From Pseudoflavonifractor sp. Marseille-P3106 (GTDB lineage Bacteria; Bacillota; Clostridia; Oscillospirales; Oscillospiraceae), in assembly GCA_900169975.1 (NCBI GenBank), contig LT827121.1, forward strand, positions 62,001-126,000: DNA of 64,000 nt. Reading direction: 5' to 3'. This document shows, in pieces, positions 1 to 64,000 of this stretch. Position numbers and translations under genes: made by a program. The stretch's first letter is position 1, and the number at the start of each line of letters is the position of its first letter. Under the pieces are notes generated by a model that was not told the origin of the DNA, searched no databases, and saw nothing but the letters and a program-made list of their open reading frames with translations.

Positions 1-682
1 CGGACTGGCCCACACGGATCTGGCCCTCATAGGCCCAGCTGTAATAGAGATGCAGGCGGAGCCGGGTGTCGTTGACCACGGTGGCGACGGCGTCGCCCAC
101 GCTCATGTCCTTGCCGGCCTTGATATCGGAGTTGACGTCGATGAGCTTGCCCGCGTGGGGAGCCGTGATGGTGAGATTGGCCACATTTTCCTGGAGCTTG
201 GCCAGTTCCTTGTTGTAGTCGCTCACCGTTTCCTGGGCCTTGCGCACATTGTCCTGTGCGGTGCGCACCGCTTCCTGAGCGGCGGTGTCGTCCAGGTTGT
301 AGAGCAGCTGTCCCTGGGTGACGGTGTCCCCCTCCTGGACAAAAAGCTCCAGTACGTTGTAGCCCGCCTCGGGGGTGACGGCGGCCGAGGTCTTGGCCCG
401 GGCGTTGCCGGTGCCCTCCACCATGCTCTGGATGGAACCTCGGTAGACGGCGGTGGTCATCACTTCACCCAATTCGCTGGTCTCGTCCTTGAAAACAAAT
501 TTTCGCAGGAGGACCACGGAGGTGATGATGATGGCTGCGGCCACCACCAGGGCAATGATCCGCCGGATGAGCTTGCGGCGCTTCTGCTTCTGCTCGTGAG
601 TGGCGGGGCCTTTCTGATTTTTGGATGGGGCGGCGGGGGTCTGGGGGTCCTGCTGGACCACCGGAGTCTGCTGTTCGGTCAT
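1..682 (-). CDS. HlyD/MacA-family efflux adaptor, N-terminal part (runs off the window)
   Basis: The gene reads leftward from an ATG at 682, preceded by GGAGGAAG, and is cut by the window edge, leaving about 227 residues. It begins with a Pro/Gln-rich, then Lys/Arg-rich, cytoplasmic tail, followed by one membrane segment at about residues 40-59. A biotinyl-lipoyl-like half motif follows (GYNVLELFVQEGDTVTQGQLL), then a coiled coil (about 130-165, heptad-like KAQETVSDYNKELAKLQENV) and the return half of the lipoyl domain (TITAPHAGKLIDV). This order is that of periplasmic-adaptor proteins, which in Gram-positives couple to MacB-type ABC permeases. The partner genes would lie to the left and are not visible. 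Family is confident; substrate is unknown. Confidence 0.85.
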   Translation of the reverse strand, partial: MTEQQTPVVQQDPQTPAAPSKNQKGPATHEQKQKRRKLIRRIIALVVAAAIIITSVVLLRKFVFKDETSELGEVMTTAVYRGSIQSMVEGTGNARAKTSAAVTPEAGYNVLELFVQEGDTVTQGQLLYNLDDTAAQEAVRTAQDNVRKAQETVSDYNKELAKLQENVANLTITAPHAGKLIDVNSDIKAGKDMSVGDAVATVVNDTRLRLHLYYSWAYEGQIRVGQS

Positions 683-719
683 GGCGCTTCCTCCTGGCTG
701 TTCATATTCTTTCCAATTT

Positions 720-749
720 ATTATAAGGGGCCTGGTTTCCCGATAGCAA
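720..749 (-). promoter_or_regulatory. Promoter of the efflux adaptor gene
   Basis: On the minus strand a -35 TTGCTA (749-744) and a perfect -10 TATAAT (725-720) are separated by 18 bp. They lie about 40 bp upstream of the adaptor start at 682. This is a typical vegetative sigma factor arrangement. Confidence 0.6.
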
Positions 750-868
750 GAACAAAGCGGTGACAAATTCTTAAAAGTTTCTGAAGGTGTCCCGGGGCTT
801 TTGAGCTTTATTGGGTTCAGACGGTTTAAAAAGGAAAAAGTTCCCCCTGTATTCAGTAGGTTGGAAAT

Positions 869-912
869 AAAAACAAAAAGAGGACCCGGCACCGTCACGG
901 CGCCGGGTCCTG
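869..912 (-). terminator. Rho-independent terminator after pgcA
   Basis: A 13-bp GC-rich stem (881-893 with 899-911, one G-U pair on the minus transcript) with a 5-nt loop is followed on the minus strand by CTTTTTGTTTTT. It sits 15 bp beyond the pgcA stop. Confidence 0.9.
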
Positions 913-926
913 GAAAAGAATCAGAT

Positions 927-2654
927 TCAGGCCTTTAGGGTCTCTGCCCAGGCGGCGTATTTGTCCACCTTTTCATCACAGACCGTCCGGCTCTCTCCCT
1001 GGGCCAGGATATAGACCTTGACCTTGGGCTCGGTGCCAGAGGGGCGGACGATCAGGTCGGTGCCGTCGGCGAGCTTGTACTTGAGCACGTTGGACCCCTT
1101 GAGCTCCATCTCGGCTTTGACACCGGTGGCGACGGTCTCCTCCACGCCGGAGGCGTAGTCCTTCCGGGTGACGACGCCCACGCCGGCGATCTCGGTGAGA
1201 GGATGCTCCCGCAGGCCGGACATGAGCTTGGCCATCTTCGCCAGGCCGTCCAGGCCGGGCATCACCAGGTTGAGGGTCTTTTCCGCATAGTCGCCGTATT
1301 TGGCGTACAGCTCCTGAAGGGCGTCGTAGAGGGTCATGCCCCGGTCATAGTACCAGGCCGCCATCTCGGTGCACACCAGAGCGGCGGTGACGGCATCCTT
1401 GTCCCGGACGTAGTCGCCCATCATATAGCCGTAGCTTTCCTCATAGGAGAAGATGACCTTGCCCACGCCGGAGGCCTCCAGGGCGTTCTTCTTTTCGGCC
1501 ATGAATTTAAAGCCGGTGAAGGTGTCGTACATCTGCACACCGTTGACCTCGGCCACTTTGCGGGCCATCTCGGTGGTGACGATGGTCTTGAGGGCGGCGG
1601 CGTTGGCGGGAAGGGTGCCCATGCGCTTTTTTGCCCCGATGACATAGTCCAGCAGCAGCACGCCGGTCTGGTTGCCCGAGAGGGTGACGTAGTCGCCCTT
1701 GCTGTCCCGGACCATGATGCCAACCCGGTCGGCGTCCGGGTCGGAGCCGAGGATGAAGTCCGCTCCCTCCTTCCGGGCCAGTTCCACCGCCAGGGCGAAG
1801 CCCTCGGGATTCTCCGGGTTGGGGGAGACCACCGTGGGGAAATTGCCGTCCAGGACCATCTGCTCGGGCACACAGAGGACGTGCTTCATTCCCAGGCGTT
1901 TGAGAGCCTCGGGAATGAGCCGGTAGCCGGTGCCGTGGAAGGGGGTGTAGACCATCTTGAAGCGGTCGGCCACCTTGGCCACCACCGCTTTATCGGTGGC
2001 CTGACCCATGACCTGCTCCAAAAACCTCTCGTCGGTTTCGGCCCCCATAAGGGTGACGAGGCCCTGCCGGACGGCCTCGGCATAGTCCAGGCGGCGGATG
2101 CCGTCAAAGATGTCGATCTCCCCCATCTTCCTGGCGATGGCGTCGGCGTGGTGGGGGGGGAGCTGGGCGCCGTCGGCCCAGTAGACCTTGTAGCCGTTAT
2201 ACTCCTTGGGGTTGTGGCTGGCGGTGACATTCACACCGGCGGTGCAGCCGTACGCCCGGATGGCGAAGGACAGCTCGGGGGTGGGGCGGAGCGATTCAAA
2301 AATGCGGCTGGGGATGCCGTTGCCCGCCATGACGGCGCACACCTCCTCGGCAAACTCCCGGGAGTGGTTGCGGCAGTCGTGGCAGACCGCCACGCCATTT
2401 TTCACCGCCTCGGGCCCCTCGGCCAGAATGACCTCGGCAAAGGCCTGGGTGGCGTGGCGGATGACATGGATGTTCATATTGTGAAGGCCGGTGCACATCG
2501 TCCCGCGCAGCCCGGCGGTGCCAAACTCGAGGGGGGCAAAGAAACGGCTCTCGATCTCCTTCTCATCTCCGGAGATGGCCCGGAGTTCGGATTTCTCCGC
2601 TTCACTGAGGGCGGGGCTGGAGAGCCACTTTTGATAAGTATCCTGGTAAGTCAT
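927..2654 (-). CDS. pgcA: Phosphoglucomutase/phosphomannomutase
   Basis: A 575-residue alpha-D-phosphohexomutase that interconverts hexose-1- and hexose-6-phosphates via a phosphoserine. All four family signatures are visible: the N-terminal GTAGLRG (about 45-51), the active-site loop TASHNPK with the phosphorylated Ser146, the metal loop GSDPDADRVG (303-312; Asp305/307/309), the sugar-binding FSYEESYGY, and the C-terminal phosphate-binding RPSGTEPK. Length matches Bacillus PgcA (about 580). The ATG at 2654 overlaps the stop of the upstream small gene by 4 bp, so they are probably co-translated. It could supply glucose-1-phosphate to the glycogen genes at 48-57 kb, which is an inference. Confidence 0.95.
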   Translation of the reverse strand: MTYQDTYQKWLSSPALSEAEKSELRAISGDEKEIESRFFAPLEFGTAGLRGTMCTGLHNMNIHVIRHATQAFAEVILAEGPEAVKNGVAVCHDCRNHSREFAEEVCAVMAGNGIPSRIFESLRPTPELSFAIRAYGCTAGVNVTASHNPKEYNGYKVYWADGAQLPPHHADAIARKMGEIDIFDGIRRLDYAEAVRQGLVTLMGAETDERFLEQVMGQATDKAVVAKVADRFKMVYTPFHGTGYRLIPEALKRLGMKHVLCVPEQMVLDGNFPTVVSPNPENPEGFALAVELARKEGADFILGSDPDADRVGIMVRDSKGDYVTLSGNQTGVLLLDYVIGAKKRMGTLPANAAALKTIVTTEMARKVAEVNGVQMYDTFTGFKFMAEKKNALEASGVGKVIFSYEESYGYMMGDYVRDKDAVTAALVCTEMAAWYYDRGMTLYDALQELYAKYGDYAEKTLNLVMPGLDGLAKMAKLMSGLREHPLTEIAGVGVVTRKDYASGVEETVATGVKAEMELKGSNVLKYKLADGTDLIVRPSGTEPKVKVYILAQGESRTVCDEKVDKYAAWAETLKA

Positions 2655-2959
2655 AGCACTTCCTCCTTATTTTCTTCTCCGGCGGGTCTCCCCGCCGCGG
2701 TCAGCAGTGTTTCGGCTGTCTCCCGAAGGGAGCGGGGCACATAGACACGCACGCCCTCCGGAGAAAAACCGCCGTAGACGAAGCCGATCTGGCCGGGGCC
2801 GGAACGGCTGGTGAGATAGGGAATGCCGAAGGATTCCAGCATGGAGCGGTGGATGCCGGCAAAGCCGGCAAAATCTCCCCAGGTCCCCGGAAGGACGGCT
2901 TCTTCCGGCGCCCCGCCGGGGCCCTTGGGCCGCTGAAAAAGCAGCTCCTCCGCGGACAT
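2651..2959 (-). CDS. Small DUF2007-like protein between rlmH and pgcA
   Basis: A 102-residue protein. I start it at the ATG at 2959, which has GGAGGTG 5 nt upstream; an in-frame GTG at 2974 overlaps the rlmH stop and has no such site. The centre (MLESFGIPYL, then GGFSPEGVRVYVPRSLRETAETLL) resembles the ferredoxin-like DUF2007 fold of putative signal-transducing proteins, which bind short ligands or proteins. It has no membrane segment and no metal-site cysteines. It is translationally coupled to pgcA (ATGA overlap) and sits directly after rlmH. The family assignment comes from motif shape only and the function is unknown. Confidence 0.65.
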   Translation of the reverse strand: MSAEELLFQRPKGPGGAPEEAVLPGTWGDFAGFAGIHRSMLESFGIPYLTSRSGPGQIGFVYGGFSPEGVRVYVPRSLRETAETLLTAAGRPAGEENKEEVL

Positions 2960-2970
2960 GGCGCACCTCC

Positions 2971-3453
2971 TCACTTGTGGTAGCTGGAGCCCTCGCTGAT
3001 CTTAAACGCCCGGTAGATCTGCTCCAGGAGCATCACACGGGCCAGGTGGTGGGGAAAGGTCATGGGGGACATGGAAAGCCGCATCCGAGCCTCCCGTTTC
3101 AGGCCTTCATCCAGACCATAGGAGCCGCCGATGAGAAAGACCAGGTGTTTGGCGGCATCGGTGGCCCAGTCCTCCATCAGGGCGGCAAGCTCCTCGCTGG
3201 AGCGGAGCTTGCCCTCCACGCACAGGGCGACCACGGCGGAGCCGGGAGGGAGCTTGGCGCGGATGGCGGCGGCCTCTTTGGACAGGGCGGCGTCGATCTG
3301 GGCCTGGGAAGGGTTCTGGGGCAGGCGCTCTTCGGCCAGCTCGGTGACGCGGAGATCACAGTAAGCGCCCAGACGCTTGGAATACTCGCTGACCGCGTCG
3401 GTGTAAAATTTCTCCTTGAGCCTGCCCACGCAGAGGATATGGATATTTCTCAT
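2971..3453 (-). CDS. rlmH: 23S rRNA pseudouridine(1915) N3-methyltransferase RlmH
   Basis: A 160-residue SPOUT-class methyltransferase, the usual RlmH length (155-160). It uses S-adenosylmethionine to methylate pseudouridine 1915 in helix 69 of 23S rRNA on assembled 70S ribosomes. Diagnostic segments are the N-terminal ILCVGRLKE, the cofactor-binding knot FLIGGSYGL, and the C-terminal MTFPHHLARVMLLEQIYRAFKI ending in the invariant SYHK. It lies 3 bp after walJ. The rlmH-walJ pairing near walRK genes is common in Firmicutes, where rlmH (yydA) follows walJ. Confidence 0.97.
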   Translation of the reverse strand: MRNIHILCVGRLKEKFYTDAVSEYSKRLGAYCDLRVTELAEERLPQNPSQAQIDAALSKEAAAIRAKLPPGSAVVALCVEGKLRSSEELAALMEDWATDAAKHLVFLIGGSYGLDEGLKREARMRLSMSPMTFPHHLARVMLLEQIYRAFKISEGSSYHK

Positions 3454-3456
3454 GCT

Positions 3457-4242
3457 TTATACCTCGTAGGCCCGGGAGGGCTCGCTCCGGGGCGCGGCGG
3501 CCAGGGTCACATCCCGGTCGGGGTCGATACCGGCGCGGCGGAAGAGGTCGCCGGAGACGCGGAGGGCCTGGGCGGGGGTGTTGTTCTCAGCGGAGAGGTG
3601 GGCCAGCAGAATGGTGTGGGCCCCGGCTTCCGCACAGCAGCAGGCCAGGGCAGCCCCGGCTTCGTTGGACAGGTGGCCTTTGTCCCCCAGGATCCGGGCT
3701 TTTAAGTAATAGGGATAGGGGCCTGACTGAAGCCAGTCCACATCATGGTTGGACTCGCACACCAGGAGATGGGCGCCACGGACACCGGAGAGCACCGGGT
3801 CGGAAACATAGCCCAAATCGGTGACCACCGCCGCTTTTCTTCCCCCGTGGGTGAGGGCAAAGCCCATGGGCTCCGCGGCGTCATGGGAGATGGGAAAGGT
3901 CTCCACCCCGAAAGGGCCCACGTCCAGGCTTGCTCCCGGCTTTACCGGGCGGACCAGGTCCTCCAGCGCCGCAATGCGGCAGCAGAGCTGCCGGGCTGTG
4001 CCGGGGCTGGCATAGACGGGCAGGGCAAATTTTTTGGTAAGGGTGGCAAGTCCGGCGATGTGGTCCGAGTGCTCGTGGGTGATAAAGACGCCGGAGAGCG
4101 TTTGAGGGGCCACACCGAAGGCGGCCAGGGCGGTGGTGATGCGGCGGCAGGAGACGCCCGCGTCTATCAGAATATGGGCTCCTTGAGCGCTCACCAGCAG
4201 GCAGTTGCCGGAGGAGCCGCTGGCTATGGTTCGGATCTCCAA
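3457..4242 (-). CDS. walJ: Metallo-beta-lactamase-fold hydrolase WalJ/YycJ
   Basis: A 261-residue MBL-fold protein. The frame stays open upstream through murA, but the true start is the TTG at 4242 (MEIRTIASGSSGNC), with AAGGAG 7 nt upstream. The metal-binding motif THEHSDH is at residues 55-61, with later ligands in ISHDA, VTDLGYVSD and CESNHD. The YLKARILGDKGHLSN stretch is typical of YycJ proteins, which link cell-wall control to DNA replication and repair in Firmicutes. In Bacillus this gene belongs to the walRKHIJ operon. Here it lies on the opposite strand, with murA and the nudix gene between it and walRK. Confidence 0.9.
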   Translation of the reverse strand: MEIRTIASGSSGNCLLVSAQGAHILIDAGVSCRRITTALAAFGVAPQTLSGVFITHEHSDHIAGLATLTKKFALPVYASPGTARQLCCRIAALEDLVRPVKPGASLDVGPFGVETFPISHDAAEPMGFALTHGGRKAAVVTDLGYVSDPVLSGVRGAHLLVCESNHDVDWLQSGPYPYYLKARILGDKGHLSNEAGAALACCCAEAGAHTILLAHLSAENNTPAQALRVSGDLFRRAGIDPDRDVTLAAAPRSEPSRAYEV

Positions 4243-4327
4243 AAAATCGCTCCTTAACGTCACAGAATGAGGGTGAGAAAAAGCGGCGGCGTGTCGCCGC
4301 CGCTGAACGGGCCGGAAGGAAAATGAT

Positions 4328-5626
4328 TCAGCCCACCTGGGCGGATTTGGCTTCGTCGGGGGTGACCACCACCCGGATGTCCGCGCCGATGCCGGAGAGC
4401 TTGCGGACAATGTCCTCATAGCCCCGCTCAATGAAGCGGATCTGGCTGACCTCGGTGGTGCCGTGGGCCGCCAGGCCGGCGATGACCAGAGCGGCGCCCG
4501 CCCGCAGGTCGGGGGCCTCCACCGATGCGCCGGTGAGGTAGGGAACGCCTTCAATGATGGCGACTTTGCCGTCCACCTGAATTTGAGCGCCCATACGACG
4601 GAACTCGTCCACATAGCGGTAACGGTTGTCCCACACGCCCTCGGTAAGGACACTGGTGCCCTCCGCCAGGCAGAGACAGGCGGCCACCTGGGGCTGCATG
4701 TCGGTGGGGAAGCCGGGATAGGGCAGGGTCTTGACGTTGGTGCGGGTGAGCTTGCCGGTGCGCCGGACCAGGACGGCATCGTCCATCTCCTCCACCTCGG
4801 CGCCCATTTCCGCGATCTTCGCGGCAATGCACTCCAGGTGCTTGGGAATGACGTTTTTGATGAGAAGTTCCCCGCCGGTGGCGGTGACGGCGGCCATGTA
4901 GGTGCCCGCCTCGATCTGGTCTGGGATGATGGAATAGCTGCCGCCGGAGAGGCGGGAAACGCCACGGATCTTGATGACGTCGGTCCCTGCGCCCATGATG
5001 GAGGCACCCATGGAGTTCAGAAAGTTGGCCAGGTCCACGATGTGGGGTTCCTTGGCGGCGTTCTCAATGATGGTGGTGCCCTCGGCCAGAGTGCCCGCCA
5101 GCATCAGATTCATGGTGGCGCCCACCGAGACGATGTCCATGTAGACGGTGGTGCCCATGAGATGGCCGCTGCGCGCCACGGCGTGGATGATGCCGCCGTT
5201 CACGTCCACGTCCGCGCCCATGGCGGTGAAGCCCTTGATGTGCTGGTCAATGGGCCGCCCCCGGCCGCCGAAATCACAGCCGCCGGGGGGGGGGACCTCG
5301 GCGGAGCCGAAGCGGCCCAGCAGGGCGCCGATGAGATAATAGGAGGCGCGGATCTTCCGGGCCAGGGCGTCGGGGACCCGGGCGTTGCGGATGTGGGAGC
5401 AGTCGATCTCCACAGTGGTGCGGTTGATGGTTTTGACATCAGCGCCCAGCTCCTGGAGAATGTTGAGGATCAGCGTCACGTCGCTGATCTGGGGGATGTT
5501 TTCAATGCGGCAGACACCGTTGACCAGAAGAGCGGCGGGGAGAATGGCCACCGCCGCGTTTTTCGCGCCGGAGATCTCCACTGCGCCGTAAAGCGGTTTC
5601 CCGCCATGGATCACATATTTCGTCAA
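4328..5626 (-). CDS. murA: UDP-N-acetylglucosamine 1-carboxyvinyltransferase MurA
   Basis: A 432-residue EPSP-synthase-fold enzyme that transfers enolpyruvate from PEP to UDP-GlcNAc, the first committed step of peptidoglycan synthesis. Substrate-binding GAKNAAVAILPA (20-31) and the catalytic loop with Cys117 in PGGCDFG are present, so fosfomycin sensitivity is expected. The loop reads GGCDFGGRGRPID, two residues (Arg-Gly) longer than the usual GGCxxGxRPID, an oddity beside the active site. The C-terminus ends with the GYEDIVRKLSGIGADI stretch of the family. It has its own promoter and about 120 nt of leader. Followed by walJ 85 bp downstream. Confidence 0.96.
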   Translation of the reverse strand: MTKYVIHGGKPLYGAVEISGAKNAAVAILPAALLVNGVCRIENIPQISDVTLILNILQELGADVKTINRTTVEIDCSHIRNARVPDALARKIRASYYLIGALLGRFGSAEVPPPGGCDFGGRGRPIDQHIKGFTAMGADVDVNGGIIHAVARSGHLMGTTVYMDIVSVGATMNLMLAGTLAEGTTIIENAAKEPHIVDLANFLNSMGASIMGAGTDVIKIRGVSRLSGGSYSIIPDQIEAGTYMAAVTATGGELLIKNVIPKHLECIAAKIAEMGAEVEEMDDAVLVRRTGKLTRTNVKTLPYPGFPTDMQPQVAACLCLAEGTSVLTEGVWDNRYRYVDEFRRMGAQIQVDGKVAIIEGVPYLTGASVEAPDLRAGAALVIAGLAAHGTTEVSQIRFIERGYEDIVRKLSGIGADIRVVVTPDEAKSAQVG

Positions 5627-5943
5627 AGTTGTACCCTCGATCCTTCACCGGCCGGACAGACTGTCCGGCGACTATTGTCAGGCCGGAAAACTTCTGAAAC
5701 CGGCCGTTTCTATTGTGCCCTGTTCCTGCGTACATACACACAGAGATACATTGTTATTATAGCATTATCTGATTTGAAAAGTAAAGATGATTTTCTGAAG
5801 TTTCAAGGGAACCGTGGAGAGGGTCCGAAACGGGCATTCACGGGGGAAAGCGTCTGTTTTCGTGGAAAAAGTTCGAGGTGGCGGAATGATTTTTGTTGTG
5901 ATATACTACTTCTATCTAAATTCCATACAGTGGGGTGGTTTGT
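5627..5943. promoter_or_regulatory. Divergent promoter region between murA and the nudix-walRK operon
   Basis: Minus strand, for murA: -35 TTTACT (5785-5780), 18-bp spacer, extended -10 TGC-TATAAT (5761-5756). The murA leader holds a near-perfect hairpin (GCCGGACAG / CTGTCCGGC, about 5650-5672). Plus strand, for the nudix gene: extended -10 TGA-TATACT (5899-5907) without a good -35. I see no open gene in these 317 bp. Confidence 0.65.
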
Positions 5944-6498
5944 TTGAAACTGACGGAGGAGACTGTGGACAGCCGGGTCCTTTATCGGGGGAAGATCATT
6001 ACCGTGCGGAAGGACACCGCCCGGCTGGAGGATGGAAAGACGGCCGGGCGGGAAGTGGTGGAGCATCCCGGCGGGGTGTGCATCCTCCCCCTGGAGTCTG
6101 ACGGGAGCGTGCTCACGGTGCGTCAGTTCCGCTATCCTTTTGGAAGGGTGGTGGAGGAGCTGCCAGCCGGAAAACTGGACGGGCCGGAGGACCCCCGCGC
6201 AGCGGCCGAGCGGGAGCTGTCGGAAGAGGTGGGGGCCAAGGCCGGGGAGCTGATCGATCTGGGCGAGCTGGTCATGTCTCCCGGCTTCTGCACGGAGGTG
6301 CTCCACATGTATTTGGCCAGAGGGCTGGCCTATGGAGAGCAGCATCTCGACGAGGATGAATTTTTGACGGTGGAGCGGGCACCCTTTTCCGCCTTGGTGG
6401 AGCGGGTGATGGCGGGGGAGATCACCGACGCCAAGACCGTGGCCGTTGTGTTGAAAACCAAGGAATATCTGAGCCGTGAGGCAGGAGGGACGAAATGA
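5944..6498 (+). CDS. NUDIX hydrolase, ADP-ribose pyrophosphatase type
   Basis: A 184-residue protein. I choose the TTG at 5944 because GGGGTGG lies 5 nt upstream; an in-frame GTG at 5935 lacks a site. The Nudix box is complete: G-KLDGP-E-DPRAAAE-REL-SEE-V-GA matches GX5EX7REUXEEXGU. The N-terminal strand VDSRVLYRGKIITVRKD and the PGFCTEVLHMYLARGL segment after the box are typical of bacterial ADP-ribose pyrophosphatases, which cleave ADP-ribose to AMP and ribose-5-phosphate. The stop overlaps the walR ATG by 4 bp, so it is the first gene of the two-component operon. Confidence 0.9.
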   Translation: MKLTEETVDSRVLYRGKIITVRKDTARLEDGKTAGREVVEHPGGVCILPLESDGSVLTVRQFRYPFGRVVEELPAGKLDGPEDPRAAAERELSEEVGAKAGELIDLGELVMSPGFCTEVLHMYLARGLAYGEQHLDEDEFLTVERAPFSALVERVMAGEITDAKTVAVVLKTKEYLSREAGGTK

Positions 6499-7208
6499 GC
6501 AAGCGGATTCTCATTGTGGAGGATGAAAAGAATATCGTGGATATCCTCGCCTTTAACCTGAGCAAGGAGGGCTATGACACGCTGGAGGCCTACGACGGAC
6601 AGACCGGGCTGGAACTGGCGCTGGCGGAGAACCCCGACCTGATCCTGCTGGATCTGATGCTGCCCCGGATGAACGGCTTCGACGTGTGCCGGGCGGTGCG
6701 GGAGTCAAACCGCTCTACTCCCATTATTATGCTCACCGCCCGGGAGGAGGAGACCGACAAGGTCCTGGGACTGGAGCTGGGGGCGGACGACTACATAACC
6801 AAACCATTCTCCATGCGGGAGCTCCTGGCCCGGGTGAAGGCCAATATCCGGCGCACCGATATGCTGACCGAGCAGCCGGCGGATCCCGCCAAAAGCGGGC
6901 AGCAGCGGCTGGAGCGGGGGAGAGTGCTGGTGGATCTGGGACTGATGATGGCCTTCAAGGACGGCAGGGCGCTGGATCTGACCCAGAGGGAGTTTGAACT
7001 GCTGAAATTTTTGGCCGCGCAGCCGGAGAAGGTGTTCTCCCGGGAGGCCCTCATGGAGCATGTGTGGAACTACGAGGGCTATGTGGGCGATGTGCGGGCG
7101 GTGGATGTGGCCGTTCGGAGACTGCGGGAGAAGATCGAGGACGATCCGGCGAACCCGTCGTTCATTGTGACGCGGCGGGGGCTGGGGTATCTGTTTCACG
7201 AGGGGTAA
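6495..7208 (+). CDS. walR: OmpR/PhoB-family response regulator, WalR-like
   Basis: A 237-residue regulator. The receiver domain (1-120) has the acidic pair at EDE (9-11), the phosphoacceptor Asp in LLDLMLP (about 54), the switch Thr in MLTAREE and Lys in ITKPF. A short linker leads to a winged helix-turn-helix (about 140-235) with the LTQREFELLKFLA and FSREALMEHVWNYEG signatures. The adjacent kinase followed by YycH- and YycI-like genes points to the essential cell-wall regulator WalR rather than PhoP. Translation is coupled to the nudix gene by a 4-bp overlap. Confidence 0.87.
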   Translation: MSKRILIVEDEKNIVDILAFNLSKEGYDTLEAYDGQTGLELALAENPDLILLDLMLPRMNGFDVCRAVRESNRSTPIIMLTAREEETDKVLGLELGADDYITKPFSMRELLARVKANIRRTDMLTEQPADPAKSGQQRLERGRVLVDLGLMMAFKDGRALDLTQREFELLKFLAAQPEKVFSREALMEHVWNYEGYVGDVRAVDVAVRRLREKIEDDPANPSFIVTRRGLGYLFHEG

Positions 7209-7252
7209 TGCCCCGGACGCGAGAGGCAATTCCAAGGAGAGGATGATCTGGT

Positions 7253-9040
7253 TTGTTCCGCAGCCTGCATATGAAGCTCATGCTCATCATGACGCTGCTC
7301 ATCGTTTCACTGATGACGGTGGTGGGGGCCTTTCTGGTCAATTCTGTGTCCAGCTTTTATCTGGATCAGTTCTATACCCAGATGCAGAGCGTGTTTCAGA
7401 ACGATACGGAGTTCTATCATGATCTGCAAAATGCCGCCCCCGGAGAGGAAAACGGCGCGGAGCAGATCGGCCGGATGCTGGAGACCTATACGGGAAACCT
7501 GGGTGTGGACGGACTGGCGCGGAACTACTATATTTTGGATGGGACTACGGGAGCCTACCTGAACGGCTCCAACGATCAGGAGGGCTCCGGTCTGGAAATG
7601 ACCCACAATCTGGCCCTGGCTCTGGCGGGGGAGGTGGGAGACGACAGCGACATCTCCGCCTCCTATATGGATGTGGCCATTCCGCTGACCCGGGGGGATT
7701 CCCGCTATGTCATTTACATTAAGGACACCAGACAGACGGTGCAGAACCTGACCAATGAACTGGTGACCTTGATCCTCGAGGCGCTGGCCTTTGGACTGGC
7801 CATCTCGGTGCTGCTGTCGTTCCTGCTGTCCAAGACGCTCATTACTCCCATTGAGCGGCTGACGGAAGGAGCGGAGGAGGTGGCCGGGGGGGATTTTTCC
7901 CATAAGATCGAGGTGGACTCCAAGGATGAGATCGGCGTGCTCACCGCCACGTTCAACAACATGGCAGGACAGCTGCAGAACACCATCCAGGAGGTGGAGA
8001 ACGAGCGCAACAAGCTGGACACCCTGTTTCTCCATATGACGGACGGTGTGGCCGCTTTCGGGCGAAGGGGAGAGATCATCCAGTCCAACCCCGCTGCCGA
8101 GGAGATGCTGGGCCGGGCGCTGCCCATCGGCGGAGAGGTGGACTACGCCGCCCTGTTTGGGGAGATCGCTCCGCTGGAACAGGTCCTGGAGCCGGGGCAG
8201 CAGGGTTATGTGGAAGGGGCGCTGGAGCGGGGCGGCCGGAGCCTGGAATTGCTGCTGGCTCCCTTTGACAAAGAGGCACAGGCTGGTGTGCTGGTGGTCA
8301 TCCACGACGTCACCGAGCGGCACAAGACCGAGGAGATGCGCAAGGAATTTGTGGCCAATGTCTCCCATGAGCTGCGCACACCCCTGACCAATATCCGCTC
8401 CTATGCCGAGACCCTGGTGGACAACGCCGGGGCGCTCCCGGCCGAAATGGCGAAAAACTTTTTGAACGTGATTCTGGGGGAGTCCGACCGGATGACCCAC
8501 ATCGTGCAGGACTTGTTGACGCTGTCCCGATTCGACTCGGGCCGGAGCGAACTCAACTTAACTGCTTTTTCCTTCTCCGAAGCCATTGAGAGCATGACCA
8601 ACGCCAATCGGATGGAGGCGCAGCGCCACGGACATACCCTGGAGCTGCAGCTGGAGCCGGGACTTCCCCAGATCACGGCGGACCGGGAGCGGATCACCCA
8701 GGTGATGATGAACGTGGTCTCCAACGCCATCAAATATACTCCGGACGGCGGACACATCCAGATCTCCGCCGGGCGGATGGGAAGGAACAGAGTCTGGATG
8801 GAAGTGGCGGACGACGGGATCGGGATCCCGGAGGCCGACCGGGACCGTATTTTTGAGCGGTTCTACCGGGTGGACAAGGCCCGCTCCCGGGAGTCCGGCG
8901 GGACAGGACTGGGGCTGTCCATTGCCAAAGAGATCGTGGATCAGCATCGGGGAGAACTCCGGCTTGTGGACCGGACTGGGCCCGGGTTGACCATCCGAAT
9001 GGAGCTGCTGACGGAGGGACCCGAACATGGCAAGGCGTAA
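7253..9040 (+). CDS. walK: Membrane sensor histidine kinase, WalK-like
   Basis: A 595-residue kinase in the order TM1 (about 7-29), extracytoplasmic sensor (30-165), TM2 (about 167-193), HAMP (190-245), PAS (about 255-360), HisKA with the phosphoacceptor His372 in VSHELRTPL, and HATPase_c with NAIKYTP, DDGIGIP and GTGLGLSI boxes. It begins at a TTG (7253; MFRSLHMKL, as in other WalK proteins); an ATG at 7271 is an alternative. It should phosphorylate the regulator encoded just upstream and respond to cell-wall state. The last 14 bp overlap the next gene. Confidence 0.88.
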   Translation: MFRSLHMKLMLIMTLLIVSLMTVVGAFLVNSVSSFYLDQFYTQMQSVFQNDTEFYHDLQNAAPGEENGAEQIGRMLETYTGNLGVDGLARNYYILDGTTGAYLNGSNDQEGSGLEMTHNLALALAGEVGDDSDISASYMDVAIPLTRGDSRYVIYIKDTRQTVQNLTNELVTLILEALAFGLAISVLLSFLLSKTLITPIERLTEGAEEVAGGDFSHKIEVDSKDEIGVLTATFNNMAGQLQNTIQEVENERNKLDTLFLHMTDGVAAFGRRGEIIQSNPAAEEMLGRALPIGGEVDYAALFGEIAPLEQVLEPGQQGYVEGALERGGRSLELLLAPFDKEAQAGVLVVIHDVTERHKTEEMRKEFVANVSHELRTPLTNIRSYAETLVDNAGALPAEMAKNFLNVILGESDRMTHIVQDLLTLSRFDSGRSELNLTAFSFSEAIESMTNANRMEAQRHGHTLELQLEPGLPQITADRERITQVMMNVVSNAIKYTPDGGHIQISAGRMGRNRVWMEVADDGIGIPEADRDRIFERFYRVDKARSRESGGTGLGLSIAKEIVDQHRGELRLVDRTGPGLTIRMELLTEGPEHGKA

Positions 9041-10349
9041 ACAAGTGCCGGAGGTGGCGCGGCCCGGGAGGAGGACCCGGCTGATCGAGCTGGGGAAAGA
9101 CCTGCTCATCGGAGTCCTGGCCTGCTCGGCGGTGCTTCTGGCCGCCCAGACTTCACTGGTCACAGGACTGAGGGGATGGATTACGGAACCCACACAGGCG
9201 GGGGAGCCCGTGATCCGCCAGCCTGAGGAGGCCGTGATGCCCTACCTGGCCGCGGTCAGGAGCGAGTGGGGCGTGTATGGGGCGATCTATGACAAGGAGG
9301 CGGTGGACCGGACCGTGACCTCGCTCCGGCCCATTTTAGGAGAGGGATTGAATACGGCCGGGGCTGTGGAGGAGATCACGGAGCGGCGGTGGAGGGCGCT
9401 GCTGGAGTCGCCGGGGGTCTATTGCGCCTTCCAGGGAAGCCCGCCCCTGGAAGTGCTGTCGGCCTGGCTGGGCGGCGGCGGAGACCTGTCAGGGAACGCC
9501 GAGGCCCTTTTGCTGGCGTGGGACGGATCGGCAGTCTGGCTGTGTTGGAGAGATGAGTCTGGGTACCGTGCGGCGCAGACCCAGGTGGCCTACGAGGGCC
9601 GCCTGCAGACGGCGGTTAGAAAATACAGCCCAAACGGAGTGGCATTTGCGTATGAGATGGAGAAGAGCGACGAGGCGTATGGAACGCTGGATCCCTATGT
9701 GACGGTGTCCGTAACTCCGTTTCGGCCGGCTGTGTACAGCACGGAGATTCCGGACTTTGTGGAGAACGGGGAGAGCCTGGGGATGCTGCTGTCCGCGCTG
9801 GGCTTTCAATCCAGCGGGAATTCGGCCTATGAAATGCCGGAGGGACTGCACATCAGCGAGGGGACCGACCGGCTTCGGGTGAGGCGAGACGGGACGGTGG
9901 TGTTTCATGCCGGTGAGGAGAGCCGCTATCCCGTGCCGTCTGAGGGAGAACGGCCCACCTGTTCCGAAGCGGCGCTGGCCGCATGGGAGCTGCTCAACCG
10001 GGCGGCGTCCCAGTGGCGGGGGGACGGGACGTTTGTTCTTACCCGGACCGAGGCGGAGGGGGAGGGATGGGTCCTCACCTTTTCCTACCGTCTGGGCGGG
10101 ATCCCGGTGCTGACGGGAGAGGACGGATGGGCCGCACGCTTTGCGGTCGCGGGCGGGGAGATCCGCGACTTTACGCTGAAACTGCGGACGTACACGGATA
10201 CCGGATCTGCGGCGGCGCTTCCGAGAGAGCGGCTGGCCGCGGCGGCCATGAACGCACTGGGAAATACCGATGGGAGACTGGTCCTCTGTTACAGTGACAC
10301 CGGAGCGGAGAGCCTGAAGGCCGGATGGGTGGTACAGGCGGAGAATTAA
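9027..10349 (+). CDS. YycH-like regulator of the WalRK system
   Basis: A 440-residue protein with an N-terminal anchor (about 27-47, LLIGVLACSAVLLAAQTSL) after a basic cytoplasmic tail and a long extracytoplasmic domain. Its position (overlapping the kinase by 14 bp and followed by a YycI-like gene), topology and length (YycH is about 450) match YycH, which holds WalK in check in the membrane in Bacillus. Primary-sequence similarity is weak by eye, so the assignment is mainly from context. ATG start at 9027. Confidence 0.72.
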   Translation: MARRKQVPEVARPGRRTRLIELGKDLLIGVLACSAVLLAAQTSLVTGLRGWITEPTQAGEPVIRQPEEAVMPYLAAVRSEWGVYGAIYDKEAVDRTVTSLRPILGEGLNTAGAVEEITERRWRALLESPGVYCAFQGSPPLEVLSAWLGGGGDLSGNAEALLLAWDGSAVWLCWRDESGYRAAQTQVAYEGRLQTAVRKYSPNGVAFAYEMEKSDEAYGTLDPYVTVSVTPFRPAVYSTEIPDFVENGESLGMLLSALGFQSSGNSAYEMPEGLHISEGTDRLRVRRDGTVVFHAGEESRYPVPSEGERPTCSEAALAAWELLNRAASQWRGDGTFVLTRTEAEGEGWVLTFSYRLGGIPVLTGEDGWAARFAVAGGEIRDFTLKLRTYTDTGSAAALPRERLAAAAMNALGNTDGRLVLCYSDTGAESLKAGWVVQAEN

Positions 10350-10361
10350 AGGAGGACGGCC

Positions 10362-11186
10362 ATGCGCTGGTCGAAAATCAAAAATATCATCATCCTGCTG
10401 CTGGCGATGGTCAATGTGTTCCTGCTGGCCATGGTGGGGATGCGCTCCTGGCGGACGCAGCGGGCGGAGCAGGAGACCCGTACCCGGATGGTGGAGGTCC
10501 TGGAGCACAGCGGGATCACATTTTTGCCAGAGGAGATCCCCGGAGAGCTGGAGATCTCCGGGCGGCAGGTGAGTGCAGCCGGGCTTGGAGAGGATGAGGC
10601 CGCCGCACTGGTGGGGCCGGTGACGGAGCGGACTGCCGCAGGAACGCGGATCACCTACACGGGAGAGAAGGGCAGCGCGACCTTTGCCCCCGGAGGGGAA
10701 ATCGATGTGCAGTTCCTTGCAGGCGCCCGCCCCCTGGGGGGGGCGGACGTCGGAAAGGCGGGCGAGGCGCTGCTGGAGAGCCTGGGGATTCAGGGAGAAG
10801 AAACCCGGAGAAGGACTCAGGGGGAGACTGTGACCCTTGTGTTTACGCAGCTTTGGGGAGAAATTCCCGTACCGGATCTGGCACTGACCATCGTCTATCG
10901 AAGGGGCGAGCTGAGCAGTCTGACCGGAAGATGCCTGACCGGGACGGAAGAGCCGCTGTCCGGCAGTGGAACAGGGATCTCCGCGGCCACCGCCCTGGTT
11001 CGTTTTTTGGAAGGATTGAACCAGGGGGGATATGTGTGCTCCCAGGTGACGAAGATGTATGCCGGGTATATGGTCAGCGGCACCGGGACCGTGACGCTGA
11101 CGCCCGCCTGGTATCTTCAGACCGATGCGTGGCCCTGGCGGTTTGCTGTGGATGGGTCCACCGGAGCGTTGACGGCGGAAGAATAG
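10362..11186 (+). CDS. YycI-like regulator of the WalRK system
   Basis: A 274-residue protein that begins MRWSKIKNIIILLLAMVNVFLL, a membrane anchor (8-28) typical of YycI (DWSKIKxIFI... in Bacillus). The rest is extracytoplasmic and ends in a beta-rich domain (YAGYMVSGTGTVTLTPAWYLQTD) shared by the YycH/YycI fold. It is the last gene of the nudix-walR-walK-yycH-yycI operon; a strong terminator begins 7 bp after the stop. RBS AAAGGAGG lies upstream of ATG 10362. Confidence 0.75.
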   Translation: MRWSKIKNIIILLLAMVNVFLLAMVGMRSWRTQRAEQETRTRMVEVLEHSGITFLPEEIPGELEISGRQVSAAGLGEDEAAALVGPVTERTAAGTRITYTGEKGSATFAPGGEIDVQFLAGARPLGGADVGKAGEALLESLGIQGEETRRRTQGETVTLVFTQLWGEIPVPDLALTIVYRRGELSSLTGRCLTGTEEPLSGSGTGISAATALVRFLEGLNQGGYVCSQVTKMYAGYMVSGTGTVTLTPAWYLQTDAWPWRFAVDGSTGALTAEE

Positions 11187-11192
11187 AACGAA

Positions 11193-11270
11193 GCGGGAGG
11201 CGGGAGCCTCCCGCTTTTTTAGAAAACGGGGTTCAGAGCCAGGAGAAAAATTCTCCTGGCTCTCTTTTTA
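11193..11270 (+). terminator. Tandem terminators closing the walRK operon
   Basis: First hairpin: GCGGGAGGC (11193-11201) with GCCTCCCGC (11206-11214), then TTTTTT. Second: a perfect 13-bp stem, 11235-11247 with 11251-11263, then CTTTTTA. Together they insulate the phage-derived locus from the upstream operon. Confidence 0.92.
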
Positions 11271-11277
11271 AGCAATT

Positions 11278-11307
11278 TTTCCATTTAAAAAATTTTAGAT
11301 GTATAAA
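11278..11307 (+). promoter_or_regulatory. Candidate promoter of the phage-derived locus
   Basis: In the AT-rich stretch after the tandem terminators, TTTCCA (11278-11283) and TATAAA (11302-11307) are 18 bp apart, about 50 bp before the first phage gene. The -35 is weak. This is the only obvious promoter for the 13-kb plus-strand unit. Confidence 0.4.
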
Positions 11308-11357
11308 AATAGACAACTTTTTGGGTGAAAACGGGAGGGGTGTGAGGAGGGACGGCG

Positions 11358-11651
11358 ATGGAGAGCCGAAAGGCGGTTTTGAGACAAATCAGAAAATTGG
11401 CGGAGAGCCGGGTCAACGACGCGGTGCGGCTGGCCTTTTTGAGCGAGGAGGAGCTGGGGGAGCTGGCGAAGCTGGACCTGTCCGCCGTGGCGGAATTCAA
11501 GCGAAGCAGCAACGGAACGGTGGAGGTAAAGTTCATCGACCGGCTGGCGGCTTTGCAGTGGCTGATGGATCGGGCGGAGGAGGATCCCAAGGCACAGCGG
11601 CTCTATGAGGCGTTGGAGGGGGCAGCCGGACAGGTCGGGGAGGAGAAATAA
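11358..11651 (+). CDS. Short terminase small-subunit-like protein
   Basis: A 97-residue protein with GAGGAGG before the ATG. It sits exactly where PBSX-type phages encode the DNA-recognising small terminase and ends 1 bp before the large subunit. The C-terminal half (AEFKRSSNGTVEVKFIDRLAALQWLMDRAEE) resembles the C-terminal domain of small terminases, which contacts the large subunit. The N-terminal helix-turn-helix seen in full-length proteins (usually 150-260 aa) is missing. That would fit loss of site-specific packaging, an inference. Confidence 0.6.
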   Translation: MESRKAVLRQIRKLAESRVNDAVRLAFLSEEELGELAKLDLSAVAEFKRSSNGTVEVKFIDRLAALQWLMDRAEEDPKAQRLYEALEGAAGQVGEEK

Positions 11652-12905
11652 ATGCAGGTGGAAACCTTTTCCCCCAAGCAAAGGCTGGTGCTCTCCTGGT
11701 GGTGCGACGGCTCGCCCTGGCGGGAGCGGGAGGCCATCCTCTGCGACGGCGCCGTGCGGAGCGGGAAGACCTTCTGTTTGGGGCTGTCCTTTTTCTGCTG
11801 GGCCATGCGGCGGTTTGACGGGGCGGCCTTTGCCCTGTGCGGAAAGTCCATCGAATCGGCCCGGCGGAATCTGCTCAGCGGACTGCGGCCGGTGCTGCGG
11901 GAGCTGGGGTTTTCCGTGGAGGAGAAGGTGAGCCGGCACCTGCTGCGGGTGGCATTCAACGGGCATGAGAACACCTTTTACCTGTTTGGCGGAAAGGACG
12001 AGGGCAGCGCCGCCCTCATTCAGGGAATGACCCTGGCCGGAGTGCTGATGGACGAGGTGGTGCTGATGCCACGCTCCTTTGTGGAGCAGGCGGTGGCCCG
12101 GTGCTCCGTGGAGGGGGCCAAGGTGTGGTTCTCCTGCAACCCAGAGGGGCCGGAGCATTGGTTTTACAAAGAATGGATCTGCCGGGCGGGGGAGAGAAAC
12201 GCCCTGCGAGTGCCCTTCGCCATGGAGGATAATCCCAGTCTGAGCCCCCGGGTGCTGGAGCGGTACCGGAGGAGCTTTCAGGGGGCGTTCTACCGGCGGT
12301 TCGTACTGGGGGAGTGGGCGGTGGCCGAGGGGCGGGTCTACGACTTCTTTGACGAGAGTATGGTGTGTCCCGCCCCCGAGGGGGAGATGGAGGAGTGGCG
12401 GGTCTCTTGCGACTACGGGACGGCAAACCCCACGTCCATGGGGCTGTGGGGATTGCGGGACGGCGTGTGGTACCGGGTGGATGAGTTTTATTACGACGGG
12501 CGGAAAGAGGGGCGGCAGAAGACCGACCGGGAATATGTGGAGGCGCTGGAACGGCTGACGGCGGGGCGGGACGTTCGGCGGGTCATCGTAGATCCGTCGG
12601 CGGCCAGCTTTATCGCCGCCCTTCGGCAGGAGGGATGGCCCGCTGAGAGCGCCCGCAACGATGTGCTGGAGGGGATCCGGGTGACGGCCGACCTGCTGCG
12701 GCAGGGAAATCTGGTCATCTGCACCCCCTGCCGGGACGCCATTCGGGAGTTTTCCCTCTACTGCTGGGACCAGAGGGCTGTGGGGGACAGGGTGGTGAAG
12801 AAGTTCGACCACGCCATGGACGACATCCGGTATTTTGCCGCATCGGTGGGGCGCGGGGGCGGCTTTGTGGGGGGACTGGCAGTGGAACGGGAGCTATGGA
12901 GATGA
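11652..12905 (+). CDS. Phage terminase large subunit, PBSX family
   Basis: A 417-residue packaging motor with ATPase and nuclease domains. Walker A is GAVRSGKT (33-40), Walker B is VLMDEVVL (about 132), and the coupling Ser/Cys-Asn-Pro motif is FSCNPEGPEHW. The C-terminal RNase-H-like nuclease has VSCDYGTANPTS (first acidic residue) and VIVDPSAASF. Length is normal for the PBSX terminase family (about 410-430). All catalytic motifs are intact, so DNA packaging should still be possible. Confidence 0.93.
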   Translation: MQVETFSPKQRLVLSWWCDGSPWREREAILCDGAVRSGKTFCLGLSFFCWAMRRFDGAAFALCGKSIESARRNLLSGLRPVLRELGFSVEEKVSRHLLRVAFNGHENTFYLFGGKDEGSAALIQGMTLAGVLMDEVVLMPRSFVEQAVARCSVEGAKVWFSCNPEGPEHWFYKEWICRAGERNALRVPFAMEDNPSLSPRVLERYRRSFQGAFYRRFVLGEWAVAEGRVYDFFDESMVCPAPEGEMEEWRVSCDYGTANPTSMGLWGLRDGVWYRVDEFYYDGRKEGRQKTDREYVEALERLTAGRDVRRVIVDPSAASFIAALRQEGWPAESARNDVLEGIRVTADLLRQGNLVICTPCRDAIREFSLYCWDQRAVGDRVVKKFDHAMDDIRYFAASVGRGGGFVGGLAVERELWR

Positions 12906-12917
12906 GGGAGGAAAGAC

Positions 12918-14063
12918 ATGAAGTGGTTTGAGAAAAAGAAACCGCCCGCGGCGGTGGTGCAGACCCGGGAGGAGGAGAGCCACCCCTTCGGGGCGCTGAA
13001 CGGATACGTTCCCCTCAAAACTGGGGAGATCGCCCTCTATCGGACCATCCGGGAGGCGGTGCCTATTGTGGACGCCGCGGTGGGAAAGCTGGTGCGGCTG
13101 GCCGGCGGCGTGAAGGTGACGGCGGACGAGGGCCAGAGAGAGCTGGAGGAGTTTCTGCGGACGGTGAATACCGGGCGGGGACAGAGGGGCATCCAGTCTT
13201 TTCTGGACGCCTATGTGGACTCCATGCTGGTGTGCGGCCGGGGCGTGGGGGAGGTCGTGATGGACGGACGCAGGCGGGAGGTGGCCGCGCTGCTGTGCGC
13301 CGACCCGGCGGAGATCGAGATCAAAGAGGGAGAAACCCCCCTGGACTTTGCCCTCTGCGCCCGGAGGCGGGACGGGGCCGTGGAGGAAATGCCCCGGCAG
13401 GACCTCATTCTGTTTACCCCCTACCAGCCCGAAGCGGACAACCCCTATGGGGTGTCCCTGCTGCGGTCCATGCCGTTCCTCACCGGGATCCTTTTGAAAA
13501 TCTATCAGGCCACCGGCCTCAACTGGGAGCGGATGGGCAACGCACGGTTTGCCGTGGTGTATAAGCCCGGCGGCAGCGGCGACGGCGTGTGGGCCAGAGA
13601 GCGGGGCGAGGAGATCGCCCGGGAGTGGTCGGCGGCCATGCAGGCCGGCAAGAGCGGCAATGTGCGGGATTTCGTGGCGGTGGGAGACGTGGACATCAAG
13701 GTCATCGGCGCGGACAACCAGGTGCTGGACAGCCAGGTGCCGGTGCGGCAGATCCTGGAACAGCTGGTGGCCAAGACGGGGATCCCGCCCTTTTTGCTGG
13801 GGCTGTCCTGGAGCTCCACCGAGCGGATGAGCGCCCAGCAGGCCGACATGATGACCAGCGAGATCACCGCGCTGCGGCGGAGCGTTACGCCTGTGGTGGA
13901 GCGGATCTGCGAGATCTGGCTGCGGACCAGGGGGTATTCCTCCCGGGTGAATGTGGACTGGGAGGACATAAACTTGCAGGATCTGGTGGAGGAGGCCCGG
14001 GCCGGCCTCTACCGGGAGCAGGCGGAGAACCTGAGACTGGAACGGGAGCGGGGAACGGTTTGA
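12918..14063 (+). CDS. Phage portal protein
   Basis: A 381-residue portal, which would form the dodecameric ring at one capsid vertex for DNA entry and tail attachment. Supported by position directly after the large terminase, by length, and by portal-like segments: the N-terminal EIALYRTIREAVPIVDAAVGKLVRLAGG, LFTPYQPEADNPYGVSLLRSMPFLTGIL, and a C-terminal region (SWSSTERMSAQQADMMTSEI) resembling the tunnel-loop region. ATG 12918 follows GAGGAAAG. Confidence 0.88.
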   Translation: MKWFEKKKPPAAVVQTREEESHPFGALNGYVPLKTGEIALYRTIREAVPIVDAAVGKLVRLAGGVKVTADEGQRELEEFLRTVNTGRGQRGIQSFLDAYVDSMLVCGRGVGEVVMDGRRREVAALLCADPAEIEIKEGETPLDFALCARRRDGAVEEMPRQDLILFTPYQPEADNPYGVSLLRSMPFLTGILLKIYQATGLNWERMGNARFAVVYKPGGSGDGVWARERGEEIAREWSAAMQAGKSGNVRDFVAVGDVDIKVIGADNQVLDSQVPVRQILEQLVAKTGIPPFLLGLSWSSTERMSAQQADMMTSEITALRRSVTPVVERICEIWLRTRGYSSRVNVDWEDINLQDLVEEARAGLYREQAENLRLERERGTV

Positions 14064-14106
14064 GCGGCCCGCCTGGAGAACAGACGGGCGGAAAGGAGAG
14101 AGGGAT

Positions 14107-15027
14107 TTGAAGATCATCAAAGAGGCGAATACCGGGGGCGGCTGCCCGGTGCAGGAGGAGGATCTGGCGCTCATCAACGCGCTGGCCCGGAAGGAGTTGG
14201 CCGCCGAGGAGGTATACACCTTCACCGTGCGGCTGTGCGACAACGAGATCGACCGGGAGTGGGAGCGCTTCCCCGAGGAGACGCTGGAGGGGCTGGCACC
14301 CATGTTCGTGGGCAAGAGCGGCATCTTTGACCACAACTGGTCGGCGCTGGGACAGGCCGCACGTATCTATAAGACCGAGGTGGTCCGGGAGGAGGGGCCG
14401 CTCACACGGGCAGGAGATCCCGGCTGCTACTTGAAGGGCTGGGCCTATATGGTGCGCACCGAGGGAAACCGGGATCTCATCGCGGAGATCGAGGGGGGCA
14501 TCAAGCGGGAGGTCAGCGTGGGCTGCTCGGTGGAGAAGGCGGTGTGCTCGGTGTGCGGGCTGCCGCTGGAGGAGTGCCACCATGTGAAGGGGCGCACCTA
14601 CAACGGAACCCTCTGCTGGGGGGAGCTGGTGGGGGCGAAGGACGCCTATGAGTGGTCCTTTGTGGCGGTGCCCGCCCAGCCCCGGGCCGGGGTGATCAAG
14701 GGGATGACGCCGGTATTGAAGGCATTGGCGGAGGAAAAGCCGGAGGCTCGGAGAGAGCTGGAGGCCCTGGAGAAGGCCGCCGCGCTGGGGCGGCGGTATC
14801 TGGAGGAACTGCGGGGCGAGGTGGTGCGGCTGATGGCCATGAGCCGGACGGGGCTGGAGGCCGATGTGATCCGCTCCATGACCGGAAAGCTGGACGAGGA
14901 GGAGCTGACCGCATTGAAAACCGTGTTCCAGCGGCAGGTGGAGGAGACCTGGCCCCGGGGCGCGCAGCTGAGCTACCGGGGCGGCAGTCGGGAACAGACA
15001 GCGGGAGACCGGGCGTTTTTGGTGTGA
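14107..15027 (+). CDS. Putative prohead maturation protease (XkdF position)
   Basis: A 306-residue protein starting at a TTG (14107) behind a very strong GGAAAGGAG. It lies between portal and capsid, the place of XkdF-type prohead proteases. Possible catalytic residues are His in IFDHNWSALGQAARIY and Ser in IKREVSVGCSVEK, the spacing of herpesvirus-like assembly proteases. A cysteine cluster (CSVCGLPLEECHH) follows the Ser. The C-terminal third (about 200-290) is helical and charged and may serve as scaffold. The role is inferred from position and motif shape. Confidence 0.65.
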   Translation: MKIIKEANTGGGCPVQEEDLALINALARKELAAEEVYTFTVRLCDNEIDREWERFPEETLEGLAPMFVGKSGIFDHNWSALGQAARIYKTEVVREEGPLTRAGDPGCYLKGWAYMVRTEGNRDLIAEIEGGIKREVSVGCSVEKAVCSVCGLPLEECHHVKGRTYNGTLCWGELVGAKDAYEWSFVAVPAQPRAGVIKGMTPVLKALAEEKPEARRELEALEKAAALGRRYLEELRGEVVRLMAMSRTGLEADVIRSMTGKLDEEELTALKTVFQRQVEETWPRGAQLSYRGGSREQTAGDRAFLV

Positions 15028-15099
15028 GGCCGCCGCCACTTTGAGGGCGGTCGACTGAATATTTGAGATGGAATGAAACAGAAAAGGGAGGAAATGGGT

Positions 15100-15453
15100 A
15101 TGAGCAGCAAGGTTTCGTTTGAGGGGATCGGAGAGGTCATCGCTACCTTCTACGCCGGGGACGGCGTGACGGCGGGACAGGTGGTGAAGCTGTCGGGGGA
15201 CAGCAAGGTGGCGGCCTGCACCGCAGGGGAACGTTTCTGCGGCCTGTCCGTGTCGGTCAAAACCGGGTGCGCCGCCGTACAGGTGGGGGGGTTTGCCGAG
15301 GTCCCCTGCACCGACAGCACTGTGGCGGTGGGACTCGCAACCCTGACGGCCGACGGCAGCGGCGGCGTGAAAAAGGCGGGGAGCGGCGACGCAGGGGAGG
15401 AATACCTGGTGGTGTCCAAGGATACCGCCGGATTCATCACCCTGAAAATGTAA
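15100..15453 (+). CDS. Putative capsid decoration protein
   Basis: A 117-residue, beta-rich, Gly/Val/Thr-rich protein directly upstream of the capsid gene, the usual place of head-decoration proteins. I use the ATG at 15100 (MSSKVSFEGIG) because GGGAGG is 8 nt upstream; ATGs at 15073 and 15094 are poorly spaced. The fold looks like a small beta-barrel (GVTAGQVVKLSGDSKVA, GFAEVPC). No catalytic motif. Assignment is from position and composition. Confidence 0.55.
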   Translation: MSSKVSFEGIGEVIATFYAGDGVTAGQVVKLSGDSKVAACTAGERFCGLSVSVKTGCAAVQVGGFAEVPCTDSTVAVGLATLTADGSGGVKKAGSGDAGEEYLVVSKDTAGFITLKM

Positions 15454-15468
15454 GGAGGAGAGAGACAG

Positions 15469-16500
15469 ATGGCTTATCATTTTGACGATCTGAAACTGGA
15501 CAAGGGCATGTATTCTGTGTCGGGAAAGAGCTTTACCGCCGTACTGGAGGAGGAGGACCCCACCGAGCGCTACCGTGGTACTTCCCTGGAGGAAATGGAC
15601 GCCTATCAGCGTCAGCTCAAGCGGTTCGACATCAAGGTCAAGGGTGCGGGCAGCGATGTGGTGGAGAAGTTTTTCCAGACATCTCAGTCCGCGGTGCTGT
15701 TTCCCGAATTCGTGGCCCGAAGCGTGAGACAGGGGATGGAGGAGGCCGACCTGCTGCCCTCCATCACTGCCGCCGAGACCCGGTTCGAAGGGCTGGACTA
15801 CCGCTCCATCGCCTCGGTGCCCGAAAAGAGCAAGAAGGAGCTGCGCCGGGTGGAGGAGGGGAGCGTCATTCCCCAGACCCAGGTCAAGACCCAGGAAAAT
15901 CTGGTGCGGCTCCACAAGAGGGGCCGGATGCTGGTGGCCTCCTATGAGGCCATCCGCTATCAGAAGCTGGATCTCTTCTCCGTGACCCTGCGGCAGATCG
16001 GCGCCTACATCAGCCGCACCCTGCTGGAGGACGCCATCGACGTGCTGGAAAACGGCGACGGCAACAGCAATGCGGCAACCAAGCTGAAGGTGGGCACATC
16101 CCCCATTGGAGGCATTGCCGGGACACTGAAGTACGATGATCTGGTGGACTTCTGGGCCCAGTTCGATCCCTATGAAATGAACACCCTGCTGGTCTCCGGT
16201 GACGTGATGCTCCAGATGCTGAAGATGGACGAGTTCCGCGATCCCATGACCGGGCTCAACTTCCAGGGTACCGGCAAGCTGACCACCCCTCTGGGGGCCA
16301 ATCTGCTGCGGACCTCCGCGCTGGGCACCGGGAAGCTCATCGGTCTGGACCGGCGTTATGCGCTGGAAATGGTGAAGGGCTCCGACGTGATGGTGGAGTA
16401 CGACAAGCTCATCGACCGGCAGCTGGAGCGGGCGGCCATCACTACCATTGCCGGATTTGCCAAGGTGTTTCAGGACGCGGCCAAGGTGCTGACGGTGTGA
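15469..16500 (+). CDS. Major capsid protein, HK97 fold
   Basis: A 343-residue protein preceded by AAGGAGGAG. An N-terminal helical arm (1-65) precedes the core. The region after it (VEKFFQTSQSAVLFPEFVARSVRQGMEEADLLPSI) and the C-terminal strand (ITTIAGFAKVFQDAAKVLTV) are typical of HK97-like major capsid proteins from Clostridia prophages. The segment VPEKSKKELRRVEEGSVIPQTQVKTQE corresponds to the E-loop and spine start. It is followed by a strong stem-loop at 16550. Confidence 0.88.
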   Translation: MAYHFDDLKLDKGMYSVSGKSFTAVLEEEDPTERYRGTSLEEMDAYQRQLKRFDIKVKGAGSDVVEKFFQTSQSAVLFPEFVARSVRQGMEEADLLPSITAAETRFEGLDYRSIASVPEKSKKELRRVEEGSVIPQTQVKTQENLVRLHKRGRMLVASYEAIRYQKLDLFSVTLRQIGAYISRTLLEDAIDVLENGDGNSNAATKLKVGTSPIGGIAGTLKYDDLVDFWAQFDPYEMNTLLVSGDVMLQMLKMDEFRDPMTGLNFQGTGKLTTPLGANLLRTSALGTGKLIGLDRRYALEMVKGSDVMVEYDKLIDRQLERAAITTIAGFAKVFQDAAKVLTV

Positions 16501-16549
16501 GAGCTATGTACGGCTGAGGCGGATTGACCGGAGAGCCGGTACGCCGGAC

Positions 16550-16576
16550 GGCTCCCTCCCGGTGGAGGAGGGAGCC
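16550..16576 (+). other. Stem-loop after the capsid gene
   Basis: A perfect 10-bp stem, GGCTCCCTCC (16550-16559) with GGAGGGAGCC (16567-16576), loop of 7. No T-tract follows, so it is more likely an mRNA-stabilising or processing element that raises capsid mRNA over the downstream genes than a terminator. Confidence 0.6.
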
Positions 16577-16593
16577 TGAGAGGAGGGACGGAA

Positions 16594-16941
16594 TTGATCG
16601 AGAAAATCATGGCGATGGCGGTGCTGCTGGGGAAGGTCCGGGAGAGCGAGGGCCTGCGGGCCCTGTGCCAGGCCGCCGAGGACGAGTTGACCGGCTGGCT
16701 GAGAGACGGTGTGACGGCGGAGGACTGCGGGCAGTGTTTTGTGCTGGCCGGGGCCTGGCTGGCGCTGGCTGGTCGGGAGGTGGCGGAGGACGACGGCGTG
16801 GAGTCCTTCACCGCAGGAGATGTGACCCTTCGGCAGGGGGACCGGAAGGCTCGCGGCCAGGCGCTGCGGATGCAGGCCAGACAGGTGATGCGGCCCTACC
16901 TGCGGGACGAGGGATTTTCTTTTCTGGGAGTGCGGGGCTGA
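16594..16941 (+). CDS. Putative head-tail connector protein
   Basis: A 115-residue protein with TTG start behind GGAGGG. It is mostly helical in the first half (IEKIMAMAVLLGKVRESEGLRALCQAAEDEL) and ends with a short conserved tail (RDEGFSFLGVRG). Position after the capsid gene and size match head-tail connectors (gp6-like/XkdH slot). Its stop overlaps the next ATG (TGATG). Confidence 0.6.
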   Translation: MIEKIMAMAVLLGKVRESEGLRALCQAAEDELTGWLRDGVTAEDCGQCFVLAGAWLALAGREVAEDDGVESFTAGDVTLRQGDRKARGQALRMQARQVMRPYLRDEGFSFLGVRG

Positions 16942-17267
16942 TGGACGGATCGACGTGGGAAAGGCTGCTGGAGCGGTTTGGACAGAAGGTCACGCTGTAT
17001 CAGGCGGGGCTGGGAAGCGACGTGAAGGCCTTTTTTCAGCCGGTCGGCGAGCGGTCGGCCGGGGAGGAGGCGACGGCGCTGGGCGTGGCCCCGGAGGGAA
17101 AGTACCTCTACCTGGGCCCCGCTGAGATCGACCCGGAGGGGGTGGAGGAGCTGTCGTGGAACGGCCGGTTTTACCACTTTATCCGGGTGAGGGCGGTGCC
17201 GGCGGGGGAGAAGATCGCCTACCGGTGGGCGCTGGCCGAGGAGTTGGATGAGAGGAGCGGGGCATGA
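16941..17267 (+). CDS. Putative head-closure/minor structural protein
   Basis: A 108-residue protein. The frame extends upstream to 16524, but the upstream part is antisense-like padding over the previous gene; the ATG at 16941 overlaps the previous stop by 1 bp. A beta-rich region (QKVTLYQAGLGSDVKAFFQPVGE...GKYLYLGPAEID) resembles SPP1 gp16-like and XkdH-like head-closure proteins. It ends WALAEELDERSGA and overlaps the next gene by 4 bp (ATGA). Confidence 0.6.
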   Translation: MDGSTWERLLERFGQKVTLYQAGLGSDVKAFFQPVGERSAGEEATALGVAPEGKYLYLGPAEIDPEGVEELSWNGRFYHFIRVRAVPAGEKIAYRWALAEELDERSGA

Positions 17268-17755
17268 CGGGAACCGAGGAGCTGCGCCGGAATTTGGCGG
17301 AATATCTAAAGAAAAATGGGCTGGAGGCTGTGGCGGCCTGGGGGGGACAGGCGCGGCTCCGGGCCGGGGAGCCGGTGGCGGCCGTGTCTTTGAGGGCCTA
17401 TGAGGGCGGCACGCCGGGGTTTCAGGACTATCTGGGGGAGCGCTACGACGAGGAGACTGGGCGGTGGGTGGAGCTCTACGGAAAACGGGTAAAGCTCACC
17501 TTTGGCCTGGATCTGTACGCGGGGACGGCCCAGGAGGTCCAGATGGGTCTGGATCTCCTGGTGGATGCCTTGGGAAAGGGCGGGCCGGCTGGGTTGCGGC
17601 CGGTGGCTTTTTCCGCGGGGGAGACCGCGTACCGCGCGGAGGCCAAACGGTTTTGCTGCCCGGTGCAGGTGGGGTTTGAGGCGTGGTCCTATGCCCGGAC
17701 CGATGAGGACGGCGCGTTTGTGGACTTTACAGTGAGAGGAGAGACCAAGGTGTGA
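17264..17755 (+). CDS. Putative tail-terminator/neck protein
   Basis: A 163-residue protein in the XkdJ/tail-completion slot immediately before the sheath gene. It has an alternating beta pattern (KLTFGLDLYAG, RPVAFSAGETAYRAEAKRFCCPVQVGFEAWSYA) suited to a ring-forming terminator. Start ATG overlaps the previous stop; its own stop overlaps the sheath GTG by 3 bp. Function is inferred from position only. Confidence 0.5.
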   Translation: MTGTEELRRNLAEYLKKNGLEAVAAWGGQARLRAGEPVAAVSLRAYEGGTPGFQDYLGERYDEETGRWVELYGKRVKLTFGLDLYAGTAQEVQMGLDLLVDALGKGGPAGLRPVAFSAGETAYRAEAKRFCCPVQVGFEAWSYARTDEDGAFVDFTVRGETKV

Positions 17756-18774
17756 ATGTGACGGAACATCAGAGACCGGGGGTGTACTCGGTCTACGACG
17801 CGTCCAGCGTGGTGAGCGGGCAGAGCGGCAGCAGGGCGGCAGGCCTGGCCGCCTTGTGCACAAAAGGCACGGCGGGACGGGTGTACAGCCTGTTCAGCCG
17901 GGAACAGGCGGCGGAGACCTTCGGGGGAGACGAGGAGATCACCGAGCTGGTTGGGATCCTGCTGAAAAACGGGGCGGCCAGTGTCTGGGCTGTCCCTGTG
18001 GCGGCGGAGAGCGGCTATGCGGCCGCATTCGCGGCCTTGGAGAAGGTGGAGAATCTGGCCGCCGTGGTGTGCGACAGCGCCACGCTGGCAGTGCAGCAGG
18101 CGCTGCGGGACAGCGTGAAGAGCGCGTCCGAGGCCCGCAGGGAGCGGCTGGCAGTGGTGTGCGGCGGAGAGAACGAGGCCGCTTCCGCGCTGGTGAGCCG
18201 GGCGGAGGGTCTGAACTGCGAGCGGGTGGTGCTGACGGCCCCCGGCGGAGCGAGGGCCGCCGCCGCGGTGGCCGGGGCCATCGCGGGGGAGAGCGACCCT
18301 GCCGTCCCACTGGGCGGCGCGGAGCTGAAGGGGATCCCGGCGGCGGAACAGGAGTGGTCGGACGGCGAGATCGACACCCTGGTGTTGGGCGGAGTGACGC
18401 CTCTGGAGAGCAGCGGCGGCGTGGTGAGTGTGGTGCGGGGGGTGACGACCCGGACCAAGACCGGCTCGGCCGCAGATGCCACATGGCGGGAACTGACCAC
18501 CATCCGGGTGGTGGACGATGTGATCCCCGGGCTGAGAGATGCGCTGCGGGCGCGGTTCAGCCGGGCCAAGAACACCGAGCAGGGCCGGGGAGCCATTCGC
18601 AGCCAGGTCATTGTGGAGCTGGAGCAGAAAAAGAGAGGGGAGATCATCGCGGACTACGACAATGTGGCGGTGTCCGCGGTGGAGAATAACCCCACCGTGT
18701 GTCTGGTGGAGTTTGATTTCACCGTGGCTCACGGGCTCAACCAGATCTGGCTGTCCGCCCATGTGACGGTATAA
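17752..18774 (+). CDS. Contractile tail sheath protein (short form)
   Basis: A 340-residue protein with a GTG start overlapping the previous stop. Sheath hallmarks: the N-terminal RPGVYSVYDASS strand, the central domain with EQAAETFGGDEEITELVGILLKNGAASVWAVPV, and the C-terminal interlocking core (TTIRVVDDVIPGLRDALRARFSRAKNTEQGRGAIRSQVIVELEQ). PBSX XkdK is near 466 residues, so this version probably lacks the outer insertion domain and is close to the minimal sheath. Its presence makes the tail contractile. Confidence 0.85.
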   Translation: MNVTEHQRPGVYSVYDASSVVSGQSGSRAAGLAALCTKGTAGRVYSLFSREQAAETFGGDEEITELVGILLKNGAASVWAVPVAAESGYAAAFAALEKVENLAAVVCDSATLAVQQALRDSVKSASEARRERLAVVCGGENEAASALVSRAEGLNCERVVLTAPGGARAAAAVAGAIAGESDPAVPLGGAELKGIPAAEQEWSDGEIDTLVLGGVTPLESSGGVVSVVRGVTTRTKTGSAADATWRELTTIRVVDDVIPGLRDALRARFSRAKNTEQGRGAIRSQVIVELEQKKRGEIIADYDNVAVSAVENNPTVCLVEFDFTVAHGLNQIWLSAHVTV

Positions 18775-18786
18775 GGAGGAAACAAA

Positions 18787-19179
18787 ATGACGGTATCACA
18801 ATTTCCCACCAGCGCCGACATCTATCTGGAGCTCAACGGAAAGAAGCTGGCGGTGGTGCAGAGCTATACCGCCCAGACTGTACGGAGCAGCACCACGGTG
18901 GAGGCTTTTGGAGAGAGCGAACCGGTGGCCACTATCCCGGGGCAGCGCAGGCATACGGTGATCCTCTCCCGGCTCTACGCCACCGACGAGGCGGTGAAGG
19001 ATGGGGTCAATTTCCACGACCTGGAGGATTTTAACCTGGTGATCTGCAAGCCGGATCGGCGAGTCATCTATTCCGGGTGTCAGTGGAAGGACCTGGAGGA
19101 AACGGGCAGGCTGGGCGAGATGGTGCTGGAGAAAGTCACCATCGTCGCCGCACGGCGGGTGGAGACCACGCTGAAATGA
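18787..19179 (+). CDS. Tail tube protein (XkdM-like)
   Basis: A 130-residue protein directly after the sheath, preceded by AAGGAGG. It opens with TVSQFPTSADIYLELNGKKLAVVQSYTAQT and has the TVILSRLYATDEAVKDGVNFHDLEDFNLVICKPDRR beta-barrel core of XkdM-type tubes. The tube forms the rigid inner channel driven through target membranes on contraction. Its stop overlaps the next ATG. Confidence 0.82.
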   Translation: MTVSQFPTSADIYLELNGKKLAVVQSYTAQTVRSSTTVEAFGESEPVATIPGQRRHTVILSRLYATDEAVKDGVNFHDLEDFNLVICKPDRRVIYSGCQWKDLEETGRLGEMVLEKVTIVAARRVETTLK

Positions 19180-19598
19180 GAGACAATTTTTGGAACAGGC
19201 CCGGGGGGACGGAGCTGGGAGGCGGCTGGAGGGCTCGGCTGCTGTCGGCCTGGGAGGCCATGGAGGCCAGAGCGGAGGCGGAGACGCTGGCGGCGGAGGG
19301 GCGGGATCCGGCTCTGTGCGCCAACGCATGCCTGCTGGCCCGGGCCCTGCTGCGCCGGGGGAGGCCCGCCTTTGCCGGCGGGAAAGAAGTGCTGGAGGGG
19401 ATGACCGCGGGGCAGATCGGAGAATTGGCCCGCAGGTGGTCCGCCTTTGACCGGGAGAGCAACCCCTCGGTTTTGAGCGGGGAGGAGACGGTGGAACAGG
19501 CAAAAAAAGCCTGGAGCACGCGCCGGAAGAGCGCCTTCGGTGGCGCGTGCTCAAAGCATTTCACGCTCTGCCTACCGAGGCGCGGGTCCGGAAGATGA
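19176..19598 (+). CDS. Tail assembly chaperone, short (G) product
   Basis: A 140-residue product translated in the unshifted frame from ATG 19176, overlapping the tube stop. The helical body (LLSAWEAMEARAEAETLAAEG..., ARALLRRGRPAF, LEGMTAGQIGELARRWSAFDRESNPSVL) is the XkdN/gpG-type chaperone that coats the tape measure before the tube polymerises. After the slippery run at 19502 the zero-frame tail (about 30 residues, rich in Arg, Cys and Gly) looks random, consistent with coding selection acting on the shifted frame there. Confidence 0.8.
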   Translation: MRDNFWNRPGGTELGGGWRARLLSAWEAMEARAEAETLAAEGRDPALCANACLLARALLRRGRPAFAGGKEVLEGMTAGQIGELARRWSAFDRESNPSVLSGEETVEQAKKAWSTRRKSAFGGACSKHFTLCLPRRGSGR

Positions 19599-19795
19599 CC
19601 CACCGGGACTACCTGTGGTGCGCGGTCAACCTGCTGCTGGACGGGGAAGAGCTGCTGGACCGGCTGTGCCCGGCCTGCCGGGCGGAGGCGGAGGAGAAGC
19701 GGTGCCCGGTGTGTGGGGCGAGAGCGGCGGACTGCGGGGAGAACAGGGAATTTGATTTGGAACGGTTTCAGCAGTTGCGGGGTGATGGGATTTGA
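19176..19795 (+). CDS. Tail assembly chaperone, frameshifted (G-T) product
   Basis: A -1 shift on seven A residues at 19502-19508 continues translation to the stop at 19793-19795, giving about 206 residues. The shifted extension (about 95 aa) reads as a proper domain: LEHAPEERLRWRVLKAFHALPTEARVRKMTHRDYLWCAVNLLLDGEELLDRL, then a zinc-ribbon-like CPAC-x8-CPVC and an acidic end. This mirrors the conserved G/G-T arrangement of tailed phages, where the T part links to the tape measure. A clear tape measure is not found here. Confidence 0.82.
19502..19552 (+). promoter_or_regulatory. Programmed -1 ribosomal frameshift signal
   Basis: Slippery run of seven A (19502-19508) in the frame GCA-AAA-AAA-GCC. 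After a 5-nt spacer comes a perfect 11-bp stem: GAGCACGCGCC (19514-19524) pairs with GGCGCGTGCTC (19542-19552). The loop itself can form a small GAAG/CTTC hairpin. Heptamer, spacing and stem are all textbook. Confidence 0.88.
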
Positions 19796-20337
19796 TCGAT
19801 TATCTGGCTCTGGCGCTGGCTCAGGAGGACGAGGAAGAGAGAGAGACGGAGAAAGGGCGGCTGTGTGAGGAAATCAAGAGAGCCGTAATTCCAGCCGGGA
19901 AGTTCCTCTCCGGGACGGTACGGCTGACAGGGCGGGCCGGGAACGTTTCGGAAAAGGGACCCGCGGAGGAGTCTGATGAGAGCCGGCTTCCCCTCGCTTC
20001 CGAAGACAAGGCGGAGAAAAAACCGGCGAAAGCGGCGGTCCGGGAGAGCGATTCCGCAGCGGCGGACGTGGTTCGGCAGCTTGCGGAAAAGGAGGCATAT
20101 GCCGTGCCGGGAGAGCGGCGGTCCCGGGGGGCGGCGGGAGAGAGCGCCGCGGCCGCGCTGCTCAGCGGGCTGAGACGGGCGGAGGCCGGGGCGGGGCTGA
20201 CCCATGGACAGGGACGCCCCATTTCTGTTGTCCTGCCCGGGGCGGAAGAGAGCTCCCCCGGCTGGGGGCCGGAGAAGCTGGATCGGGCGGTGGAACGGGA
20301 TGCCCGGCGGTATGACGGCGGCTTTTCGCTGTACTGA
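19792..20337 (+). CDS. Unknown 181-residue protein in the tape-measure slot
   Basis: The TTG start (19792) overlaps the G-T stop by 3 bp. The protein is hydrophilic and low-complexity: an acidic start (LALAQEDEEERETEKGRL), an Ala/Glu/Ser/Lys-rich middle that is probably disordered, then GAAGESAAAALLSGLRRAEAGAG and a Tyr-ending tail (RYDGGFSLY). There is no membrane segment and no long coiled coil. In all related phages this interval holds a tape measure of several hundred to more than 1000 residues. It may be a drastically shortened tape measure or a different spacer. I recognise no family. Confidence 0.7.
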   Translation: MIDYLALALAQEDEEERETEKGRLCEEIKRAVIPAGKFLSGTVRLTGRAGNVSEKGPAEESDESRLPLASEDKAEKKPAKAAVRESDSAAADVVRQLAEKEAYAVPGERRSRGAAGESAAAALLSGLRRAEAGAGLTHGQGRPISVVLPGAEESSPGWGPEKLDRAVERDARRYDGGFSLY

Positions 20338-20348
20338 GGAGGGATACC

Positions 20349-20930
20349 ATGGCGCTTGCGCCCATGCAATACAAGAATTATGTGTGGCCCCACAACCCGA
20401 GGGTCTACTCCATTGAATACCAGCGGGCCATGGGGGTGCACAAGGTGCCCTTCGGCCGCTATCATTTGCAGGATCTGGGCCCCACCCGGCGGATCATGAA
20501 AGGCGAGGGAGAGTTCGTGGGCGAGGGGGCCTACCGGGAGTTTCAGAAGCTGGCGTCGGTCTTTTACAGCGACGGGCCGGGGGTGTTGGTCCACCCCGTC
20601 TGGCAGGCTGCCAGGGCCTATTTCGTGGAGCTGTCTCTGGAGCAGGAGCCGAGGGAGAACTATGTGCGATATACCTTTACCTTTTGGGAGACCTATGAGG
20701 GCTATGGGGCCTGTGCCAGGACGGCTGGGACCGGAAGCGCCGGACAGAGCGCCGCCGCGGCCGCGGGCCCTGCCGGGGACGCAAAGACGTGGCACACGGT
20801 GGTCCGGGGAGAGAGCCTGTGGCGGATCGCCCGGGATTATGACCTGGCACTGGCGGAGCTGATCGCCCTCAACCCCCAGATCAAGAATCCCAATCTCATC
20901 CGCACAGGAGAGAAGGTGCGCGTCCGGTGA
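20349..20930 (+). CDS. XkdP-like baseplate/tail protein with LysM domain
   Basis: A 193-residue protein with GGAGGG before the ATG. The N-terminal part (YKNYVWPHNPRVYSIEYQRAMGVHKVPFGRYHLQDLGPTRRIMKGEGEFVG) resembles the DNA-circulation/XkdP N-terminal domain. An Ala/Gly-rich linker leads to a LysM domain (about 146-193, WHTVVRGESLWRIARDYDLALAELIALNPQIKNPNLIRTGEKVRV), which binds peptidoglycan. Gp53-like LysM proteins connect tube and baseplate in contractile systems. Confidence 0.82.
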   Translation: MALAPMQYKNYVWPHNPRVYSIEYQRAMGVHKVPFGRYHLQDLGPTRRIMKGEGEFVGEGAYREFQKLASVFYSDGPGVLVHPVWQAARAYFVELSLEQEPRENYVRYTFTFWETYEGYGACARTAGTGSAGQSAAAAAGPAGDAKTWHTVVRGESLWRIARDYDLALAELIALNPQIKNPNLIRTGEKVRVR

Positions 20931-21862
20931 TGGAGGGATATCTGCTTCGGTGCGACGGAGCGCGGATCGACCTTCCGCCCTTTACCGGATGGAGGCTGCT
21001 GCGGACCGGCGCGGTGCCCTGTGACAGCTTTGAGGGGACCTGCCCCTGGGATGCCGGATTGGAGCCGGAGCTGGAAAAGGCCAGCCGGCTCATCGTGGAG
21101 GAAAACGGGGCCAGACGGTTTACCGGCGTTTTGGATGAGTATGAGCTGACCTGGGATGAGAGGGGCGGGGGCCTCTCCCTCTCCGGGCGGGGACTGGCGG
21201 CTTTGCTGCTGGACAACGAGGCCCGGGGACAGGACTATCAGGTGGCCACACTGGCCGATATTTTGAAAGATCACGTGACGCCATACGGGGTGCCGGTGGG
21301 ACGGGTGGGGAGCCTGCCGCCGGTGCCTGGATTTTCTGTGGAGACCGGGAGCAGCGAGTGGCAGGTGCTGTACAGCTTTGCAAGGTATCACGGAGGGGTC
21401 CAGCCCCGCTTCGACGCCTGGGGCAGCCTGACGGTGGACGCCGCCGCCGCAGGGAAAATCGTGGCGGTGGACGACCGGACGGGAGTGACGGCCGTAAGCC
21501 GGCGGGACAGGCGGTACGGGATCTGTTCCGAGCTGCTGATTCAGGACCGGACGAGCCGGTCGGTCCAGAGAATGGTCAACGAGGCGTTCCTGGAACAGGG
21601 AGGCTGCTGCCGGAGAGTGGTGACCCTGCCCGGAAAGAGCGCCTATCAGGCGGCCAGGTATTCCGGACGGTTCCAGCTGGACCGGTCTTTGGAGGAGCGG
21701 TTCCGGGTGGAGCTGACGGTGCCGGGGAGCTATTTTTGCGAGCCGGGAGACCGGGTGTCCGTCTCCCTGAGCCGGCCCGCTCTCACGGGAAACTGGACGG
21801 TGCTGGAGACGGAGAGCGTGCTGGACGGGAACGGGACCCGGGTCAAACTGACGCTGGGGTAA
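20930..21862 (+). CDS. Baseplate hub protein (XkdQ/gpD-like)
   Basis: About 310 residues. The ATG at 20930 overlaps the previous stop; a GTG one codon earlier is equally possible. Late-control gpD/XkdQ features are the EYELTWDERGGGLSLSGRGLAALLLDNEA stretch, VATLADILKDHVTPYGV, and a C-terminal barrel (VPGSYFCEPGDRVSVSLSRPALTGNWTVLETESVLDGNGTRVKLTLG). It forms the trimeric hub that holds the spike at the tube end. Confidence 0.78.
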   Translation: MEGYLLRCDGARIDLPPFTGWRLLRTGAVPCDSFEGTCPWDAGLEPELEKASRLIVEENGARRFTGVLDEYELTWDERGGGLSLSGRGLAALLLDNEARGQDYQVATLADILKDHVTPYGVPVGRVGSLPPVPGFSVETGSSEWQVLYSFARYHGGVQPRFDAWGSLTVDAAAAGKIVAVDDRTGVTAVSRRDRRYGICSELLIQDRTSRSVQRMVNEAFLEQGGCCRRVVTLPGKSAYQAARYSGRFQLDRSLEERFRVELTVPGSYFCEPGDRVSVSLSRPALTGNWTVLETESVLDGNGTRVKLTLG

Positions 21863-21919
21863 GAGGGCCTGTTCCGCTTGTGCGGGAGAAAAAGGCCCGG
21901 ACAAGGAGGGAAAAACAGA

Positions 21920-22306
21920 ATGTTTCTATCGAGACAAGGACGGCCGGAAGCACCGGGGGGATTGGCCCTGAGCGGGCCGGTGACGGTGCCGGGAGATCCG
22001 GCGGGCGCCTGGCTGGAGGGGGAGCGCCGGGCGGCGGCGGTATACGCCCCCGGCGGGTACCACTGGCTGCCTGCGGAGGGGCAGGAGGTGCTGGTGCTCA
22101 AGGCGGGGGCCTGCGGGGAAAAACGCTGCGCCGTAGGCGTGCCCCAAGATGCGGAAGAACTGGAATTACAGCCGGGCGAGGTGGCGGTTGCGGCGGGCAA
22201 GGCCGTGCTCCGGTTAAAGCCTGACGGGACGGTGGAGATCACCGGGAGGCTTCGAGTCAACGGGGCGGCGGTGGGCCCGGAACTCGCTGCCGGGGAGGGC
22301 GTGTGA
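21920..22306 (+). CDS. Baseplate spike/assembly protein, gpV-like
   Basis: A 128-residue protein. I use ATG 21920 with AGGAGGG upstream; the frame is open from 21878. An OB-fold-like N-terminal part (AGAWLEGERRAAAVYAPGGYHWLPAEGQEVLVL) is followed by a short repetitive beta-helix spike segment (GEVAVAAGKAVLRLKPDGTVEITGRLRVNGAAV), the layout of Mu gp45/P2 gpV central spikes. At this length the spike is very short. Stop overlaps the next gene. Confidence 0.72.
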   Translation: MFLSRQGRPEAPGGLALSGPVTVPGDPAGAWLEGERRAAAVYAPGGYHWLPAEGQEVLVLKAGACGEKRCAVGVPQDAEELELQPGEVAVAAGKAVLRLKPDGTVEITGRLRVNGAAVGPELAAGEGV

Positions 22307-22659
22307 TGGCGCTGATCTTACGGGAAGGGGACTACGTGCCCGACGGCAAGGGGGGCTTCCGAACGGCAGAGGGGGGGCAGGAGCTGCTGGAGCGGATCCT
22401 GTGGAAGCTCTCGGTCCGCCGGGGGAGCTTCCCCTTTCTGCCGGAACTGGGCAGCAGACTTTATTTGCTGGGGCGGGCCGCGCCGGGACAGCGGGCGGCC
22501 CTGGCCCGTCAGTATGTGGCGGAGGCGCTGAGCGATGAGATGGTGGAGCTGCGTGAGGTGACGATGGAAGAGGCAGGCGGGGCGATCCAGCTCACCGCAC
22601 GGATGGAGTGGCAGGGCGAGGAGCTGGCGGCCACAGTGCGTTTGGAGGAGAGCCTATGA
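22306..22659 (+). CDS. Baseplate wedge protein, GPW/gp25-like
   Basis: A 117-residue protein starting at ATG 22306 (a GTG one codon earlier is possible), overlapping the previous stop. It shows the gp25 lysozyme-like fold signature: EGGQELLERILWKLSVRRGSFPFLPELGSRLYLL. The GS/Y motif and ensuing helix match the sheath-initiator family that nucleates sheath assembly on the baseplate. Confidence 0.78.
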   Translation: MALILREGDYVPDGKGGFRTAEGGQELLERILWKLSVRRGSFPFLPELGSRLYLLGRAAPGQRAALARQYVAEALSDEMVELREVTMEEAGGAIQLTARMEWQGEELAATVRLEESL

Positions 22660-23711
22660 AAACGGTTGAAGAGATCTATGACGAGATGCTGGCGGTATTT
22701 CGCCGGGAGACGGGGGCGGAGGCGTCGGCGGCCAGCGATCTGTCGGTCAAGCTCTATGCGGTGGCGGCAGAAGTGTATGCCCTTTACGTGCAGGCGGACT
22801 GGCTGGCCAGACAAGTCTTTCCCCAGACGGCGGAGGGGATTTATCTGGAGCGGCACGCCGCCCTGCGGGGCCTGGAGCGCCGGGAGGCGGTGCGGGCGGA
22901 GGGCGTGATCCGCTTTTGTGTGGACGCCGCCTCCGCTGCTGACCTGTCCGTTCCGGCGGGGACGGTTTGCGCCACCGCCGGTATGGTGCGGTTTGAGACG
23001 CTGGAAGATGTGGTGCTGCCGGCGGGAGAGACTTCGGTGGAGGCTGCGGCCCGGGCAGTGGAGGCCGGGGCGGCGGGCAATGTGCCGGAGGGGAGCATCC
23101 AGGCAATGGCGGTAGCTCCCGTGGGGATCAGCCGGTGCGTGAACCCAAGAGCCTTTACAGGGGGCGCGGATGCCGAGGAGGACGGGACGCTGCGGGAGCG
23201 GGTGCTGGAGACCTACCGGAGAATGCCCAACGGGGCCAACGCAGCCTTTTATGAGCAGGAGGCCCTGTCCTTTGACCAGGTGGCAGCGGTCACGGTGCTG
23301 CCCCGAAACCGGGGAAAGGGCACGGTGGATGTGGTGGTGGCCACTCAGGCGGGGCTGCCGGGGGCTGAGCTGCTCAGTCAGCTGACCGATTATTTCGAAG
23401 CACGGCGGGAGATCGCCGTGGATGTGGAGGTGAAGGCCCCCACAGTCAAGACGGTGGATGTGACGGTGGAGGTCACCCCAAAAGAGGGGGCGGACAGCGC
23501 GCAGGTGAAGACCGGAGTGGAGGCCGCGCTGAGGGATTTCTTCTCCGGGAAACGGCTCAGCCGGAACGTATTGGTGGCGGAGCTCTATCAGCTTGTCTTT
23601 TCTCAGGCCGGTGTGGCCAACTGCTCTGTCTCCGCACCCGCCGCTGACGTGGCGGTGGCCAGAGGGGAACTGCCCCGGCTGGGGACGCTGACGGTGGGGG
23701 TGAGCGCGTGA
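22656..23711 (+). CDS. Baseplate J-like protein (XkdT-like)
   Basis: A 351-residue protein starting at ATG 22656, overlapping the previous stop by 4 bp. Gp6/J signatures: N-terminal YDEMLAVFRRETGAEASAASDLSVKLYAVAAEVYALYVQADWLARQVFPQTAEGIYLERHAALRGLERREA, then FTGGADAEEDGTLRERVLETYRRMPNGANAAFYEQEAL. This is the wedge protein that forms the iris of the baseplate. Length is normal (about 350). Confidence 0.88.
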   Translation: MKTVEEIYDEMLAVFRRETGAEASAASDLSVKLYAVAAEVYALYVQADWLARQVFPQTAEGIYLERHAALRGLERREAVRAEGVIRFCVDAASAADLSVPAGTVCATAGMVRFETLEDVVLPAGETSVEAAARAVEAGAAGNVPEGSIQAMAVAPVGISRCVNPRAFTGGADAEEDGTLRERVLETYRRMPNGANAAFYEQEALSFDQVAAVTVLPRNRGKGTVDVVVATQAGLPGAELLSQLTDYFEARREIAVDVEVKAPTVKTVDVTVEVTPKEGADSAQVKTGVEAALRDFFSGKRLSRNVLVAELYQLVFSQAGVANCSVSAPAADVAVARGELPRLGTLTVGVSA

Positions 23712-24274
23712 GCTGTGCAGAGCATTTATGGGCGCTGCTCCGGCCTCTGGGCCCATATCAGAAGAGTGGGATTTACACCGCGGGGGAGCTGGCCGGAGAG
23801 GGAGAGGCGTTGGACGGGGTGGAGGAGACTCTTGCCACGCTGGAACGGGAGGGTTTTCTCGACACGGCGGAGAGCTGGGGACTGGAGAGGCTGGAAAGCC
23901 TGCTGGTCCGGCGGCCTGTGGCGGACACCCCGGAGGAGCGAAGAAAGGCCCTGGCGGCGCTGCTGAGGATCGGCGGAGACAGCTTTACGCTGGCGGCTGT
24001 CAACGACAACCTGAAGGGCTGCGGGCTCAACGCCGTGGCTGGAGAGACGGCGGACACCGGCGTGGTGGAGGTGCGGTTTCCGGACGTGCCTGGAATCCCG
24101 GACGGGTTTGAGACGCTGAGGAAGATCATAGAAGACATTTTGCCCTGTCACCTTCAGGTGGACTATGTGTATTGGTACATCACCTGGGCCATGGTGGAGG
24201 AGAAGTTTTCCACCTGGGGAGAGATCGAGGCAGGGGGCTATACCTGGGAGCAGCTGGAAAAGCTGGTGCGATAG
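23708..24274 (+). CDS. XkdU/YmfQ-like baseplate protein (DUF2313)
   Basis: A 188-residue protein with GTG start overlapping the J-like stop by 4 bp. It matches the DUF2313/YmfQ pattern (LLRPLGPY..., EGEALDGVEETL, RRKALAALLRIGGDSFTLAAVNDNLKGCGL), a family that attaches fibres to the baseplate. It is the last gene of the locus: no fibre or fibre-assembly gene follows, and a minus-strand gene begins 15 bp downstream. Confidence 0.8.
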   Translation: MSCAEHLWALLRPLGPYQKSGIYTAGELAGEGEALDGVEETLATLEREGFLDTAESWGLERLESLLVRRPVADTPEERRKALAALLRIGGDSFTLAAVNDNLKGCGLNAVAGETADTGVVEVRFPDVPGIPDGFETLRKIIEDILPCHLQVDYVYWYITWAMVEEKFSTWGEIEAGGYTWEQLEKLVR

Positions 24275-24288
24275 GCTTTTCCAGAGGG

Positions 24289-24789
24289 TCAAAAACGGGA
24301 TGGGGCGCTGAAATAGCCCTCTGCCTCGGCCTGTGTGACGGGGGCGCAGGGAGCGAGGCGGTTTTCCAGCCAGGCCATGCGGCCGGTGGAGCAGGCCCAG
24401 TAAAGGCTGTCGTCCGCCCAGGGGGAAATATCCTGAAAGTCATTGCAGATTCCGGCGTCCGGGAAAAAAGTGTCCCGGCCCAGCCGGGCGTCGTTGCGGC
24501 GGAGCAGGGCGGCGCACTCCTCCCGGGTGAGGAGGCGGTCCGGGGCAAAAAGGCCTTCCCCCACGCCTCGGATGACGCCCTCATCCCAGGCCCAGCACAC
24601 CGCCTGGGCATAGGGGGTATTTCGCCCCACGTCGGAAAAAGGACAGGTGCTGACATCGTAGGGAACGCCTCCCGCCGACTGCCAGAGGAGAACGGCAAAG
24701 TCACCCCGGGTGACGGGCTCGGAGGCCGCACCCAGGGCAGGGGTCGTCAGAAGGAGCAGGGAAAGAGCCAGACAGGTCAAAGAGCGCAT
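24289..24789 (-). CDS. Small exported protein with SLH repeats
   Basis: A 166-residue protein with a signal peptide (MRSLTCLALSLLLLTTPALGAAS, cleavage near 21). Two S-layer-homology-like repeats follow: VTRGDFAVLLWQSAGG...FSDVGRNTPYAQAVCWAWDEGVIRGVGEGLFAPDRLLTREECAALL, and a weaker one, FQDISPWADDSLYWACSTGRMAWLENRLAPCAPVTQAEA. SLH repeats bind pyruvylated secondary wall polymers. There is no other domain. Its ribosome binding site lies inside a terminator-like hairpin. Confidence 0.82.
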   Translation of the reverse strand: MRSLTCLALSLLLLTTPALGAASEPVTRGDFAVLLWQSAGGVPYDVSTCPFSDVGRNTPYAQAVCWAWDEGVIRGVGEGLFAPDRLLTREECAALLRRNDARLGRDTFFPDAGICNDFQDISPWADDSLYWACSTGRMAWLENRLAPCAPVTQAEAEGYFSAPSRF

Positions 24790-24835
24790 AAAAATACCCT
24801 CCCGGTCATTGGTACCGGGAGGGTATCATATTTTT
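24790..24835. terminator. Bidirectional terminator that contains the SLH gene ribosome binding site
   Basis: A perfect 13-bp stem (24794-24806 with 24814-24826, 7-nt loop) is flanked by TTTTT on both strands (24831-24835 plus; 24794-24790 minus). It can end the dehydrogenase transcript (minus) and phage-locus readthrough (plus). On the minus strand, GGGAGGG in its 3' arm is the only Shine-Dalgarno for the SLH ATG at 24789. Confidence 0.85.
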
Positions 24836-24853
24836 ACCGCAAATCCAAGGGAA

Positions 24854-25810
24854 TCAGAGGACCCGATTGCGCAGAGGCTCCCCTGCCATAAAGTGCCGGA
24901 GGTTTTCCAAAGCAATGGAGACGATGCTGCGAATGGTCCCGTCCATGTGGTCGCCTCCCGCGATATGTGGGGTGAGGAGCAGGTTGGGGCAGTCCCAGAG
25001 AGGGTGATCGGCGGGAAGCGGCTCAGGCTCGGTGACATCCAGCGCGGCTCCCCAGAGGCGCCCGGTCCGAAGGGCCTCCGCCAGAGCGAGGCAGTCCACG
25101 GCGGTGCCCCGTCCCGCATTTAACAAAATGGCGTCCGGCTTCAAAAGGGAAAGCCGGCGGGCGTTCATCAGGCGGATGGTCTGGGGGGTCTCCGGGAGTG
25201 TCATGGACACCACGTCGGCATGGGGAAGCCAGGCATCCAGCTCCGACAGGGGGTGGAGCTCATCGATACAGGCCACGGGGGTTTCCGGGTGGCGGTTCAG
25301 ACCGATGGTGCGGGCGCCCATGGACTTGACCAGAGCGGCAAAGTGTCCGCCCAGATCGCCGGTGCCCAGCAGGAGGACGGTGGAACCCCGGAGAGAGCGG
25401 ACGGTTCCGGCATCCGCCCAGCGGTGGGCCGACTGGAGATCCCGGTAGGCGGGCAGGCGTTTCATCACCGCCAACAGAGAGGCAAACATGTGCTCGGAGA
25501 CCGCCGGGCCGTACGCCCCAACGGCAGAGGTGAGCATGGCGCCTTTGGGAAACGCGCCGGGGAGGGTATAGGCGTTGACCCCGGCCGACCAAGTTTGAAG
25601 CCACTTCAATCCGGTGCTGCCCACCAGCATGTGGGGAGGAACGTTGCCCAAAATGATCGTGGCCCGCGCAACCTTGTCCAGGGAGGCAGTTTCCCCGGTG
25701 AAGGCCAGATGTGGAGAGGGAAGAAAAATTTGATCCTCATTGGGGGCGCAGGCCACAAAAGCGGCCCGTTCATCGTCCGTCAGAGGAAGGAGGTTTAAGA
25801 TCGTTTCCAC
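24854..25810 (-). CDS. D-isomer-specific 2-hydroxyacid dehydrogenase
   Basis: A 318-residue NAD-dependent reductase with GTG start behind AAAGGAG. The Rossmann motif is LLLGTGDLGGHFAAL (GxGxxG, about 145-150). Catalytic residues are Arg in LNAGRGTAVD, Glu in LDVTEPEPLPADHPLW and His in LTPHIAGGD. Such enzymes reduce 2-keto acids (glyoxylate, hydroxypyruvate, phenylpyruvate); substrate cannot be told here. It is 75 bp from pyc on the same strand. Confidence 0.88.
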   Translation of the reverse strand: METILNLLPLTDDERAAFVACAPNEDQIFLPSPHLAFTGETASLDKVARATIILGNVPPHMLVGSTGLKWLQTWSAGVNAYTLPGAFPKGAMLTSAVGAYGPAVSEHMFASLLAVMKRLPAYRDLQSAHRWADAGTVRSLRGSTVLLLGTGDLGGHFAALVKSMGARTIGLNRHPETPVACIDELHPLSELDAWLPHADVVSMTLPETPQTIRLMNARRLSLLKPDAILLNAGRGTAVDCLALAEALRTGRLWGAALDVTEPEPLPADHPLWDCPNLLLTPHIAGGDHMDGTIRSIVSIALENLRHFMAGEPLRNRVL

Positions 25811-25885
25811 AACAAAACTCCTTTCGGCAGATCCTGGGCAAAGGGGCGGGCCCTTTGTCCAGAGGTTTGTGGCTGGAAGCAGAGG

Positions 25886-28800
25886 TTATTTCATGGTGAT
25901 GAGAAGCTCACCGGCCTTGACGGCAGAGCCCTCCTGAACCAAAATCTGGTCCACGGTGCCGTCCATGCGGGCCACCACGCTGGTTTCCATCTTCATGGCC
26001 TCGATGACGGCCAGGACCTGATTTTTTTTGACGCTTTGGCCGGGGATGACGGAGATCTTGGAGATCATGCCGGGAATGGAGGAGCCGATCTGGCTCTTGT
26101 CGGAAGGATTTGCCATGGGGGTGGCGGCCACCCGGGATTCGGCGGAGGGATCATTTACGGCAATTTCCCGCCGCATGCCGTTGAGTTCGAACTGGACGTT
26201 GCGGGTCCCGTCCTCATTGAGATCGCCCAGCCCCAGATATTTGATCACCAGGGTCTTGCCGTCCTCAATGCTGATCTGGGTGGTCTCCCCCAGGGCCATG
26301 CCGTCGAAGAACACGTGGCTGCCCATGCGGGTGATGTAGCCGTACTCCTGGCGGTGGCGGCAGAATTCCTCCACCACCTTGGGGTAGAGGCACCAGGAGA
26401 CCACCGTGCGGTCGGAGGCGCCGGGGTAGAATTTCTCCACCTCTTCCCGGGCTTTGGCAAAATCCACGGGGGGGAGCAGCTCGCCGGGGCGGCAGGTGAT
26501 GGGCTGCTCCCCTTTGAGGACGAGCTTTTGCAGCGCTTCCGGGAAACCCCAGGCGGGCTGGCCCATCATGCCCTTGAAATAGCTGACCACCGAGTCGGGG
26601 AAGGGAAGGGCCTCCCCCTTCTTCAGAATGTTGTCCGGAGTCAGATCGTTCTGCACCATGAAGATGGCCAGATCCCCCACCATCTTGGAAGAGGGGGTCA
26701 CTTTTACAATGTCGCCCAGCATGGTGTTGACGGCCCGGTACATCTCTTTGACCGCTTCGAACTGATGACCCAGGCCCAGGCTCTCCACCTGGGCTTTCAG
26801 GTTGGAGTACTGGCCGCCGGGCATCTCATAGCGGTAAATGTCGGTGGAGGGGTTCTTGATGCCCGTCTCAAACCGGGCGTAGCGCAGGCGCACGTCCGAC
26901 CAGTAATCGGAGAGCTTTTGGAGCTGATCGGGATCGAACCCGGTGTCCCGTTCCTGGCCGCGCAGAGCGGCTACCAGGGCGTTGAGAGAGGGCTGGCTGG
27001 TGGTGGAGGCCATGGATTCCACAGCGCAGTCCACCACATCCACACCCGCCTCGGCGGCCATGAGGTAGGAGGCGATCTGGTTTCCGGAGGTGTCGTGGGA
27101 GTGGAGGTGGATGGGAATGCCGATCTCCTGCTTCAAAGCGGTGATCAGCTTTTTGGCGGCGTAGGGTTTCAAAAGGCCGGACATGTCCTTGACGCAGAGC
27201 ATGTGAGCGCCCCGGTGCTCCAGTTCTTTTGCAAGGTTGACATAATATTCGAGCGTATACTTGTCTCTGCGGGAGTCCAGGATGTCGCCGGTATAGCAGA
27301 GGGTGGCCTCGCAGAACTTGCCCTGCCGCAGCACTTCGTCCATGGCCACCTCCATGCCGGGCAGCCAGTTGAGGGAGTCGAAAACCCGGAAGACGTCGAT
27401 GCCGTATTTGGCGGCGTTCCGGATAAAGGCCTGAACCACATTGTCGGGATAATTGGTGTAGCCCACTGCGTTGGCTCCACGGAGCAGCATTTGAAAGGGG
27501 ACGTTGGGAATGGCCTGCCGCAGGATGTCCAGCCGCTCCCAGGGGGATTCGTGGAGGAAGCGGTAAGCCACGTCGAAAGTGGCCCCGCCCCACATCTCCA
27601 GGGAGAAGCAGTCCTTCAGGATCTCGGCGGTGCCCGGTGCGCCCAGCATCATATCCCGGGTGCGCATGCGCGTGGAGAGCAGAGACTGATGGGCGTCCCG
27701 CATGGTGGTGTCGGTGATCAGGAGCTTCTTTTGCTCCAGCACCCACCGGCTGAGAGCCTTGGGGCCCTGCTCGTCCAGCAGGAGCTTCAGTCCGTCGGCA
27801 CGGGTCTGGAGACGGCTGGGGGCCGGGAAGCGGGGGATTTCCAGCTGCTTGCGCTGGGTATCCGGGTTTTTCACCTGGATTTCGGCAATGTATTTGAGCA
27901 CCTTGGTGGCTCGGTCACGGCCGTTTTCAAACTCGAAGAGTTCGGGGGACTCGTCGATGAATTTGGTGTGACAGGCGCCCTCCAGGAACTGGGGGTGGGA
28001 GAGAATATTGGTGATGAAGGGGATGTTGGTCTTGACCCCGCGGATGTGCTCTTCACTGATGGCTCTCCGGGCCTTGCTGCACGTGCCCTCAAAGGTGTTG
28101 TCCCAGGCGGTGACCTTCACCAGAAGAGAGTCGTAATAGGGAGAGATGACCGCGCCGGTATAGGCGTTGCCGCCGTCCAGACGGACGCCGAAGCCGCCGC
28201 CCGAACGGTAGGCGGTGATCTTGCCGGTGTCAGGGGCGAAATTGTTGGCCGGATCTTCGGTGGTCACCCGGCACTGGATGGCGTAGCCGTTTTGCCTGAG
28301 ATCGCTCTGACGGGCCATACCGATGCGGGGGTCGGAGAGAGGGCATCCCTCCGCCACCAGGATCTGAGCCCGCACCAGATCGATCCCCGTCACCATCTCG
28401 GTGACGGTGTGTTCCACCTGAATGCGGGGGTTCATCTCAATAAAGTAGTGACGTCCGTCCCGATCCACCAGGAACTCCACGGTTCCGGCGTTGACGTAGC
28501 CCACATGTTTTGCAATTTTTACTGCGTCCTCATGCAGGGCGTGGCGGACCTCTTCGGGCACGCTCCAGGCGGGGGCAAACTCCACCACCTTTTGGTAGCG
28601 GCGCTGGAGAGAACAATCCCGCTCCCCCAGGTGGACCACGTTGCCGTATTGGTCGGCCAGGATCTGCACTTCGATGTGCTTGGGCTCCACCAGGTACTTT
28701 TCAATGAAAATGTCATCGTTGCCGAAGGCCTTTTTGGCCTCGCTCTTCACCAGCTGGAAATTGGTGCGCACCTCGTTCTCGCTGTCGCAGCGGCGCATGC

Positions 28801-29314
28801 CGCGGCCGCCGCCGCCGGCCGCGGCTTTGAGGATCACTGGAAAACCGTAGGAGAGGGCCTTTTCCACCGCCTCATCGGCGTCCCGCAGCGGTTCGGTGGA
28901 GCCGGGAATGATGGGCACACCGCAGGCGATGGCCGTGGCCTTTGCCGCCAGCTTGTCGCCCATCTGTGCCAATACACGGGAGGAGGGGCCGACAAAAGTG
29001 ATGCCGGCCTCCTCACAGGCCCGGGCGAAGTCCGCATTTTCCGAGAGAAAACCGTAGCCTGGGTGAATGGCGTCCACACCCCGGTGGACCGCCAGTCCCA
29101 CGATGGCGGGAACGTCCAAATAGGCGGCCAGGGGGCTTTTGTTGCGGCCGATGAGATAGGCTTCGTCGGCCCGGGTGCGGAAGAGGCTGTACGTATCCTC
29201 ATTGGAGTAGACGGATACGGTCCGCAGCCCCAGGTCGTAGCAGGCACGAAAAATGCGGATGGCGATCTCGCCGCGGTTGGCGGCCATCACTTTACGGAAG
29301 GTTTTCTCACTCAA
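25886..29314 (-). CDS. pyc: Pyruvate carboxylase
   Basis: About 1142 residues, normal for the single-chain enzyme that makes oxaloacetate from pyruvate, bicarbonate and ATP. The frame is open to 29557, but the protein starts at TTG 29314 (LSEKTFRKVMAANRGEIAIR), just below a strong promoter and AAAGG. Domains: biotin carboxylase (1-460; ATP-grasp GGGGRGMR, EMNPRIQVEHTVTE), carboxyltransferase (about 530-810; DTTMRDAHQSLLSTRMRT, HLHSHDTSGN), PC tetramerisation (about 850-1030), and biotinyl carrier with Lys1108 in EAMKMET. It feeds anaplerosis and gluconeogenesis. Confidence 0.97.
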   Translation of the reverse strand: MSEKTFRKVMAANRGEIAIRIFRACYDLGLRTVSVYSNEDTYSLFRTRADEAYLIGRNKSPLAAYLDVPAIVGLAVHRGVDAIHPGYGFLSENADFARACEEAGITFVGPSSRVLAQMGDKLAAKATAIACGVPIIPGSTEPLRDADEAVEKALSYGFPVILKAAAGGGGRGMRRCDSENEVRTNFQLVKSEAKKAFGNDDIFIEKYLVEPKHIEVQILADQYGNVVHLGERDCSLQRRYQKVVEFAPAWSVPEEVRHALHEDAVKIAKHVGYVNAGTVEFLVDRDGRHYFIEMNPRIQVEHTVTEMVTGIDLVRAQILVAEGCPLSDPRIGMARQSDLRQNGYAIQCRVTTEDPANNFAPDTGKITAYRSGGGFGVRLDGGNAYTGAVISPYYDSLLVKVTAWDNTFEGTCSKARRAISEEHIRGVKTNIPFITNILSHPQFLEGACHTKFIDESPELFEFENGRDRATKVLKYIAEIQVKNPDTQRKQLEIPRFPAPSRLQTRADGLKLLLDEQGPKALSRWVLEQKKLLITDTTMRDAHQSLLSTRMRTRDMMLGAPGTAEILKDCFSLEMWGGATFDVAYRFLHESPWERLDILRQAIPNVPFQMLLRGANAVGYTNYPDNVVQAFIRNAAKYGIDVFRVFDSLNWLPGMEVAMDEVLRQGKFCEATLCYTGDILDSRRDKYTLEYYVNLAKELEHRGAHMLCVKDMSGLLKPYAAKKLITALKQEIGIPIHLHSHDTSGNQIASYLMAAEAGVDVVDCAVESMASTTSQPSLNALVAALRGQERDTGFDPDQLQKLSDYWSDVRLRYARFETGIKNPSTDIYRYEMPGGQYSNLKAQVESLGLGHQFEAVKEMYRAVNTMLGDIVKVTPSSKMVGDLAIFMVQNDLTPDNILKKGEALPFPDSVVSYFKGMMGQPAWGFPEALQKLVLKGEQPITCRPGELLPPVDFAKAREEVEKFYPGASDRTVVSWCLYPKVVEEFCRHRQEYGYITRMGSHVFFDGMALGETTQISIEDGKTLVIKYLGLGDLNEDGTRNVQFELNGMRREIAVNDPSAESRVAATPMANPSDKSQIGSSIPGMISKISVIPGQSVKKNQVLAVIEAMKMETSVVARMDGTVDQILVQEGSAVKAGELLITMK

Positions 29315-29354
29315 GACGGACCCATCCTTTCCAGGGGTGAATTTGAATGCCACT

Positions 29355-29383
29355 ATTATATATGGTGCGGGGAAATTTTGCAA
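29355..29383 (-). promoter_or_regulatory. Promoter of pyc
   Basis: Minus strand: -35 TTGCAA (29383-29378), 17-bp spacer, perfect -10 TATAAT (29360-29355). It lies about 40 bp upstream of the pyc TTG. Confidence 0.75.
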
Positions 29384-29445
29384 GTAAAAATCAGAAAAAT
29401 TGCAAAAAGGGAAAAGCGAAAGCAGATGGTTTTCCAGAGACCGTC

Positions 29446-29474
29446 TTGCCTGACAACGGGTTTTGTGATAGGAT
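29446..29474 (+). promoter_or_regulatory. Promoter of recG
   Basis: Plus strand: -35 TTGCCT (29446-29451), 17-bp spacer, extended -10 TGA-TAGGAT (to 29474). It lies 27 bp before the recG ATG. Confidence 0.65.
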
Positions 29475-29501
29475 AACAAAAACGCGGGGAGGAGGGGCAA
29501 T

Positions 29502-31586
29502 ATGACGCCTGAAACACTGCTGCAGGCCCTGCCCGGGATCGGGCCGGCCCGGGCCAAAGCCCTGGCAAAGCTGGGGCTGGTGACGGCGGAGGATCTGCTG
29601 AACGACTACCCCCGGGGCTATGAGGATCGCACCCGCCTCACCGACATCGCCGATGCCCCCGAGGGGGAGCCGGTCTGCATCTCCGCCCTGGTGGCCGAAC
29701 CCCCCAGGACCTCCCGGATCCGCGCCGGACTGTCGGTGAGCAAGAGCCGGATCGTGGACGGCTCCGGCTCGGCCGAGGTCACGTTTTTCAATCAGGAGTA
29801 TGTCCGCCGGGCGCTGGAGCCTGGGGAGAGCTACGTCTTTTATGGGAAGATGGAGACGGTGGGCCGAAAGCGGCAGCTCACCAATCCGGTGTTTGAGCGG
29901 GCCGACCGGACCCGGTTTACCGGGCGGATCATGCCGGTCTACTCTCTTACGGCCGGGGTGTCCAACCACCTGCTGGCCTCGCTGGCACTCCAGTGTGTGG
30001 AGGGATGCGCCGACCAGATGCCCGACGAGCTGCCGGGAGAGCTGCGGCAGCGGTATCAGCTGGCCGCGGTGGAGTATGCGCTCCGAAACGTCCATTTTCC
30101 CGCCGACGAGGAGGCCCTGGCCGTGGCCCGGCGGCGGCTCGTCTTTGAAGAGCTCTTCACGCTCTCCTGTGGAATGGCGTTTCTGCGCCGGCGGCGGGGA
30201 GAGAAGGAGGGACAGGCCTTTCCCAGGCGGGAGCTGTCGGAATTTTTGGCCCTGCTGCCCTTTGCTCCCACCAGTGCCCAGCGGCGGGCCATGGAGGAGA
30301 TCGCCGGAGACCTCGCCTCGGGCCGGAGCATGAACCGGCTGGTGCAGGGAGACGTGGGCTCCGGCAAGACGGCGGTGGCGGCTTTTGCCGCCTGGCTGGC
30401 CTGCGCCGGTGGCTTCCAGACGGCGATGATGGCCCCCACCGAGATTTTGGCCCGGCAGCACTGGGAGACCCTGTCCGGGCTGCTGGCCCCGGCGGGGATT
30501 CGGGTGGGCCTGCTCACCGGCAGCCTGGGCGCCGCCGGAAAACGGGCGGCCCGGGCCGCGCTGGCTGCCGGTGAGGTCGACCTGATGGTGGGCACCCACG
30601 CGCTGCTGAGCGAGGGGGTGGAGTTTGAGAACCTCGGGCTGGTCATCACCGACGAGCAGCACCGCTTTGGGGTGGGACAGCGCTCGGCGCTGGCCTCGAA
30701 GGCGGAGAAGCCCCCCCATGTGCTGGTGATGTCGGCCACGCCCATCCCCCGGACGCTGGCGCTGCTCATCTACGGCGACCTGGATGTGACGATCATCGAC
30801 GAGCTGCCGCCCGGGCGGTCTCCGGTGGAGACCTACCTGGTGGGGGAGGACAAGCGGGAGCGGATGTACCGCTTTGTCCGCAAGCAGGTGGAGGCGGGCC
30901 GCCAGGTCTATGTCATCTGCCCCGCTGTGGAAGAGGGGGAGGGGGCCGACCTGAAGGCGGTGACAGCCTATGCCGCGGAACTGTCAAAGACGGTGTTTCC
31001 CGACCTGCGGGTGGCTTTCGTCCACGGAAAACTCAAGGCCCGGGAGAAGGAAAAGGTCATGGCCGCCTTCGCCGGGGGAGAGGTGGATGTGCTGGTGTCC
31101 ACCACTGTGGTGGAGGTGGGAGTGGACGTGCCCAACGCCTCCCTGATGGTCATCGAGAACGCCGAGCGCTTCGGCCTCAGCCAGCTTCATCAGCTCCGGG
31201 GGCGGGTGGGCCGCAGCCAGCTTCATCAGCTCCGGGGGCGGGTGGGCCGGGGGAAATGGCAGTCCTACTGTGTGCTGGTCAGCGGCAATCACGCCCCGGA
31301 TACCCGGGAGCGGATGAAGTTTTTCGCACAGACCACCGACGGGTTCAAGATCGCCGAGAAGGATCTGGAGCTCCGGGGCCCCGGCGATTTCTTCGGGCAT
31401 CGCCAGCACGGCCTGCCTGCGCTGCGGGCGGCGGATCTGGCGGGGGACACCCGGGTGCTGAAGGAGGCACAGCGGGCGGCCGGGGAGCTGCTGGACGCGG
31501 ATCCCGATCTGTCCCGTCCGGAGAACCGGCCTTTGATGGAGAGGGTGCGTCGGCTCTTTGCCGAGGAGGGCGAGATCTTTAATTAA
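29502..31586 (+). CDS. recG: ATP-dependent DNA helicase RecG, with a 12-residue duplication in motif VI
   Basis: A 694-residue superfamily 2 branch-migration helicase that reverses stalled forks. An N-terminal wedge/OB region (1-240) contains LPGIGPARAKALAKLGL. Helicase motifs follow: Walker A GDVGSGKT, motif II DEQH (ITDEQHRFG), motif III SATPIPRT, motif V STTVVEVGVDVPNA, motif VI QLHQLRGRVGRG. The segment SQLHQLRGRVGR occurs twice in tandem (560-571 and 572-583) from a perfect 36-bp repeat, so the enzyme has an extra arginine-finger loop and may be impaired. ATG 29502 with GGAGGAGGGG. Confidence 0.93.
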   Translation: MTPETLLQALPGIGPARAKALAKLGLVTAEDLLNDYPRGYEDRTRLTDIADAPEGEPVCISALVAEPPRTSRIRAGLSVSKSRIVDGSGSAEVTFFNQEYVRRALEPGESYVFYGKMETVGRKRQLTNPVFERADRTRFTGRIMPVYSLTAGVSNHLLASLALQCVEGCADQMPDELPGELRQRYQLAAVEYALRNVHFPADEEALAVARRRLVFEELFTLSCGMAFLRRRRGEKEGQAFPRRELSEFLALLPFAPTSAQRRAMEEIAGDLASGRSMNRLVQGDVGSGKTAVAAFAAWLACAGGFQTAMMAPTEILARQHWETLSGLLAPAGIRVGLLTGSLGAAGKRAARAALAAGEVDLMVGTHALLSEGVEFENLGLVITDEQHRFGVGQRSALASKAEKPPHVLVMSATPIPRTLALLIYGDLDVTIIDELPPGRSPVETYLVGEDKRERMYRFVRKQVEAGRQVYVICPAVEEGEGADLKAVTAYAAELSKTVFPDLRVAFVHGKLKAREKEKVMAAFAGGEVDVLVSTTVVEVGVDVPNASLMVIENAERFGLSQLHQLRGRVGRSQLHQLRGRVGRGKWQSYCVLVSGNHAPDTRERMKFFAQTTDGFKIAEKDLELRGPGDFFGHRQHGLPALRAADLAGDTRVLKEAQRAAGELLDADPDLSRPENRPLMERVRRLFAEEGEIFN
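31178..31249 (+). repeat. Perfect 36-bp tandem duplication inside recG
   Basis: Two identical 36-bp copies, 31178-31213 and 31214-31249, keep the frame and duplicate 12 codons of helicase motif VI. Identity of 36/36 including third positions implies a recent event or an assembly artefact. Confidence 0.95.
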
Positions 31587-31646
31587 AACGGGGAGCGGAA
31601 AATCCGTCCGCTGTCTCAATCATGGGAACAGAAAAGGGGAAAGACA

Positions 31647-32033
31647 ATGAGTCAGATCATGGAAAAGACCCGGGCGCTTCGGGCGGATGCCAACGTCCAC
31701 TACAACTGCTGCCAGGCTACGCTGATCCCGTTCAGCGGGAAGTGCGGCATCGATGAGGAGACGGCCTTCCGGGCGGGCACCTTTTTTAACACGGGGATGC
31801 GTCACGGTTCCACCTGCGGCGCGGTGACCGGGGCGCTGATGGCCCTGGGGCTGGCGGGAGCAGGAGACGAGGCGGCCAAGACCCTGATGCGGGAGTTTCG
31901 GGAGAAAAACGGCTGTCTGGAGTGTGCCGAGCTGCTGAAAAAGGCCAGGGAGAACGGGGAGGAGCGCAAGTGCCACTGCGACCGGATGGTGTTTGAAGCG
32001 GTGGAGCTGACGGAAAAGCTGCTGGAGAAGTAA
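31647..32033 (+). CDS. C-GCAxxG-C-C family protein
   Basis: A 128-residue protein of the redox-cysteine family common in anaerobes. Cysteines are spaced as in the family: NCCQATL near residue 23, GKCGID, GSTCGAVTGALMALGLAG (the GCAxxG-like core), CLECAELL, and CHCDRMV at the end. The core motif reads TCGAVTGA. Members often sit near electron-transfer genes and may bind a metal or cofactor; the reaction is unknown. ATG 31647 with AAAGGGGAAAG upstream. Confidence 0.85.
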   Translation: MSQIMEKTRALRADANVHYNCCQATLIPFSGKCGIDEETAFRAGTFFNTGMRHGSTCGAVTGALMALGLAGAGDEAAKTLMREFREKNGCLECAELLKKARENGEERKCHCDRMVFEAVELTEKLLEK

Positions 32034-32066
32034 AAAACCGGGGCCGCTGTAAGCGGCCCCGGTTTT
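32032..32066. terminator. Bidirectional terminator between convergent genes
   Basis: An almost perfect palindrome: AAAAAACCGGGGCCGCT, 3-nt loop, AGCGGCCCCGGTTTTTT. It ends the C-GCAxxG-C-C gene (plus) and the NlpC/P60 gene (minus). Confidence 0.95.
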
Positions 32067-32080
32067 TTGTTGCCTCTGAG

Positions 32081-32890
32081 TTAAAACAGGCTGCCCACTT
32101 CGGTGAGGGTCTCGGGCAGCTTGGGGCGATAGTCCGGATCGGCGGGATTGAGGCTGTTGATGACCACCCCGTCGCTGCCGTTGAGGGCGGTGGAGTGGAT
32201 GTAGCGGTCCTTCCCCAGATAGAGGGCCACATGGCCGGGGAAGAACATGAGGTCGCCCGGCTTTTTGTCCGCCGGGTCGATGGCGTGGATGGGATAGCCC
32301 TCCCGGATGGAGGCGTCCCGCCAGATGGTGACGCCGTTGAGCCGGTAGGAGATGAAGGCCAGGCCGGAGCAGTCGATCCCCAGGAGGGTCTTGCCGCCCC
32401 AGAGGTAATGGGCGTCCAGATAGGTCTGAGCGGTGCGGACCACAGCGGCACGGAAGGAGGCTTCGTCGGTCCGCTGGGGAATGTCCCCCAGGAAGCCGGC
32501 CTTGGTGTAGCCCTCCCGCCCGTCGGGGAGGGAGACCTTCTGCCAGCCGTCTTCATCGGGCCGGCCGTGGACGGCCACGGTGGCGCCCCGGAGAAGCTGG
32601 GTGAGTTCCCAGGCCTGGACCCGGGGAGCCGAGCGCACGGAGCACACCCCCCGCAGCACGGTCTTGTGCTCCAGCGAAGCCCAGCGGGCCGCGTTGCCGT
32701 CCCCGGCGGTGAGGGCGGCGGCAGGGGCGTAACCGGTGTAGCCGTAGTCGGTTTTGACCTCGTACCAGCCGGGGCAGGGGCGGTCCAGAATGGAGACCGT
32801 CCAGCCCAGCAGGGCTTCGTCTGCCAGTTCGCACTGGGCGCTGGGGCGGAGATAGAGGGGGCAGCGAGAGACGCGGATGACTGCGTTCAT
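32081..32890 (-). CDS. NlpC/P60 endopeptidase with SH3-like repeats, YkfC type
   Basis: A 269-residue protein without a signal peptide. Two SH3-like repeats (about 5-60 and 75-135) precede the NlpC/P60 domain (about 145-265) with catalytic Cys in GIDCSGLAF, His in FFPGHVALYLG and a third His in YIHST. The cytoplasmic location and the cluster with an epimerase, LD-carboxypeptidase and peptide importer match YkfC, which cuts gamma-D-Glu-diamino acid bonds in imported murein peptides. Last gene of the cluster; starts 4 bp after the previous stop. Confidence 0.9.
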   Translation of the reverse strand: MNAVIRVSRCPLYLRPSAQCELADEALLGWTVSILDRPCPGWYEVKTDYGYTGYAPAAALTAGDGNAARWASLEHKTVLRGVCSVRSAPRVQAWELTQLLRGATVAVHGRPDEDGWQKVSLPDGREGYTKAGFLGDIPQRTDEASFRAAVVRTAQTYLDAHYLWGGKTLLGIDCSGLAFISYRLNGVTIWRDASIREGYPIHAIDPADKKPGDLMFFPGHVALYLGKDRYIHSTALNGSDGVVINSLNPADPDYRPKLPETLTEVGSLF

Positions 32891-32893
32891 GGC

Positions 32894-33691
32894 TCAGACC
32901 TCCTTATAAAAGTCGTAGACGGCCTTGGCCAGACGGCCGATATACCGCTTCTGGCCGGGGTCTCCGTCGGGGCTGGGGCCGTCCCAGGTGAAGATGCCCA
33001 CGAAGAGGGGGCGGCGGGGGAGGAGGAAGAGGCCGCAGTCGTGGGCCACACCGTTCAGCCCGCCGGTCTTGTGAGCCACCTCCACCGCGTCGGGAATATA
33101 GCGGAGCATGCAGTCCATGGACCGCTGGCGGCAGAGAATGGACAGGGCGATCTTCCGCAGGCCGGGGTTCAGGATCTGGCCTCCGTGGAGAAGGGAGAAG
33201 AGCCTGCGCTGATCGGCGGCGGAGGTAAAATTGTCCAGCCCGGCCTGCGCGGCGGCAAAGTCCAGCATCTTCCGCTGGCAAAGGGTATTTTCCAGCCCCA
33301 GGATCATGGCGCAGTACTCGTTTACCGCGTCAAAGCCCAGGGCGTCCAGAATGACGTTGGTGGCGGTGTTGTCGCTCTCCACGATCATCCAGTAGAGGAG
33401 CTCTCCAAGGGAATAGACGCTCTCCCCCCGGTCAAAGACCTCGGTGTCGGGGAGCACGCAGTCGGGAGAGACCGTCATGGGGTCGGTGAGGGACAGCATC
33501 CCCTGCCGCACCTGCTCCAGGGCGGTGAGAAGAATGGGGGTTTTGATGGTGGAGGCGGAGGGCACCCGGAGGGTCTCCTGCCAGGCGTGCAGCGGCTCCG
33601 GAGAGAGCGGGTCGGACACCAGAAGTGAGGTCTGCCCGGGGAAAGCTTCGATCTCCCGGTGGAGATAGGCATTCAGCTCTGAAAAAGTCAT
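32894..33691 (-). CDS. Class A beta-lactamase-fold serine hydrolase, not exported
   Basis: A 265-residue protein. The frame is open to 33883, but the ATG at 33691 overlaps the ldcA stop by 4 bp. All penicillin-recognising motifs are present: Ser47-x-x-Lys50 in SASTIKTP, SDN (106-108) in VESDNTATN, and KTG in HKTGGLNG. No signal peptide or lipobox is visible, so it should stay in the cytoplasm. A resistance beta-lactamase would be exported. In a murein-recycling cluster a role on imported peptides (D,D- or L,D-peptidase or amidase) seems likelier; that is inference. Confidence 0.85.
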   Translation of the reverse strand: MTFSELNAYLHREIEAFPGQTSLLVSDPLSPEPLHAWQETLRVPSASTIKTPILLTALEQVRQGMLSLTDPMTVSPDCVLPDTEVFDRGESVYSLGELLYWMIVESDNTATNVILDALGFDAVNEYCAMILGLENTLCQRKMLDFAAAQAGLDNFTSAADQRRLFSLLHGGQILNPGLRKIALSILCRQRSMDCMLRYIPDAVEVAHKTGGLNGVAHDCGLFLLPRRPLFVGIFTWDGPSPDGDPGQKRYIGRLAKAVYDFYKEV

Positions 33692-34602
33692 GCGGTCACC
33701 TCCAGTCTCTTGGCGTCGGCGTCCACCGTCACAGTGGCGCCCAGGGGAAGGGACATGGTGGGAAGGACATGCCCGGCGGGGAGGTCGGCCAGCACCGGCT
33801 TTCCGGCGGGGAGGATCAGCTCCCGGAAGATCTCGTCCAGGGAGAGCGTCTTTTCCTCGTCCTCCGGAACGCAGTCGGTCCACCCACCCAGCAAAATGGC
33901 GGCGCAGTCATCCAGCTTGCCGGCGTTTCGGAGCTGGGTGAGCATCCCGTCCACCCGGTAGGTCTTTTCTCCGATGTCCTCCAGGAAGAGGACTTTGCCC
34001 CGGGTGTCCAGCTCCCAGGGAGTGCCCAGGCTGTCGCAGACGAGGGAGAGGTTGCCGCCGCACAGAACGCCGCTGGCCCGGCCGCCCGCCAGGGTGCGGA
34101 CGCCGTCCCCCATGGGCAGGGGTCCGGTGAGGGCCCCAAAGAGGGCCCGGCGGAGATAGGTCATGGTGAATTCATCCACCGGCTGGTAGTATTCGGTGGA
34201 GGGCATGGGCGTCTGGTAGGTCAGCAGGCGGCAGCATTGGTTGAGGGCGATGTGAAGGGCCGTGACGTCGCTGTAGCCGCAGAAAAGCTTGGGGTGGCGG
34301 GCCATGTCCTTCCAGTTGAGAAGGGGGAGGAGCCGCCCGGCCCCATAGCCGCCCCGGATGCAGAGAATGCCACGGATGGCGGGGTCGGAGAAGGCGTCGG
34401 ACAGGTCCTTGGCCCGCTGGCCGTCGTCGGCGGCAAAATAGCCGTGGCGGTTTTCAAACAGGCAGGAGGGGTAGACCACGGGCTCCAGACCCAGGGCCTT
34501 GACCGCCTCCACGGCGGGCGCCAGACGTTCGGAGGGCACCGCGGAGCTGGCGCACAGAAGGGCCACCCGGGCGCCGGGATAGAGAGAATTGGGGGTCAGC
34601 AT
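33688..34602 (-). CDS. ldcA: LD-carboxypeptidase (S66 family)
   Basis: A 304-residue serine peptidase that removes the terminal D-Ala from murein tetrapeptides in the cytoplasm. The nucleophile is Ser111 in FCGYSDVTALH; IRGGYGAGRLLPLLNW is the family N-terminal signature. Catalytic Glu is in LFLEDIGEKTYRVDGML and His in PAGHVLPTMSLPLGA. I use ATG 34602, 10 nt after GAGGTG; a TTG at 34611 is too close to that site. It overlaps the beta-lactamase-like gene by 4 bp. Homologous to YkfA of the Bacillus ykf operon. Confidence 0.92.
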   Translation of the reverse strand: MLTPNSLYPGARVALLCASSAVPSERLAPAVEAVKALGLEPVVYPSCLFENRHGYFAADDGQRAKDLSDAFSDPAIRGILCIRGGYGAGRLLPLLNWKDMARHPKLFCGYSDVTALHIALNQCCRLLTYQTPMPSTEYYQPVDEFTMTYLRRALFGALTGPLPMGDGVRTLAGGRASGVLCGGNLSLVCDSLGTPWELDTRGKVLFLEDIGEKTYRVDGMLTQLRNAGKLDDCAAILLGGWTDCVPEDEEKTLSLDEIFRELILPAGKPVLADLPAGHVLPTMSLPLGATVTVDADAKRLEVTA

Positions 34603-34616
34603 AGTAATCAATCACC

Positions 34617-34651
34617 TCAAAAAGGGGAGGACCGCCGCAAAGGACGGTCCT
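34617..34651 (-). terminator. Terminator between oppF and ldcA
   Basis: Minus strand: AGGACCG (34651-34645) pairs with CGGTCCT (34634-34628) across a 10-nt loop, followed by CCCC then TTTTT. It would reduce transcription from the importer genes into the peptidase genes. Confidence 0.65.
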
Positions 34652-34730
34652 CACGGGGTAGATGGCAGGCAGGGCCGCCGGGACGATGAGGGGCCGGGAA
34701 CGGAAAGCCGTTCCAGCTGCGTTCCCTATT

Positions 34731-35666
34731 TTACAGCATTTTCCGGTAAATATCCAGCTCTTCTTCACTGCCCCGGACAAAGTGACCGGGCTCCAGCTCC
34801 TTCCAGAGGGGCGGGTTGCTCTCCGAGTAGTGGTGCTGGGCGGGGTCGTAGACCAAAAGCTGCTTGTTCCGCTCCCACACCGGGTCGGGCATGGGGATGG
34901 CGGAGAGAAGCGAGCGGGTGTAGGGGTGCAGGGGGTGGGCAAAGAGTTGCTCGCTCTCCGCCAGCTCCATGAGCTTGCCCTTGTGGATGACGGCGATGCG
35001 GTCGGAGATGAACCGGACCACGGAGAGGTCGTGGGCGATGAAGAGGTAGGTCAGTCCCCGCTCCTTCTGCAGTTTGGCCATCAGGTTCAATACCTGCGCC
35101 CGGATGGACACATCCAGGGCGGAGATGGGCTCGTCGGCGATGATGAACTTCGGCTGCATGATCAGGGCGCGGGCGATGCCGATGCGCTGGCGCTGGCCGC
35201 CGGAGAACTCGTGGGGGAAGCGGCTGGCAAACTCGGGAAGCAAGCCCACGTCGGAGAGGGCCTGTTCCACCCTGGCCTTTCGCTCTCCCTCGGAAAGGTG
35301 GCCGGCGGTGGCGGTGAGTCCCTCGGAGACGATATAATCCACCTTGGCCCGCTCATTGAGGGAGGCCATAGGGTCCTGGAAGATCATCTGGATCTCCTGG
35401 ATGACCTTTCGATCCACCTCCCGGCTCACCTTGCCGGAGATGATCTCTCCCTGATAGCGCACCGTGCCCCCCGAGACGGGGTTGACCCGGATGATGGCCC
35501 GGCCGATGGTGGTCTTGCCCGAGCCGGACTCCCCCACCAGGCCGAAGGTCTCGCCCTTGTATATGTCGAAGGAGACCCCGTCCACCGCGGGGAAGGGGTG
35601 GCGGCGGGAGCCGAAGGTGACCTGCAGATCCCGGACCTCCAGGAGGGTTTCTCTGGTATCAGACAT
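34731..35666 (-). CDS. oppF: Oligopeptide ABC transporter ATPase OppF
   Basis: A 311-residue ATPase starting at ATG 35666 ([14 protein letters not shown]), overlapping oppD by 8 bp. Walker [10 protein letters not shown]-loop [14 protein letters not shown], signature [15 protein letters not shown], Walker [16 protein letters not shown]-loop FIAHDLSVV. The C-terminal tail ([19 protein letters not shown]) is the oligopeptide-transporter C-terminal region. Note Q-D-P-M after the Q-loop and Ile in place of the usual Thr in DEPT(I), both common in OppF. Pairs with OppD to power murein-peptide uptake. Confidence 0.95.
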
Positions 35667-36705
35667 GGCGGCTGCCTCCCTGTTGGCGCAGATGGCGGAT
35701 GAGCTCCGGCGGCTCCACTTTGGGGGCCCTGGGGTCCAGGAGCCAGGTGCGGGCCTTGTGGGTGGGGGATACCTCAAAGAAGGGGGGGCGCTCCACAAAG
35801 TCGATATTCAGCGCCCGGGGATTCCGGGGGGCGAAGGCGTCCCCCTTCACTTCCTGGAAAAGGTTGGGGGGCGTGCCCTTGATGGAGTAGAGCTCCTGCC
35901 CCTTCACGCCCAGCTGGGGCAGGGAGGAGAGCAGGGCCCAGGTGTAGGGGTGCTTCGGGTCGTAAAAGACCTCCTCGCACCGGCCCACCTCCACGATGTC
36001 TCCGGCGTACATGACCGCGATGCGGTCGGCCACGTTGGCCACCACCCCCAGGTCGTGGGTGATGTAGATGGTGGTGAGATCCAGCTTTTTTTGAAGCTGC
36101 TTGATCAGATCCAGAATCTGGGCCTGAATGGTCACGTCCAGGGCGGTGGTGGGCTCGTCGCAGATGAGGATCTTGGGCCGGCAGGCCACGGCGATGGCAA
36201 TGACCACCCGCTGGCGCATCCCGCCTGAGAACTCGTGGGGATACTGGCGATAGCGCCGGGGGGCGTCGTCGATGCCAACGGCGGCGAGGGCCTCCAGCAC
36301 GGCCTGCCTGGCGGCCTCGCCCCGCAGGCCCTGGTGGAGCAGCACCGCTTCCAGGATCTGATCCCCCACCGTTTTCAGAGGATTGAGGGAAGTCATGGGA
36401 TCCTGCATCACCATGGCGATCTCCTTGCCCCGGATGGTGAGCCACTCCTTTTCCGTCCGGTAGGCGGCCAGATCCTTGCCGTCGTACCAGATGTGCCCCC
36501 CGGCAATGGAGCCGTTGGCGTCCAGCAGGCCCATGGCGGACTTGGTGAACACGCTCTTGCCGGAGCCGGACTCGCCCACGATGGCCAGCGCCTCTCCCCG
36601 GGCAACGTCCAGGGAGACCCCGCGGATGGCCCGAAGGATCTGCCCCCGGAGGGTAAAGTGGATCTCAAGATCCTCAAAGGAGAGGATGGCGTCTTTGTTT
36701 GGCAT
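35659..36705 (-). CDS. oppD: Oligopeptide ABC transporter ATPase OppD
   Basis: A 348-residue ATPase. The frame stays open through the upstream 48-bp repeats to a TTG at 36945, but the ATG at 36705 has AAGGAGG 9 nt upstream and gives the normal OppD N-terminus ([16 protein letters not shown]). Walker [10 protein letters not shown]-loop [11 protein letters not shown], signature [15 protein letters not shown], Walker [15 protein letters not shown]-loop ITHDLGVV. The C-terminal region has [30 protein letters not shown]. Forms the heterodimeric motor with OppF. Confidence 0.95.
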
Positions 36706-36738
36706 GGGGCAGGACCTCCTTGGCAGGATGGGGGGACG

Positions 36739-36930
36739 GGCAGTCTCTCTCACAGAAGCGGTACCTCTATGGAAGTTTTCTTCGCGGACAGGCCCGCTCA
36801 CAAAAGCGGCACCTCGATGAAGGTTTTCTTTACGGATAGTCTCGCTCACAGAAGCGGTACTTTTATGAAGGCTTTCTTTACGGACAGGCCCGCTCACAAA
36901 AGCGGTGCCTCTATGGAAGTTTTCTTTGCT
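36739..36930. repeat. Four tandem 48-bp repeats between oppC and oppD
   Basis: Units at 36739-36786, 36787-36834, 36835-36882 and 36883-36930. Units 1/3 and 2/4 are most alike, so the array looks like a doubled 96-bp pair. On the minus strand they stay in frame with oppD and would encode a 16-residue repeat (KENFHRGTAFVSGPVR type), but no ribosome binding site supports that. A perfect 11-bp AT-rich inverted repeat (36931-36954) abuts the array and overlaps the oppC stop. Confidence 0.92.
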
Positions 36931-36952
36931 GACTTTCTTTTTCAAAAGAAAG

Positions 36953-38026
36953 TCAGTTGACGTGGTTTTTGGGGTCGGCGGCGTCGGCGAAGGCGTTGCC
37001 GATGATATAGAAGGAGATGGTGATGGTGGCCAGGATGATGACCGGGATGAAGAGCTGATACCGCAGGGCGGCCTCGCTCATCACCTTCCGGCCTGCCTCC
37101 ACCAGATTGCCCAGGGTGGGGGTCTCCAGAGGGACGCCCAGGCCGATATAGGTGATGAACACCTCATTGTTGATGGCGGCCGGAATGGCCAGAGCCATGC
37201 GCATGGTGATGATGCTCACCAGATAGGGCAGCAGGTTCCGGGTGATGATGTGCCAGGTGGAAGTGCCCAGGCAGCGTGATGCCAAATTGTAATCACGGTC
37301 CCGGATGATAACAACCTGGTTTCGCACGAACCGCGCAGTCTGGAGCCAGGAGGTGAGGCACATGGCGAAGATCATGGTGCCCATGCCCGGGCGGAGGATA
37401 TAGGAGATGATGATGACAAGCAGGGTCTGGGGGACGTTGTCAAAGACGTTGTAAAGCTCGGTGAAGAGGAAGTCCAGCTTGCGGACATAGCCCCACAGCA
37501 CGCCCACCAGAATACCCAGCAGGGCATCCACACAGGCCACGGCGAAGCCGATGGCCAGGCTGTTCCGGGTGCCCGCCCAGATCTGGCTCCACAGGTCCTG
37601 ACCGATGGTGTTGGTGCCGAACCAGAATTCTTTCCCCGGGGCCAGATCCTTGGCCAGGGAGACCTTGACCACCGGGTCCCCGTTTTCATCCAGTACCGGC
37701 TGGCGGGTGAAGAGGTTGATCTCGGCCCGCTCGGTGTAGTAGATGGTGTTGGGCTGCCGGTCGTAGGGGATCAGGGGCTCCAGAAAGGTGAAAAGGAGGG
37801 TGAGGGCGATGACGCAGAGAAAGAACATAGCCGTCCGGTCCTTCCGGAAGGCCCGGAGGGTAGAGCGCCAGTAGGAGTAGCCGGAGTAGCCGCCCCGCTC
37901 CCCGGCGTCGGGGTCGTAGGGGGCGAACTGGAAAAGCTCTTCCTGGGTGAACTGCCGCTGGGCCGTCTCATTCAGATGGTCGGCCAATGCCTGGGTCTTG
38001 CTGTCCTTGTATCGGAAGAGAGCCAT
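36953..38026 (-). CDS. oppC: Oligopeptide ABC transporter permease OppC
   Basis: A 357-residue inner permease. I use ATG 38026, which overlaps the oppB stop by one base; the frame extends further but over oppB. A cytoplasmic N-terminal tail (1-60) precedes TM1 (FFLCVIALTLLFTFLEPLI), an extracytoplasmic region with the OppC-typical HxxGTNTIGQDLWSQIWAGTRNSL motif, and five more membrane spans. The EAA loop is SRCLGTSTWHIITRNLLPYLVSI. The C-terminus ends NAFADAADPKNHVN. Confidence 0.94.
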   Translation of the reverse strand: MALFRYKDSKTQALADHLNETAQRQFTQEELFQFAPYDPDAGERGGYSGYSYWRSTLRAFRKDRTAMFFLCVIALTLLFTFLEPLIPYDRQPNTIYYTERAEINLFTRQPVLDENGDPVVKVSLAKDLAPGKEFWFGTNTIGQDLWSQIWAGTRNSLAIGFAVACVDALLGILVGVLWGYVRKLDFLFTELYNVFDNVPQTLLVIIISYILRPGMGTMIFAMCLTSWLQTARFVRNQVVIIRDRDYNLASRCLGTSTWHIITRNLLPYLVSIITMRMALAIPAAINNEVFITYIGLGVPLETPTLGNLVEAGRKVMSEAALRYQLFIPVIILATITISFYIIGNAFADAADPKNHVN

Positions 38027-38976
38027 CAGCGCCCACCTTCTTTCTGCCCCAGGGTGATGCGGGGATCCAAAATCGCCATGAGAATATCGCCTACCAGCAG
38101 ACCCAGAATGGAGATGGCGGCGTAGATGAGCACCAGCGCCTGCACCAGGGTGTTGTCCTGGGTCTGAATGGCGGTGACCAGCAGCCCGCCCATGCCGGGG
38201 ATGGAGTAGAGGCTCTCCACATAGAGGGAGCCCATCAGGGTCAAAATCACCGAGGTGGGAATGAACTGCACCAGGGGGACGAAGGCGTTGCGGAAGATAT
38301 GCTTCCGGGAGATCTCGGCAGTGGGTACGCCCTTGGCCCGGGCCAGCTTCACATAGTCCTTGTTGCTCTCGTCCACCATATAGCGCCGCAGCCACATGGC
38401 GTAGTAGGCGATGTTGCCCAGGGCAAGGGAGAAGATGGGCAGCAGCCAGGTGGCGGGCCGTCCGGCGTCGAAGAACATGGAGGCCCCGGGCAGACGGCCG
38501 CCGTAAAACTGAATGAGCAGATAGTAGACCGCTGCGGGGACCGCCTGGATCACCACCACGAACACAGTGCCCAGCCTGTCCCCGATCTTCCACCGGGTGC
38601 GGGTGGAGCGGGCCATGAGGATGCCCAGAGGCAGGCCCAGCAGCAGGGCGATGCCCAGGGAGCAGAGGCCGATGGACAGGGACAGCGGCATCTTGCCGCC
38701 GATGATGTCCAGCACGCTGACGCCCACCCGGTATTTGTGGCTCACCCCCAGATCCCCCTGAAAAACGCCCTTCCAGAATTTGGCCATCTGCACGGGGAGA
38801 GGATCGGTGAGTCCAAGCTGCTGAAGTCCCACCCGGATCTGGGTGGAGCTCATCTTCTCAAAGTTCTGGAAGTAGCCCTCCACAGGCATGAGCCTGAGCA
38901 GGGAAAAGACGATGGTGATAATGATAAACAGGGTCAGCAGCGAACGGAGCAGCCGCTTTCCGATATATTTCGCCAT
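38026..38976 (-). CDS. oppB: Oligopeptide ABC transporter permease OppB
   Basis: A 316-residue permease with the typical N-terminus MAKYIGKRLLRSLLTLFIIITIVFSLLRLMPVEGY, DxxLGxS-like GDLGVSHKYRVGVSVLDIIGGKMPLSL, and six membrane spans. The EAA loop is ARAKGVPTAEISRKHIFRNAFVPLVQ. The end (LVGDILMAILDPRITLGQKEGGR) is the family C-terminus. It overlaps oppC. Two stem-loops separate it from oppA. Confidence 0.95.
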   Translation of the reverse strand: MAKYIGKRLLRSLLTLFIIITIVFSLLRLMPVEGYFQNFEKMSSTQIRVGLQQLGLTDPLPVQMAKFWKGVFQGDLGVSHKYRVGVSVLDIIGGKMPLSLSIGLCSLGIALLLGLPLGILMARSTRTRWKIGDRLGTVFVVVIQAVPAAVYYLLIQFYGGRLPGASMFFDAGRPATWLLPIFSLALGNIAYYAMWLRRYMVDESNKDYVKLARAKGVPTAEISRKHIFRNAFVPLVQFIPTSVILTLMGSLYVESLYSIPGMGGLLVTAIQTQDNTLVQALVLIYAAISILGLLVGDILMAILDPRITLGQKEGGR

Positions 38977-39008
38977 AGGGGAACCTCCTTTTGGGTTGGA
39001 GCGGGGTC

Positions 39009-39089
39009 CGCATAGATCGCGGCCCTGTCCCCAAACGGGGCCGTGATCTATGCGGGAGAGGAAGGCGGCGTTTCCGCCGCCTTCCTCTC
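39009..39089 (-). other. Double stem-loop between oppA and oppB
   Basis: Two strong hairpins on the transcript: a 15-bp stem (39056-39070 with 39075-39089) and a roughly 20-bp stem with small imperfections (39009-39032 with 39036-39054). Neither is followed by a T-tract. Such structures stabilise mRNA of binding-protein genes and lower permease expression. Confidence 0.75.
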
Positions 39090-39109
39090 TCCGAACGCAG
39101 AAGAGAATT

Positions 39110-41119
39110 TTACTGTCCGGCCTTTTCCAGAGCTGCGGCCCGATCCGTCTGCCACTGGGCGTACAGCGTGTTGAACTGCTCCATGTTCATGGGCTTCTCC
39201 ATGATGTGCTGGTACTTGAAACGCTGGAGCGCCAGACCGTAGGGGGCGTACTGGGCCTCAAAGACGTTGAGGCGGGTGGCCACATAGCCCTCGGTGGAGA
39301 CCGAGAAGGGGATGACGATGGCGTGCTCGATGAGGAAGGCCTCGGCCTCGGCAAAGGCGGTGTATCGGGCGGCTTCATCGTCGGTGATGGCCTTGGCGGT
39401 GTCCACCAGGGTGTAGTACTGCTCCACCAGCGCCTGGGTCTCCGGACTCTTGTGGTCGCAGGAGAGGTCGGCGATGGAGCGCCCGGCATCCTGATTCATG
39501 AAGTTATAGGAGTTGTTGCGCAGGAATGGATCGGTCCAGGTCTGGGGATCGGCGTAGTCGGCGCCCCAGTTGCACTTCATGAGGGCGAAGTCGCCGGTGC
39601 GGCGGACCGTGGAGAGGAAATTGGTGGAAGGACCGGCCTCCACGATGATGTCGATATAGTCCTTGCCCAGAGTGCCTTCCAGCTGCTGCTCAACCATCTG
39701 GCACTCCTTATCCCAGTTGGAGGTGCCGGGGTTGTAGCGCATGTAGACCTTTACCGGGAAGGTGGCGCCGGCGGCGGTGAGTTCGGTCATGGCCCTGGCC
39801 TTATAGTCCTGGGCGGCAGACACGTCAAAGCTGTCCCTCCCGCTGATGGCCTTCAGAGCGGGATACTGGGTGTAGTCCAGCCCCTCGGCACTGGCAAAGG
39901 TGGCCGGGGTGACGGTATTGTTCACCAGGCTCTCCGGATTCTGGGGATCCTGCACGGAGAGGGCGTTCACCCGGTCCAGCGCATGGAGAACGGACTGGCG
40001 GAAGTTCTCATTGTTGACGGCCAGAGTCCAGTTGTCGGGTTCCAGAGAGGCATCGAACCGGGGCTCGAAGTTGAAGGCGTAGAAGTAGGAGTAGGCCACG
40101 CTGGGACGGCTGGGGGCCACCATCTCATACTTGGCGTCGTCCTGAAGCCAGGAGGTGAGCAGGGAGGCGTCCAACTGGGCGTAGTCCACCTCGCCCCGGA
40201 CAAACTGCTCGGGCCCCAGGGTGTTGGCGGTGTTGTTGTAGCGCCACTCCATCTTATCGATAAAGACGTTGTCCTTGTCCCAGTAGGTGGGGTTCTTGAC
40301 CAGGGTGCGGTGATCCTGGGGCTCGAACTCGGCCATGAGGAAGGCGCCGTTGTAGAGAATGGTGTCGGGGCCGGTGGCGGCGCCGAAGTCGGCGCCCTTT
40401 TCCTCCAGAAAGGGGGCGTAGACGGGCATATAGCTGTCGTAGCTGAGGACGGAGGGGAAGTAGGAGCAGGGAGACTCCATGGTGTAGACCAGGGTGTAGT
40501 CGTCGGCGGCCTTGACGCCCACGTCCTCAAATTTCACCTCGTCCACCGGCTCGATGACCTCGCCGTCGGCGTTGAGCTTGGCGGGGCTGCCGTTTGCGTC
40601 GGTGCCGTCGGAGGCGCTCTCCAGCTCCACCAGATAGGCGGTGTAGTCATAGTAAGCCTCAGCATTTTTCACGATGCCGTTGTACATGTACTGGTTGCTG
40701 GCCTCATTCTTGGCGTTGTTGACCCACTGGGCGGCGGTGACCCAGTCGTTGGCGGTGACCTCCGCCACCTCTTTGCCGGTGTAGTCCACCCACTTTACAC
40801 CCTTGCGGATGTGGAAGGTCCACTCGGTGTTGTCTGCGTTGGGCTCCCAGCTCTCGGCCAGGGAGGGGATCATGACACCGTAGTTGTCGTACTCCACCAG
40901 GCAGTCCACGCAGTTGGCAGACATTTGAAAGTCGTTTTGATTGCCGGTGTACAGATAGTTGAAGGTGGTGACCTCCTGGCTGTACAGTTGCCGGAAGACC
41001 GCTTCCTCCGAGGCGGGGCCGGAGCCGGAGCCGGAGTCCCCGCCTCCGCCGCAGGCGGTCAGTCCCAGGGCGAGGGCCGCGGACAGGGACAGGGCGATGA
41101 GCCGATTTCCATGTTTCAT
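39110..41119 (-). CDS. oppA: Oligopeptide-binding lipoprotein OppA
   Basis: A 669-residue extracytoplasmic solute-binding protein (SBP_bac_5 family). The signal peptide ends in lipobox LTAC with lipidated Cys23, followed by a Gly/Ser linker. Family signatures are SLAESWEPNADNTEWTFHIRKGVKWVDYTGKEV and the long C-lobe ending QRFKYQHIMEKPMNMEQFNTLYAQWQ. At 669 residues it is longer than typical OppA (540-600), with an insert around 165-230 (ELESASDGTDANGSPAKLNADGEV). In this cluster its ligand is probably murein peptides; this is inferred. Confidence 0.94.
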   Translation of the reverse strand: MKHGNRLIALSLSAALALGLTACGGGGDSGSGSGPASEEAVFRQLYSQEVTTFNYLYTGNQNDFQMSANCVDCLVEYDNYGVMIPSLAESWEPNADNTEWTFHIRKGVKWVDYTGKEVAEVTANDWVTAAQWVNNAKNEASNQYMYNGIVKNAEAYYDYTAYLVELESASDGTDANGSPAKLNADGEVIEPVDEVKFEDVGVKAADDYTLVYTMESPCSYFPSVLSYDSYMPVYAPFLEEKGADFGAATGPDTILYNGAFLMAEFEPQDHRTLVKNPTYWDKDNVFIDKMEWRYNNTANTLGPEQFVRGEVDYAQLDASLLTSWLQDDAKYEMVAPSRPSVAYSYFYAFNFEPRFDASLEPDNWTLAVNNENFRQSVLHALDRVNALSVQDPQNPESLVNNTVTPATFASAEGLDYTQYPALKAISGRDSFDVSAAQDYKARAMTELTAAGATFPVKVYMRYNPGTSNWDKECQMVEQQLEGTLGKDYIDIIVEAGPSTNFLSTVRRTGDFALMKCNWGADYADPQTWTDPFLRNNSYNFMNQDAGRSIADLSCDHKSPETQALVEQYYTLVDTAKAITDDEAARYTAFAEAEAFLIEHAIVIPFSVSTEGYVATRLNVFEAQYAPYGLALQRFKYQHIMEKPMNMEQFNTLYAQWQTDRAAALEKAGQ

Positions 41120-41235
41120 AGACAGGTCCTTCTTTCCTTTTTCAGAATGGAGACTGACGCGCCCCCTTGCGCGACAGCTATCAAGACCGCCTGCAAGAGG
41201 GGCGGAGATGATCGGGGGAAAGGTTATGCCCGGAC

Positions 41236-42324
41236 TCAGTGCCAGACGGAGCAGGGGATGTCCTCCACGCCGATGCCGGGGGCGTCGGTGAGGGTGACGG
41301 AGGCTGCGTCAAAGATCGGTCCGCCGGTGAAGGGGTCCTCCGAGCACAGGGACGGGCCGTCCAGATCGGCCCGGGTGATGACTCCTCTGGCCGCACACAG
41401 ATGGGCGGCGGCCGAGACCGACAGCCTGCTCTCCAGCATACAGCCGATCATGCACTCCACCCCGAAGGTCTCGGCCAGAGCACAGATGCGGAGGGCGGGC
41501 CAGATGCCTCCGGTTTTCATGAGCTTGATGTTGAGCAGGTCTGCTGCCCGCTCCTGAATGACCCGGGCGGCATCGGCGGGGGAAAAGACCGACTCGTCGG
41601 CCAGAATGGGGGTGTTCACATGGGCGGTGACGTATTTCATCCCCTCAAAGTCGGCAGCGGACACCGGCTGCTCGATGAGTTCGGCTTCCAGACCGGCGTC
41701 CTCCAGCGCGGAGATGATGGACACGGACTCCCGGGGCGTCCAGCCCTGGTTGGCGTCCACCCGGATTTTGACGTTCGCTCCCACGGCCTTTCGAATGGCC
41801 ATCAGGCGCGCCACATCCTGTTTGCCATCCTTGCCCACCTTGATCTTCAAAATGGAAAAGCCGCGCTCCACGGCTTCCAGGCTGTCCCGGACCATTTCTT
41901 CCACCGGATTGACGGAAATGGTGAGATCTGTTTCAAAGCTCCGCCTGGCTCCGCCCAGCAGCCGCCACAGGGGCGCGTTCAGCGTTTTTCCCCACAGATC
42001 CAGCAGAGCCATGTCCACGGCGGCCTTGGCGGAGGTGTTGTGGACCATGGAGCGCTGGAGACAGGCCATGACGGCGTCCAGATCCATCAGATCCATGCCG
42101 ATGAGGGCGGGGGCGATGAAGTCCTTCACCGCCGAGGCCACCGAGGCCTTTGTCTCTCCAGTGATGACTGCGGTGGGAGGCGCCTCGCCGTAACCTGTCC
42201 GTCCGTCGTCCCCGATGACCCGGACCACCACGTCGTTGACGTGCTCCACAGTGCGCAGCGCGGTTTTGAAGGGGTGAGTCAGCGGCAGTGTGATCTCCCC
42301 CACCTGAATGTCACGGATGATCAA
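41236..42324 (-). CDS. L-Ala-D/L-Glu (dipeptide) epimerase
   Basis: A 362-residue enolase-superfamily enzyme with TTG start behind GGAGGCG. Catalytic Lys160/Lys162 in the KIK motif, Mg ligands Asp190 (RVDANQGW), Glu218 (IEQP) and Asp243 (ILADES), and the second catalytic Lys267 (NIKLMKTGG) are all in place, within one position of the Bacillus YkfB numbering. It epimerises L-Ala-D-Glu from peptidoglycan to L-Ala-L-Glu for normal peptidases. First gene of the recycling cluster, divergent from the WYL regulator. Confidence 0.94.
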   Translation of the reverse strand: MIIRDIQVGEITLPLTHPFKTALRTVEHVNDVVVRVIGDDGRTGYGEAPPTAVITGETKASVASAVKDFIAPALIGMDLMDLDAVMACLQRSMVHNTSAKAAVDMALLDLWGKTLNAPLWRLLGGARRSFETDLTISVNPVEEMVRDSLEAVERGFSILKIKVGKDGKQDVARLMAIRKAVGANVKIRVDANQGWTPRESVSIISALEDAGLEAELIEQPVSAADFEGMKYVTAHVNTPILADESVFSPADAARVIQERAADLLNIKLMKTGGIWPALRICALAETFGVECMIGCMLESRLSVSAAAHLCAARGVITRADLDGPSLCSEDPFTGGPIFDAASVTLTDAPGIGVEDIPCSVWH

Positions 42325-42370
42325 TAAAAACGCCTCCAGACGGCAGATACTTTAGCAAGATGATGTAACG

Positions 42371-42399
42371 ATTCTATCACGTTCCCTGGGGTTTGTAAA
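42371..42399 (-). promoter_or_regulatory. Promoter of the murein-peptide cluster
   Basis: Minus strand: -35 TTTACA (42399-42394), 17-bp spacer, extended -10 TGA-TAGAAT (42376-42371). It lies about 47 bp upstream of the epimerase TTG. Confidence 0.7.
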
Positions 42400-42499
42400 G
42401 TAAAATGCAGGAGAGAGCGTATAAAGATGCAAATATGATTGGGAATGAAAAATAGGACCAGGCGCCCTTGCGGAGGCAAAAAACCTGTGATATATTTTT

Positions 42500-42523
42500 A
42501 GTACCGTTTATGGTACTTATAAT
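42500..42523 (+). promoter_or_regulatory. Promoter and palindromic operator of the WYL regulator
   Basis: A perfect -10 TATAAT (42518-42523) directly follows the palindrome AGTACC-6-GGTACT (42500-42517). The palindrome fills the -35/-10 spacer, the position of an autorepressor operator. The cognate protein is probably the WYL regulator encoded just downstream. Confidence 0.6.
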
Positions 42524-42557
42524 TTGGTAAACTCAAAGCGGAAAGGGAGGGAAAGAC

Positions 42558-43541
42558 ATGGCAAGACAGAGCGGTCAAAAGGTCAAGCTCCTGGCGGTCC
42601 GCCAACTGCTCCTGGAGCGGGGGGACGAGGAGCGGCCCATCTCCACGGAGGAATTCCTCACTTCTCTGGAGCGCCGGGGGATCTCTGCCGAGCGCAAGAG
42701 TATCTACCGGGATATGGAGACCCTGCGGGAGTGGGGGATGGACGTGCAGTTCCGGAAGGGGAAGAACGGGGGCTGGTTTCTGGGGCAGCGGGATTTTGAG
42801 CTGCCCGAGCTGAAGCTGCTGGTGGACGCGGTGCAGTCCTCCCGGTTCATCAGCCGCAAAAAGAGCGACGCCCTGATCCGCAAGCTGGAGGGGCTCACCA
42901 GCGTCGGGCAGGCCCGCCAGCTCCAGCGGCAGGTCTATGTGGACCGGCGGGTCAAGACGGAGAACGAGGGGGTATACTACGCCATCGACAAGCTCCACAC
43001 CGCCATCGCCGCGGGGCGGGCGGTGACCTTCCAGTATTTTGACTACAACGTAAAAAAGGAGAAGGTCTTTCGCCGGGAAGGGAAGCGGTACACCGTCTCC
43101 CCCTACGGCCTCATCTGGAGCGACGAAAACTACTACCTGGTGGGCTGGGACCACGCCGTGGGGGAGCTGCGCCACTACCGGGTGGACAAGACCGCCTCTC
43201 TGGCCGTCACCTGCCTGCCCCGGGCGGGGGACGAGAGCTGCCGAAGGTTCGACCTGGCCGAGTACGGACAGCGGCACTTCCACATGTTCTCCGGCCGGGA
43301 GGGGAAGGTGCGGCTGCGGTGCGAAAACCGGCTGGTCAACGTGATGCTGGACCGGTTTGGGCAGGACGTGATGTTCATCCCTGACGGTCCCGAACACTTT
43401 GTCCTGACCGTGGAGGCGGCGGTCTCTCCTCAGTTTTACGGCTGGCTTTTCGGCCTTGGCTCCGGGGTGTCCCTCACCGGGCCGGACTGGGCGGTGGAGG
43501 AGTGGCGGGGCCTGCTGCGCGCCGCGCTGGGGGAAACGTGA
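42558..43541 (+). CDS. HTH/WYL-domain transcriptional regulator
   Basis: A 327-residue YafY-type regulator. An N-terminal winged helix-turn-helix (about 8-65; ISTEEFLTSLERRGISAERKSIYRDMETLREWG) is followed by a WYL domain (about 140-220; YFDYNVKKEKVFRREGKRYTVSPYGLIWSDENYYLVGWD) and a WCX C-terminal extension. WYL domains bind nucleotides, oligonucleotides or other ligands. It is divergent from the epimerase-opp cluster with a palindrome in its promoter, so it may control both. ATG 42558 with GGGAGGG. Confidence 0.9.
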   Translation: MARQSGQKVKLLAVRQLLLERGDEERPISTEEFLTSLERRGISAERKSIYRDMETLREWGMDVQFRKGKNGGWFLGQRDFELPELKLLVDAVQSSRFISRKKSDALIRKLEGLTSVGQARQLQRQVYVDRRVKTENEGVYYAIDKLHTAIAAGRAVTFQYFDYNVKKEKVFRREGKRYTVSPYGLIWSDENYYLVGWDHAVGELRHYRVDKTASLAVTCLPRAGDESCRRFDLAEYGQRHFHMFSGREGKVRLRCENRLVNVMLDRFGQDVMFIPDGPEHFVLTVEAAVSPQFYGWLFGLGSGVSLTGPDWAVEEWRGLLRAALGET

Positions 43542-43550
43542 GAGGGCCCA

Positions 43551-43883
43551 TTACTCCCAGCTCTTCCAGATCTCCGGCTGGTAGCCCACGGTGGCCTGCC
43601 TGCCGTTGCGGACCACGGGGGTCCGGATGAGCCGGGGATCCTCCAGCAGCTTTTCCAGTTTGTCCGTATCGTAGGCCAGATATTTCAAAAGGGCGGAGTC
43701 TGCATTTTTCCAGTCCACCAGTGTCTCCAGCCCCACGGCTTTGGCCACGCTGGTGAGCTCGCCCCGGCTCATGCCGAAGCGGAGCAGATCCACAGCCTGG
43801 AATTTGATCCCCCGCTCCTTAAAATAGCGTTCAGCTTTTTTGGTGTCAAAGCACTTTGATTTTCCGAAAATCTGAATGTTCAT
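43551..43883 (-). CDS. ArsC/Spx-family thioredoxin-fold protein
   Basis: A 110-residue protein with a single Cys11 in IFGKSKCFDTKKAERYF; Spx itself has CxxC and ArsC has Cys12. The body (VDLLRFGMSRGELTSVAKAVGLETLVDWKNAD) and RTPVVRNGRQATVGYQPEIW, with the active-site-like Arg-Thr-Pro, fit the YffB/ArsC-like family. Such proteins are glutathione- or thiol-linked reductases of uncertain substrate. Convergent with the WYL gene (10 bp apart). Confidence 0.85.
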   Translation of the reverse strand: MNIQIFGKSKCFDTKKAERYFKERGIKFQAVDLLRFGMSRGELTSVAKAVGLETLVDWKNADSALLKYLAYDTDKLEKLLEDPRLIRTPVVRNGRQATVGYQPEIWKSWE

Positions 43884-43923
43884 CCGTTGCGCTCCTCTGT
43901 TCCGGCAAGTGTTTTTTTCAGTT

Positions 43924-43961
43924 TACCCGACTTTACCGAAAAAGTAAAGCCGGGTATTTTT
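43924..43961 (+). terminator. Plus-strand terminator upstream of the nucleotidyltransferase gene
   Basis: A 13-bp stem with one A-C mismatch (43924-43936 with 43944-43956), followed by TTTTTG. Its likely job is to stop readthrough from the WYL gene before the next operon; it could also act as a leader attenuator. Confidence 0.65.
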
Positions 43962-44012
43962 GTGCAGGACAGCCATACTAAGGGACATCCTAAAAAAGGT
44001 GGTGTTCCCCGA

Positions 44013-46358
44013 ATGAAAGCAGTGATTTTGGCGGGGGGCGAAGGCAGCCGTCTGCGCCCCCTCACTCTGGGCCGGCCCAAGCCCATGACGCCGCTTCTGG
44101 GCAAGCCGGTGCTGGGGCACATCCTGGATCTTCTCCGCCGCCACGGGGTCCGGGAGATCGCCGTGACCCTCCGCTACCTTCCCGCTGCCGTCACCGACTA
44201 CTTTGGGGACGGCTCTGACTGCGGAGTCAAACTGACCTACTTTGTGGAGGACGAGCCCCTGGGCACGGCGGGGGGCGTCAAAAAGTGCATGGGCTTTTTG
44301 GGGGAGGAGGATTTCCTTGTGGTCAGCGGGGATGCGGTGTGCGACCTGGACCTCTCCGCGCTGGCGGCTCTCCACCAAAGCCGGCGCTCGGCGGCCTCTC
44401 TGGCCCTCTGCCGGCGGGCGGAGCCGCTGGAGTACGGCCTGGTCCGGGTGGACGACTCCGGCCGGGTGCTGGGCTTTGTGGAAAAGCCCGGCTGGAGCCA
44501 GGTGGATACGGAGCTGGTCAACACCGGGATCTATGTTCTCACCCGCCGGGCCATGGATCAGGTGCCCGAAGGAGTGCCGTACGACTTCGGCAAGGATCTC
44601 TTTCCCGCTCTCCTGGCCAGGGGGGAGGACCTCTACGGCTGGGAGGTGGAGGGCTACTGGCAGGACATGGGAGACTGCCGTGCCTATCTGGAGAGCGCCG
44701 CCGACGCCCTGACGGGGAAGGTGGCGCTGGATCTGGGGGACGGGCTGCGCCCCGCCCCGGCGGGGGTGGAGCTGCGCCCGCCCTGCTGGCTGGGCCGCCG
44801 GGTCTCCCTGGCTCCCGGCTGTATCATCGGCCCCTGCGCGGTGCTGGGAGACGGCTCCACCGTGGAGACCGGGGCGGTGGTGGAGCGCTCGGTGCTGCTG
44901 GGCGCGTCGGTGGGCGAGGGGGCCGAGGTCAGCGGAGCCATCCTCTGCAAGGGAGCCGCTGTCCATCGCCGGGCGATCGTGGGTGCGGGCGCGGTGCTGG
45001 GCCGCCGGGCGATCGTGGGTGCGGGCGCGGTGCTGGGCGAGGGGGCCCGGGTGGGGGCTGAGGCCATTGTGGCCCCCGGCGTGAAGCTCTGGCCCGACCG
45101 AAGCGTGCCCGAGGGAGGCAAGATCACCGCCTCCCTGGTCACCGCCGGAGAGAGCGTCCCCCTGAAATTCTCCGACGGCGGGACGTTCCGGGGCACTCTG
45201 GGGGAGGAGCTGACCCCCGAGACGATGATGGCCCTGGGTACCATCCTGGGTGAGCGAGGGGCCATGGGCCTGGCCTGGTCCGGCGGCGCGGGGGCCGAGA
45301 TGCTGGCCCGGGCGGCGGCCTGCGGCGCGGCGGCGGCGGGGAGCACCGCTCTGACCAGCGATGCCTCCTGCGCGGCGGCGGCCGCCTGGCTGGGCCGCTA
45401 TCAAGGCACGCCCACCACTCTGTTTGTCCAGCAGGACGGCAGCGGGGCGGAGCTGCGCCTCTTCGGTCCCGACGGCCTGCCTCTGGGCCGGGGGGAGCGC
45501 CGGAAGATCGAGGGCGCTCTGCTCCGGGGGGAGGGCAGCCGTGTCCCCGCCGGACGGGTAGGGGCCTTTGAGACGGTCACCGGCACCCGCTCCGGCTATG
45601 CCGAGGAGGCCGCCCGGCTCTGCCGCCTGTCGGCTATGCCTCTGCGTCCCTTGACGGTGCAGGTGCTTCCGGGAAAGGGGCCCAACGATGCGCTGGCCTC
45701 GGCGCTCACCAGCCTTGGCTGCCGGGTGAGCCGGGGGGAAGGAAGGGGCCATGCCACTTTTTCCGCCGATCTGGGCGGCTTTCGGCTCAGCGCCTGGGAC
45801 GAGGAGGGGCATGCGGTGGCCCCGGAGCGGCTCCTGGTGCTGCTGACGCTGGTGGAGTTTGCCGACGGCGGCGGCCGGGCCGCTCTGCCTGCCTGGGCCC
45901 CCGCCGCCGCCGAGCGGGTGGCGGAGAGTTACGGCGGCAGGCTGCTCCGCCTGGGCCGGGACGGCGAGGAGGCGGAGACGGTCTGGAAAACGCTGCCCTG
46001 GCTCTGGGATGCGGCCTTTGCCGCCTGCCGCATCTGTGCCCGAATGGGGCTGACGGGGGAGACCCTGGCCGAACTGGACCGGTCGGCCCCCCGGTTTGCC
46101 ACGGTGCGGCGGGAGATCCCCCTCCGCTCCGGCCGGGGCCGGGTGATGGACCGGCTGCTCAGCGCCGACCCGGCGGCCCGCCCCCAGGGGGAGGGGGTCC
46201 GGGCCCGGGCTGGGAGCGGCTGGGTCTATCTGGCCCCCCTGTCCCGCCGCTCCGCCCTGCGTGTGATCGCCGAGGCCGCCGACGCAGAGACGGCGGAGGA
46301 GCTTTGCAGCTTCTATCAGGAGCGCATCCGCCGGATGGATGAAAAAGAAGAAAAATGA
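44013..46358 (+). CDS. NDP-sugar nucleotidyltransferase fused to a degenerate phosphohexomutase domain
   Basis: A 781-residue fusion; ATG 44013 gives the exact nucleotidyltransferase N-terminus (MKAVILAGGEGSRLRPLTLGRPKPMTPL). Domain 1 (1-235) has the pyrophosphorylase signature and VEKPGW. A left-handed beta-helix (about 255-365) of hexapeptides contains a perfect 12-residue duplication (319-342, RRAIVGAGAVLG twice). Domain 3 (about 375-775) starts like phosphomannomutases (FSDGGTFRGTLGEELTPE) but lacks the active-site TASHNP and the DGD metal loop, so it is probably inactive. This architecture is called mannose-1-phosphate guanylyltransferase/phosphomannomutase-like. Confidence 0.87.
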   Translation: MKAVILAGGEGSRLRPLTLGRPKPMTPLLGKPVLGHILDLLRRHGVREIAVTLRYLPAAVTDYFGDGSDCGVKLTYFVEDEPLGTAGGVKKCMGFLGEEDFLVVSGDAVCDLDLSALAALHQSRRSAASLALCRRAEPLEYGLVRVDDSGRVLGFVEKPGWSQVDTELVNTGIYVLTRRAMDQVPEGVPYDFGKDLFPALLARGEDLYGWEVEGYWQDMGDCRAYLESAADALTGKVALDLGDGLRPAPAGVELRPPCWLGRRVSLAPGCIIGPCAVLGDGSTVETGAVVERSVLLGASVGEGAEVSGAILCKGAAVHRRAIVGAGAVLGRRAIVGAGAVLGEGARVGAEAIVAPGVKLWPDRSVPEGGKITASLVTAGESVPLKFSDGGTFRGTLGEELTPETMMALGTILGERGAMGLAWSGGAGAEMLARAAACGAAAAGSTALTSDASCAAAAAWLGRYQGTPTTLFVQQDGSGAELRLFGPDGLPLGRGERRKIEGALLRGEGSRVPAGRVGAFETVTGTRSGYAEEAARLCRLSAMPLRPLTVQVLPGKGPNDALASALTSLGCRVSRGEGRGHATFSADLGGFRLSAWDEEGHAVAPERLLVLLTLVEFADGGGRAALPAWAPAAAERVAESYGGRLLRLGRDGEEAETVWKTLPWLWDAAFAACRICARMGLTGETLAELDRSAPRFATVRREIPLRSGRGRVMDRLLSADPAARPQGEGVRARAGSGWVYLAPLSRRSALRVIAEAADAETAEELCSFYQERIRRMDEKEEK
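44967..45038 (+). repeat. Perfect 36-bp tandem duplication in the hexapeptide domain
   Basis: Copies 44967-45002 and 45003-45038 are identical, adding 12 codons (two hexapeptides, two-thirds of a beta-helix turn). It is the same length as the recG duplication. Confidence 0.93.
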
Positions 46359-46381
46359 TGGTATACTTTCCCTGAAAAAGG

Positions 46382-46390
46382 TGATATAAT
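46382..46390 (+). promoter_or_regulatory. Extended -10 promoter of rnj
   Basis: TGA-TATAAT (46382-46390), an extended -10, lies 24 bp after the preceding stop. No good -35. Transcription from here gives a leader of about 260 nt. Confidence 0.55.
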
Positions 46391-46657
46391 ATACCATCTA
46401 TCAGTATCTGCATGCGTGAGCGGCACCTGGGGAGCCTTCTTTCCGCCCGCTCCGCCGGATCGGCTTTATGCGCCGCAGGCGCTTTGAGATAAGGCAAATC
46501 GGACATGGGAGTCCCGGCGAGGGGACCGCTCCAACTGATCGGCGATACAGGGCCGCTCAGGACAGAGGGCGGCCCCCTGGCCTGATTTTGGCATGCTCCT
46601 TTGTCCTACATACCATTCAACCAAACCTGTATGAAAAAAGGAGTGTAGTATCAACAC
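46391..46657 (+). other. Long structured leader of the RNase J gene
   Basis: No convincing reading frame. Three local hairpins are visible: GCGCC/GGCGC (46470-46482), GTCCC/GGGAC (46511-46526) and GGGCCGC/GCGGCCC (46550-46556 with 46569-46575). GCATGC occurs at both ends (about 46410 and 46591), which could close a long-range stem. It may be a separate small RNA or a leader through which RNase J controls its own mRNA. I recognise no named RNA family. Confidence 0.45.
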
Positions 46658-48316
46658 ATGGCAGAAAAATTAAAAATTATTCCTCTGGGCGGACTCAACG
46701 AGATCGGCAAGAACATGACCGTCTATGAGTACGGCGGGGACCTGGTGGTGGTGGACTCGGGCATGGGATTTCCCGATGACGACATGTACGGCATCGACGT
46801 GGTCATTCCCGACTTCACCTATCTGCTGAAGAATAAAAACCGCATTCGCGGCATCTTCATCACCCACGGACACGAGGACCACATCGGCTCGCTGCCCTAT
46901 CTCCTGCGGGAGCTCAACGTGCCGGTGTACGCCACCCGTATGTCCGCCGGACTCATCCGGCTGAAGCTGGAGGAGCACCGCCTGCTGGGCAAGACCAAGC
47001 TCATCACCTGCGAGGCGGGGGAGACGGTGAAGGCGGGCAAATTCACGGTGGAGTTCATCCACGTCAACCACTCTATCGCTGACGCGGTGGCCTTTGCCAT
47101 CACCTGTCCGGTGGGTGTGTGCGTTCAGACCGGCGACTTTAAAATCGATCCCACCCCCGTTCAGGGCGGCATGATCGACCTTGCCCGGCTGGGACAGCTG
47201 GGCAAGGAGGGAGTTCTGGCCCTTCTGTGTGACTCCACCAACGTGGAGCGTCCCGGCTTCACCAAGTCGGAGCGGAGCGTGGGCGCCTCCTTTGAGGCGC
47301 TGTTCCGGGGCTGTGAGGACCGCATCATCGTGGCCACCTTTGCCTCCAATGTGGACCGTATCCAGCAGATCGTCTCGGTGGCGGCCCGGTACGGCCGGAA
47401 GGTGGCCATCACCGGCCGTAGCATGGAGAATGCCATCAAGGTCTCCACTGAGCTGGGGTATATGAATATTCCAGACGGGACGATGGTGGACATCAGCCAG
47501 GTCAAGGGCCTGCCCAAGAACAAGGTGTGCATCGTCACCACCGGCAGTCAGGGGGAGACGCTCTCCGCCATGACCCGGATGGCCTTCAATACGCACCGCC
47601 AGGTGGAGATCCAGGCGGGGGACCGCATCATCTTTTCCGCCTCTGCCATTCCGGGCAACGAAAACGCCATTGGAAACGTGGTCAACGAGCTCTACCGCAA
47701 GGGGGCCGAGGTGGTCGACGAGCGGGCCGGGCAGCTCCATGTCTCCGGCCACGCCTGCCAAGACGAGCTGAAGATCATCCACGCCCTGGTCAACCCCAAG
47801 TTTTTTATCCCCGTCCACGGAGAGCAGCGCCACCTGAAGGTCCACGCCAAGCTGGCCCAGGACATGGGGATGGATCCCGGGAATATCGTCATCGCCGACA
47901 TCGGCAAGGTCATTGAGGTCAGCCCCGACTCCATCCGTCTGAACGGCACCGTGCCCGCCGGGCGGGTGTTCGTGGACGGCTACGGCGTGGGCGACGTGGG
48001 GGCCGTGGTGCTCCGGGACCGGAAGCACCTGGCCCAGGACGGCATGATCGTGGTGGTGGCCTCTGTCTCCGTGCAGGATGGCGGTCTGGTCTCCGGACCG
48101 GACATCATCACCCGGGGCTTTGTGTATGTCAAGGAGTCCGAGGGGCTCATGGAAGAGCTCAAGACGGTGGTTCTGGAGTCCATGGAGAAGAGCCGGCGCG
48201 CCAACGGCCGGGACTGGTCGGCCGTCAAGGGAGACATCAAGAACGATCTGTCCAACTATCTGTTCAAAAAGACCAAGCGCAACCCCATGATCCTGCCCGT
48301 CATCATGGAAGTGTGA
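46658..48316 (+). CDS. rnj: Ribonuclease J
   Basis: A 552-residue beta-CASP metallo-beta-lactamase RNase (5'-3' exo and endo activity), key to mRNA decay and rRNA maturation in Firmicutes. N-terminal GLNEIGKNM, metal motif HGHEDH (70-75), VNHSIADAV, QTGDFKIDP, beta-CASP TFASNVDRIQQIV and TGRSMEN, ITTGSQGE-like VTTGSQGETLSAMTRM, SGHACQDELK, then the C-terminal domain. Length is typical (555). ATG 46658 preceded by AAAAAAGGAGTG. No terminator separates it from its own long leader. Confidence 0.97.
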   Translation: MAEKLKIIPLGGLNEIGKNMTVYEYGGDLVVVDSGMGFPDDDMYGIDVVIPDFTYLLKNKNRIRGIFITHGHEDHIGSLPYLLRELNVPVYATRMSAGLIRLKLEEHRLLGKTKLITCEAGETVKAGKFTVEFIHVNHSIADAVAFAITCPVGVCVQTGDFKIDPTPVQGGMIDLARLGQLGKEGVLALLCDSTNVERPGFTKSERSVGASFEALFRGCEDRIIVATFASNVDRIQQIVSVAARYGRKVAITGRSMENAIKVSTELGYMNIPDGTMVDISQVKGLPKNKVCIVTTGSQGETLSAMTRMAFNTHRQVEIQAGDRIIFSASAIPGNENAIGNVVNELYRKGAEVVDERAGQLHVSGHACQDELKIIHALVNPKFFIPVHGEQRHLKVHAKLAQDMGMDPGNIVIADIGKVIEVSPDSIRLNGTVPAGRVFVDGYGVGDVGAVVLRDRKHLAQDGMIVVVASVSVQDGGLVSGPDIITRGFVYVKESEGLMEELKTVVLESMEKSRRANGRDWSAVKGDIKNDLSNYLFKKTKRNPMILPVIMEV

Positions 48317-48324
48317 GAAAAAGC

Positions 48325-48361
48325 AAAGCCGCCGCCTCTCAACGAGAGGTGGCGGCTTTTT
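48325..48361. terminator. Terminator between convergent rnj and glgP
   Basis: Stem AAAGCCGCCGCCTCTC (48325-48340) with GAGAGGTGGCGGCTTT (48344-48359; one G-U pair), 3-nt loop, TTTTT on the plus strand. A-rich flank on the other side allows weaker function for glgP. Confidence 0.88.
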
Positions 48362-48377
48362 GCGGGGGAAATTACAT

Positions 48378-50807
48378 TCAGCGGTGAGGTACGTGCCAAA
48401 TGTTGTCGGCGTAGTCCCGGATGGAGCGGTCGGCGGCGAAGATGCCCGAGCGGGCGATGTTCATAAGGGACATCCGGCTCCACTTCTCCTGATCCAGATA
48501 GGTCCGGCCCGCCAGCTGCTGGGCGGAGCGGTAGCTCTCGAAGTCGGCCAGCAGGAAATACTCATCGGGGGGACAGCCGTTTCCGAAGAGGAGCCGCTTG
48601 GCGAGGTCCGCATAGCTGACCCCGTCGTCAAAGCCCACGGTGAGCTGATCCACCACCGCCTTGAGGGCGGGGTTCTGCATATAGTATTCATACGACCTGT
48701 AGCCCCGGCGGCGCATCTCGCTGACCTCCTCGGCCTTGAGGCCGAAGAGGAAGAAGTTCTCGCTGCCCACCCGCTGGTGCATCTCCACATTGGCCCCGTC
48801 CAGGGTGCCGATGGTGAGGGCGCCGTTCATCATGAACTTCATGTTGCTGGTGCCGCTGGCCTCCTTGCCTGCGGTGGAGATCTGCTCGGAGAGCTCGCTG
48901 GCGGGGATGAGGGCCTCCGCCATGGACACCCGGTAGTTTTCCAGGAACACCACCTGGAGCTTATCCCTGCACAGGGGATCGGCGTTGACGGTGGCGGCCA
49001 GGGAGTTGATGAGGTGGATGATTTCCTTGGCCACGGCGTAGCCGGGGGCCGCCTTGGCCCCGAAGAGGTAGACCCGGGGGGTCAGCTCGAAGTTGGGATT
49101 GGCGTGGAGCTGCTGCCGCAGGTAGATGATATGCATGGCGTTCAGGAGCTGGCGCTTATACTCGTGCAGACGCTTGACCTGCACGTCGAACATGGCGTCG
49201 GTGTTGAGCTTCACGCCGCTCTCCCGCTGGACCCAGGAGGCGAAGCGCAGCTTGTTCTCCCGCTTGATCGCCCCAAGCCGCTCCAGCACGGCCTTGTCGT
49301 CGGCGTATTTCTCCAGCCCGGTGAGGGCGTCGGGGTGGAGGAGGTAGTCGTCCCCCCCGCAGCAGTCCCGGATGAGGGCGTCCAGGCTGGGGTTGACCTC
49401 GGAGAGCCAGCGGCGGTGATCCACGCCGTTGGTGACGTTTTGGAACTTCTCCGGCTGGCGCTGATAGGCGTCCCTGAACACGTCGGCCTTCAGAATGCCG
49501 GTGTGGAGGGCGGAGACGCCGTTGACGGCGGAACAGGCGCAGACGCAGAGGTTGGCCATGCGGACCTCGTGGCCCCAGATGATGGCCATCTGCTCCAGTT
49601 TGGACTGGTCGCCGTGGAAATACTGGGTGAGTTCGGCCTGATAGCGGTTGGAGATCTCCACGATGATCTGCCAGATCCGGGGCAGCAGCTCCTGCATCAG
49701 ATCCTGGGGCCAGCGCTCCAGCGCCTCGGCCAGGACGGTGTGGTTGGTGTAGCAGATGCTGCGGCTGACGATGAACCAGGCGTCCTCCCAGCTGTACCCC
49801 TCCTGGTCCAGCAGGATGCGCATCAGCTCCGGGATGGCCAGAGTGGGATGGGTGTCGTTGATCTGGAGAACGTGTTTTTCGTGGAAATTCCGCAGAGTGC
49901 CGTACTCGGCCTTGTGCTTGCGGCAGATGGACTGCACGGTGGCCGAGACGAAGAAGTACTGCTGCCGGAGGCGCAGGGACTTGCCCTCCCGGTGATTGTC
50001 CTCGGGGTAGAGGACCTTGGCGATGACCTCTGCGTTGGCCTGCTGCTCCACCGCCTTGAGGTACTGGCCGGTGGAGTAGAGGGACATGTCCACGGGATTG
50101 GGGCTCTTGGCGTCCCAAAGGCGGAGGACGTTGCCGGTGTCGGTGCGGAAGCCGGCGATCTGCATGTCCCGGGGCACGGCCAGCACGGTGGTGTAGCCGG
50201 AGTGCTCCACCCCGTGGGTGCCGTCCGGGTACCACACGTCCTTCACTGTGCCGCCGAAGCGGACCTCCTCGGTTTCATCCATCTTGGTGATGAGCCAGGC
50301 GCCCCCCTTGTCCAGCCAGTTGTCCGGCAGCTCGATCTGCTGGCCGTCCACGATCTTCTGCTTGAAGATGCCCAGCTCGTAGCAGATGGTATAGCCGGTG
50401 ATGGGGATGTCCAGAGTGGTGGCGGCATCCAGATAGCAGGCGGCCAGCCGGCCCAGGCCGCCGTTGCCCAGTCCGGCGTCCGGTTCCTCCTCAAAGAGGT
50501 CGGCGGCGGAGAAGCCCAGAGCCTCAATGGCCTGGGTCAGGGCGTCGGTCATCCCCAGATTGTAGGCGTTTTTCCGCAGGGACCGGCCCATGAGGAACTC
50601 CATGGACAGGTAGTGGACCTGCCGCTCATGTTGATCCCGGACCTGATCGGCGGTCTTGAGCTGACGCTCCGAAATAATGTCCCGGATCACCAGGGCACAG
50701 GCCTGAAACATCTGCTGGGAAGTGGCCTCATCCACGTCCCGGCCGAAGTTGCGGCGCAGCTTGCCGATGATGCGTTCCATCAGTTGTTTCTTGGTATATT
50801 GTTCCAT
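48378..50807 (-). CDS. glgP: Glycogen/starch phosphorylase
   Basis: A 809-residue GT35 enzyme releasing glucose-1-phosphate from glycogen using phosphate and PLP. ATG 50807 (MEQYTKKQLME) fits the family; the frame extends 18 codons further without a site. Signatures: HYLSMEFLMGRSL, GLGNGGLGRLAACYLDA, NDTHPTLAIPELMR, and the PLP-Lys region EASGTSNMKFMMNGALTIGTLDGANVE. It has its own strong promoter with a cre-like site in the leader, so degradation can be regulated apart from the synthesis genes. Confidence 0.97.
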   Translation of the reverse strand: MEQYTKKQLMERIIGKLRRNFGRDVDEATSQQMFQACALVIRDIISERQLKTADQVRDQHERQVHYLSMEFLMGRSLRKNAYNLGMTDALTQAIEALGFSAADLFEEEPDAGLGNGGLGRLAACYLDAATTLDIPITGYTICYELGIFKQKIVDGQQIELPDNWLDKGGAWLITKMDETEEVRFGGTVKDVWYPDGTHGVEHSGYTTVLAVPRDMQIAGFRTDTGNVLRLWDAKSPNPVDMSLYSTGQYLKAVEQQANAEVIAKVLYPEDNHREGKSLRLRQQYFFVSATVQSICRKHKAEYGTLRNFHEKHVLQINDTHPTLAIPELMRILLDQEGYSWEDAWFIVSRSICYTNHTVLAEALERWPQDLMQELLPRIWQIIVEISNRYQAELTQYFHGDQSKLEQMAIIWGHEVRMANLCVCACSAVNGVSALHTGILKADVFRDAYQRQPEKFQNVTNGVDHRRWLSEVNPSLDALIRDCCGGDDYLLHPDALTGLEKYADDKAVLERLGAIKRENKLRFASWVQRESGVKLNTDAMFDVQVKRLHEYKRQLLNAMHIIYLRQQLHANPNFELTPRVYLFGAKAAPGYAVAKEIIHLINSLAATVNADPLCRDKLQVVFLENYRVSMAEALIPASELSEQISTAGKEASGTSNMKFMMNGALTIGTLDGANVEMHQRVGSENFFLFGLKAEEVSEMRRRGYRSYEYYMQNPALKAVVDQLTVGFDDGVSYADLAKRLLFGNGCPPDEYFLLADFESYRSAQQLAGRTYLDQEKWSRMSLMNIARSGIFAADRSIRDYADNIWHVPHR

Positions 50808-50840
50808 GGGGTTCACTCCATTCCGCATGTGTCGATTTCT

Positions 50841-50900
50841 TGGAAACGTTTCCAGTTCCAATTACGGCGTCACTATATCATATTGTCTTTGGGTTGTCAA
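50841..50900 (-). promoter_or_regulatory. glgP promoter with a CcpA cre-like site
   Basis: Minus strand: consensus -35 TTGACA (50900-50895), 17-bp spacer, extended -10 TGA-TATAGT (50877-50872). The palindrome TGGAAACGTTTCCA (50841-50854) matches cre (TGNAANCGNWNNCA) at every fixed position and lies about 12-25 nt downstream of the expected start, a position for repression by glucose. Confidence 0.75.
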
Positions 50901-50923
50901 TCATGTATGCCTGGGGAGAATCA

Positions 50924-50963
50924 ACCGGGGGAGACGGAGCGGTCACGCTCCGTCTCCCCCGGT
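50924..50963 (-). terminator. Hairpin ending the glgBCDA transcript
   Basis: A perfect 18-bp stem (50924-50941 with 50946-50963, 4-nt loop) 20 bp after the glgA stop. The T-tract on the minus strand is weak (TTGATTCT), so termination may be partial. Confidence 0.7.
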
Positions 50964-50982
50964 GCCGTCGTTTTCCCGCTGT

Positions 50983-52419
50983 CTATTTTCCCGTGATCCA
51001 GCCGTAGATCTCCCGGTAATCTCCGGCGGAACGGTCCCAGGAGAAGTCGGCGGTCATGGCGTTTTTCTGGAGCGTCTGCCAGGCCTTTGGGTCGTCGTGA
51101 TAGAGCGTGACGGCCTGGTGGAGCACGCACAGAAGGTCGTTTTTGTCGATGTTGGCGAAGGTGAAGCCGGTGCCCTCTCCCGTCCCGGCGTTCCACGGGA
51201 TGACAGAGTCCTTCAGCCCGCCGGTCTCCCGCACCACCGGCAGCGTGCCGTAGCGCATGGCGATCATCTGGGAGAGCCCGCAGGGCTCGGCCACGGAGGG
51301 CATGAGGAACAGATCGGCACCGCCGTAGATGGCGGTGGAGAAGGCGTCGGAGTACATGATCTGGGCGGAGAACCGGCCGGGGTACTGTTTGGCCGCATTG
51401 CGGAAGGCCTCTTCGTAGTTCCAGCTCCCGGTGCCCAGCACCACCATCTGCACGTCCATGTCCATGATGCTGTGCAGGGCGTCTACCACCAGATCGAAGC
51501 CCTTGTGCTGCACCAGACGGGACACGCAGGCCACCACGGGCACATGGGGGGCCTCCCGCAGCCCGGCCATCCTCTGAAGGGCGGCCTTGCAGGCCTTTTT
51601 GCCCTGGAGCTGCCGGTCGTTGTAGAGCTTGGTCAGGCCCTTGTCGTGCCAGGGGTCGTAGCGGACGGTGTCAATGCCGTTGAGGATGCCCCGCAGCTTG
51701 TGGGCGTTGTCGGCGATGACCCCCTCCAGACCGTGGGCGTAGAAGGAATAGCGCAGCTCGGCGGCGTAGGTGGGGGAGACGGTGGTGACGTAGTCGGCGG
51801 CGTAGATGGCCCCCTTCATGAGATTCACATCCCCGTAGTAGGAGAGCATGTGCTCATGGAAGTACCCGTCGGCCAGACCGAACAGGTCGGTGAGCAGCTC
51901 CCGGCCGTAGCGGCCCTGATACTCGATGTTGTGGATGGTGAACACACTTTTGGCGTTGGCCAGCTCGGGCACGTTTCCCCGCTCTTCCAGCAGATAGATG
52001 GGCACCAGCGCGGTCTGCCAGTCGTTGCAGTGGATCACGTCCGGACAGAAGCCCAGGTGGCCGGGGGACTCGATCACGGCCCGGCAGAAGAAGGCGAAGC
52101 GCTCGGCGTCGTCGTAGTGGCCGTAGATGTCCCGGCGCTTAAAGTAGTATTCGTTGTCCACAAAATAATATGTGACGCCGTCTTTTTTCAGTTCAAATAT
52201 CCCGCAGTAGGGGGTCCGCCAGGCCAGATGGATATGAAAGCACTGGAGATAGGTCATCTGGCTGCGCCAGTCCTCGCCGATCCCCTCATAGAGGGGAAGA
52301 ATGACCCGCACGTCGTGGCCCTGCCGGGCCAGGGCCTGGGGGAGAGAACCGGCCACATCGGCCAGTCCGCCGGTCTTGATGAAGGGCGCTACCTCGGAGG
52401 CGGCAAAGAAAATGTTCAT
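50983..52419 (-). CDS. glgA: Glycogen synthase
   Basis: A 478-residue GT5 synthase that extends glycogen from ADP-glucose. ATG 52419 ([22 protein letters not shown]) with AAAGGAG; the KTGGL ADP-glucose motif starts at Lys15. Other marks: [35 protein letters not shown], and the [23 protein letters not shown] donor site. Length is standard (about 477). Third step of the glgC/D-A-B pathway; 58 bp from glgD. Confidence 0.96.
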   Translation of the reverse strand: [478 protein letters not shown]

Positions 52420-52477
52420 AGAGCAACTCCTTTCTTGAGTGGGGGAGGGGCCTCCTTGCCCGTCCGAGCGGGATGGA

Positions 52478-53593
52478 TCACACGATCTCGTTTTTGGCGA
52501 TGACCAAAGGATAGGTGCCATGGCCCATCAGCATCCGGCCCGGGCAGACCCGCACGTTTTTATCCGTGATGGCGTAGCGGAGCACGGCGTCGGACTGGAT
52601 GGAGGTGCGCTGCATGAGGATACAGTTTTCCACCCGGGCCCCCTTCTCCACCCGGACGCCCCGGGAGAGAATGGAGTTGACCACGGTGCCCTCGATGATG
52701 CAGCCGTCGGAGATGAGGGAATTGGCCGAGCGGGCCTCGGGTCCGTAGTAGGTGGAGGGATTGGACTGATCCTTGGTCTTGATGGGCCGGCCGGGGCGGA
52801 AGAGAGAGGCGCGGACCTGGGGGTCCAACAGCTCCATGCTCCGCTGAAAGTAGCCCGCCACCGACTGGATGCGGGCGGCGTAGCCGTCGAAGCGGTAGCC
52901 CCGGAGCTTCAGGCGGCCCCGGGCGGCCAGGAGCACCCCCTGGCTGAAGGAGGGAATGTCATGGGCGGCGCACCGATCCACTAAATTGAGGAGGAGGGCC
53001 TTGGAGAGAATGTAGGTCTCCAGAGAGGCGTCACCCTTGGGGACGGGGGGACTGACCAGAATGTCGGTCACCGCTCCGCCGCTGTCCAGAGTAAAGTAGT
53101 TGGTCATACGGGGGTCGGCCTGACTGACCGGCGTGCAGAGAGCGGTGATGTCCGCGCCGCTCTGAAGGTGCTGCTCAAAGGCCTCGGCGATGGGAAGATT
53201 GGCGGCCAGATCGCCGCTGGTGAGCACCACATGGTCCTGCCGGATGTTCTGGAGATAAGAGTATACCCCGGCCAAAGCATCCATCCGGCCCCGGTAGTGG
53301 CCGCTCTGGTGCATGCCGGAAAAGCCGAAGGGGGGCAGGATGCGCAGGCCGCCGTGCTTGCGGGAGAGATCCCAGTCCTTGCCTGAACCCACGTGATCCA
53401 GCAAAGACTGGTAGGAGGTATGTACGATGAGCCCCACATCGCTCACCCCGGCGTTCACCAGGTTGGACAGGGCGAAGTCCACGAGACGGTAGCGGCCGCC
53501 GTAGGGGATGGAGCAGGTGTTGCGCCGCTGGGCCAGCTCCCGGAGATCGGGATTCTGGCGGTAGGCGAAAATGATGCCGTGCAGATCGTTCAT
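52478..53593 (-). CDS. glgD: Glucose-1-phosphate adenylyltransferase subunit GlgD
   Basis: A 371-residue nucleotidyltransferase-fold protein. The pyrophosphorylase signature is degenerate ([44 protein letters not shown] instead of GGxGxRLxPLT), as expected for GlgD, the regulatory partner of GlgC in Firmicutes. The C-terminal beta-helix contains [33 protein letters not shown]. Its start overlaps the glgC stop by 4 bp, so the subunits are made together. Confidence 0.94.
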
Positions 53594-54795
53594 ATCTTCA
53601 CCCCCTTGACGTTCCGGGTGACCATGGCCTTGGCGGGGACCAATGACCCGCTGCCCACCCGGACTTCCTGTGCCACTACGGTGATGCCCCAGTCCTCGCC
53701 CCCGGTGGGGGCGGAGCCCACATGGGCCCCCGCGCCGATGGAGCCGCGCTCGGCCACGATGGTGTACTCCACCACGGCGCCTGCCTTGACCACGGTGCCC
53801 GGCATGAGAATGGAGTAGCGGACCTGGGCCCCCTCCTCCACGGTGACCGAGTGGAAGAGGACGGAGTTTTCCACCTTGCCGTAGATGCCGCAGCCGCTGG
53901 TGACGATGGAGTGGGTGATCTCGGCGTTCGCTCCGGTAAAGTGGGGCGGCTGGGCGGCGGCCCGGGCGTAGATGGGCCAGTCCGGGTCGTAGAGATTGAA
54001 GCCCCCGTCGGCCGAGAGCATATCCATGTTGGCGTCCCAGAGAGAGTCGATGGTGCCCACGTCCTTCCAGTAGCCGGAGAAGCGGTAGGCGCTCATGGTT
54101 TCTCCGGCGTCCAGCATGGCGGGGATGATGTTCTTGCCGAAGTCGTTGGCGCTTTTTTCGTCGGCTTCATCGGCAATGAGGTACTCGCGGAGCTTGGACC
54201 AGGTGAAGATATAGATGCCCATGGAGGCCAGGTTGCTCCTGGGCTTTTTGGGCTTCTCTTCGAACTCGTAGATGCGGTCGTTCTCGTCCACATTCATGAT
54301 GCCGAAGCGGGATGCCTCAGCCATGGGAACTTCCATGACGGAGATGGTGCAGGCTGCCTTGGTCTGCCTGTGGTGAAGGAGCATCTCGGAGTAGTCCATC
54401 TTATAGATGTGGTCGCCCGAGAGGATCAGCACATATTCCGGATCGTACTGCTCCAGAAAGCTGAGGTTCTGGTAGATGGCGTTGGCGGTGCCCTTGTACC
54501 AGGTGCCCTTGTCCCCCTCCTGGACATAGGGAGGCAGGATGTGGACGCCCCCGTCGGAGCGGTCCAGATCCCAGGGCTGGCCGTTGCCGATGTACGCGTT
54601 CAGCTCCAGGGGCTGATACTGGGTGAGAACGCCCACTGTGTCGATGCCGGAGTTGACACAGTTGGACAGGGGAAAGTCGATGATGCGGTACTTCCCCCCG
54701 AAGGGGACGGCCGGTTTGGCGACCTTCCGGGTCAGCGCCATCAGCCGGCTGCCCTGGCCGCCTGCCAGGAGCATGGCTACACATTCCTTTTTCAT
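53590..54795 (-). CDS. glgC: Glucose-1-phosphate adenylyltransferase (catalytic subunit)
   Basis: A 401-residue enzyme that makes ADP-glucose from ATP and glucose-1-phosphate. N-terminal [16 protein letters not shown] and [15 protein letters not shown] carry the nucleotide-binding Gly/Arg and Lys. [23 protein letters not shown] (metal Asp), and FEEKP follow. The C-terminal left-handed beta-helix (about 290-390) carries allosteric contacts. 33 bp upstream lies glgB, and the 4-bp overlap with glgD indicates stoichiometric expression. Confidence 0.97.
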
Positions 54796-54828
54796 GATAT
54801 CACCTCATTGTTGATGGAAGCAATGGAA

Positions 54829-56781
54829 TCAGGCCTGTCTGTGCTTGGCTGCCTTGGATTTTCGAACCGGATTTTTCCGGGCGCAGCGGTAGACCACCGC
54901 GCTCATGGCGGGCAGATCCACCGTAATGGACTGCTCCTGCCCGTGGCAGGGGATCTTCTCGGTGGAGATGAGGCCTTTGTCCCCGCCACCGCCGCCGCCG
55001 AAGGCGGGGTCGTCGGAGTTGAGGACCACGGCGTATTTCCCGGCCACCGGCACACCCAGCCGGTAGCCGGGATGGGACACGGGGGAAAAATTGCACAGCA
55101 CCGCCAAAAATCCGCCCTTTTTGTCCCGGCGGAGGAAGGCCACAGTGTTGCCGTTGGCGTCGTCGGGGCACAGCCACTGGAAACCCTTCCAGTCGAAATC
55201 CTCCTCCCAGAGCTGAGGGGAGCGGAGGTAGAGGGCGTTGGCGGCCTGGAAGAAGGCCTTCAGCCGGCGGTGGCGTTCCCCGTCGGCGTCCTGCTGATCC
55301 AGCAGGTGCCAGTCCAGGGACTGCTCGTAATGCCACTCGTTCCACTGGCCGAACTCGCTGCCCATCATCATCAGCTTCTTGCCGGGATGGGTGAGCATAT
55401 AGGTGTAGAAGCTCCGCACGCCGGCAAATTTCAGCGTGTCCTCCCCGGGCATTTTTCCCAGAAGGGAGCCCTTCATGTGGACCACCTCGTCGTGGGAGAG
55501 GGGGAGGAGGAAGTTCTCCGAGAAGGCGTACATGAGGGAGAACGTGATGTCCTTGTGGTTGTACTGCCGGAAGTAGGGGTCGAGCTTCATATAGTGCTGG
55601 GTGTCGTTCATCCAGCCCATGTTCCACTTGAGATTAAAGCCCAGCCCGCCGTCGGTGACCGGGGCGGTGACCAGGGGCCAGGCGGTGGACTCCTCGGCGA
55701 TCATCAGCGCGTCGGGGCAGGCGGCAAAGACCGCTGTGTTGAGTTCCTGGAGGAAGCTCACCGCCTCCAGGTTTTCGCGGCCGCCTTGGATGTTGGGGAC
55801 CCACTGCCCGTTTTTCCGGTTATAATCCAGATACAGCATGGAGGCCACCGCGTCCACCCGCAGACCGTCGGCGTGGTACTGCTCCAGCCAGAAGAGGGCG
55901 GAGGAGGTGAGGAAGGAGCGGACCTCGTTTTTCCCGAAGTCGAACACCATGGTGCCCCACTCGGCATGCTCCCCCTTCCGGGGGTCGGCGTACTCGTAGC
56001 AGGGCTGGCCGTCGAACTGGTAGAGGCCGAAGCCGTCCCGGGGGAAGTGGGCGGGCACCCAGTCCAGGATGACCCCGATCCCGGCCTGGTGGAGCTGATC
56101 GATGAGGTACATAAGGTCGTGGGGGGTGCCGAAGCGGCTGGTGGGAGCGAAGTAGCCGGTGCACTGATAGCCCCAGGAGGCGTCCAGCGGGTGCTCCATG
56201 ACGGGGAGGAACTCCACGTGCGTGTAGCCCATCTCCTTCAGATAGGGCACCAGATACCGGGCGGTGTCCCGATAGCTGAGGAACTCTCCCTCTCCCGTGC
56301 GCCGCCAGGAGCCCAGATGGAGCTCGTAGATGTTCAGGGGAGAGGTGTACACCGGGTGCTTGGCCCTCCACTCCAGCCACTTTCGGTCGCCCCAGCCGTA
56401 ACCCGCCGGGTCATAGACCTTGGAGGCGTTGCCCGGCCGGGTCTCGGCGTGGAAGGCGAAGGGGTCCGACTTGGCCAGGATGCGGCCGTCGGAGGTGTGG
56501 ATGGCGTATTTATAGGTGGCATAGCGTTCCAGGCCGGGCACGAAGCCCTCCCACACCCCGCCGCCGATGGGGGCGAGGGGCAGGGTGTTTTCCTCCCAGC
56601 CGTTGAAGTCCCCCATCAGGCAGACCGCTTCGGCGTGGGGGGCCCAGACCCGGAAGACGCAGCCCTCCTTGCCGCCCTGGGTCACCGGATGACTGCCCAG
56701 AAAGTCCTGGAGATGGGTCTCTTTTCCCTGCAGAAAACGTTCCAGCGGCTCCGGCAGGCGGGACTGACTGCTCTCTCTCAT
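54829..56781 (-). CDS. glgB: 1,4-alpha-glucan branching enzyme
   Basis: A 650-residue GH13_9 enzyme that makes alpha-1,6 branches. Domains: N-terminal CBM48 (about 25-125, CVFRVWAPHAEAVCLMGDFNGW), catalytic barrel with nucleophile Asp in GLRVDAVASMLYLDY, acid Glu in MIAEEST and third Asp in LPLSHDEVVH, and the C-terminal all-beta domain. A six-glycine run (FGGGGGGDKG, near 610) sits in the C-terminal domain. First gene of the operon, driven from the AT-rich region to its right. ATG 56781 with GGAGG. Confidence 0.96.
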   Translation of the reverse strand: MRESSQSRLPEPLERFLQGKETHLQDFLGSHPVTQGGKEGCVFRVWAPHAEAVCLMGDFNGWEENTLPLAPIGGGVWEGFVPGLERYATYKYAIHTSDGRILAKSDPFAFHAETRPGNASKVYDPAGYGWGDRKWLEWRAKHPVYTSPLNIYELHLGSWRRTGEGEFLSYRDTARYLVPYLKEMGYTHVEFLPVMEHPLDASWGYQCTGYFAPTSRFGTPHDLMYLIDQLHQAGIGVILDWVPAHFPRDGFGLYQFDGQPCYEYADPRKGEHAEWGTMVFDFGKNEVRSFLTSSALFWLEQYHADGLRVDAVASMLYLDYNRKNGQWVPNIQGGRENLEAVSFLQELNTAVFAACPDALMIAEESTAWPLVTAPVTDGGLGFNLKWNMGWMNDTQHYMKLDPYFRQYNHKDITFSLMYAFSENFLLPLSHDEVVHMKGSLLGKMPGEDTLKFAGVRSFYTYMLTHPGKKLMMMGSEFGQWNEWHYEQSLDWHLLDQQDADGERHRRLKAFFQAANALYLRSPQLWEEDFDWKGFQWLCPDDANGNTVAFLRRDKKGGFLAVLCNFSPVSHPGYRLGVPVAGKYAVVLNSDDPAFGGGGGGDKGLISTEKIPCHGQEQSITVDLPAMSAVVYRCARKNPVRKSKAAKHRQA

Positions 56782-56820
56782 AAGTAAGCCTCCAAAGGAT
56801 TGGTAATTATTTACAAAACA

Positions 56821-56899
56821 TAATTTTCCACAGATGGAAAATTATAAAATATACACAAAATTAAAAAAACAACTGCCTTAATTTGTATAAATTATACAA
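56821..56899 (-). promoter_or_regulatory. glgBCDA promoter region with two palindromes
   Basis: A -10 TATAAT lies at 56846-56841 on the minus strand. A perfect 10-bp inverted repeat TAATTTTCCA-CAGA-TGGAAAATTA (56821-56844) overlaps the -10 and start point. About 40 bp upstream is a second perfect palindrome, TTGTATAA-A-TTATACAA (56883-56899). The strongly AT-rich block (56780-56920) contrasts with the GC-rich genes. The palindromes look like operator sites for unknown regulators. Confidence 0.6.
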
Positions 56900-56952
56900 C
56901 TTTTTCGGGAAAAGGTCAAGGGAAGAATCCTGCAAAATGGGGGAGCGGGTGT

Positions 56953-57004
56953 AAAAAGAACGGACCGGTAACACCTCCGCAGCGCGGGGGTGTTACCGGT
57001 CCGG
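56953..57004 (-). terminator. Terminator after the 113-residue gene
   Basis: A perfect 14-bp stem (56962-56975 with 56989-57002) with a 13-nt loop, followed on the minus strand by GTTCTTTTTAC. Confidence 0.85.
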
Positions 57005-57033
57005 AAAAGTGATGAAATTGGCGGCGGGGGCTG

Positions 57034-57375
57034 TCATGCTTTGCCTCCGTCGGCGTGAGCGGCCAGAAAGGCATCCCGCCGGGCAATATCCTCGGCGAGT
57101 GTGCGGCGGGGACGGGATTCCACGGCCACATGCCACTGCTCCAGCCATTCCGGCAGCATATCCAGGCCCTCCTGGGAGAGGGGAAAGGTCCTGACCTCTT
57201 CCACCTGGGAAAATTCATAGGCCCAGGGTCCCTCCCAGACCTCGGCGGTGAGGACGCTCTCCTCCGGCGCGGCGGCCACGGTGGGGAGAATGCGGTAGCA
57301 CAGGCGGCCCGCGCTGGCCGACCAGGGATTCTGGTTTTCAAAATGGGAGAGGACGGGAAGAAAAAGTTCAGCCAT
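57034..57375 (-). CDS. Uncharacterised 113-residue protein
   Basis: A soluble protein with AAAGGAGG before ATG 57375. An N-terminal beta-rich part (ELFLPVLSHFENQNPWSASAGRLCYRILP) is followed by VLTAEVWEGPWAYEFSQVEEVRTFPLSQEGLDMLPEWLEQW and a helical C-terminus (TLAEDIARRDAFLAAH). No signal peptide, membrane segment or catalytic motif. It is monocistronic, with its own extended -10 and terminator. I do not recognise a family. Confidence 0.75.
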   Translation of the reverse strand: MAELFLPVLSHFENQNPWSASAGRLCYRILPTVAAAPEESVLTAEVWEGPWAYEFSQVEEVRTFPLSQEGLDMLPEWLEQWHVAVESRPRRTLAEDIARRDAFLAAHADGGKA

Positions 57376-57415
57376 GTGTAGGGCCTCCTTTCGCAGGGTG
57401 CGGAAAACTGTGCCT

Positions 57416-57421
57416 AGTATA
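57416..57421 (-). promoter_or_regulatory. Extended -10 of the 113-residue gene
   Basis: Minus strand TGC-TATACT (57424-57416) about 40 bp upstream of ATG 57375; the -35 is weak. Confidence 0.5.
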
Positions 57422-57453
57422 GCATGAAATGCGGCGGGAGAAAAGAGAGAAGA

Positions 57454-57954
57454 TCAAAACCTGTTGAGGGGGATAGCGCTGTCGTCCTGGCCCTTTTCGA
57501 TCTTCTGGATGACCATGTCGTAGCCGCAGTTTGCGTCCACCTGGATGTGGACGCGCTCCCCCTCCCGTCTGCCCAGAAGCGCCTTTCCCACCGGTGACTC
57601 CCGGCTGATGAGGCCATGCAGGGCGTCCTGGCGCATGGTGGTGACGATCTGGTAAGTCTCGGCCTCATCGTCGTCGGGGAGGAGTACCGTGACCTTGTCA
57701 TAGAGGGAGACGCCGTCTCCGGTCCCTTCCTTTACCACCACGGCGGTGCGGATCATGTTCTCCAGGTAGCGGATGCGGCTCTCGTTGCGGTTTTTCTCCT
57801 GCTTGGCGGCTTTGTACTCGAAGTTTTCGCTCAGATCACCGAATCCCCGGGCCTCCTTCACCGCCTCCAGCAGTTTGGGCCGCAGGCGGATGCGCCGCTC
57901 GTCCAACTCCTGCTTCATCAGCTCGATGTCCTTCTGGGTCAACTCGTTGTGCAT
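57454..57954 (-). CDS. greA: Transcription elongation factor GreA/GreB family
   Basis: A 166-residue factor that rescues backtracked RNA polymerase by stimulating transcript cleavage. The N-terminal coiled coil (1-78) holds the acidic tip in ARGFGDLSENFEYKAAKQEKNRNESRI (Asp and Glu in GDLSEN). The C-terminal domain has TVLLPDDDEAETYQIV, ISRESPVGKALLGRREGE and the end motif VIQKIEKG. ATG 57954 (MHNELTQKDIEL); the upstream in-frame part would run into the tRNA gene, so it is excluded. Confidence 0.93.
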   Translation of the reverse strand: MHNELTQKDIELMKQELDERRIRLRPKLLEAVKEARGFGDLSENFEYKAAKQEKNRNESRIRYLENMIRTAVVVKEGTGDGVSLYDKVTVLLPDDDEAETYQIVTTMRQDALHGLISRESPVGKALLGRREGERVHIQVDANCGYDMVIQKIEKGQDDSAIPLNRF

Positions 57955-58034
57955 GGCTGCCGCCGTCCTTTCCTGGATTCCGGAGACCGACCGGAGGGTA
58001 AAAAGAAAGACACGCCAAAGCGTGTCTTTCTGCT

Positions 58035-58121
58035 TGGTGCACGAGGTGGGACTCGAACCCACACGTCCTTGCGAACACTGGCACCTGAAGCCAGCGAGTC
58101 TACCAATTCCACCACTCGTGC
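58035..58121 (-). tRNA. tRNA-Leu (CAG anticodon)
   Basis: Minus-strand cloverleaf with acceptor stem GCACGAG/CTCGTGC, D-arm GTGGAATTGGTAGAC, anticodon stem CTGGC/GCCAG around loop TTCAGGT (anticodon CAG), long class II variable arm, T-loop GGTTCGAGTCC, and encoded CCA (58037-58035). Confidence 0.96.
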
Positions 58122-58151
58122 GTCTTGGCCGCGCTGTTCAGCGCAAGAGAT

Positions 58152-58180
58152 ATGTTATCATACGCCCTCTGGTTTGTCAA
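58152..58180 (-). promoter_or_regulatory. Promoter of tRNA-Leu(CAG)
   Basis: Minus strand: consensus -35 TTGACA (58180-58175), 17-bp spacer, TAACAT (58157-58152), about 31 bp upstream of the tRNA 5' end. Confidence 0.65.
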
Positions 58181-58199
58181 CCGGTTTCCCCGGATTTTT

Positions 58200-58574
58200 T
58201 CATTTTTTTTCGACGGAACCAATATGCTCCTTTAAACGGGCAAATGTTTCCGCGCTGATGTCATGTTCGATGCGGCAGGCGTCCTCTGCGGCCTGGGCGG
58301 CGCTGACGCCCAGCGTGGTGAGCCAGCGGGTGAGCAGCTGATGGCGCTCGTAGATGCGCTCGGCGATCTCCCGGCCTTTGCCGGTGAGCTCGATGGTCCC
58401 CTGGGGAGACACTGTCACATCTCCGTCCTCCCGCAGCAGCTTCATGGCCCGGCTGACGCTGGGTTTGGAAAACTCCAGGTGGTGGGCGATGTCGATGGCG
58501 TGGACCTGCCCCTTTTTCTCCTGGAGGACCAGAATGGCCTCCAGATAGTCCTCGCCGGATTCCTGAATTTTCAT
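58200..58574 (-). CDS. DtxR/MntR-family metal-dependent repressor, short form
   Basis: A 124-residue regulator starting at ATG 58574 (GGAGGG upstream); the frame runs further back but into a tRNA. Winged helix (1-70; VHAIDIAHHLEFSKPSVSRAMKLLREDG) and dimerisation domain (70-124). Metal ligands appear as Asp9, Glu12, His78, and Cys100-x-x-Glu103-His104 (CRIEH). Cys at the first position of that motif is as in DtxR/IdeR (Fe), whereas Mn-type MntR has Glu. It lacks the SH3-like third domain. Likely iron- or manganese-responsive; targets unknown. Confidence 0.88.
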   Translation of the reverse strand: MKIQESGEDYLEAILVLQEKKGQVHAIDIAHHLEFSKPSVSRAMKLLREDGDVTVSPQGTIELTGKGREIAERIYERHQLLTRWLTTLGVSAAQAAEDACRIEHDISAETFARLKEHIGSVEKK

Positions 58575-58690
58575 CTCTGCGCCCTCCTGTTCCACTGTTA
58601 TCTGTCCGGCTCCAAATGGAAACAACCCTATCCGGCCCAGAATCGCTCCGCACGGGGTGGGGACGGCGGGCCGGAGGGGGCTGTTTGGAC

Positions 58691-58775
58691 TGGTAGGGGA
58701 TAAGGGACTCGAACCCTTACGGATCACTCCACGAGAACCTAAATCTCGCATGTCTACCAATTTCATCAATCCCCC
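58691..58775 (-). tRNA. tRNA-Leu (UAG anticodon)
   Basis: Minus strand: acceptor GGGGGAT/ATCCCCT (G1-U72 wobble), D-arm GATGAAATTGGTAGAC, anticodon stem CGAGA/TCTCG with loop TTTAGGT (anticodon UAG), class II variable arm, T-loop GGTTCGAGTCC, and encoded CCA. Confidence 0.94.
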
Positions 58776-58787
58776 GTAAATATAATT

Positions 58788-58817
58788 AGTATATCACAAA
58801 AAAAACGGCTGCGTCAA
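58788..58817 (-). promoter_or_regulatory. Promoter of tRNA-Leu(UAG) and possibly the DtxR-family gene
   Basis: Minus strand: -35 TTGACG (58817-58812), 18-bp spacer, extended -10 TGA-TATACT (58793-58788). It ends 13 bp before the tRNA. Confidence 0.65.
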
Positions 58818-58955
58818 TCATTGCCTTCCTTAGAAAAAAAGAATATAATGATGCCATTCTCAACGATCCGCTTTGGCGCGCCGGGACCCGCCCCCTGGGG
58901 ACAGAGCCGGCTGCCGCCCCCGTGCGGTCGCTGTTTTTTGTGGAGGGACTTCGAG

Positions 58956-59804
58956 ATGCAAAAGAGCGCGCCCCACGTGGCTGCCATTCACGATCTGTCC
59001 GGCATGGGCCGGTGTTCCCTGGGCATTGTGCTGCCCGTGCTCTCCGCCCTGGGCTGCTGGTGTTCCCCGCTGCCCACTGCCTACCTCTCCTCCTCCACCA
59101 TCTTTCCCCCCTCGGACAAATTCGTGTTCCGGGACCTCACCGGGGAGATGGCGGGATCCACAGAGCACTGGAAGGAGCTGGATACCCGTTTTGATGCGGT
59201 ATACAGCGGTTTTGTGGGTTCGGCGGAGCAGATCGGCGTACTGGGGCGTTTTATTCAGACCTTCCGCGGCCCCGAGACGTTAGTCATGGTGGATCCGGTG
59301 ATGGGGGACTGGGGCAAACGCTACCGGACGTATACCGAGCGGATGTGTGAAGAGATGTGTGAGCTGGCCGCGCTGGCCGATGTCATCACGCCCAACCTCA
59401 CCGAGGCTGCCATCCTGCTGGGGGAGGACTATGCCGCCGCGCCCCGGGACGAGGCCGGACTGCGCCGCTGGCTGGAGCGCCTGAGCCTGGAGGGACACCG
59501 GTCGGTGATCCTCACCGGGGTCCACCCGGGGCCCGGGCTGGTGGGAGCCGGGTGCTTCGACCGGGAGACGGGGGAGGTCGCGTTTGCCGCCGCCCACGAG
59601 GAACCCGCCCAGTTCCCCGGTACCGGCGATCTCTTTGCCAGTGTGGCGCTGGGCAGCCTGCTGGCTGGAAAGCCGCTGGGAAAAGCCACCTCCCTGGCGG
59701 TGGAGTTTGTGGGCCGCTGTGCCAGACGGACGCTGGAGCTGGGCACCCCCATTCCGGAGGGTGTCCAGTACGAGGGCCTGCTGGGTGAGCTGGTCCGGAG
59801 CTGA
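58956..59804 (+). CDS. Pyridoxal/pyridoxamine kinase-like protein
   Basis: A 282-residue ribokinase-superfamily enzyme. ATG 58956 (MQKSAPHVAAIHDLSGMGRCSL) has GGAGGG upstream; the frame is open from 58821. IHDLSGMGRCSLGIVLPVLSALG is the vitamin B6 kinase N-terminus, VDPVMGDWGKRY the ATP-binding part, TPNLTEAAILLG follows, and GTGDLF carries the catalytic Asp. It phosphorylates pyridoxamine or pyridoxal to the PLP precursor. GlgP and aminotransferases need PLP, but no direct link is evident. Confidence 0.9.
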   Translation: MQKSAPHVAAIHDLSGMGRCSLGIVLPVLSALGCWCSPLPTAYLSSSTIFPPSDKFVFRDLTGEMAGSTEHWKELDTRFDAVYSGFVGSAEQIGVLGRFIQTFRGPETLVMVDPVMGDWGKRYRTYTERMCEEMCELAALADVITPNLTEAAILLGEDYAAAPRDEAGLRRWLERLSLEGHRSVILTGVHPGPGLVGAGCFDRETGEVAFAAAHEEPAQFPGTGDLFASVALGSLLAGKPLGKATSLAVEFVGRCARRTLELGTPIPEGVQYEGLLGELVRS

Positions 59805-59929
59805 CCCGGATGCTGCCGGACGTCCTCTGAGCGAAAAGGGAAAAGGCCGGGGCGGGGAGCGTGCGCTCTGAACCGCCCCAAATTGTGCGGACAGCACAAA
59901 AAGGCCTCAATGTAGGGAAATATGAAGTT

Positions 59930-60787
59930 TTAAGCGGAGTGGCGCAGCGTGAGCGGCGCCACTCCAGTTTTTAGCTGGATGCGCTCGTGGTTGTAAAAAT
60001 TGATATAGCGGTCAATCATCTCATTGGCCTCACAGAATGAGGCCGGTTTATGGCGGTAGATACACTCTGTCTTGAGGATGGAAAAGAAATTTTCCGCCAT
60101 AGCGTTGTCGTAACAGTTTCCGCGTCTTGACATGGAAGGCGTAATGCCATAAGATTTTGTCAGGTCGAAGTATGCTTGCGAGGTGTACTGGAACCCCTGG
60201 TCGCTGTGGAGCTGCAACTCCGCAGCGGCCCTCTTCTTCTCCTTGCGCATGGCCAGGCGAATGGTGTCCAGCACCAAGTTGACTGTCTGCTTTGTGCCGG
60301 TCTTGTAGGCAACAATGCTGTTGTCGTAAAGGTCCCGGATCATGGACAGGTACAATACGCCCTGCTTGGTGTGGATGTAGGAGATGTCCGTCACCCATTT
60401 GCTGTTGGGCCTGTTCGCATAAAACTCCCTATTCAGCAGATTCTTGTACTTGTGGACTTGCTGCCCCATCTGCTGCCATTTTCTGCGTCTCCGGATCTCC
60501 GCAAGCAAACCATATTTCTCCATGATACGCAGGATGGTCTTGGGATTACGGTGGATGCCTCGCTTCTTCAGCACCAGCCACATTCTGCGGTAGCCATACG
60601 TACGAAAGCTGCGCTCTCGCTGTTCCGCGATGATTTCTGCAAGGGCCGCGTCTTTCTCCGGCCTGCCCAAACGATGGACGAAATCATAGTATCCGCTGCG
60701 GGATACCTGAAAGAAGCAACACATAACGGTTACCGGATATTCGTTTCTGTGCCGGTAGATTACTGCGTATTTTGCCCTTGGCCTCAC
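59930..60787 (-). CDS. IS3-family transposase OrfB (DDE integrase domain)
   Basis: A 285-residue transposase with a HTH_21-like N-terminus (about 40-90, AEIIAEQRERSFRTYGYRRMW) and an rve core. DDE residues: Asp in WVTDISYIHT, Asp in LHSDQGFQYTS, Glu in NAMAENFFSILKTE. The ending HERIQLKTGVAPLTLR is family typical. Starts with a GTG that overlaps the orfA stop (GTGA), so coupled initiation or frameshifting could make it; no classic A6G slippery site is seen at the overlap. Confidence 0.93.
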   Translation of the reverse strand: MRPRAKYAVIYRHRNEYPVTVMCCFFQVSRSGYYDFVHRLGRPEKDAALAEIIAEQRERSFRTYGYRRMWLVLKKRGIHRNPKTILRIMEKYGLLAEIRRRRKWQQMGQQVHKYKNLLNREFYANRPNSKWVTDISYIHTKQGVLYLSMIRDLYDNSIVAYKTGTKQTVNLVLDTIRLAMRKEKKRAAAELQLHSDQGFQYTSQAYFDLTKSYGITPSMSRRGNCYDNAMAENFFSILKTECIYRHKPASFCEANEMIDRYINFYNHERIQLKTGVAPLTLRHSA

Positions 60788-61038
60788 TTCCTTCCTGTGG
60801 AGCGCAGAAAATCCCGCAACAGCTCGTTTTCCATCTTTAGCCGTTTGTTCTCATACTTGTACTCCGCCAGTGTTTTTGCGGGTTTACGCCCCCGCGCTTT
60901 TGGAAGGACAGGCTCCTTTAGCCAGCACTGAATAGCCCACCGGCTGATCCCATACTCCCGACATAAAGCACGCTGGCTTTCTCCTCCGCGGATTCGTGAC
61001 ACCACTTCTTCTCGTATCCCTACCGGATACTTTTTCAT
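60784..61038 (-). CDS. IS3-family transposase OrfA
   Basis: An 84-residue protein with a helix-turn-helix (about 8-45, VSRIRGGESQRALCREYGISRWAIQCWL) for end binding and a C-terminal leucine-zipper-like helix (LAEYKYENKRLKMENELLRDFL). It is short compared with typical OrfA (about 90-100). ATG 61038 follows AAAAAAGGG. Confidence 0.9.
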   Translation of the reverse strand: MKKYPVGIREEVVSRIRGGESQRALCREYGISRWAIQCWLKEPVLPKARGRKPAKTLAEYKYENKRLKMENELLRDFLRSTGRK

Positions 61039-61063
61039 CCCTTTTTTCCGGACATAGCAAGAC

Positions 61064-61098
61064 CCCCTAATGTAGCTTTATTTTCCTACATTAGGGGG
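61064..61098. other. Hairpin across the right end of the insertion sequence
   Basis: CCCCCTAATGTAG (61064-61076) pairs with CTACATTAGGGGG (61086-61098) over a 9-nt loop. The right terminus of the element (61090) lies in its 3' arm. Plus-strand transcripts from outside would fold it, with CCTTTTG after, which may block incoming transcription. Confidence 0.7.
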
Positions 61099-61262
61099 CC
61101 TTTTGTCTATTGTCCGGTTTTACTGGAGCTGTTCACTCCCCGCCCCGGCCTTATCTCACTCGCCGCGGGATCGGGCGTACCGCCAGGCGGCCCGGCGATC
61201 CGTGCAGTAGAGCAGGCAGAAAACAATGCTGTGTCCCAGCCGCCGGAAAAAAACCATGCAAA

Positions 61263-61298
61263 ACGCCCCCTTTGCTGCCATTGTAGCAAAGGGGGCGT
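61263..61298 (-). terminator. Terminator of the amino acid transporter operon
   Basis: Perfect 14-bp stem ACGCCCCCTTTGCT (61263-61276) with AGCAAAGGGGGCGT (61285-61298), then TTTTG on the minus strand. The rest of 61091-61343, between the insertion sequence and the ATPase gene, holds no gene I can support. Confidence 0.88.
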
Positions 61299-61343
61299 CT
61301 CATAAAAGGGATTTTTCTGTCGAACAGGTGATCTTCCGATGGA

Positions 61344-62105
61344 TCAAGACCCGGAGTACCGGGAGAGGAACTGCCGGGTGCGCTCCTCACGGGGCTGCTC
61401 GATGACCTGCCGGGCGGGGCCCTGCTCCACGATCACTCCGCCGTCCATAAAGATGACCTCGTCGGCCACATCCCGGGCGAATGCCATCTCGTGGGTGACG
61501 ATGATCATGGTGGTGTTCTGATCGGCCAGGGATCGGATGACCTTCAGCACCTCCCCGGTGAGCTCGGGGTCCAGGGCGGAGGTGGGCTCGTCAAAGCAGA
61601 GCACATCGGGGCGGAGGGCCAGCGCCCGGGCGATGGCCACCCGCTGCTGCTGCCCGCCGGAGAGCTGGTGGGGATAGTGGCCGGCCCGATCCTGAAGGCC
61701 CATCTGGGCCAGCAGCTCCCGGCCCCGGGCGTCGATGGTCCCCCACTGGGATTTGTCCGGTGTGCGCAGCTTGACCGCCAGGGTCACGTTCTCCAGCGCG
61801 GTATACTGGGGGAAGAGGTTGAAATTCTGAAAGACCAGCCCAAAGTGGAGCCGTTTTTCCCGCAGCTCGCTCTCCTGCTGGGTGGCGGGGTCGGCGGCGT
61901 CGAAGATGACCTTTCCGCCCACCGAGATGACCCCGGCGTCCGGCGTCTCCAAAAAGTTGAGGCATCGCAGCAGGGTGGTCTTGCCCGAGCCCGAGGAGCC
62001 GATGATGGCCAGGGCCTGCCCCTCGTCCAGGGAGAAGCTGATGTCTTGCAGGACTTTGGTGGAGCCGAAGTGCTTTTCGATCTTCTGTGCTTCCAAAAGT
62101 GCCAT
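61344..62105 (-). CDS. Polar amino acid ABC transporter ATPase (GlnQ-type)
   Basis: A 253-residue ATPase. Walker A GSSGSGKT (36-43), Q-loop FQNFNLFPQ, signature [15 protein letters not shown], Walker [15 protein letters not shown]-loop IVTHEMAFA. The MLFMDxGxIxEQGP-like tail ([15 protein letters not shown]) is that of GlnQ/HisP. 12 bp after the permease. With the binding protein and permease it forms an import system for a polar amino acid or cystine; exact substrate unknown. Confidence 0.93.
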
Positions 62106-62117
62106 GGTCCCGCCTCC

Positions 62118-62786
62118 TTATTTAAAGTAGTCCAGCCTGCGTTCCACCCAGCCCAGCAGGAGGGTGAGCACGCCGTTGAAGACCAGATAGTAGATGCCGG
62201 TGAAGAACAGGGGCCAGACCAGCCCTGAGTAGCCATGGGAGCCCTTCAGGAAGGCATAGCCCGCCCAGATGACCTCCTGGAGGGAGATGATGCGGGCGAT
62301 GGAGGTGTCCTTGACCAGGGTGATGATCTCATTGGACATGGGGGGCACGATGCGCTTGATCATCTGGAGCAGGGTGACCTTGAAGAAGATCTGGGACCGG
62401 GTCATGCCCAGCACCATGCCCGCCTCCTGCTGACCGACGGGAACACCCTGGATCCCGCCCCGGTAGATCTCGGAGAAATAACAGGTGTAGTTGATGATAA
62501 AGGCGATGGCGGAGGCCAGGAACCGGCCCTCCTCGCCGCTGCCCCAGGGACTGTATCCCAGCAGGCGGCCGGGGATGTAATAGAGGATGATGAGCTGGAG
62601 CATCAGCGGAGTGCCCCGGATGACCCAGATCACCATCCGGGTGAGATAGCGCAGGGGAGCGAAGCGGCTCATGGAGCCGAAGGAGAGCACCAGCCCCAGG
62701 GGGATGGCCCCCAGCAGGGTGACGGCGAAGAGCTTGAGGGTCTGTAAAAAGCCCACATTCAGAGCGCCCAGGACGGTTGCGAGCAT
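62118..62786 (-). CDS. Polar amino acid ABC transporter permease
   Basis: A 222-residue HisM/GlnP-type permease. ATG 62786 sits 8 nt after AAGGTGG; an in-frame GTG at 62798 is weaker. The N-terminus (GFLQTLKLFAVTLLGAIPLGLVLSFG) and IRGTPLMLQLIILYY are the His/Glu/Gln/Arg TM signature; the EAA loop is QQEAGMVLGMTRSQIFFKVTLLQMIKRIVPP. Five to six membrane spans. Encoded as the only permease, so it probably forms a homodimer. Confidence 0.93.
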   Translation of the reverse strand: MLATVLGALNVGFLQTLKLFAVTLLGAIPLGLVLSFGSMSRFAPLRYLTRMVIWVIRGTPLMLQLIILYYIPGRLLGYSPWGSGEEGRFLASAIAFIINYTCYFSEIYRGGIQGVPVGQQEAGMVLGMTRSQIFFKVTLLQMIKRIVPPMSNEIITLVKDTSIARIISLQEVIWAGYAFLKGSHGYSGLVWPLFFTGIYYLVFNGVLTLLLGWVERRLDYFK

Positions 62787-62825
62787 GGCGTGTCCCACCT
62801 TACCTTTCCAATCAAAAAACGGACA

Positions 62826-62851
62826 AAAAGCAGAGGGCGTGCGCCCCCTGC
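62826..62851 (-). terminator. Partial terminator between binding protein and permease genes
   Basis: Minus-strand stem GCAGGGGGCG/CGCCCTCTGC (62851-62830, one G-U pair, 2-nt loop) followed by TTTTTG. It probably allows more binding protein than permease. Confidence 0.75.
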
Positions 62852-62876
62852 TTTTTTCGGCTGAAAAACAGCCCGG

Positions 62877-63725
62877 TCATTGCTCGATGAGCGCGGCCTG
62901 AACGCCGTAGGTCTCGGCGGTCTTCTGCATGCTGCCGTCGGCGTAGGCGGTCTGGAAGAACTCGTTGAGGGCCGCAGCCAGATCGGAGCCCTTGCGGAAG
63001 CCCACGCCGTACTCCTCGCTGTTGAGGCCCACGGTGTAGGTCAGATCGGCGTAGCTGGTGCCCGCGCCCACCATGGCGGCGGCCATCAGAGAGTCGATGA
63101 CGGCGGCGTCGGCCGTGCCGGAGGAGACCTCCAGCAGCGCGGTGGCCTGATCCTGGACCTCGGTATAGCTGGCTCCCAGAGCCTCCACCTCAGCCTTGCC
63201 GGCGGAACCGGCCTCCACGGCGAAGGCCAGATCCTTTACGCTGTCCACGCTCTGATAATCGGCGGCCCTGGCGGAGGGGACGATGACCACCTGGGCGTTG
63301 TTGCAGTAGGCGTTGGAGCAGGCCATGGCGCTGGTGACCTCGTCGGTGAGGGTCATGCCGTTCCACACCACGTCGATGTTTTTGCCGTCCAGCTCCAGCA
63401 CCTTGTTGTCCCAGTCGATGACCTGGAACTGGCACTCCACGCCCAGGCTCCCGGCAAAGGCGCGGGCCATATCGGCGTCAAAGCCGATCCAGCTGCCGTT
63501 CTTGTCCTGGTAGTCCATGGGCTCGAACTCGGTGATGCCCACCACCAGTACGCCCTTGTCCTTGACATAGGCCAGATCGCTGCTGCCGACGGCACTCTCG
63601 GCGGGAGCCGCACTGCCGGCGGCCTCGGAGGGCGAGGCGGAGGGAGCTTTGCCGCCGCCGCAGGCGGTGAGGGAGAGGCCCATGGTCAGGGCCAGAGCAA
63701 GAGAGAGCAGCTTCTTGGGATTCAT
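62877..63725 (-). CDS. Polar amino acid-binding lipoprotein
   Basis: A 282-residue SBP_bac_3 protein. ATG 63725 with GGAGG; the frame is open back to 63890 but without a site. Lipobox LTAC (Cys22), then a Ser/Ala/Pro-rich linker. The binding fold includes GVLVVGITEFEPMDYQDKNGSWIGFDADMARAFAGSLGVECQFQVIDWDNK and the family end DGSMQKTAETYGVQ. First gene of the three-gene import operon. Its ligand contacts cannot be read reliably by eye. Confidence 0.93.
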   Translation of the reverse strand: MNPKKLLSLALALTMGLSLTACGGGKAPSASPSEAAGSAAPAESAVGSSDLAYVKDKGVLVVGITEFEPMDYQDKNGSWIGFDADMARAFAGSLGVECQFQVIDWDNKVLELDGKNIDVVWNGMTLTDEVTSAMACSNAYCNNAQVVIVPSARAADYQSVDSVKDLAFAVEAGSAGKAEVEALGASYTEVQDQATALLEVSSGTADAAVIDSLMAAAMVGAGTSYADLTYTVGLNSEEYGVGFRKGSDLAAALNEFFQTAYADGSMQKTAETYGVQAALIEQ

Positions 63726-63934
63726 AAAAGGTTCCTCCTGTTTCCATCGTCTTGATACTTTAGTATGGTAACACGCTAAATAAGAAATGTAAAGAGAAAT
63801 CCTTCCGGCGTTTTTCACAAAAGAGAGGCGGCATCCCTGTTTTTCCTGCGGCACCAAAATTCGCCTGGTATACGCGGAGGAAAATTCCACATCTTAAAGG
63901 CAGATTTCCAGATCAAAAAAATGGAGGCGGAACC

Positions 63935-64000
63935 ATGAAAAAATGGATGGCGGCCCTGTTGGCCGTTTCCCTGTGCATCTTCCCGGCTCGGGCCGCCGTG
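63935..64000 (+). CDS. Start of an exported protein (truncated by window end)
   Basis: GGAGGCGG precedes ATG 63935; 22 codons are visible: MKKWMAALLAVSLCIFPARAAV. This is a complete signal peptide with a probable Ala-x-Ala-like site (ARA). Nothing more can be said about the protein. Confidence 0.7.
   Translation, partial: MKKWMAALLAVSLCIFPARAAV

Follow-up and report, generated by a model that had tools for sequence, protein, structure and literature searches.

Twenty head-and-tail genes lie on the plus strand between positions 11358 and 24274 of a 64,000-nucleotide stretch of DNA (hereafter the window) of the gut bacterium Pseudoflavonifractor sp. Marseille-P3106 (contig LT827121.1 of assembly GCA_900169975.1, positions 62,001 to 126,000). 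The genes are all open, and they mostly overlap or abut. An operator-like inverted repeat precedes them and a convergent SLH-domain gene follows them.

The head-and-tail gene cluster

The features of the locus, with the Pfam and PHROG profile matches on which the assignments rest, are as follows.

11298..11321 (+), operator-like inverted repeat (GATGTAT-N6-AGACAAC-TTTT), 36 bp before the TerS start; a degenerate copy of GTTGCAY-N6-RTGCAAC
11358..11651 (+), TerS-like small terminase, 97 aa, lacking the N-terminal half; Terminase_2 positions 64-128 of 141, E 8.2e-4, below the curated cut-off; position before TerL
11652..12905 (+), TerL, ATPase and nuclease motifs intact; Terminase_6N 1.3e-13, phrog_2 1.2e-46
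12918..14063 (+), portal; phrog_30703 2.9e-159
14107..15027 (+), conserved head-region protein of unknown function; phrog_16951 8.7e-120
15091..15453 (+), head decoration or scaffold-like protein; phrog_4588 4.2e-20, phrog_673 2.3e-6
15469..16500 (+), major capsid protein; Phage_capsid_4 1e-15, phrog_3922 3.6e-113
16594..16941 (+), head-tail connector; phrog_541 0.0033 and position
16941..17267 (+), connector/stopper-like by position; no significant family match, 26 family sequences collected
17264..17755 (+), tail terminator-like by position; phrog_25177 1.3e-32, unknown function
17752..18774 (+), tail sheath; Phage_sheath_1C 4.1e-14, phrog_279 2e-42
18787..19179 (+), tail tube (XkdM position); phrog_27038 6.1e-61 (unknown function), phrog_985 1.2e-5 (virion structural)
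19176..19598 (+), tail chaperone-like (XkdN position), by position only; 18 family sequences collected
19595..19795 (+), 66-aa zinc-ribbon-like protein; weak zinc-ribbon matches below cut-off, CxxC pairs
19792..20337 (+), 181-aa protein in the tape-measure slot, not a recognisable tape measure; no significant match
20349..20930 (+), XkdP-like LysM protein; LysM 5.6e-11, DNA_circ_N 1.7e-5, phrog_380 (endolysin) 9.1e-16, phrog_184 (baseplate hub) 8.3e-13
20927..21862 (+), baseplate hub (XkdQ-like); phrog_177 1.8e-34
21926..22306 (+), spike-like by position, start may be 21878; phrog_25991 5.9e-24, unknown function
22303..22659 (+), baseplate gp46-like; GP46 5.9e-4, below cut-off, phrog_975 2.4e-6
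22656..23711 (+), baseplate J; Baseplate_J 1.6e-54
23708..24274 (+), XkdU/Mu gp48-like; Phage_Mu_Gp48 8.5e-9, just below cut-off, phrog_521 1.2e-25
24289..24789 (-), convergent SLH-domain gene whose end is 14 bp from the cluster, an association only; SLH 7.7e-12, relatives in the fetched stretch of 7 of 40 family loci

An earlier note, made from the sequence alone, had placed the boundaries and the gene order correctly, although it counted nineteen genes. GC content is 0.62-0.68 in 2-kb windows, against about 0.60-0.67 on either side. None of the 20 genes matches an integrase, repressor, replication, holin, fibre or tape-measure family. The best PHROG of the LysM gene is labelled endolysin, next to a baseplate-hub match; by position and DNA_circ_N match, we take it as XkdP-like. 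The note had also described the cluster as framed by terminators on both sides. Terminator-like hairpins do lie upstream (11191-11216, 11235-11263), but none lies directly after the last gene, the nearest downstream (24794-24826) being beyond the convergent SLH gene. The scan found 16 such sites against 9.4 in shuffles, so they are weak evidence.

Two of the genes deserve attention. In TerS, the Terminase_2 match falls only within positions 57-132 in the window and four family relatives. In contrast, Terminase_2 is matched essentially in full in four of six sequences of other families, from position 19 in a fifth and only over 64-124 in the sixth. The structural model of the window TerS shows helices and one beta hairpin, without an extra N-terminal domain, and a PDB sequence search gave a best E of 0.53. 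A small terminase that has no N-terminal helix-turn-helix and begins with the oligomerisation part is known from a gene transfer agent (PMC6854486). The second is the 181-aa gene in the tape-measure slot, which is poorly conserved. The slot is 325-1547 bp in 40 of 42 rows measured and 2-17 bp in the other two (L067 and L069), where the tube itself is a weak match of 22-26% identity. No tape-measure-sized gene fits the usual slot in these 42 rows.

Distribution and inheritance

The same genes in the same order recur across a family, which excludes chance. The portal was found in 92 of 250 genomes of the family, with one match in 90 of them and two pieces in 2. The capsid was found in 71 of 394 genomes of the order, 69 with one match and 2 with two. 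However, 158 of the 250 family genomes, and 93 of 161 near-complete ones, gave no portal match, so the cluster is dispensable. The sheath was found in 36 of 40 fetched family loci, and the genes found are collinear except in one locus (L060). The TerL Walker A lysine and Walker B DE are present in 57 of 57 genomes, and one acidic residue of each nuclease motif in 56 of 57. In some other lineages, sheath or recognisable tail genes are missing while head and packaging genes persist, although these tail genes may have diverged beyond our profiles or been replaced.

Head-gene divergence tracks host RpoB divergence. Of 60 genomes with an RpoB search, 57 were used, two having a partial RpoB and one lacking TerL in the fetched stretch. 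The Mantel r is 0.827 for all 57 genomes (0 of 5000 permutations) and 0.839-0.889 within families. All 20 genes correlate, the weakest being the tape-slot gene at 0.41. In addition, 36 of 54 tree splits are shared between the head and RpoB trees, against at most 3 with random labels. Three of 35 supported head-tree splits conflict with RpoB, and one family (f23) is not monophyletic in the head tree. In the closest pair, which is of family f23, dN/dS is 0.04-0.28 in 14 genes. Within the window's family it is higher, 0.12-0.68 in the three pairs with unsaturated dS, values obtained without a host-gene control. The correlation with RpoB and the shared splits indicate ancient vertical inheritance.

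The chromosomal site is not conserved across the family. The note had placed the cluster between yycI and SLH/2-hydroxyacid dehydrogenase genes and proposed a search for the same locus in relatives. yycI was found upstream in none of the 40 fetched family loci. The downstream SLH, dehydrogenase and carboxylase genes are shared with two of four same-genus loci, a third having SLH alone. Eight loci of another family share one downstream neighbour.

Operator-like repeats and fibre-like genes elsewhere in the genomes

The motif search upstream of TerS gave an LL of 287 against 70-89 in five shuffled sets. The motif scores above 9 in 32 of 42 upstream regions, and the window copy scores 14.4 with 5 of 7 arm pairs. 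Known regulator motifs, namely the Gram-positive LexA box and several sigma boxes, were found upstream of TerS in only 0-1 of 42 regions, at the shuffled level.

In relatives, the repeat recurs elsewhere in the genome, ahead of tail-fibre-like genes and, once, of an Amidase_3 plus Phage_holin_4_1 pair. We examined 27 fibre-like genes from 13 genomes, in 20 regions chosen among the search hits for long contigs, one of which (L325) gave no fibre by our pattern. An operator score of 7 or more was found upstream of 11 of the 27, against 2.9% of 898 background windows; one of the 11 was found through the operator. An overlapping count on smaller regions gave 9 of 27. TerS and fibre operators resemble each other within a genome. 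Indeed, 48 of 5040 permutations were as good, or 62 with means instead of maxima; with six genomes the figure was 2 of 720, and adding a seventh (G128) weakened it. Genomes without a detected TerS site or with a fibre score under 7 were left out of this test. However, many repeats have no plausible target, and some precede prophage replication genes, so the regulator is not dedicated to this particle. In the window's own genus, an operator ahead of the fibres is not supported. In the window genome the operator before TerS is degenerate, the two fibre-like genes on one contig (C14) score only 5.5-5.6, and the link rests on relatives. No lysis cassette was located in the window genome, and among 18 genomes scanned for exact repeats one has one.

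The term tail fibre rests on a sequence pattern that may mark such proteins and on fold matches. The three first fibre-like proteins have no Pfam match and at best a weak PHROG of unknown function. A PDB sequence search for the fibre gave a best E of 0.12, and the best hit of the PDB fold search was a P1 baseplate protein, weak at E 0.011. The fibre model had 15 viral-library matches at E 0.001 or less, the second of them a Myoviridae tail fibre at 4.7e-5, TM 0.45.

Of the 27 fibre-like genes, 21 are convergent with a gene of 800 aa or more, against 16 of 221 other ORFs. The five such partners scanned whole carry SLH domains, and a sixth was seen in part. Moreover, fibre-tip distance follows S-layer C-terminal distance under within-genome permutation (51 of 2000), whereas controls with the S-layer N-terminus (1517) and the fibre N-terminus (983) do not.

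A probable gene-transfer-agent-like particle

The note had proposed a domesticated particle, either a gene transfer agent or bacteriocin-like, or a new minimal contractile device, rather than a decaying prophage. Domestication is strongly supported by one copy in nearly all positive genomes, the host-congruent phylogeny, low dN/dS in the closest pair and collinearity. Between the first two options we favor a gene transfer agent, since terminase motifs, portal and capsid are kept while sheath or recognisable tail genes are missing in some lineages. The note had regarded missing modules elsewhere in the genome, as parts of a full prophage, as contrary to its reading. Fibre-like genes and, in one relative, lysis genes are elsewhere behind the same operator, but this resembles how known gene transfer agents appear to be built, so it supports rather than refutes the reading.

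We consider it likely, although no particle, packaged DNA or transfer has been seen for this cluster, that the locus encodes a gene-transfer-agent-like particle, domesticated early in the history of the order and inherited with the chromosome. In this inferred model, a cellular regulator acting at the repeat makes a few cells express the head-tail operon plus fibres and lysis genes placed elsewhere. The terminase, unable to choose a phage pac site, would package chromosomal DNA by headful into a small head. A very short contractile tail would be assembled without a tape measure and fitted with a fibre. The cell would lyse, and the particle would bind, via that fibre, cells carrying the matching S-layer protein, that is kin, and inject DNA. 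Among the features of gene transfer agents listed in PMC9662315, the cluster shows particle proteins derived from tailed phages, vertical inheritance with co-diversification, and full endogenisation, the multi-locus part of which is only suggestive for the window genome.

More tentatively, this may be an order-wide contractile gene transfer agent without a tape measure, whose host range is set by modular cassettes. Each fibre gene would sit tail to tail with the S-layer gene of its presumed receptor, with several cassettes per genome, and fibres, lysis genes and particle would share one operator. Carrying adhesin and receptor together would make DNA exchange kin-selective. If right, this would be the most widespread gene transfer agent lineage known to us in Gram-positive bacteria, with a series of apparent stepwise tail loss and a genetic link between a DNA-delivery particle and its surface receptor. 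We found no earlier description of such a cluster in the literature searched, from which most subscription papers and preprints were absent.

RcGTA and other alphaproteobacterial gene transfer agents also have a head-tail cluster, vertical co-diversification (PMC9662315), a TerS lacking the N-terminal DNA-binding domain (PMC6854486) and, it seems, fibres and lysis away from the main cluster. The present cluster differs by its contractile sheath, the absence of a tape-measure-sized gene, its Gram-positive hosts and the paired fibre-S-layer genes. GTA-like packaging of Oscillospiraceae DNA was seen in faecal particles in a 2026 study, a gene cluster being reported only for Faecalibacterium (PMC12946183); the present cluster is a concrete candidate. 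The Faecalibacterium agent, FpGTA, has a small cluster with a TerS lacking an obvious DNA-binding domain, TerL, portal and capsid, with baseplate, fibre and lysis at a second locus, and forms about 40-nm particles with about 9 kb of host DNA. However, it is described as most likely podovirus-like with no identifiable tail. Homology was not shown: our capsid profile found nothing in ten genomes of three candidate genera, picked with an unverified 16S probe that matched 3 of 297 genomes, and without a positive control. A Faecalibacterium phage fragment found nothing in 250 genomes of family f23 and matched 2 of 148 in another family (f26), one of them strongly at 78% identity. R-type diffocins and SlpA-binding Clostridioides phages appear to share a contractile tail with an S-layer protein as receptor, but their fibre and receptor genes are not known to us as paired cassettes.

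A PBSX-like killer, that is a domesticated headed contractile particle that packages host DNA but does not deliver it and kills rivals by puncturing the cell, is an unlikely but not excluded alternative. The fibre-S-layer pairs would then set the target range. The gene order from terminase to XkdU is apparently that of PBSX of Bacillus subtilis, a headed contractile particle that packages host DNA. This family has a contractile sheath, fibre diversity lies beside surface-layer genes, and clostridial phages that use the S-layer as receptor are known (PMC10100898, PMC9615553). However, head and packaging genes persist where sheath or recognisable baseplate genes are missing, which a killing device would not need, and the fibre-like genes sit next to the cell's own S-layer genes, which points to self or kin. 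PBSX itself probably has a tape measure (XkdO) between chaperone and XkdP, as well as its own lysis and control genes.

A satellite-like capsid supplier, packaging a specific mobile element or helping other prophages rather than packaging random host DNA, is very doubtful. The same operator stands before prophage replication genes in one relative, so expression could be coupled to prophage induction. However, the small terminase of this family has no DNA-binding half to choose a specific element, and no conserved element was found beside the cluster.

Finally, an ordinary prophage remnant, or a phage lineage that co-diverges with its hosts and re-infects, is strongly disfavored by the single copy in nearly all positive genomes, the congruence with RpoB, the low dN/dS in the closest pair, the lack of integration, control or replication genes among the 20, and the absence of a flanking gene family shared by most family loci, as judged by comparing flanks rather than annotating them one by one. 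Phage origin itself is clear. IMG/VR holds eight contigs of 4-17 kb with this portal, and phage records with the portal or the capsid number six each, five shared unannotated faecal contigs plus one distant match each. A separate prophage-like region, at G000 C19, has its own tail and lysis genes.

Gene content and distribution of the cluster

The window holds twenty open genes on the plus strand, apparently in the order found in PBSX. The cluster, and the stretch of highest GC, are located as follows:

11358-24274 (+): TerS, TerL, portal, two head proteins, capsid, connectors, sheath, tube, a gene in the chaperone position, two small proteins, a LysM protein, hub, a gene in the spike position, gp46, J and gp48
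44000-46000: a stretch in which GC rises to 0.72, the highest value in the window

No integration, control, replication, holin or fibre gene is among the twenty, although the LysM protein also matches an endolysin PHROG. At its 3' end, the cluster meets a convergent SLH gene after 14 bp.

The portal is present in 92 of 250 genomes of the family, in 68 of the 161 near-complete ones, and in 50 of 106 genera. Of the 92 genomes, 90 have one match and 2 have it in two pieces. At the level of the order, the capsid is found in 71 of 394 genomes, in six family codes. In the 40 family loci that were fetched, the sheath was found in 36, and the genes found were collinear except in one locus (L060), where the capsid and decoration genes precede the portal. 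The flanks differ between genera. In a second family (f23), eight loci share, within 5 kb downstream, a gene with a GTP-bdg_N domain that may be HflX-like. Extra genes also occur just after gp48. In one locus (L044), such a gene carries a CBM_5_12 carbohydrate-binding module, tested on this copy, and could be a local receptor-binding part; homologues are found in four other loci (L045, L047, L051, and L053). In other families, a conserved extra gene of about 178 aa is found at the same place in 15 loci, L093 among them, and the piece tested has no Pfam match.

Inheritance and architecture

RpoB was used as host marker in 57 genomes. The Mantel correlation is 0.827 overall, and 0.889, 0.839, and 0.857 within families f1, f23, and f26, with 0, 0, 0, and 2 of 5000 permutations as good, respectively. 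Nearest neighbours agree in 32 of 57 genomes and all 20 genes correlate (r 0.41-0.91). In FastTree phylogenies, 36 of 54 splits are shared, against a random maximum of 3, and 26 are shared at support 0.9 or more. However, 3 of 35 supported head splits conflict, and while f1 and f26 are monophyletic in both trees, f23 is not in the head tree. In the closest pair, which is of family f23, dN/dS is 0.04-0.28 over 14 genes; in more distant pairs it is mostly higher, up to 0.68 in one gene, with dS saturated in some and without a host-gene control.

Profiles of the twenty genes, built on family f1, were then applied to 38 loci of the order, three of which end early at contig ends. The sheath was found in 6 loci and J in 23. 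Several lineages show only the genes from TerS to the connectors, some with a hub-like gene in addition. J was found in 0 of 14 genomes tested for it, 13 of which had been seen to lack it at the cluster, the 14th being a congener. Thus, capsid and packaging are the constant part, even if divergence of tail genes beyond detection, or their replacement, is not excluded. The tape-measure slot measures 325-1547 bp in 40 of 42 rows, two genomes appearing twice, and 2-17 bp in the two remaining loci (L067 and L069), where the tube match is weak. A separate prophage-like region lies in the window's genome (G000), on contig C19 at about 346-386 kb (fetched as L201-L203), with a Phage_Mu_F match, a DUF3383 protein, an 833-aa gene of tape-measure size without a Pfam match, a second J, and an Amidase_2 protein.

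Packaging genes and relationship to gene transfer agents

TerL keeps the Walker and nuclease residues. TerS of the window matches only the second half of Terminase_2, below the curated cut-off. Four family relatives match only within positions 57-132, while of six TerS from other families four match essentially in full, one from position 19, and one only at 64-124. The predicted model of the window TerS is helical with one beta hairpin (pLDDT 77). The TerS of RcGTA lacks the N-terminal domain too (PMC6854486).

The earlier note had inferred a domesticated particle, either gene transfer agent or bacteriocin-like, or a new minimal contractile device, rather than a decaying prophage, and this inference holds. 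The features of gene transfer agents that can be read from sequence are present (PMC9662315), the multi-locus part only by way of relatives, whereas the experimental ones are untested. We therefore call the cluster gene-transfer-agent-like and not a proven member. Packaging of Oscillospiraceae DNA has been published without a reported cluster (PMC12946183).

An operator-like repeat, fibre-like genes, and S-layer genes

An inverted repeat, GTTGCAY-N6-RTGCAAC, stands about 35 bp before TerS. Its log-likelihood is 287, against 70-89 for five shuffled sets; 32 of 42 family loci score over 9, and 6 of 33 loci of other families score over 10 in wider windows. The window copy is degenerate, with 5 of 7 arm pairs. 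The exact pattern TTGCAY-N6-RTGCAA was sought in 18 genomes. It is present in 17 and, by our reading of the places, 14 have it away from the cluster, whereas the reversed control pattern gave one place in G000 and none in the other 17. Genes behind such sites include fibre-like proteins in two genomes (G071 and G119), an Amidase_3 plus Phage_holin_4_1 pair in a third (G169), a DUF4417 protein in G000, and an Abi_2 protein; many other sites have no plausible target. The DUF4417 gene (L221:5845-7221, contig C19 of G000 at about 298 kb) lies directly behind the repeat, and homologues are found behind repeats in locus L239 and, for the C-terminal part only, in locus L275. In a further genome (G477, loci L241 and L245), the same inverted repeat stands before a prophage-type primase and a replication-initiation gene, so prophages may use the host regulator.

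A profile of three such fibre-like proteins finds relatives at E 0.05 or better in 26 of 30 family genomes, often several per genome. In 20 fetched regions, we found 27 fibre-like ORFs, 11 of which have an operator score of 7 or more upstream (one of them found through the operator itself), against 2.9% of 898 background windows. Naming these proteins fibres rests on an N-terminal pattern that appears to be of tail-fibre type, on variable tips, and on fold matches of a predicted model to viral proteins that include tail fibres at TM below 0.52. Of the 27 ORFs, 21 are convergent with a gene of 800 aa or more, 62-97 bp away in 19 of the 21, against 16 of 221 other ORFs. Five of five such partners scanned whole have SLH domains, including the one beside the window genome's own fibre-like gene on contig C14, and a sixth was seen in part. 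Two further SLH genes that were scanned are near fibres without being their direct partner.

Within genomes (22 pairs), the N-termini of fibres and of S-layer proteins are similar, with mean distances of 0.19 and 0.34, while tips and C-termini are not (0.88 and 0.94). Tip distance follows the partner's C-terminal distance at 51 of 2000 within-genome permutations, which is modest evidence from 21 cassettes. Finally, six fibre-like genes lie together in one genome (G128, contig C1, 563-589 kb, loci L307-L308), four of the five intervals being about 4 kb and the last about 9.6 kb. Each has an operator-like site scoring 6.3-8.3 at 51-52 bp, and five of the six are paired with a gene of 954-1051 aa, of which one was scanned whole and one in part for SLH, both positive.
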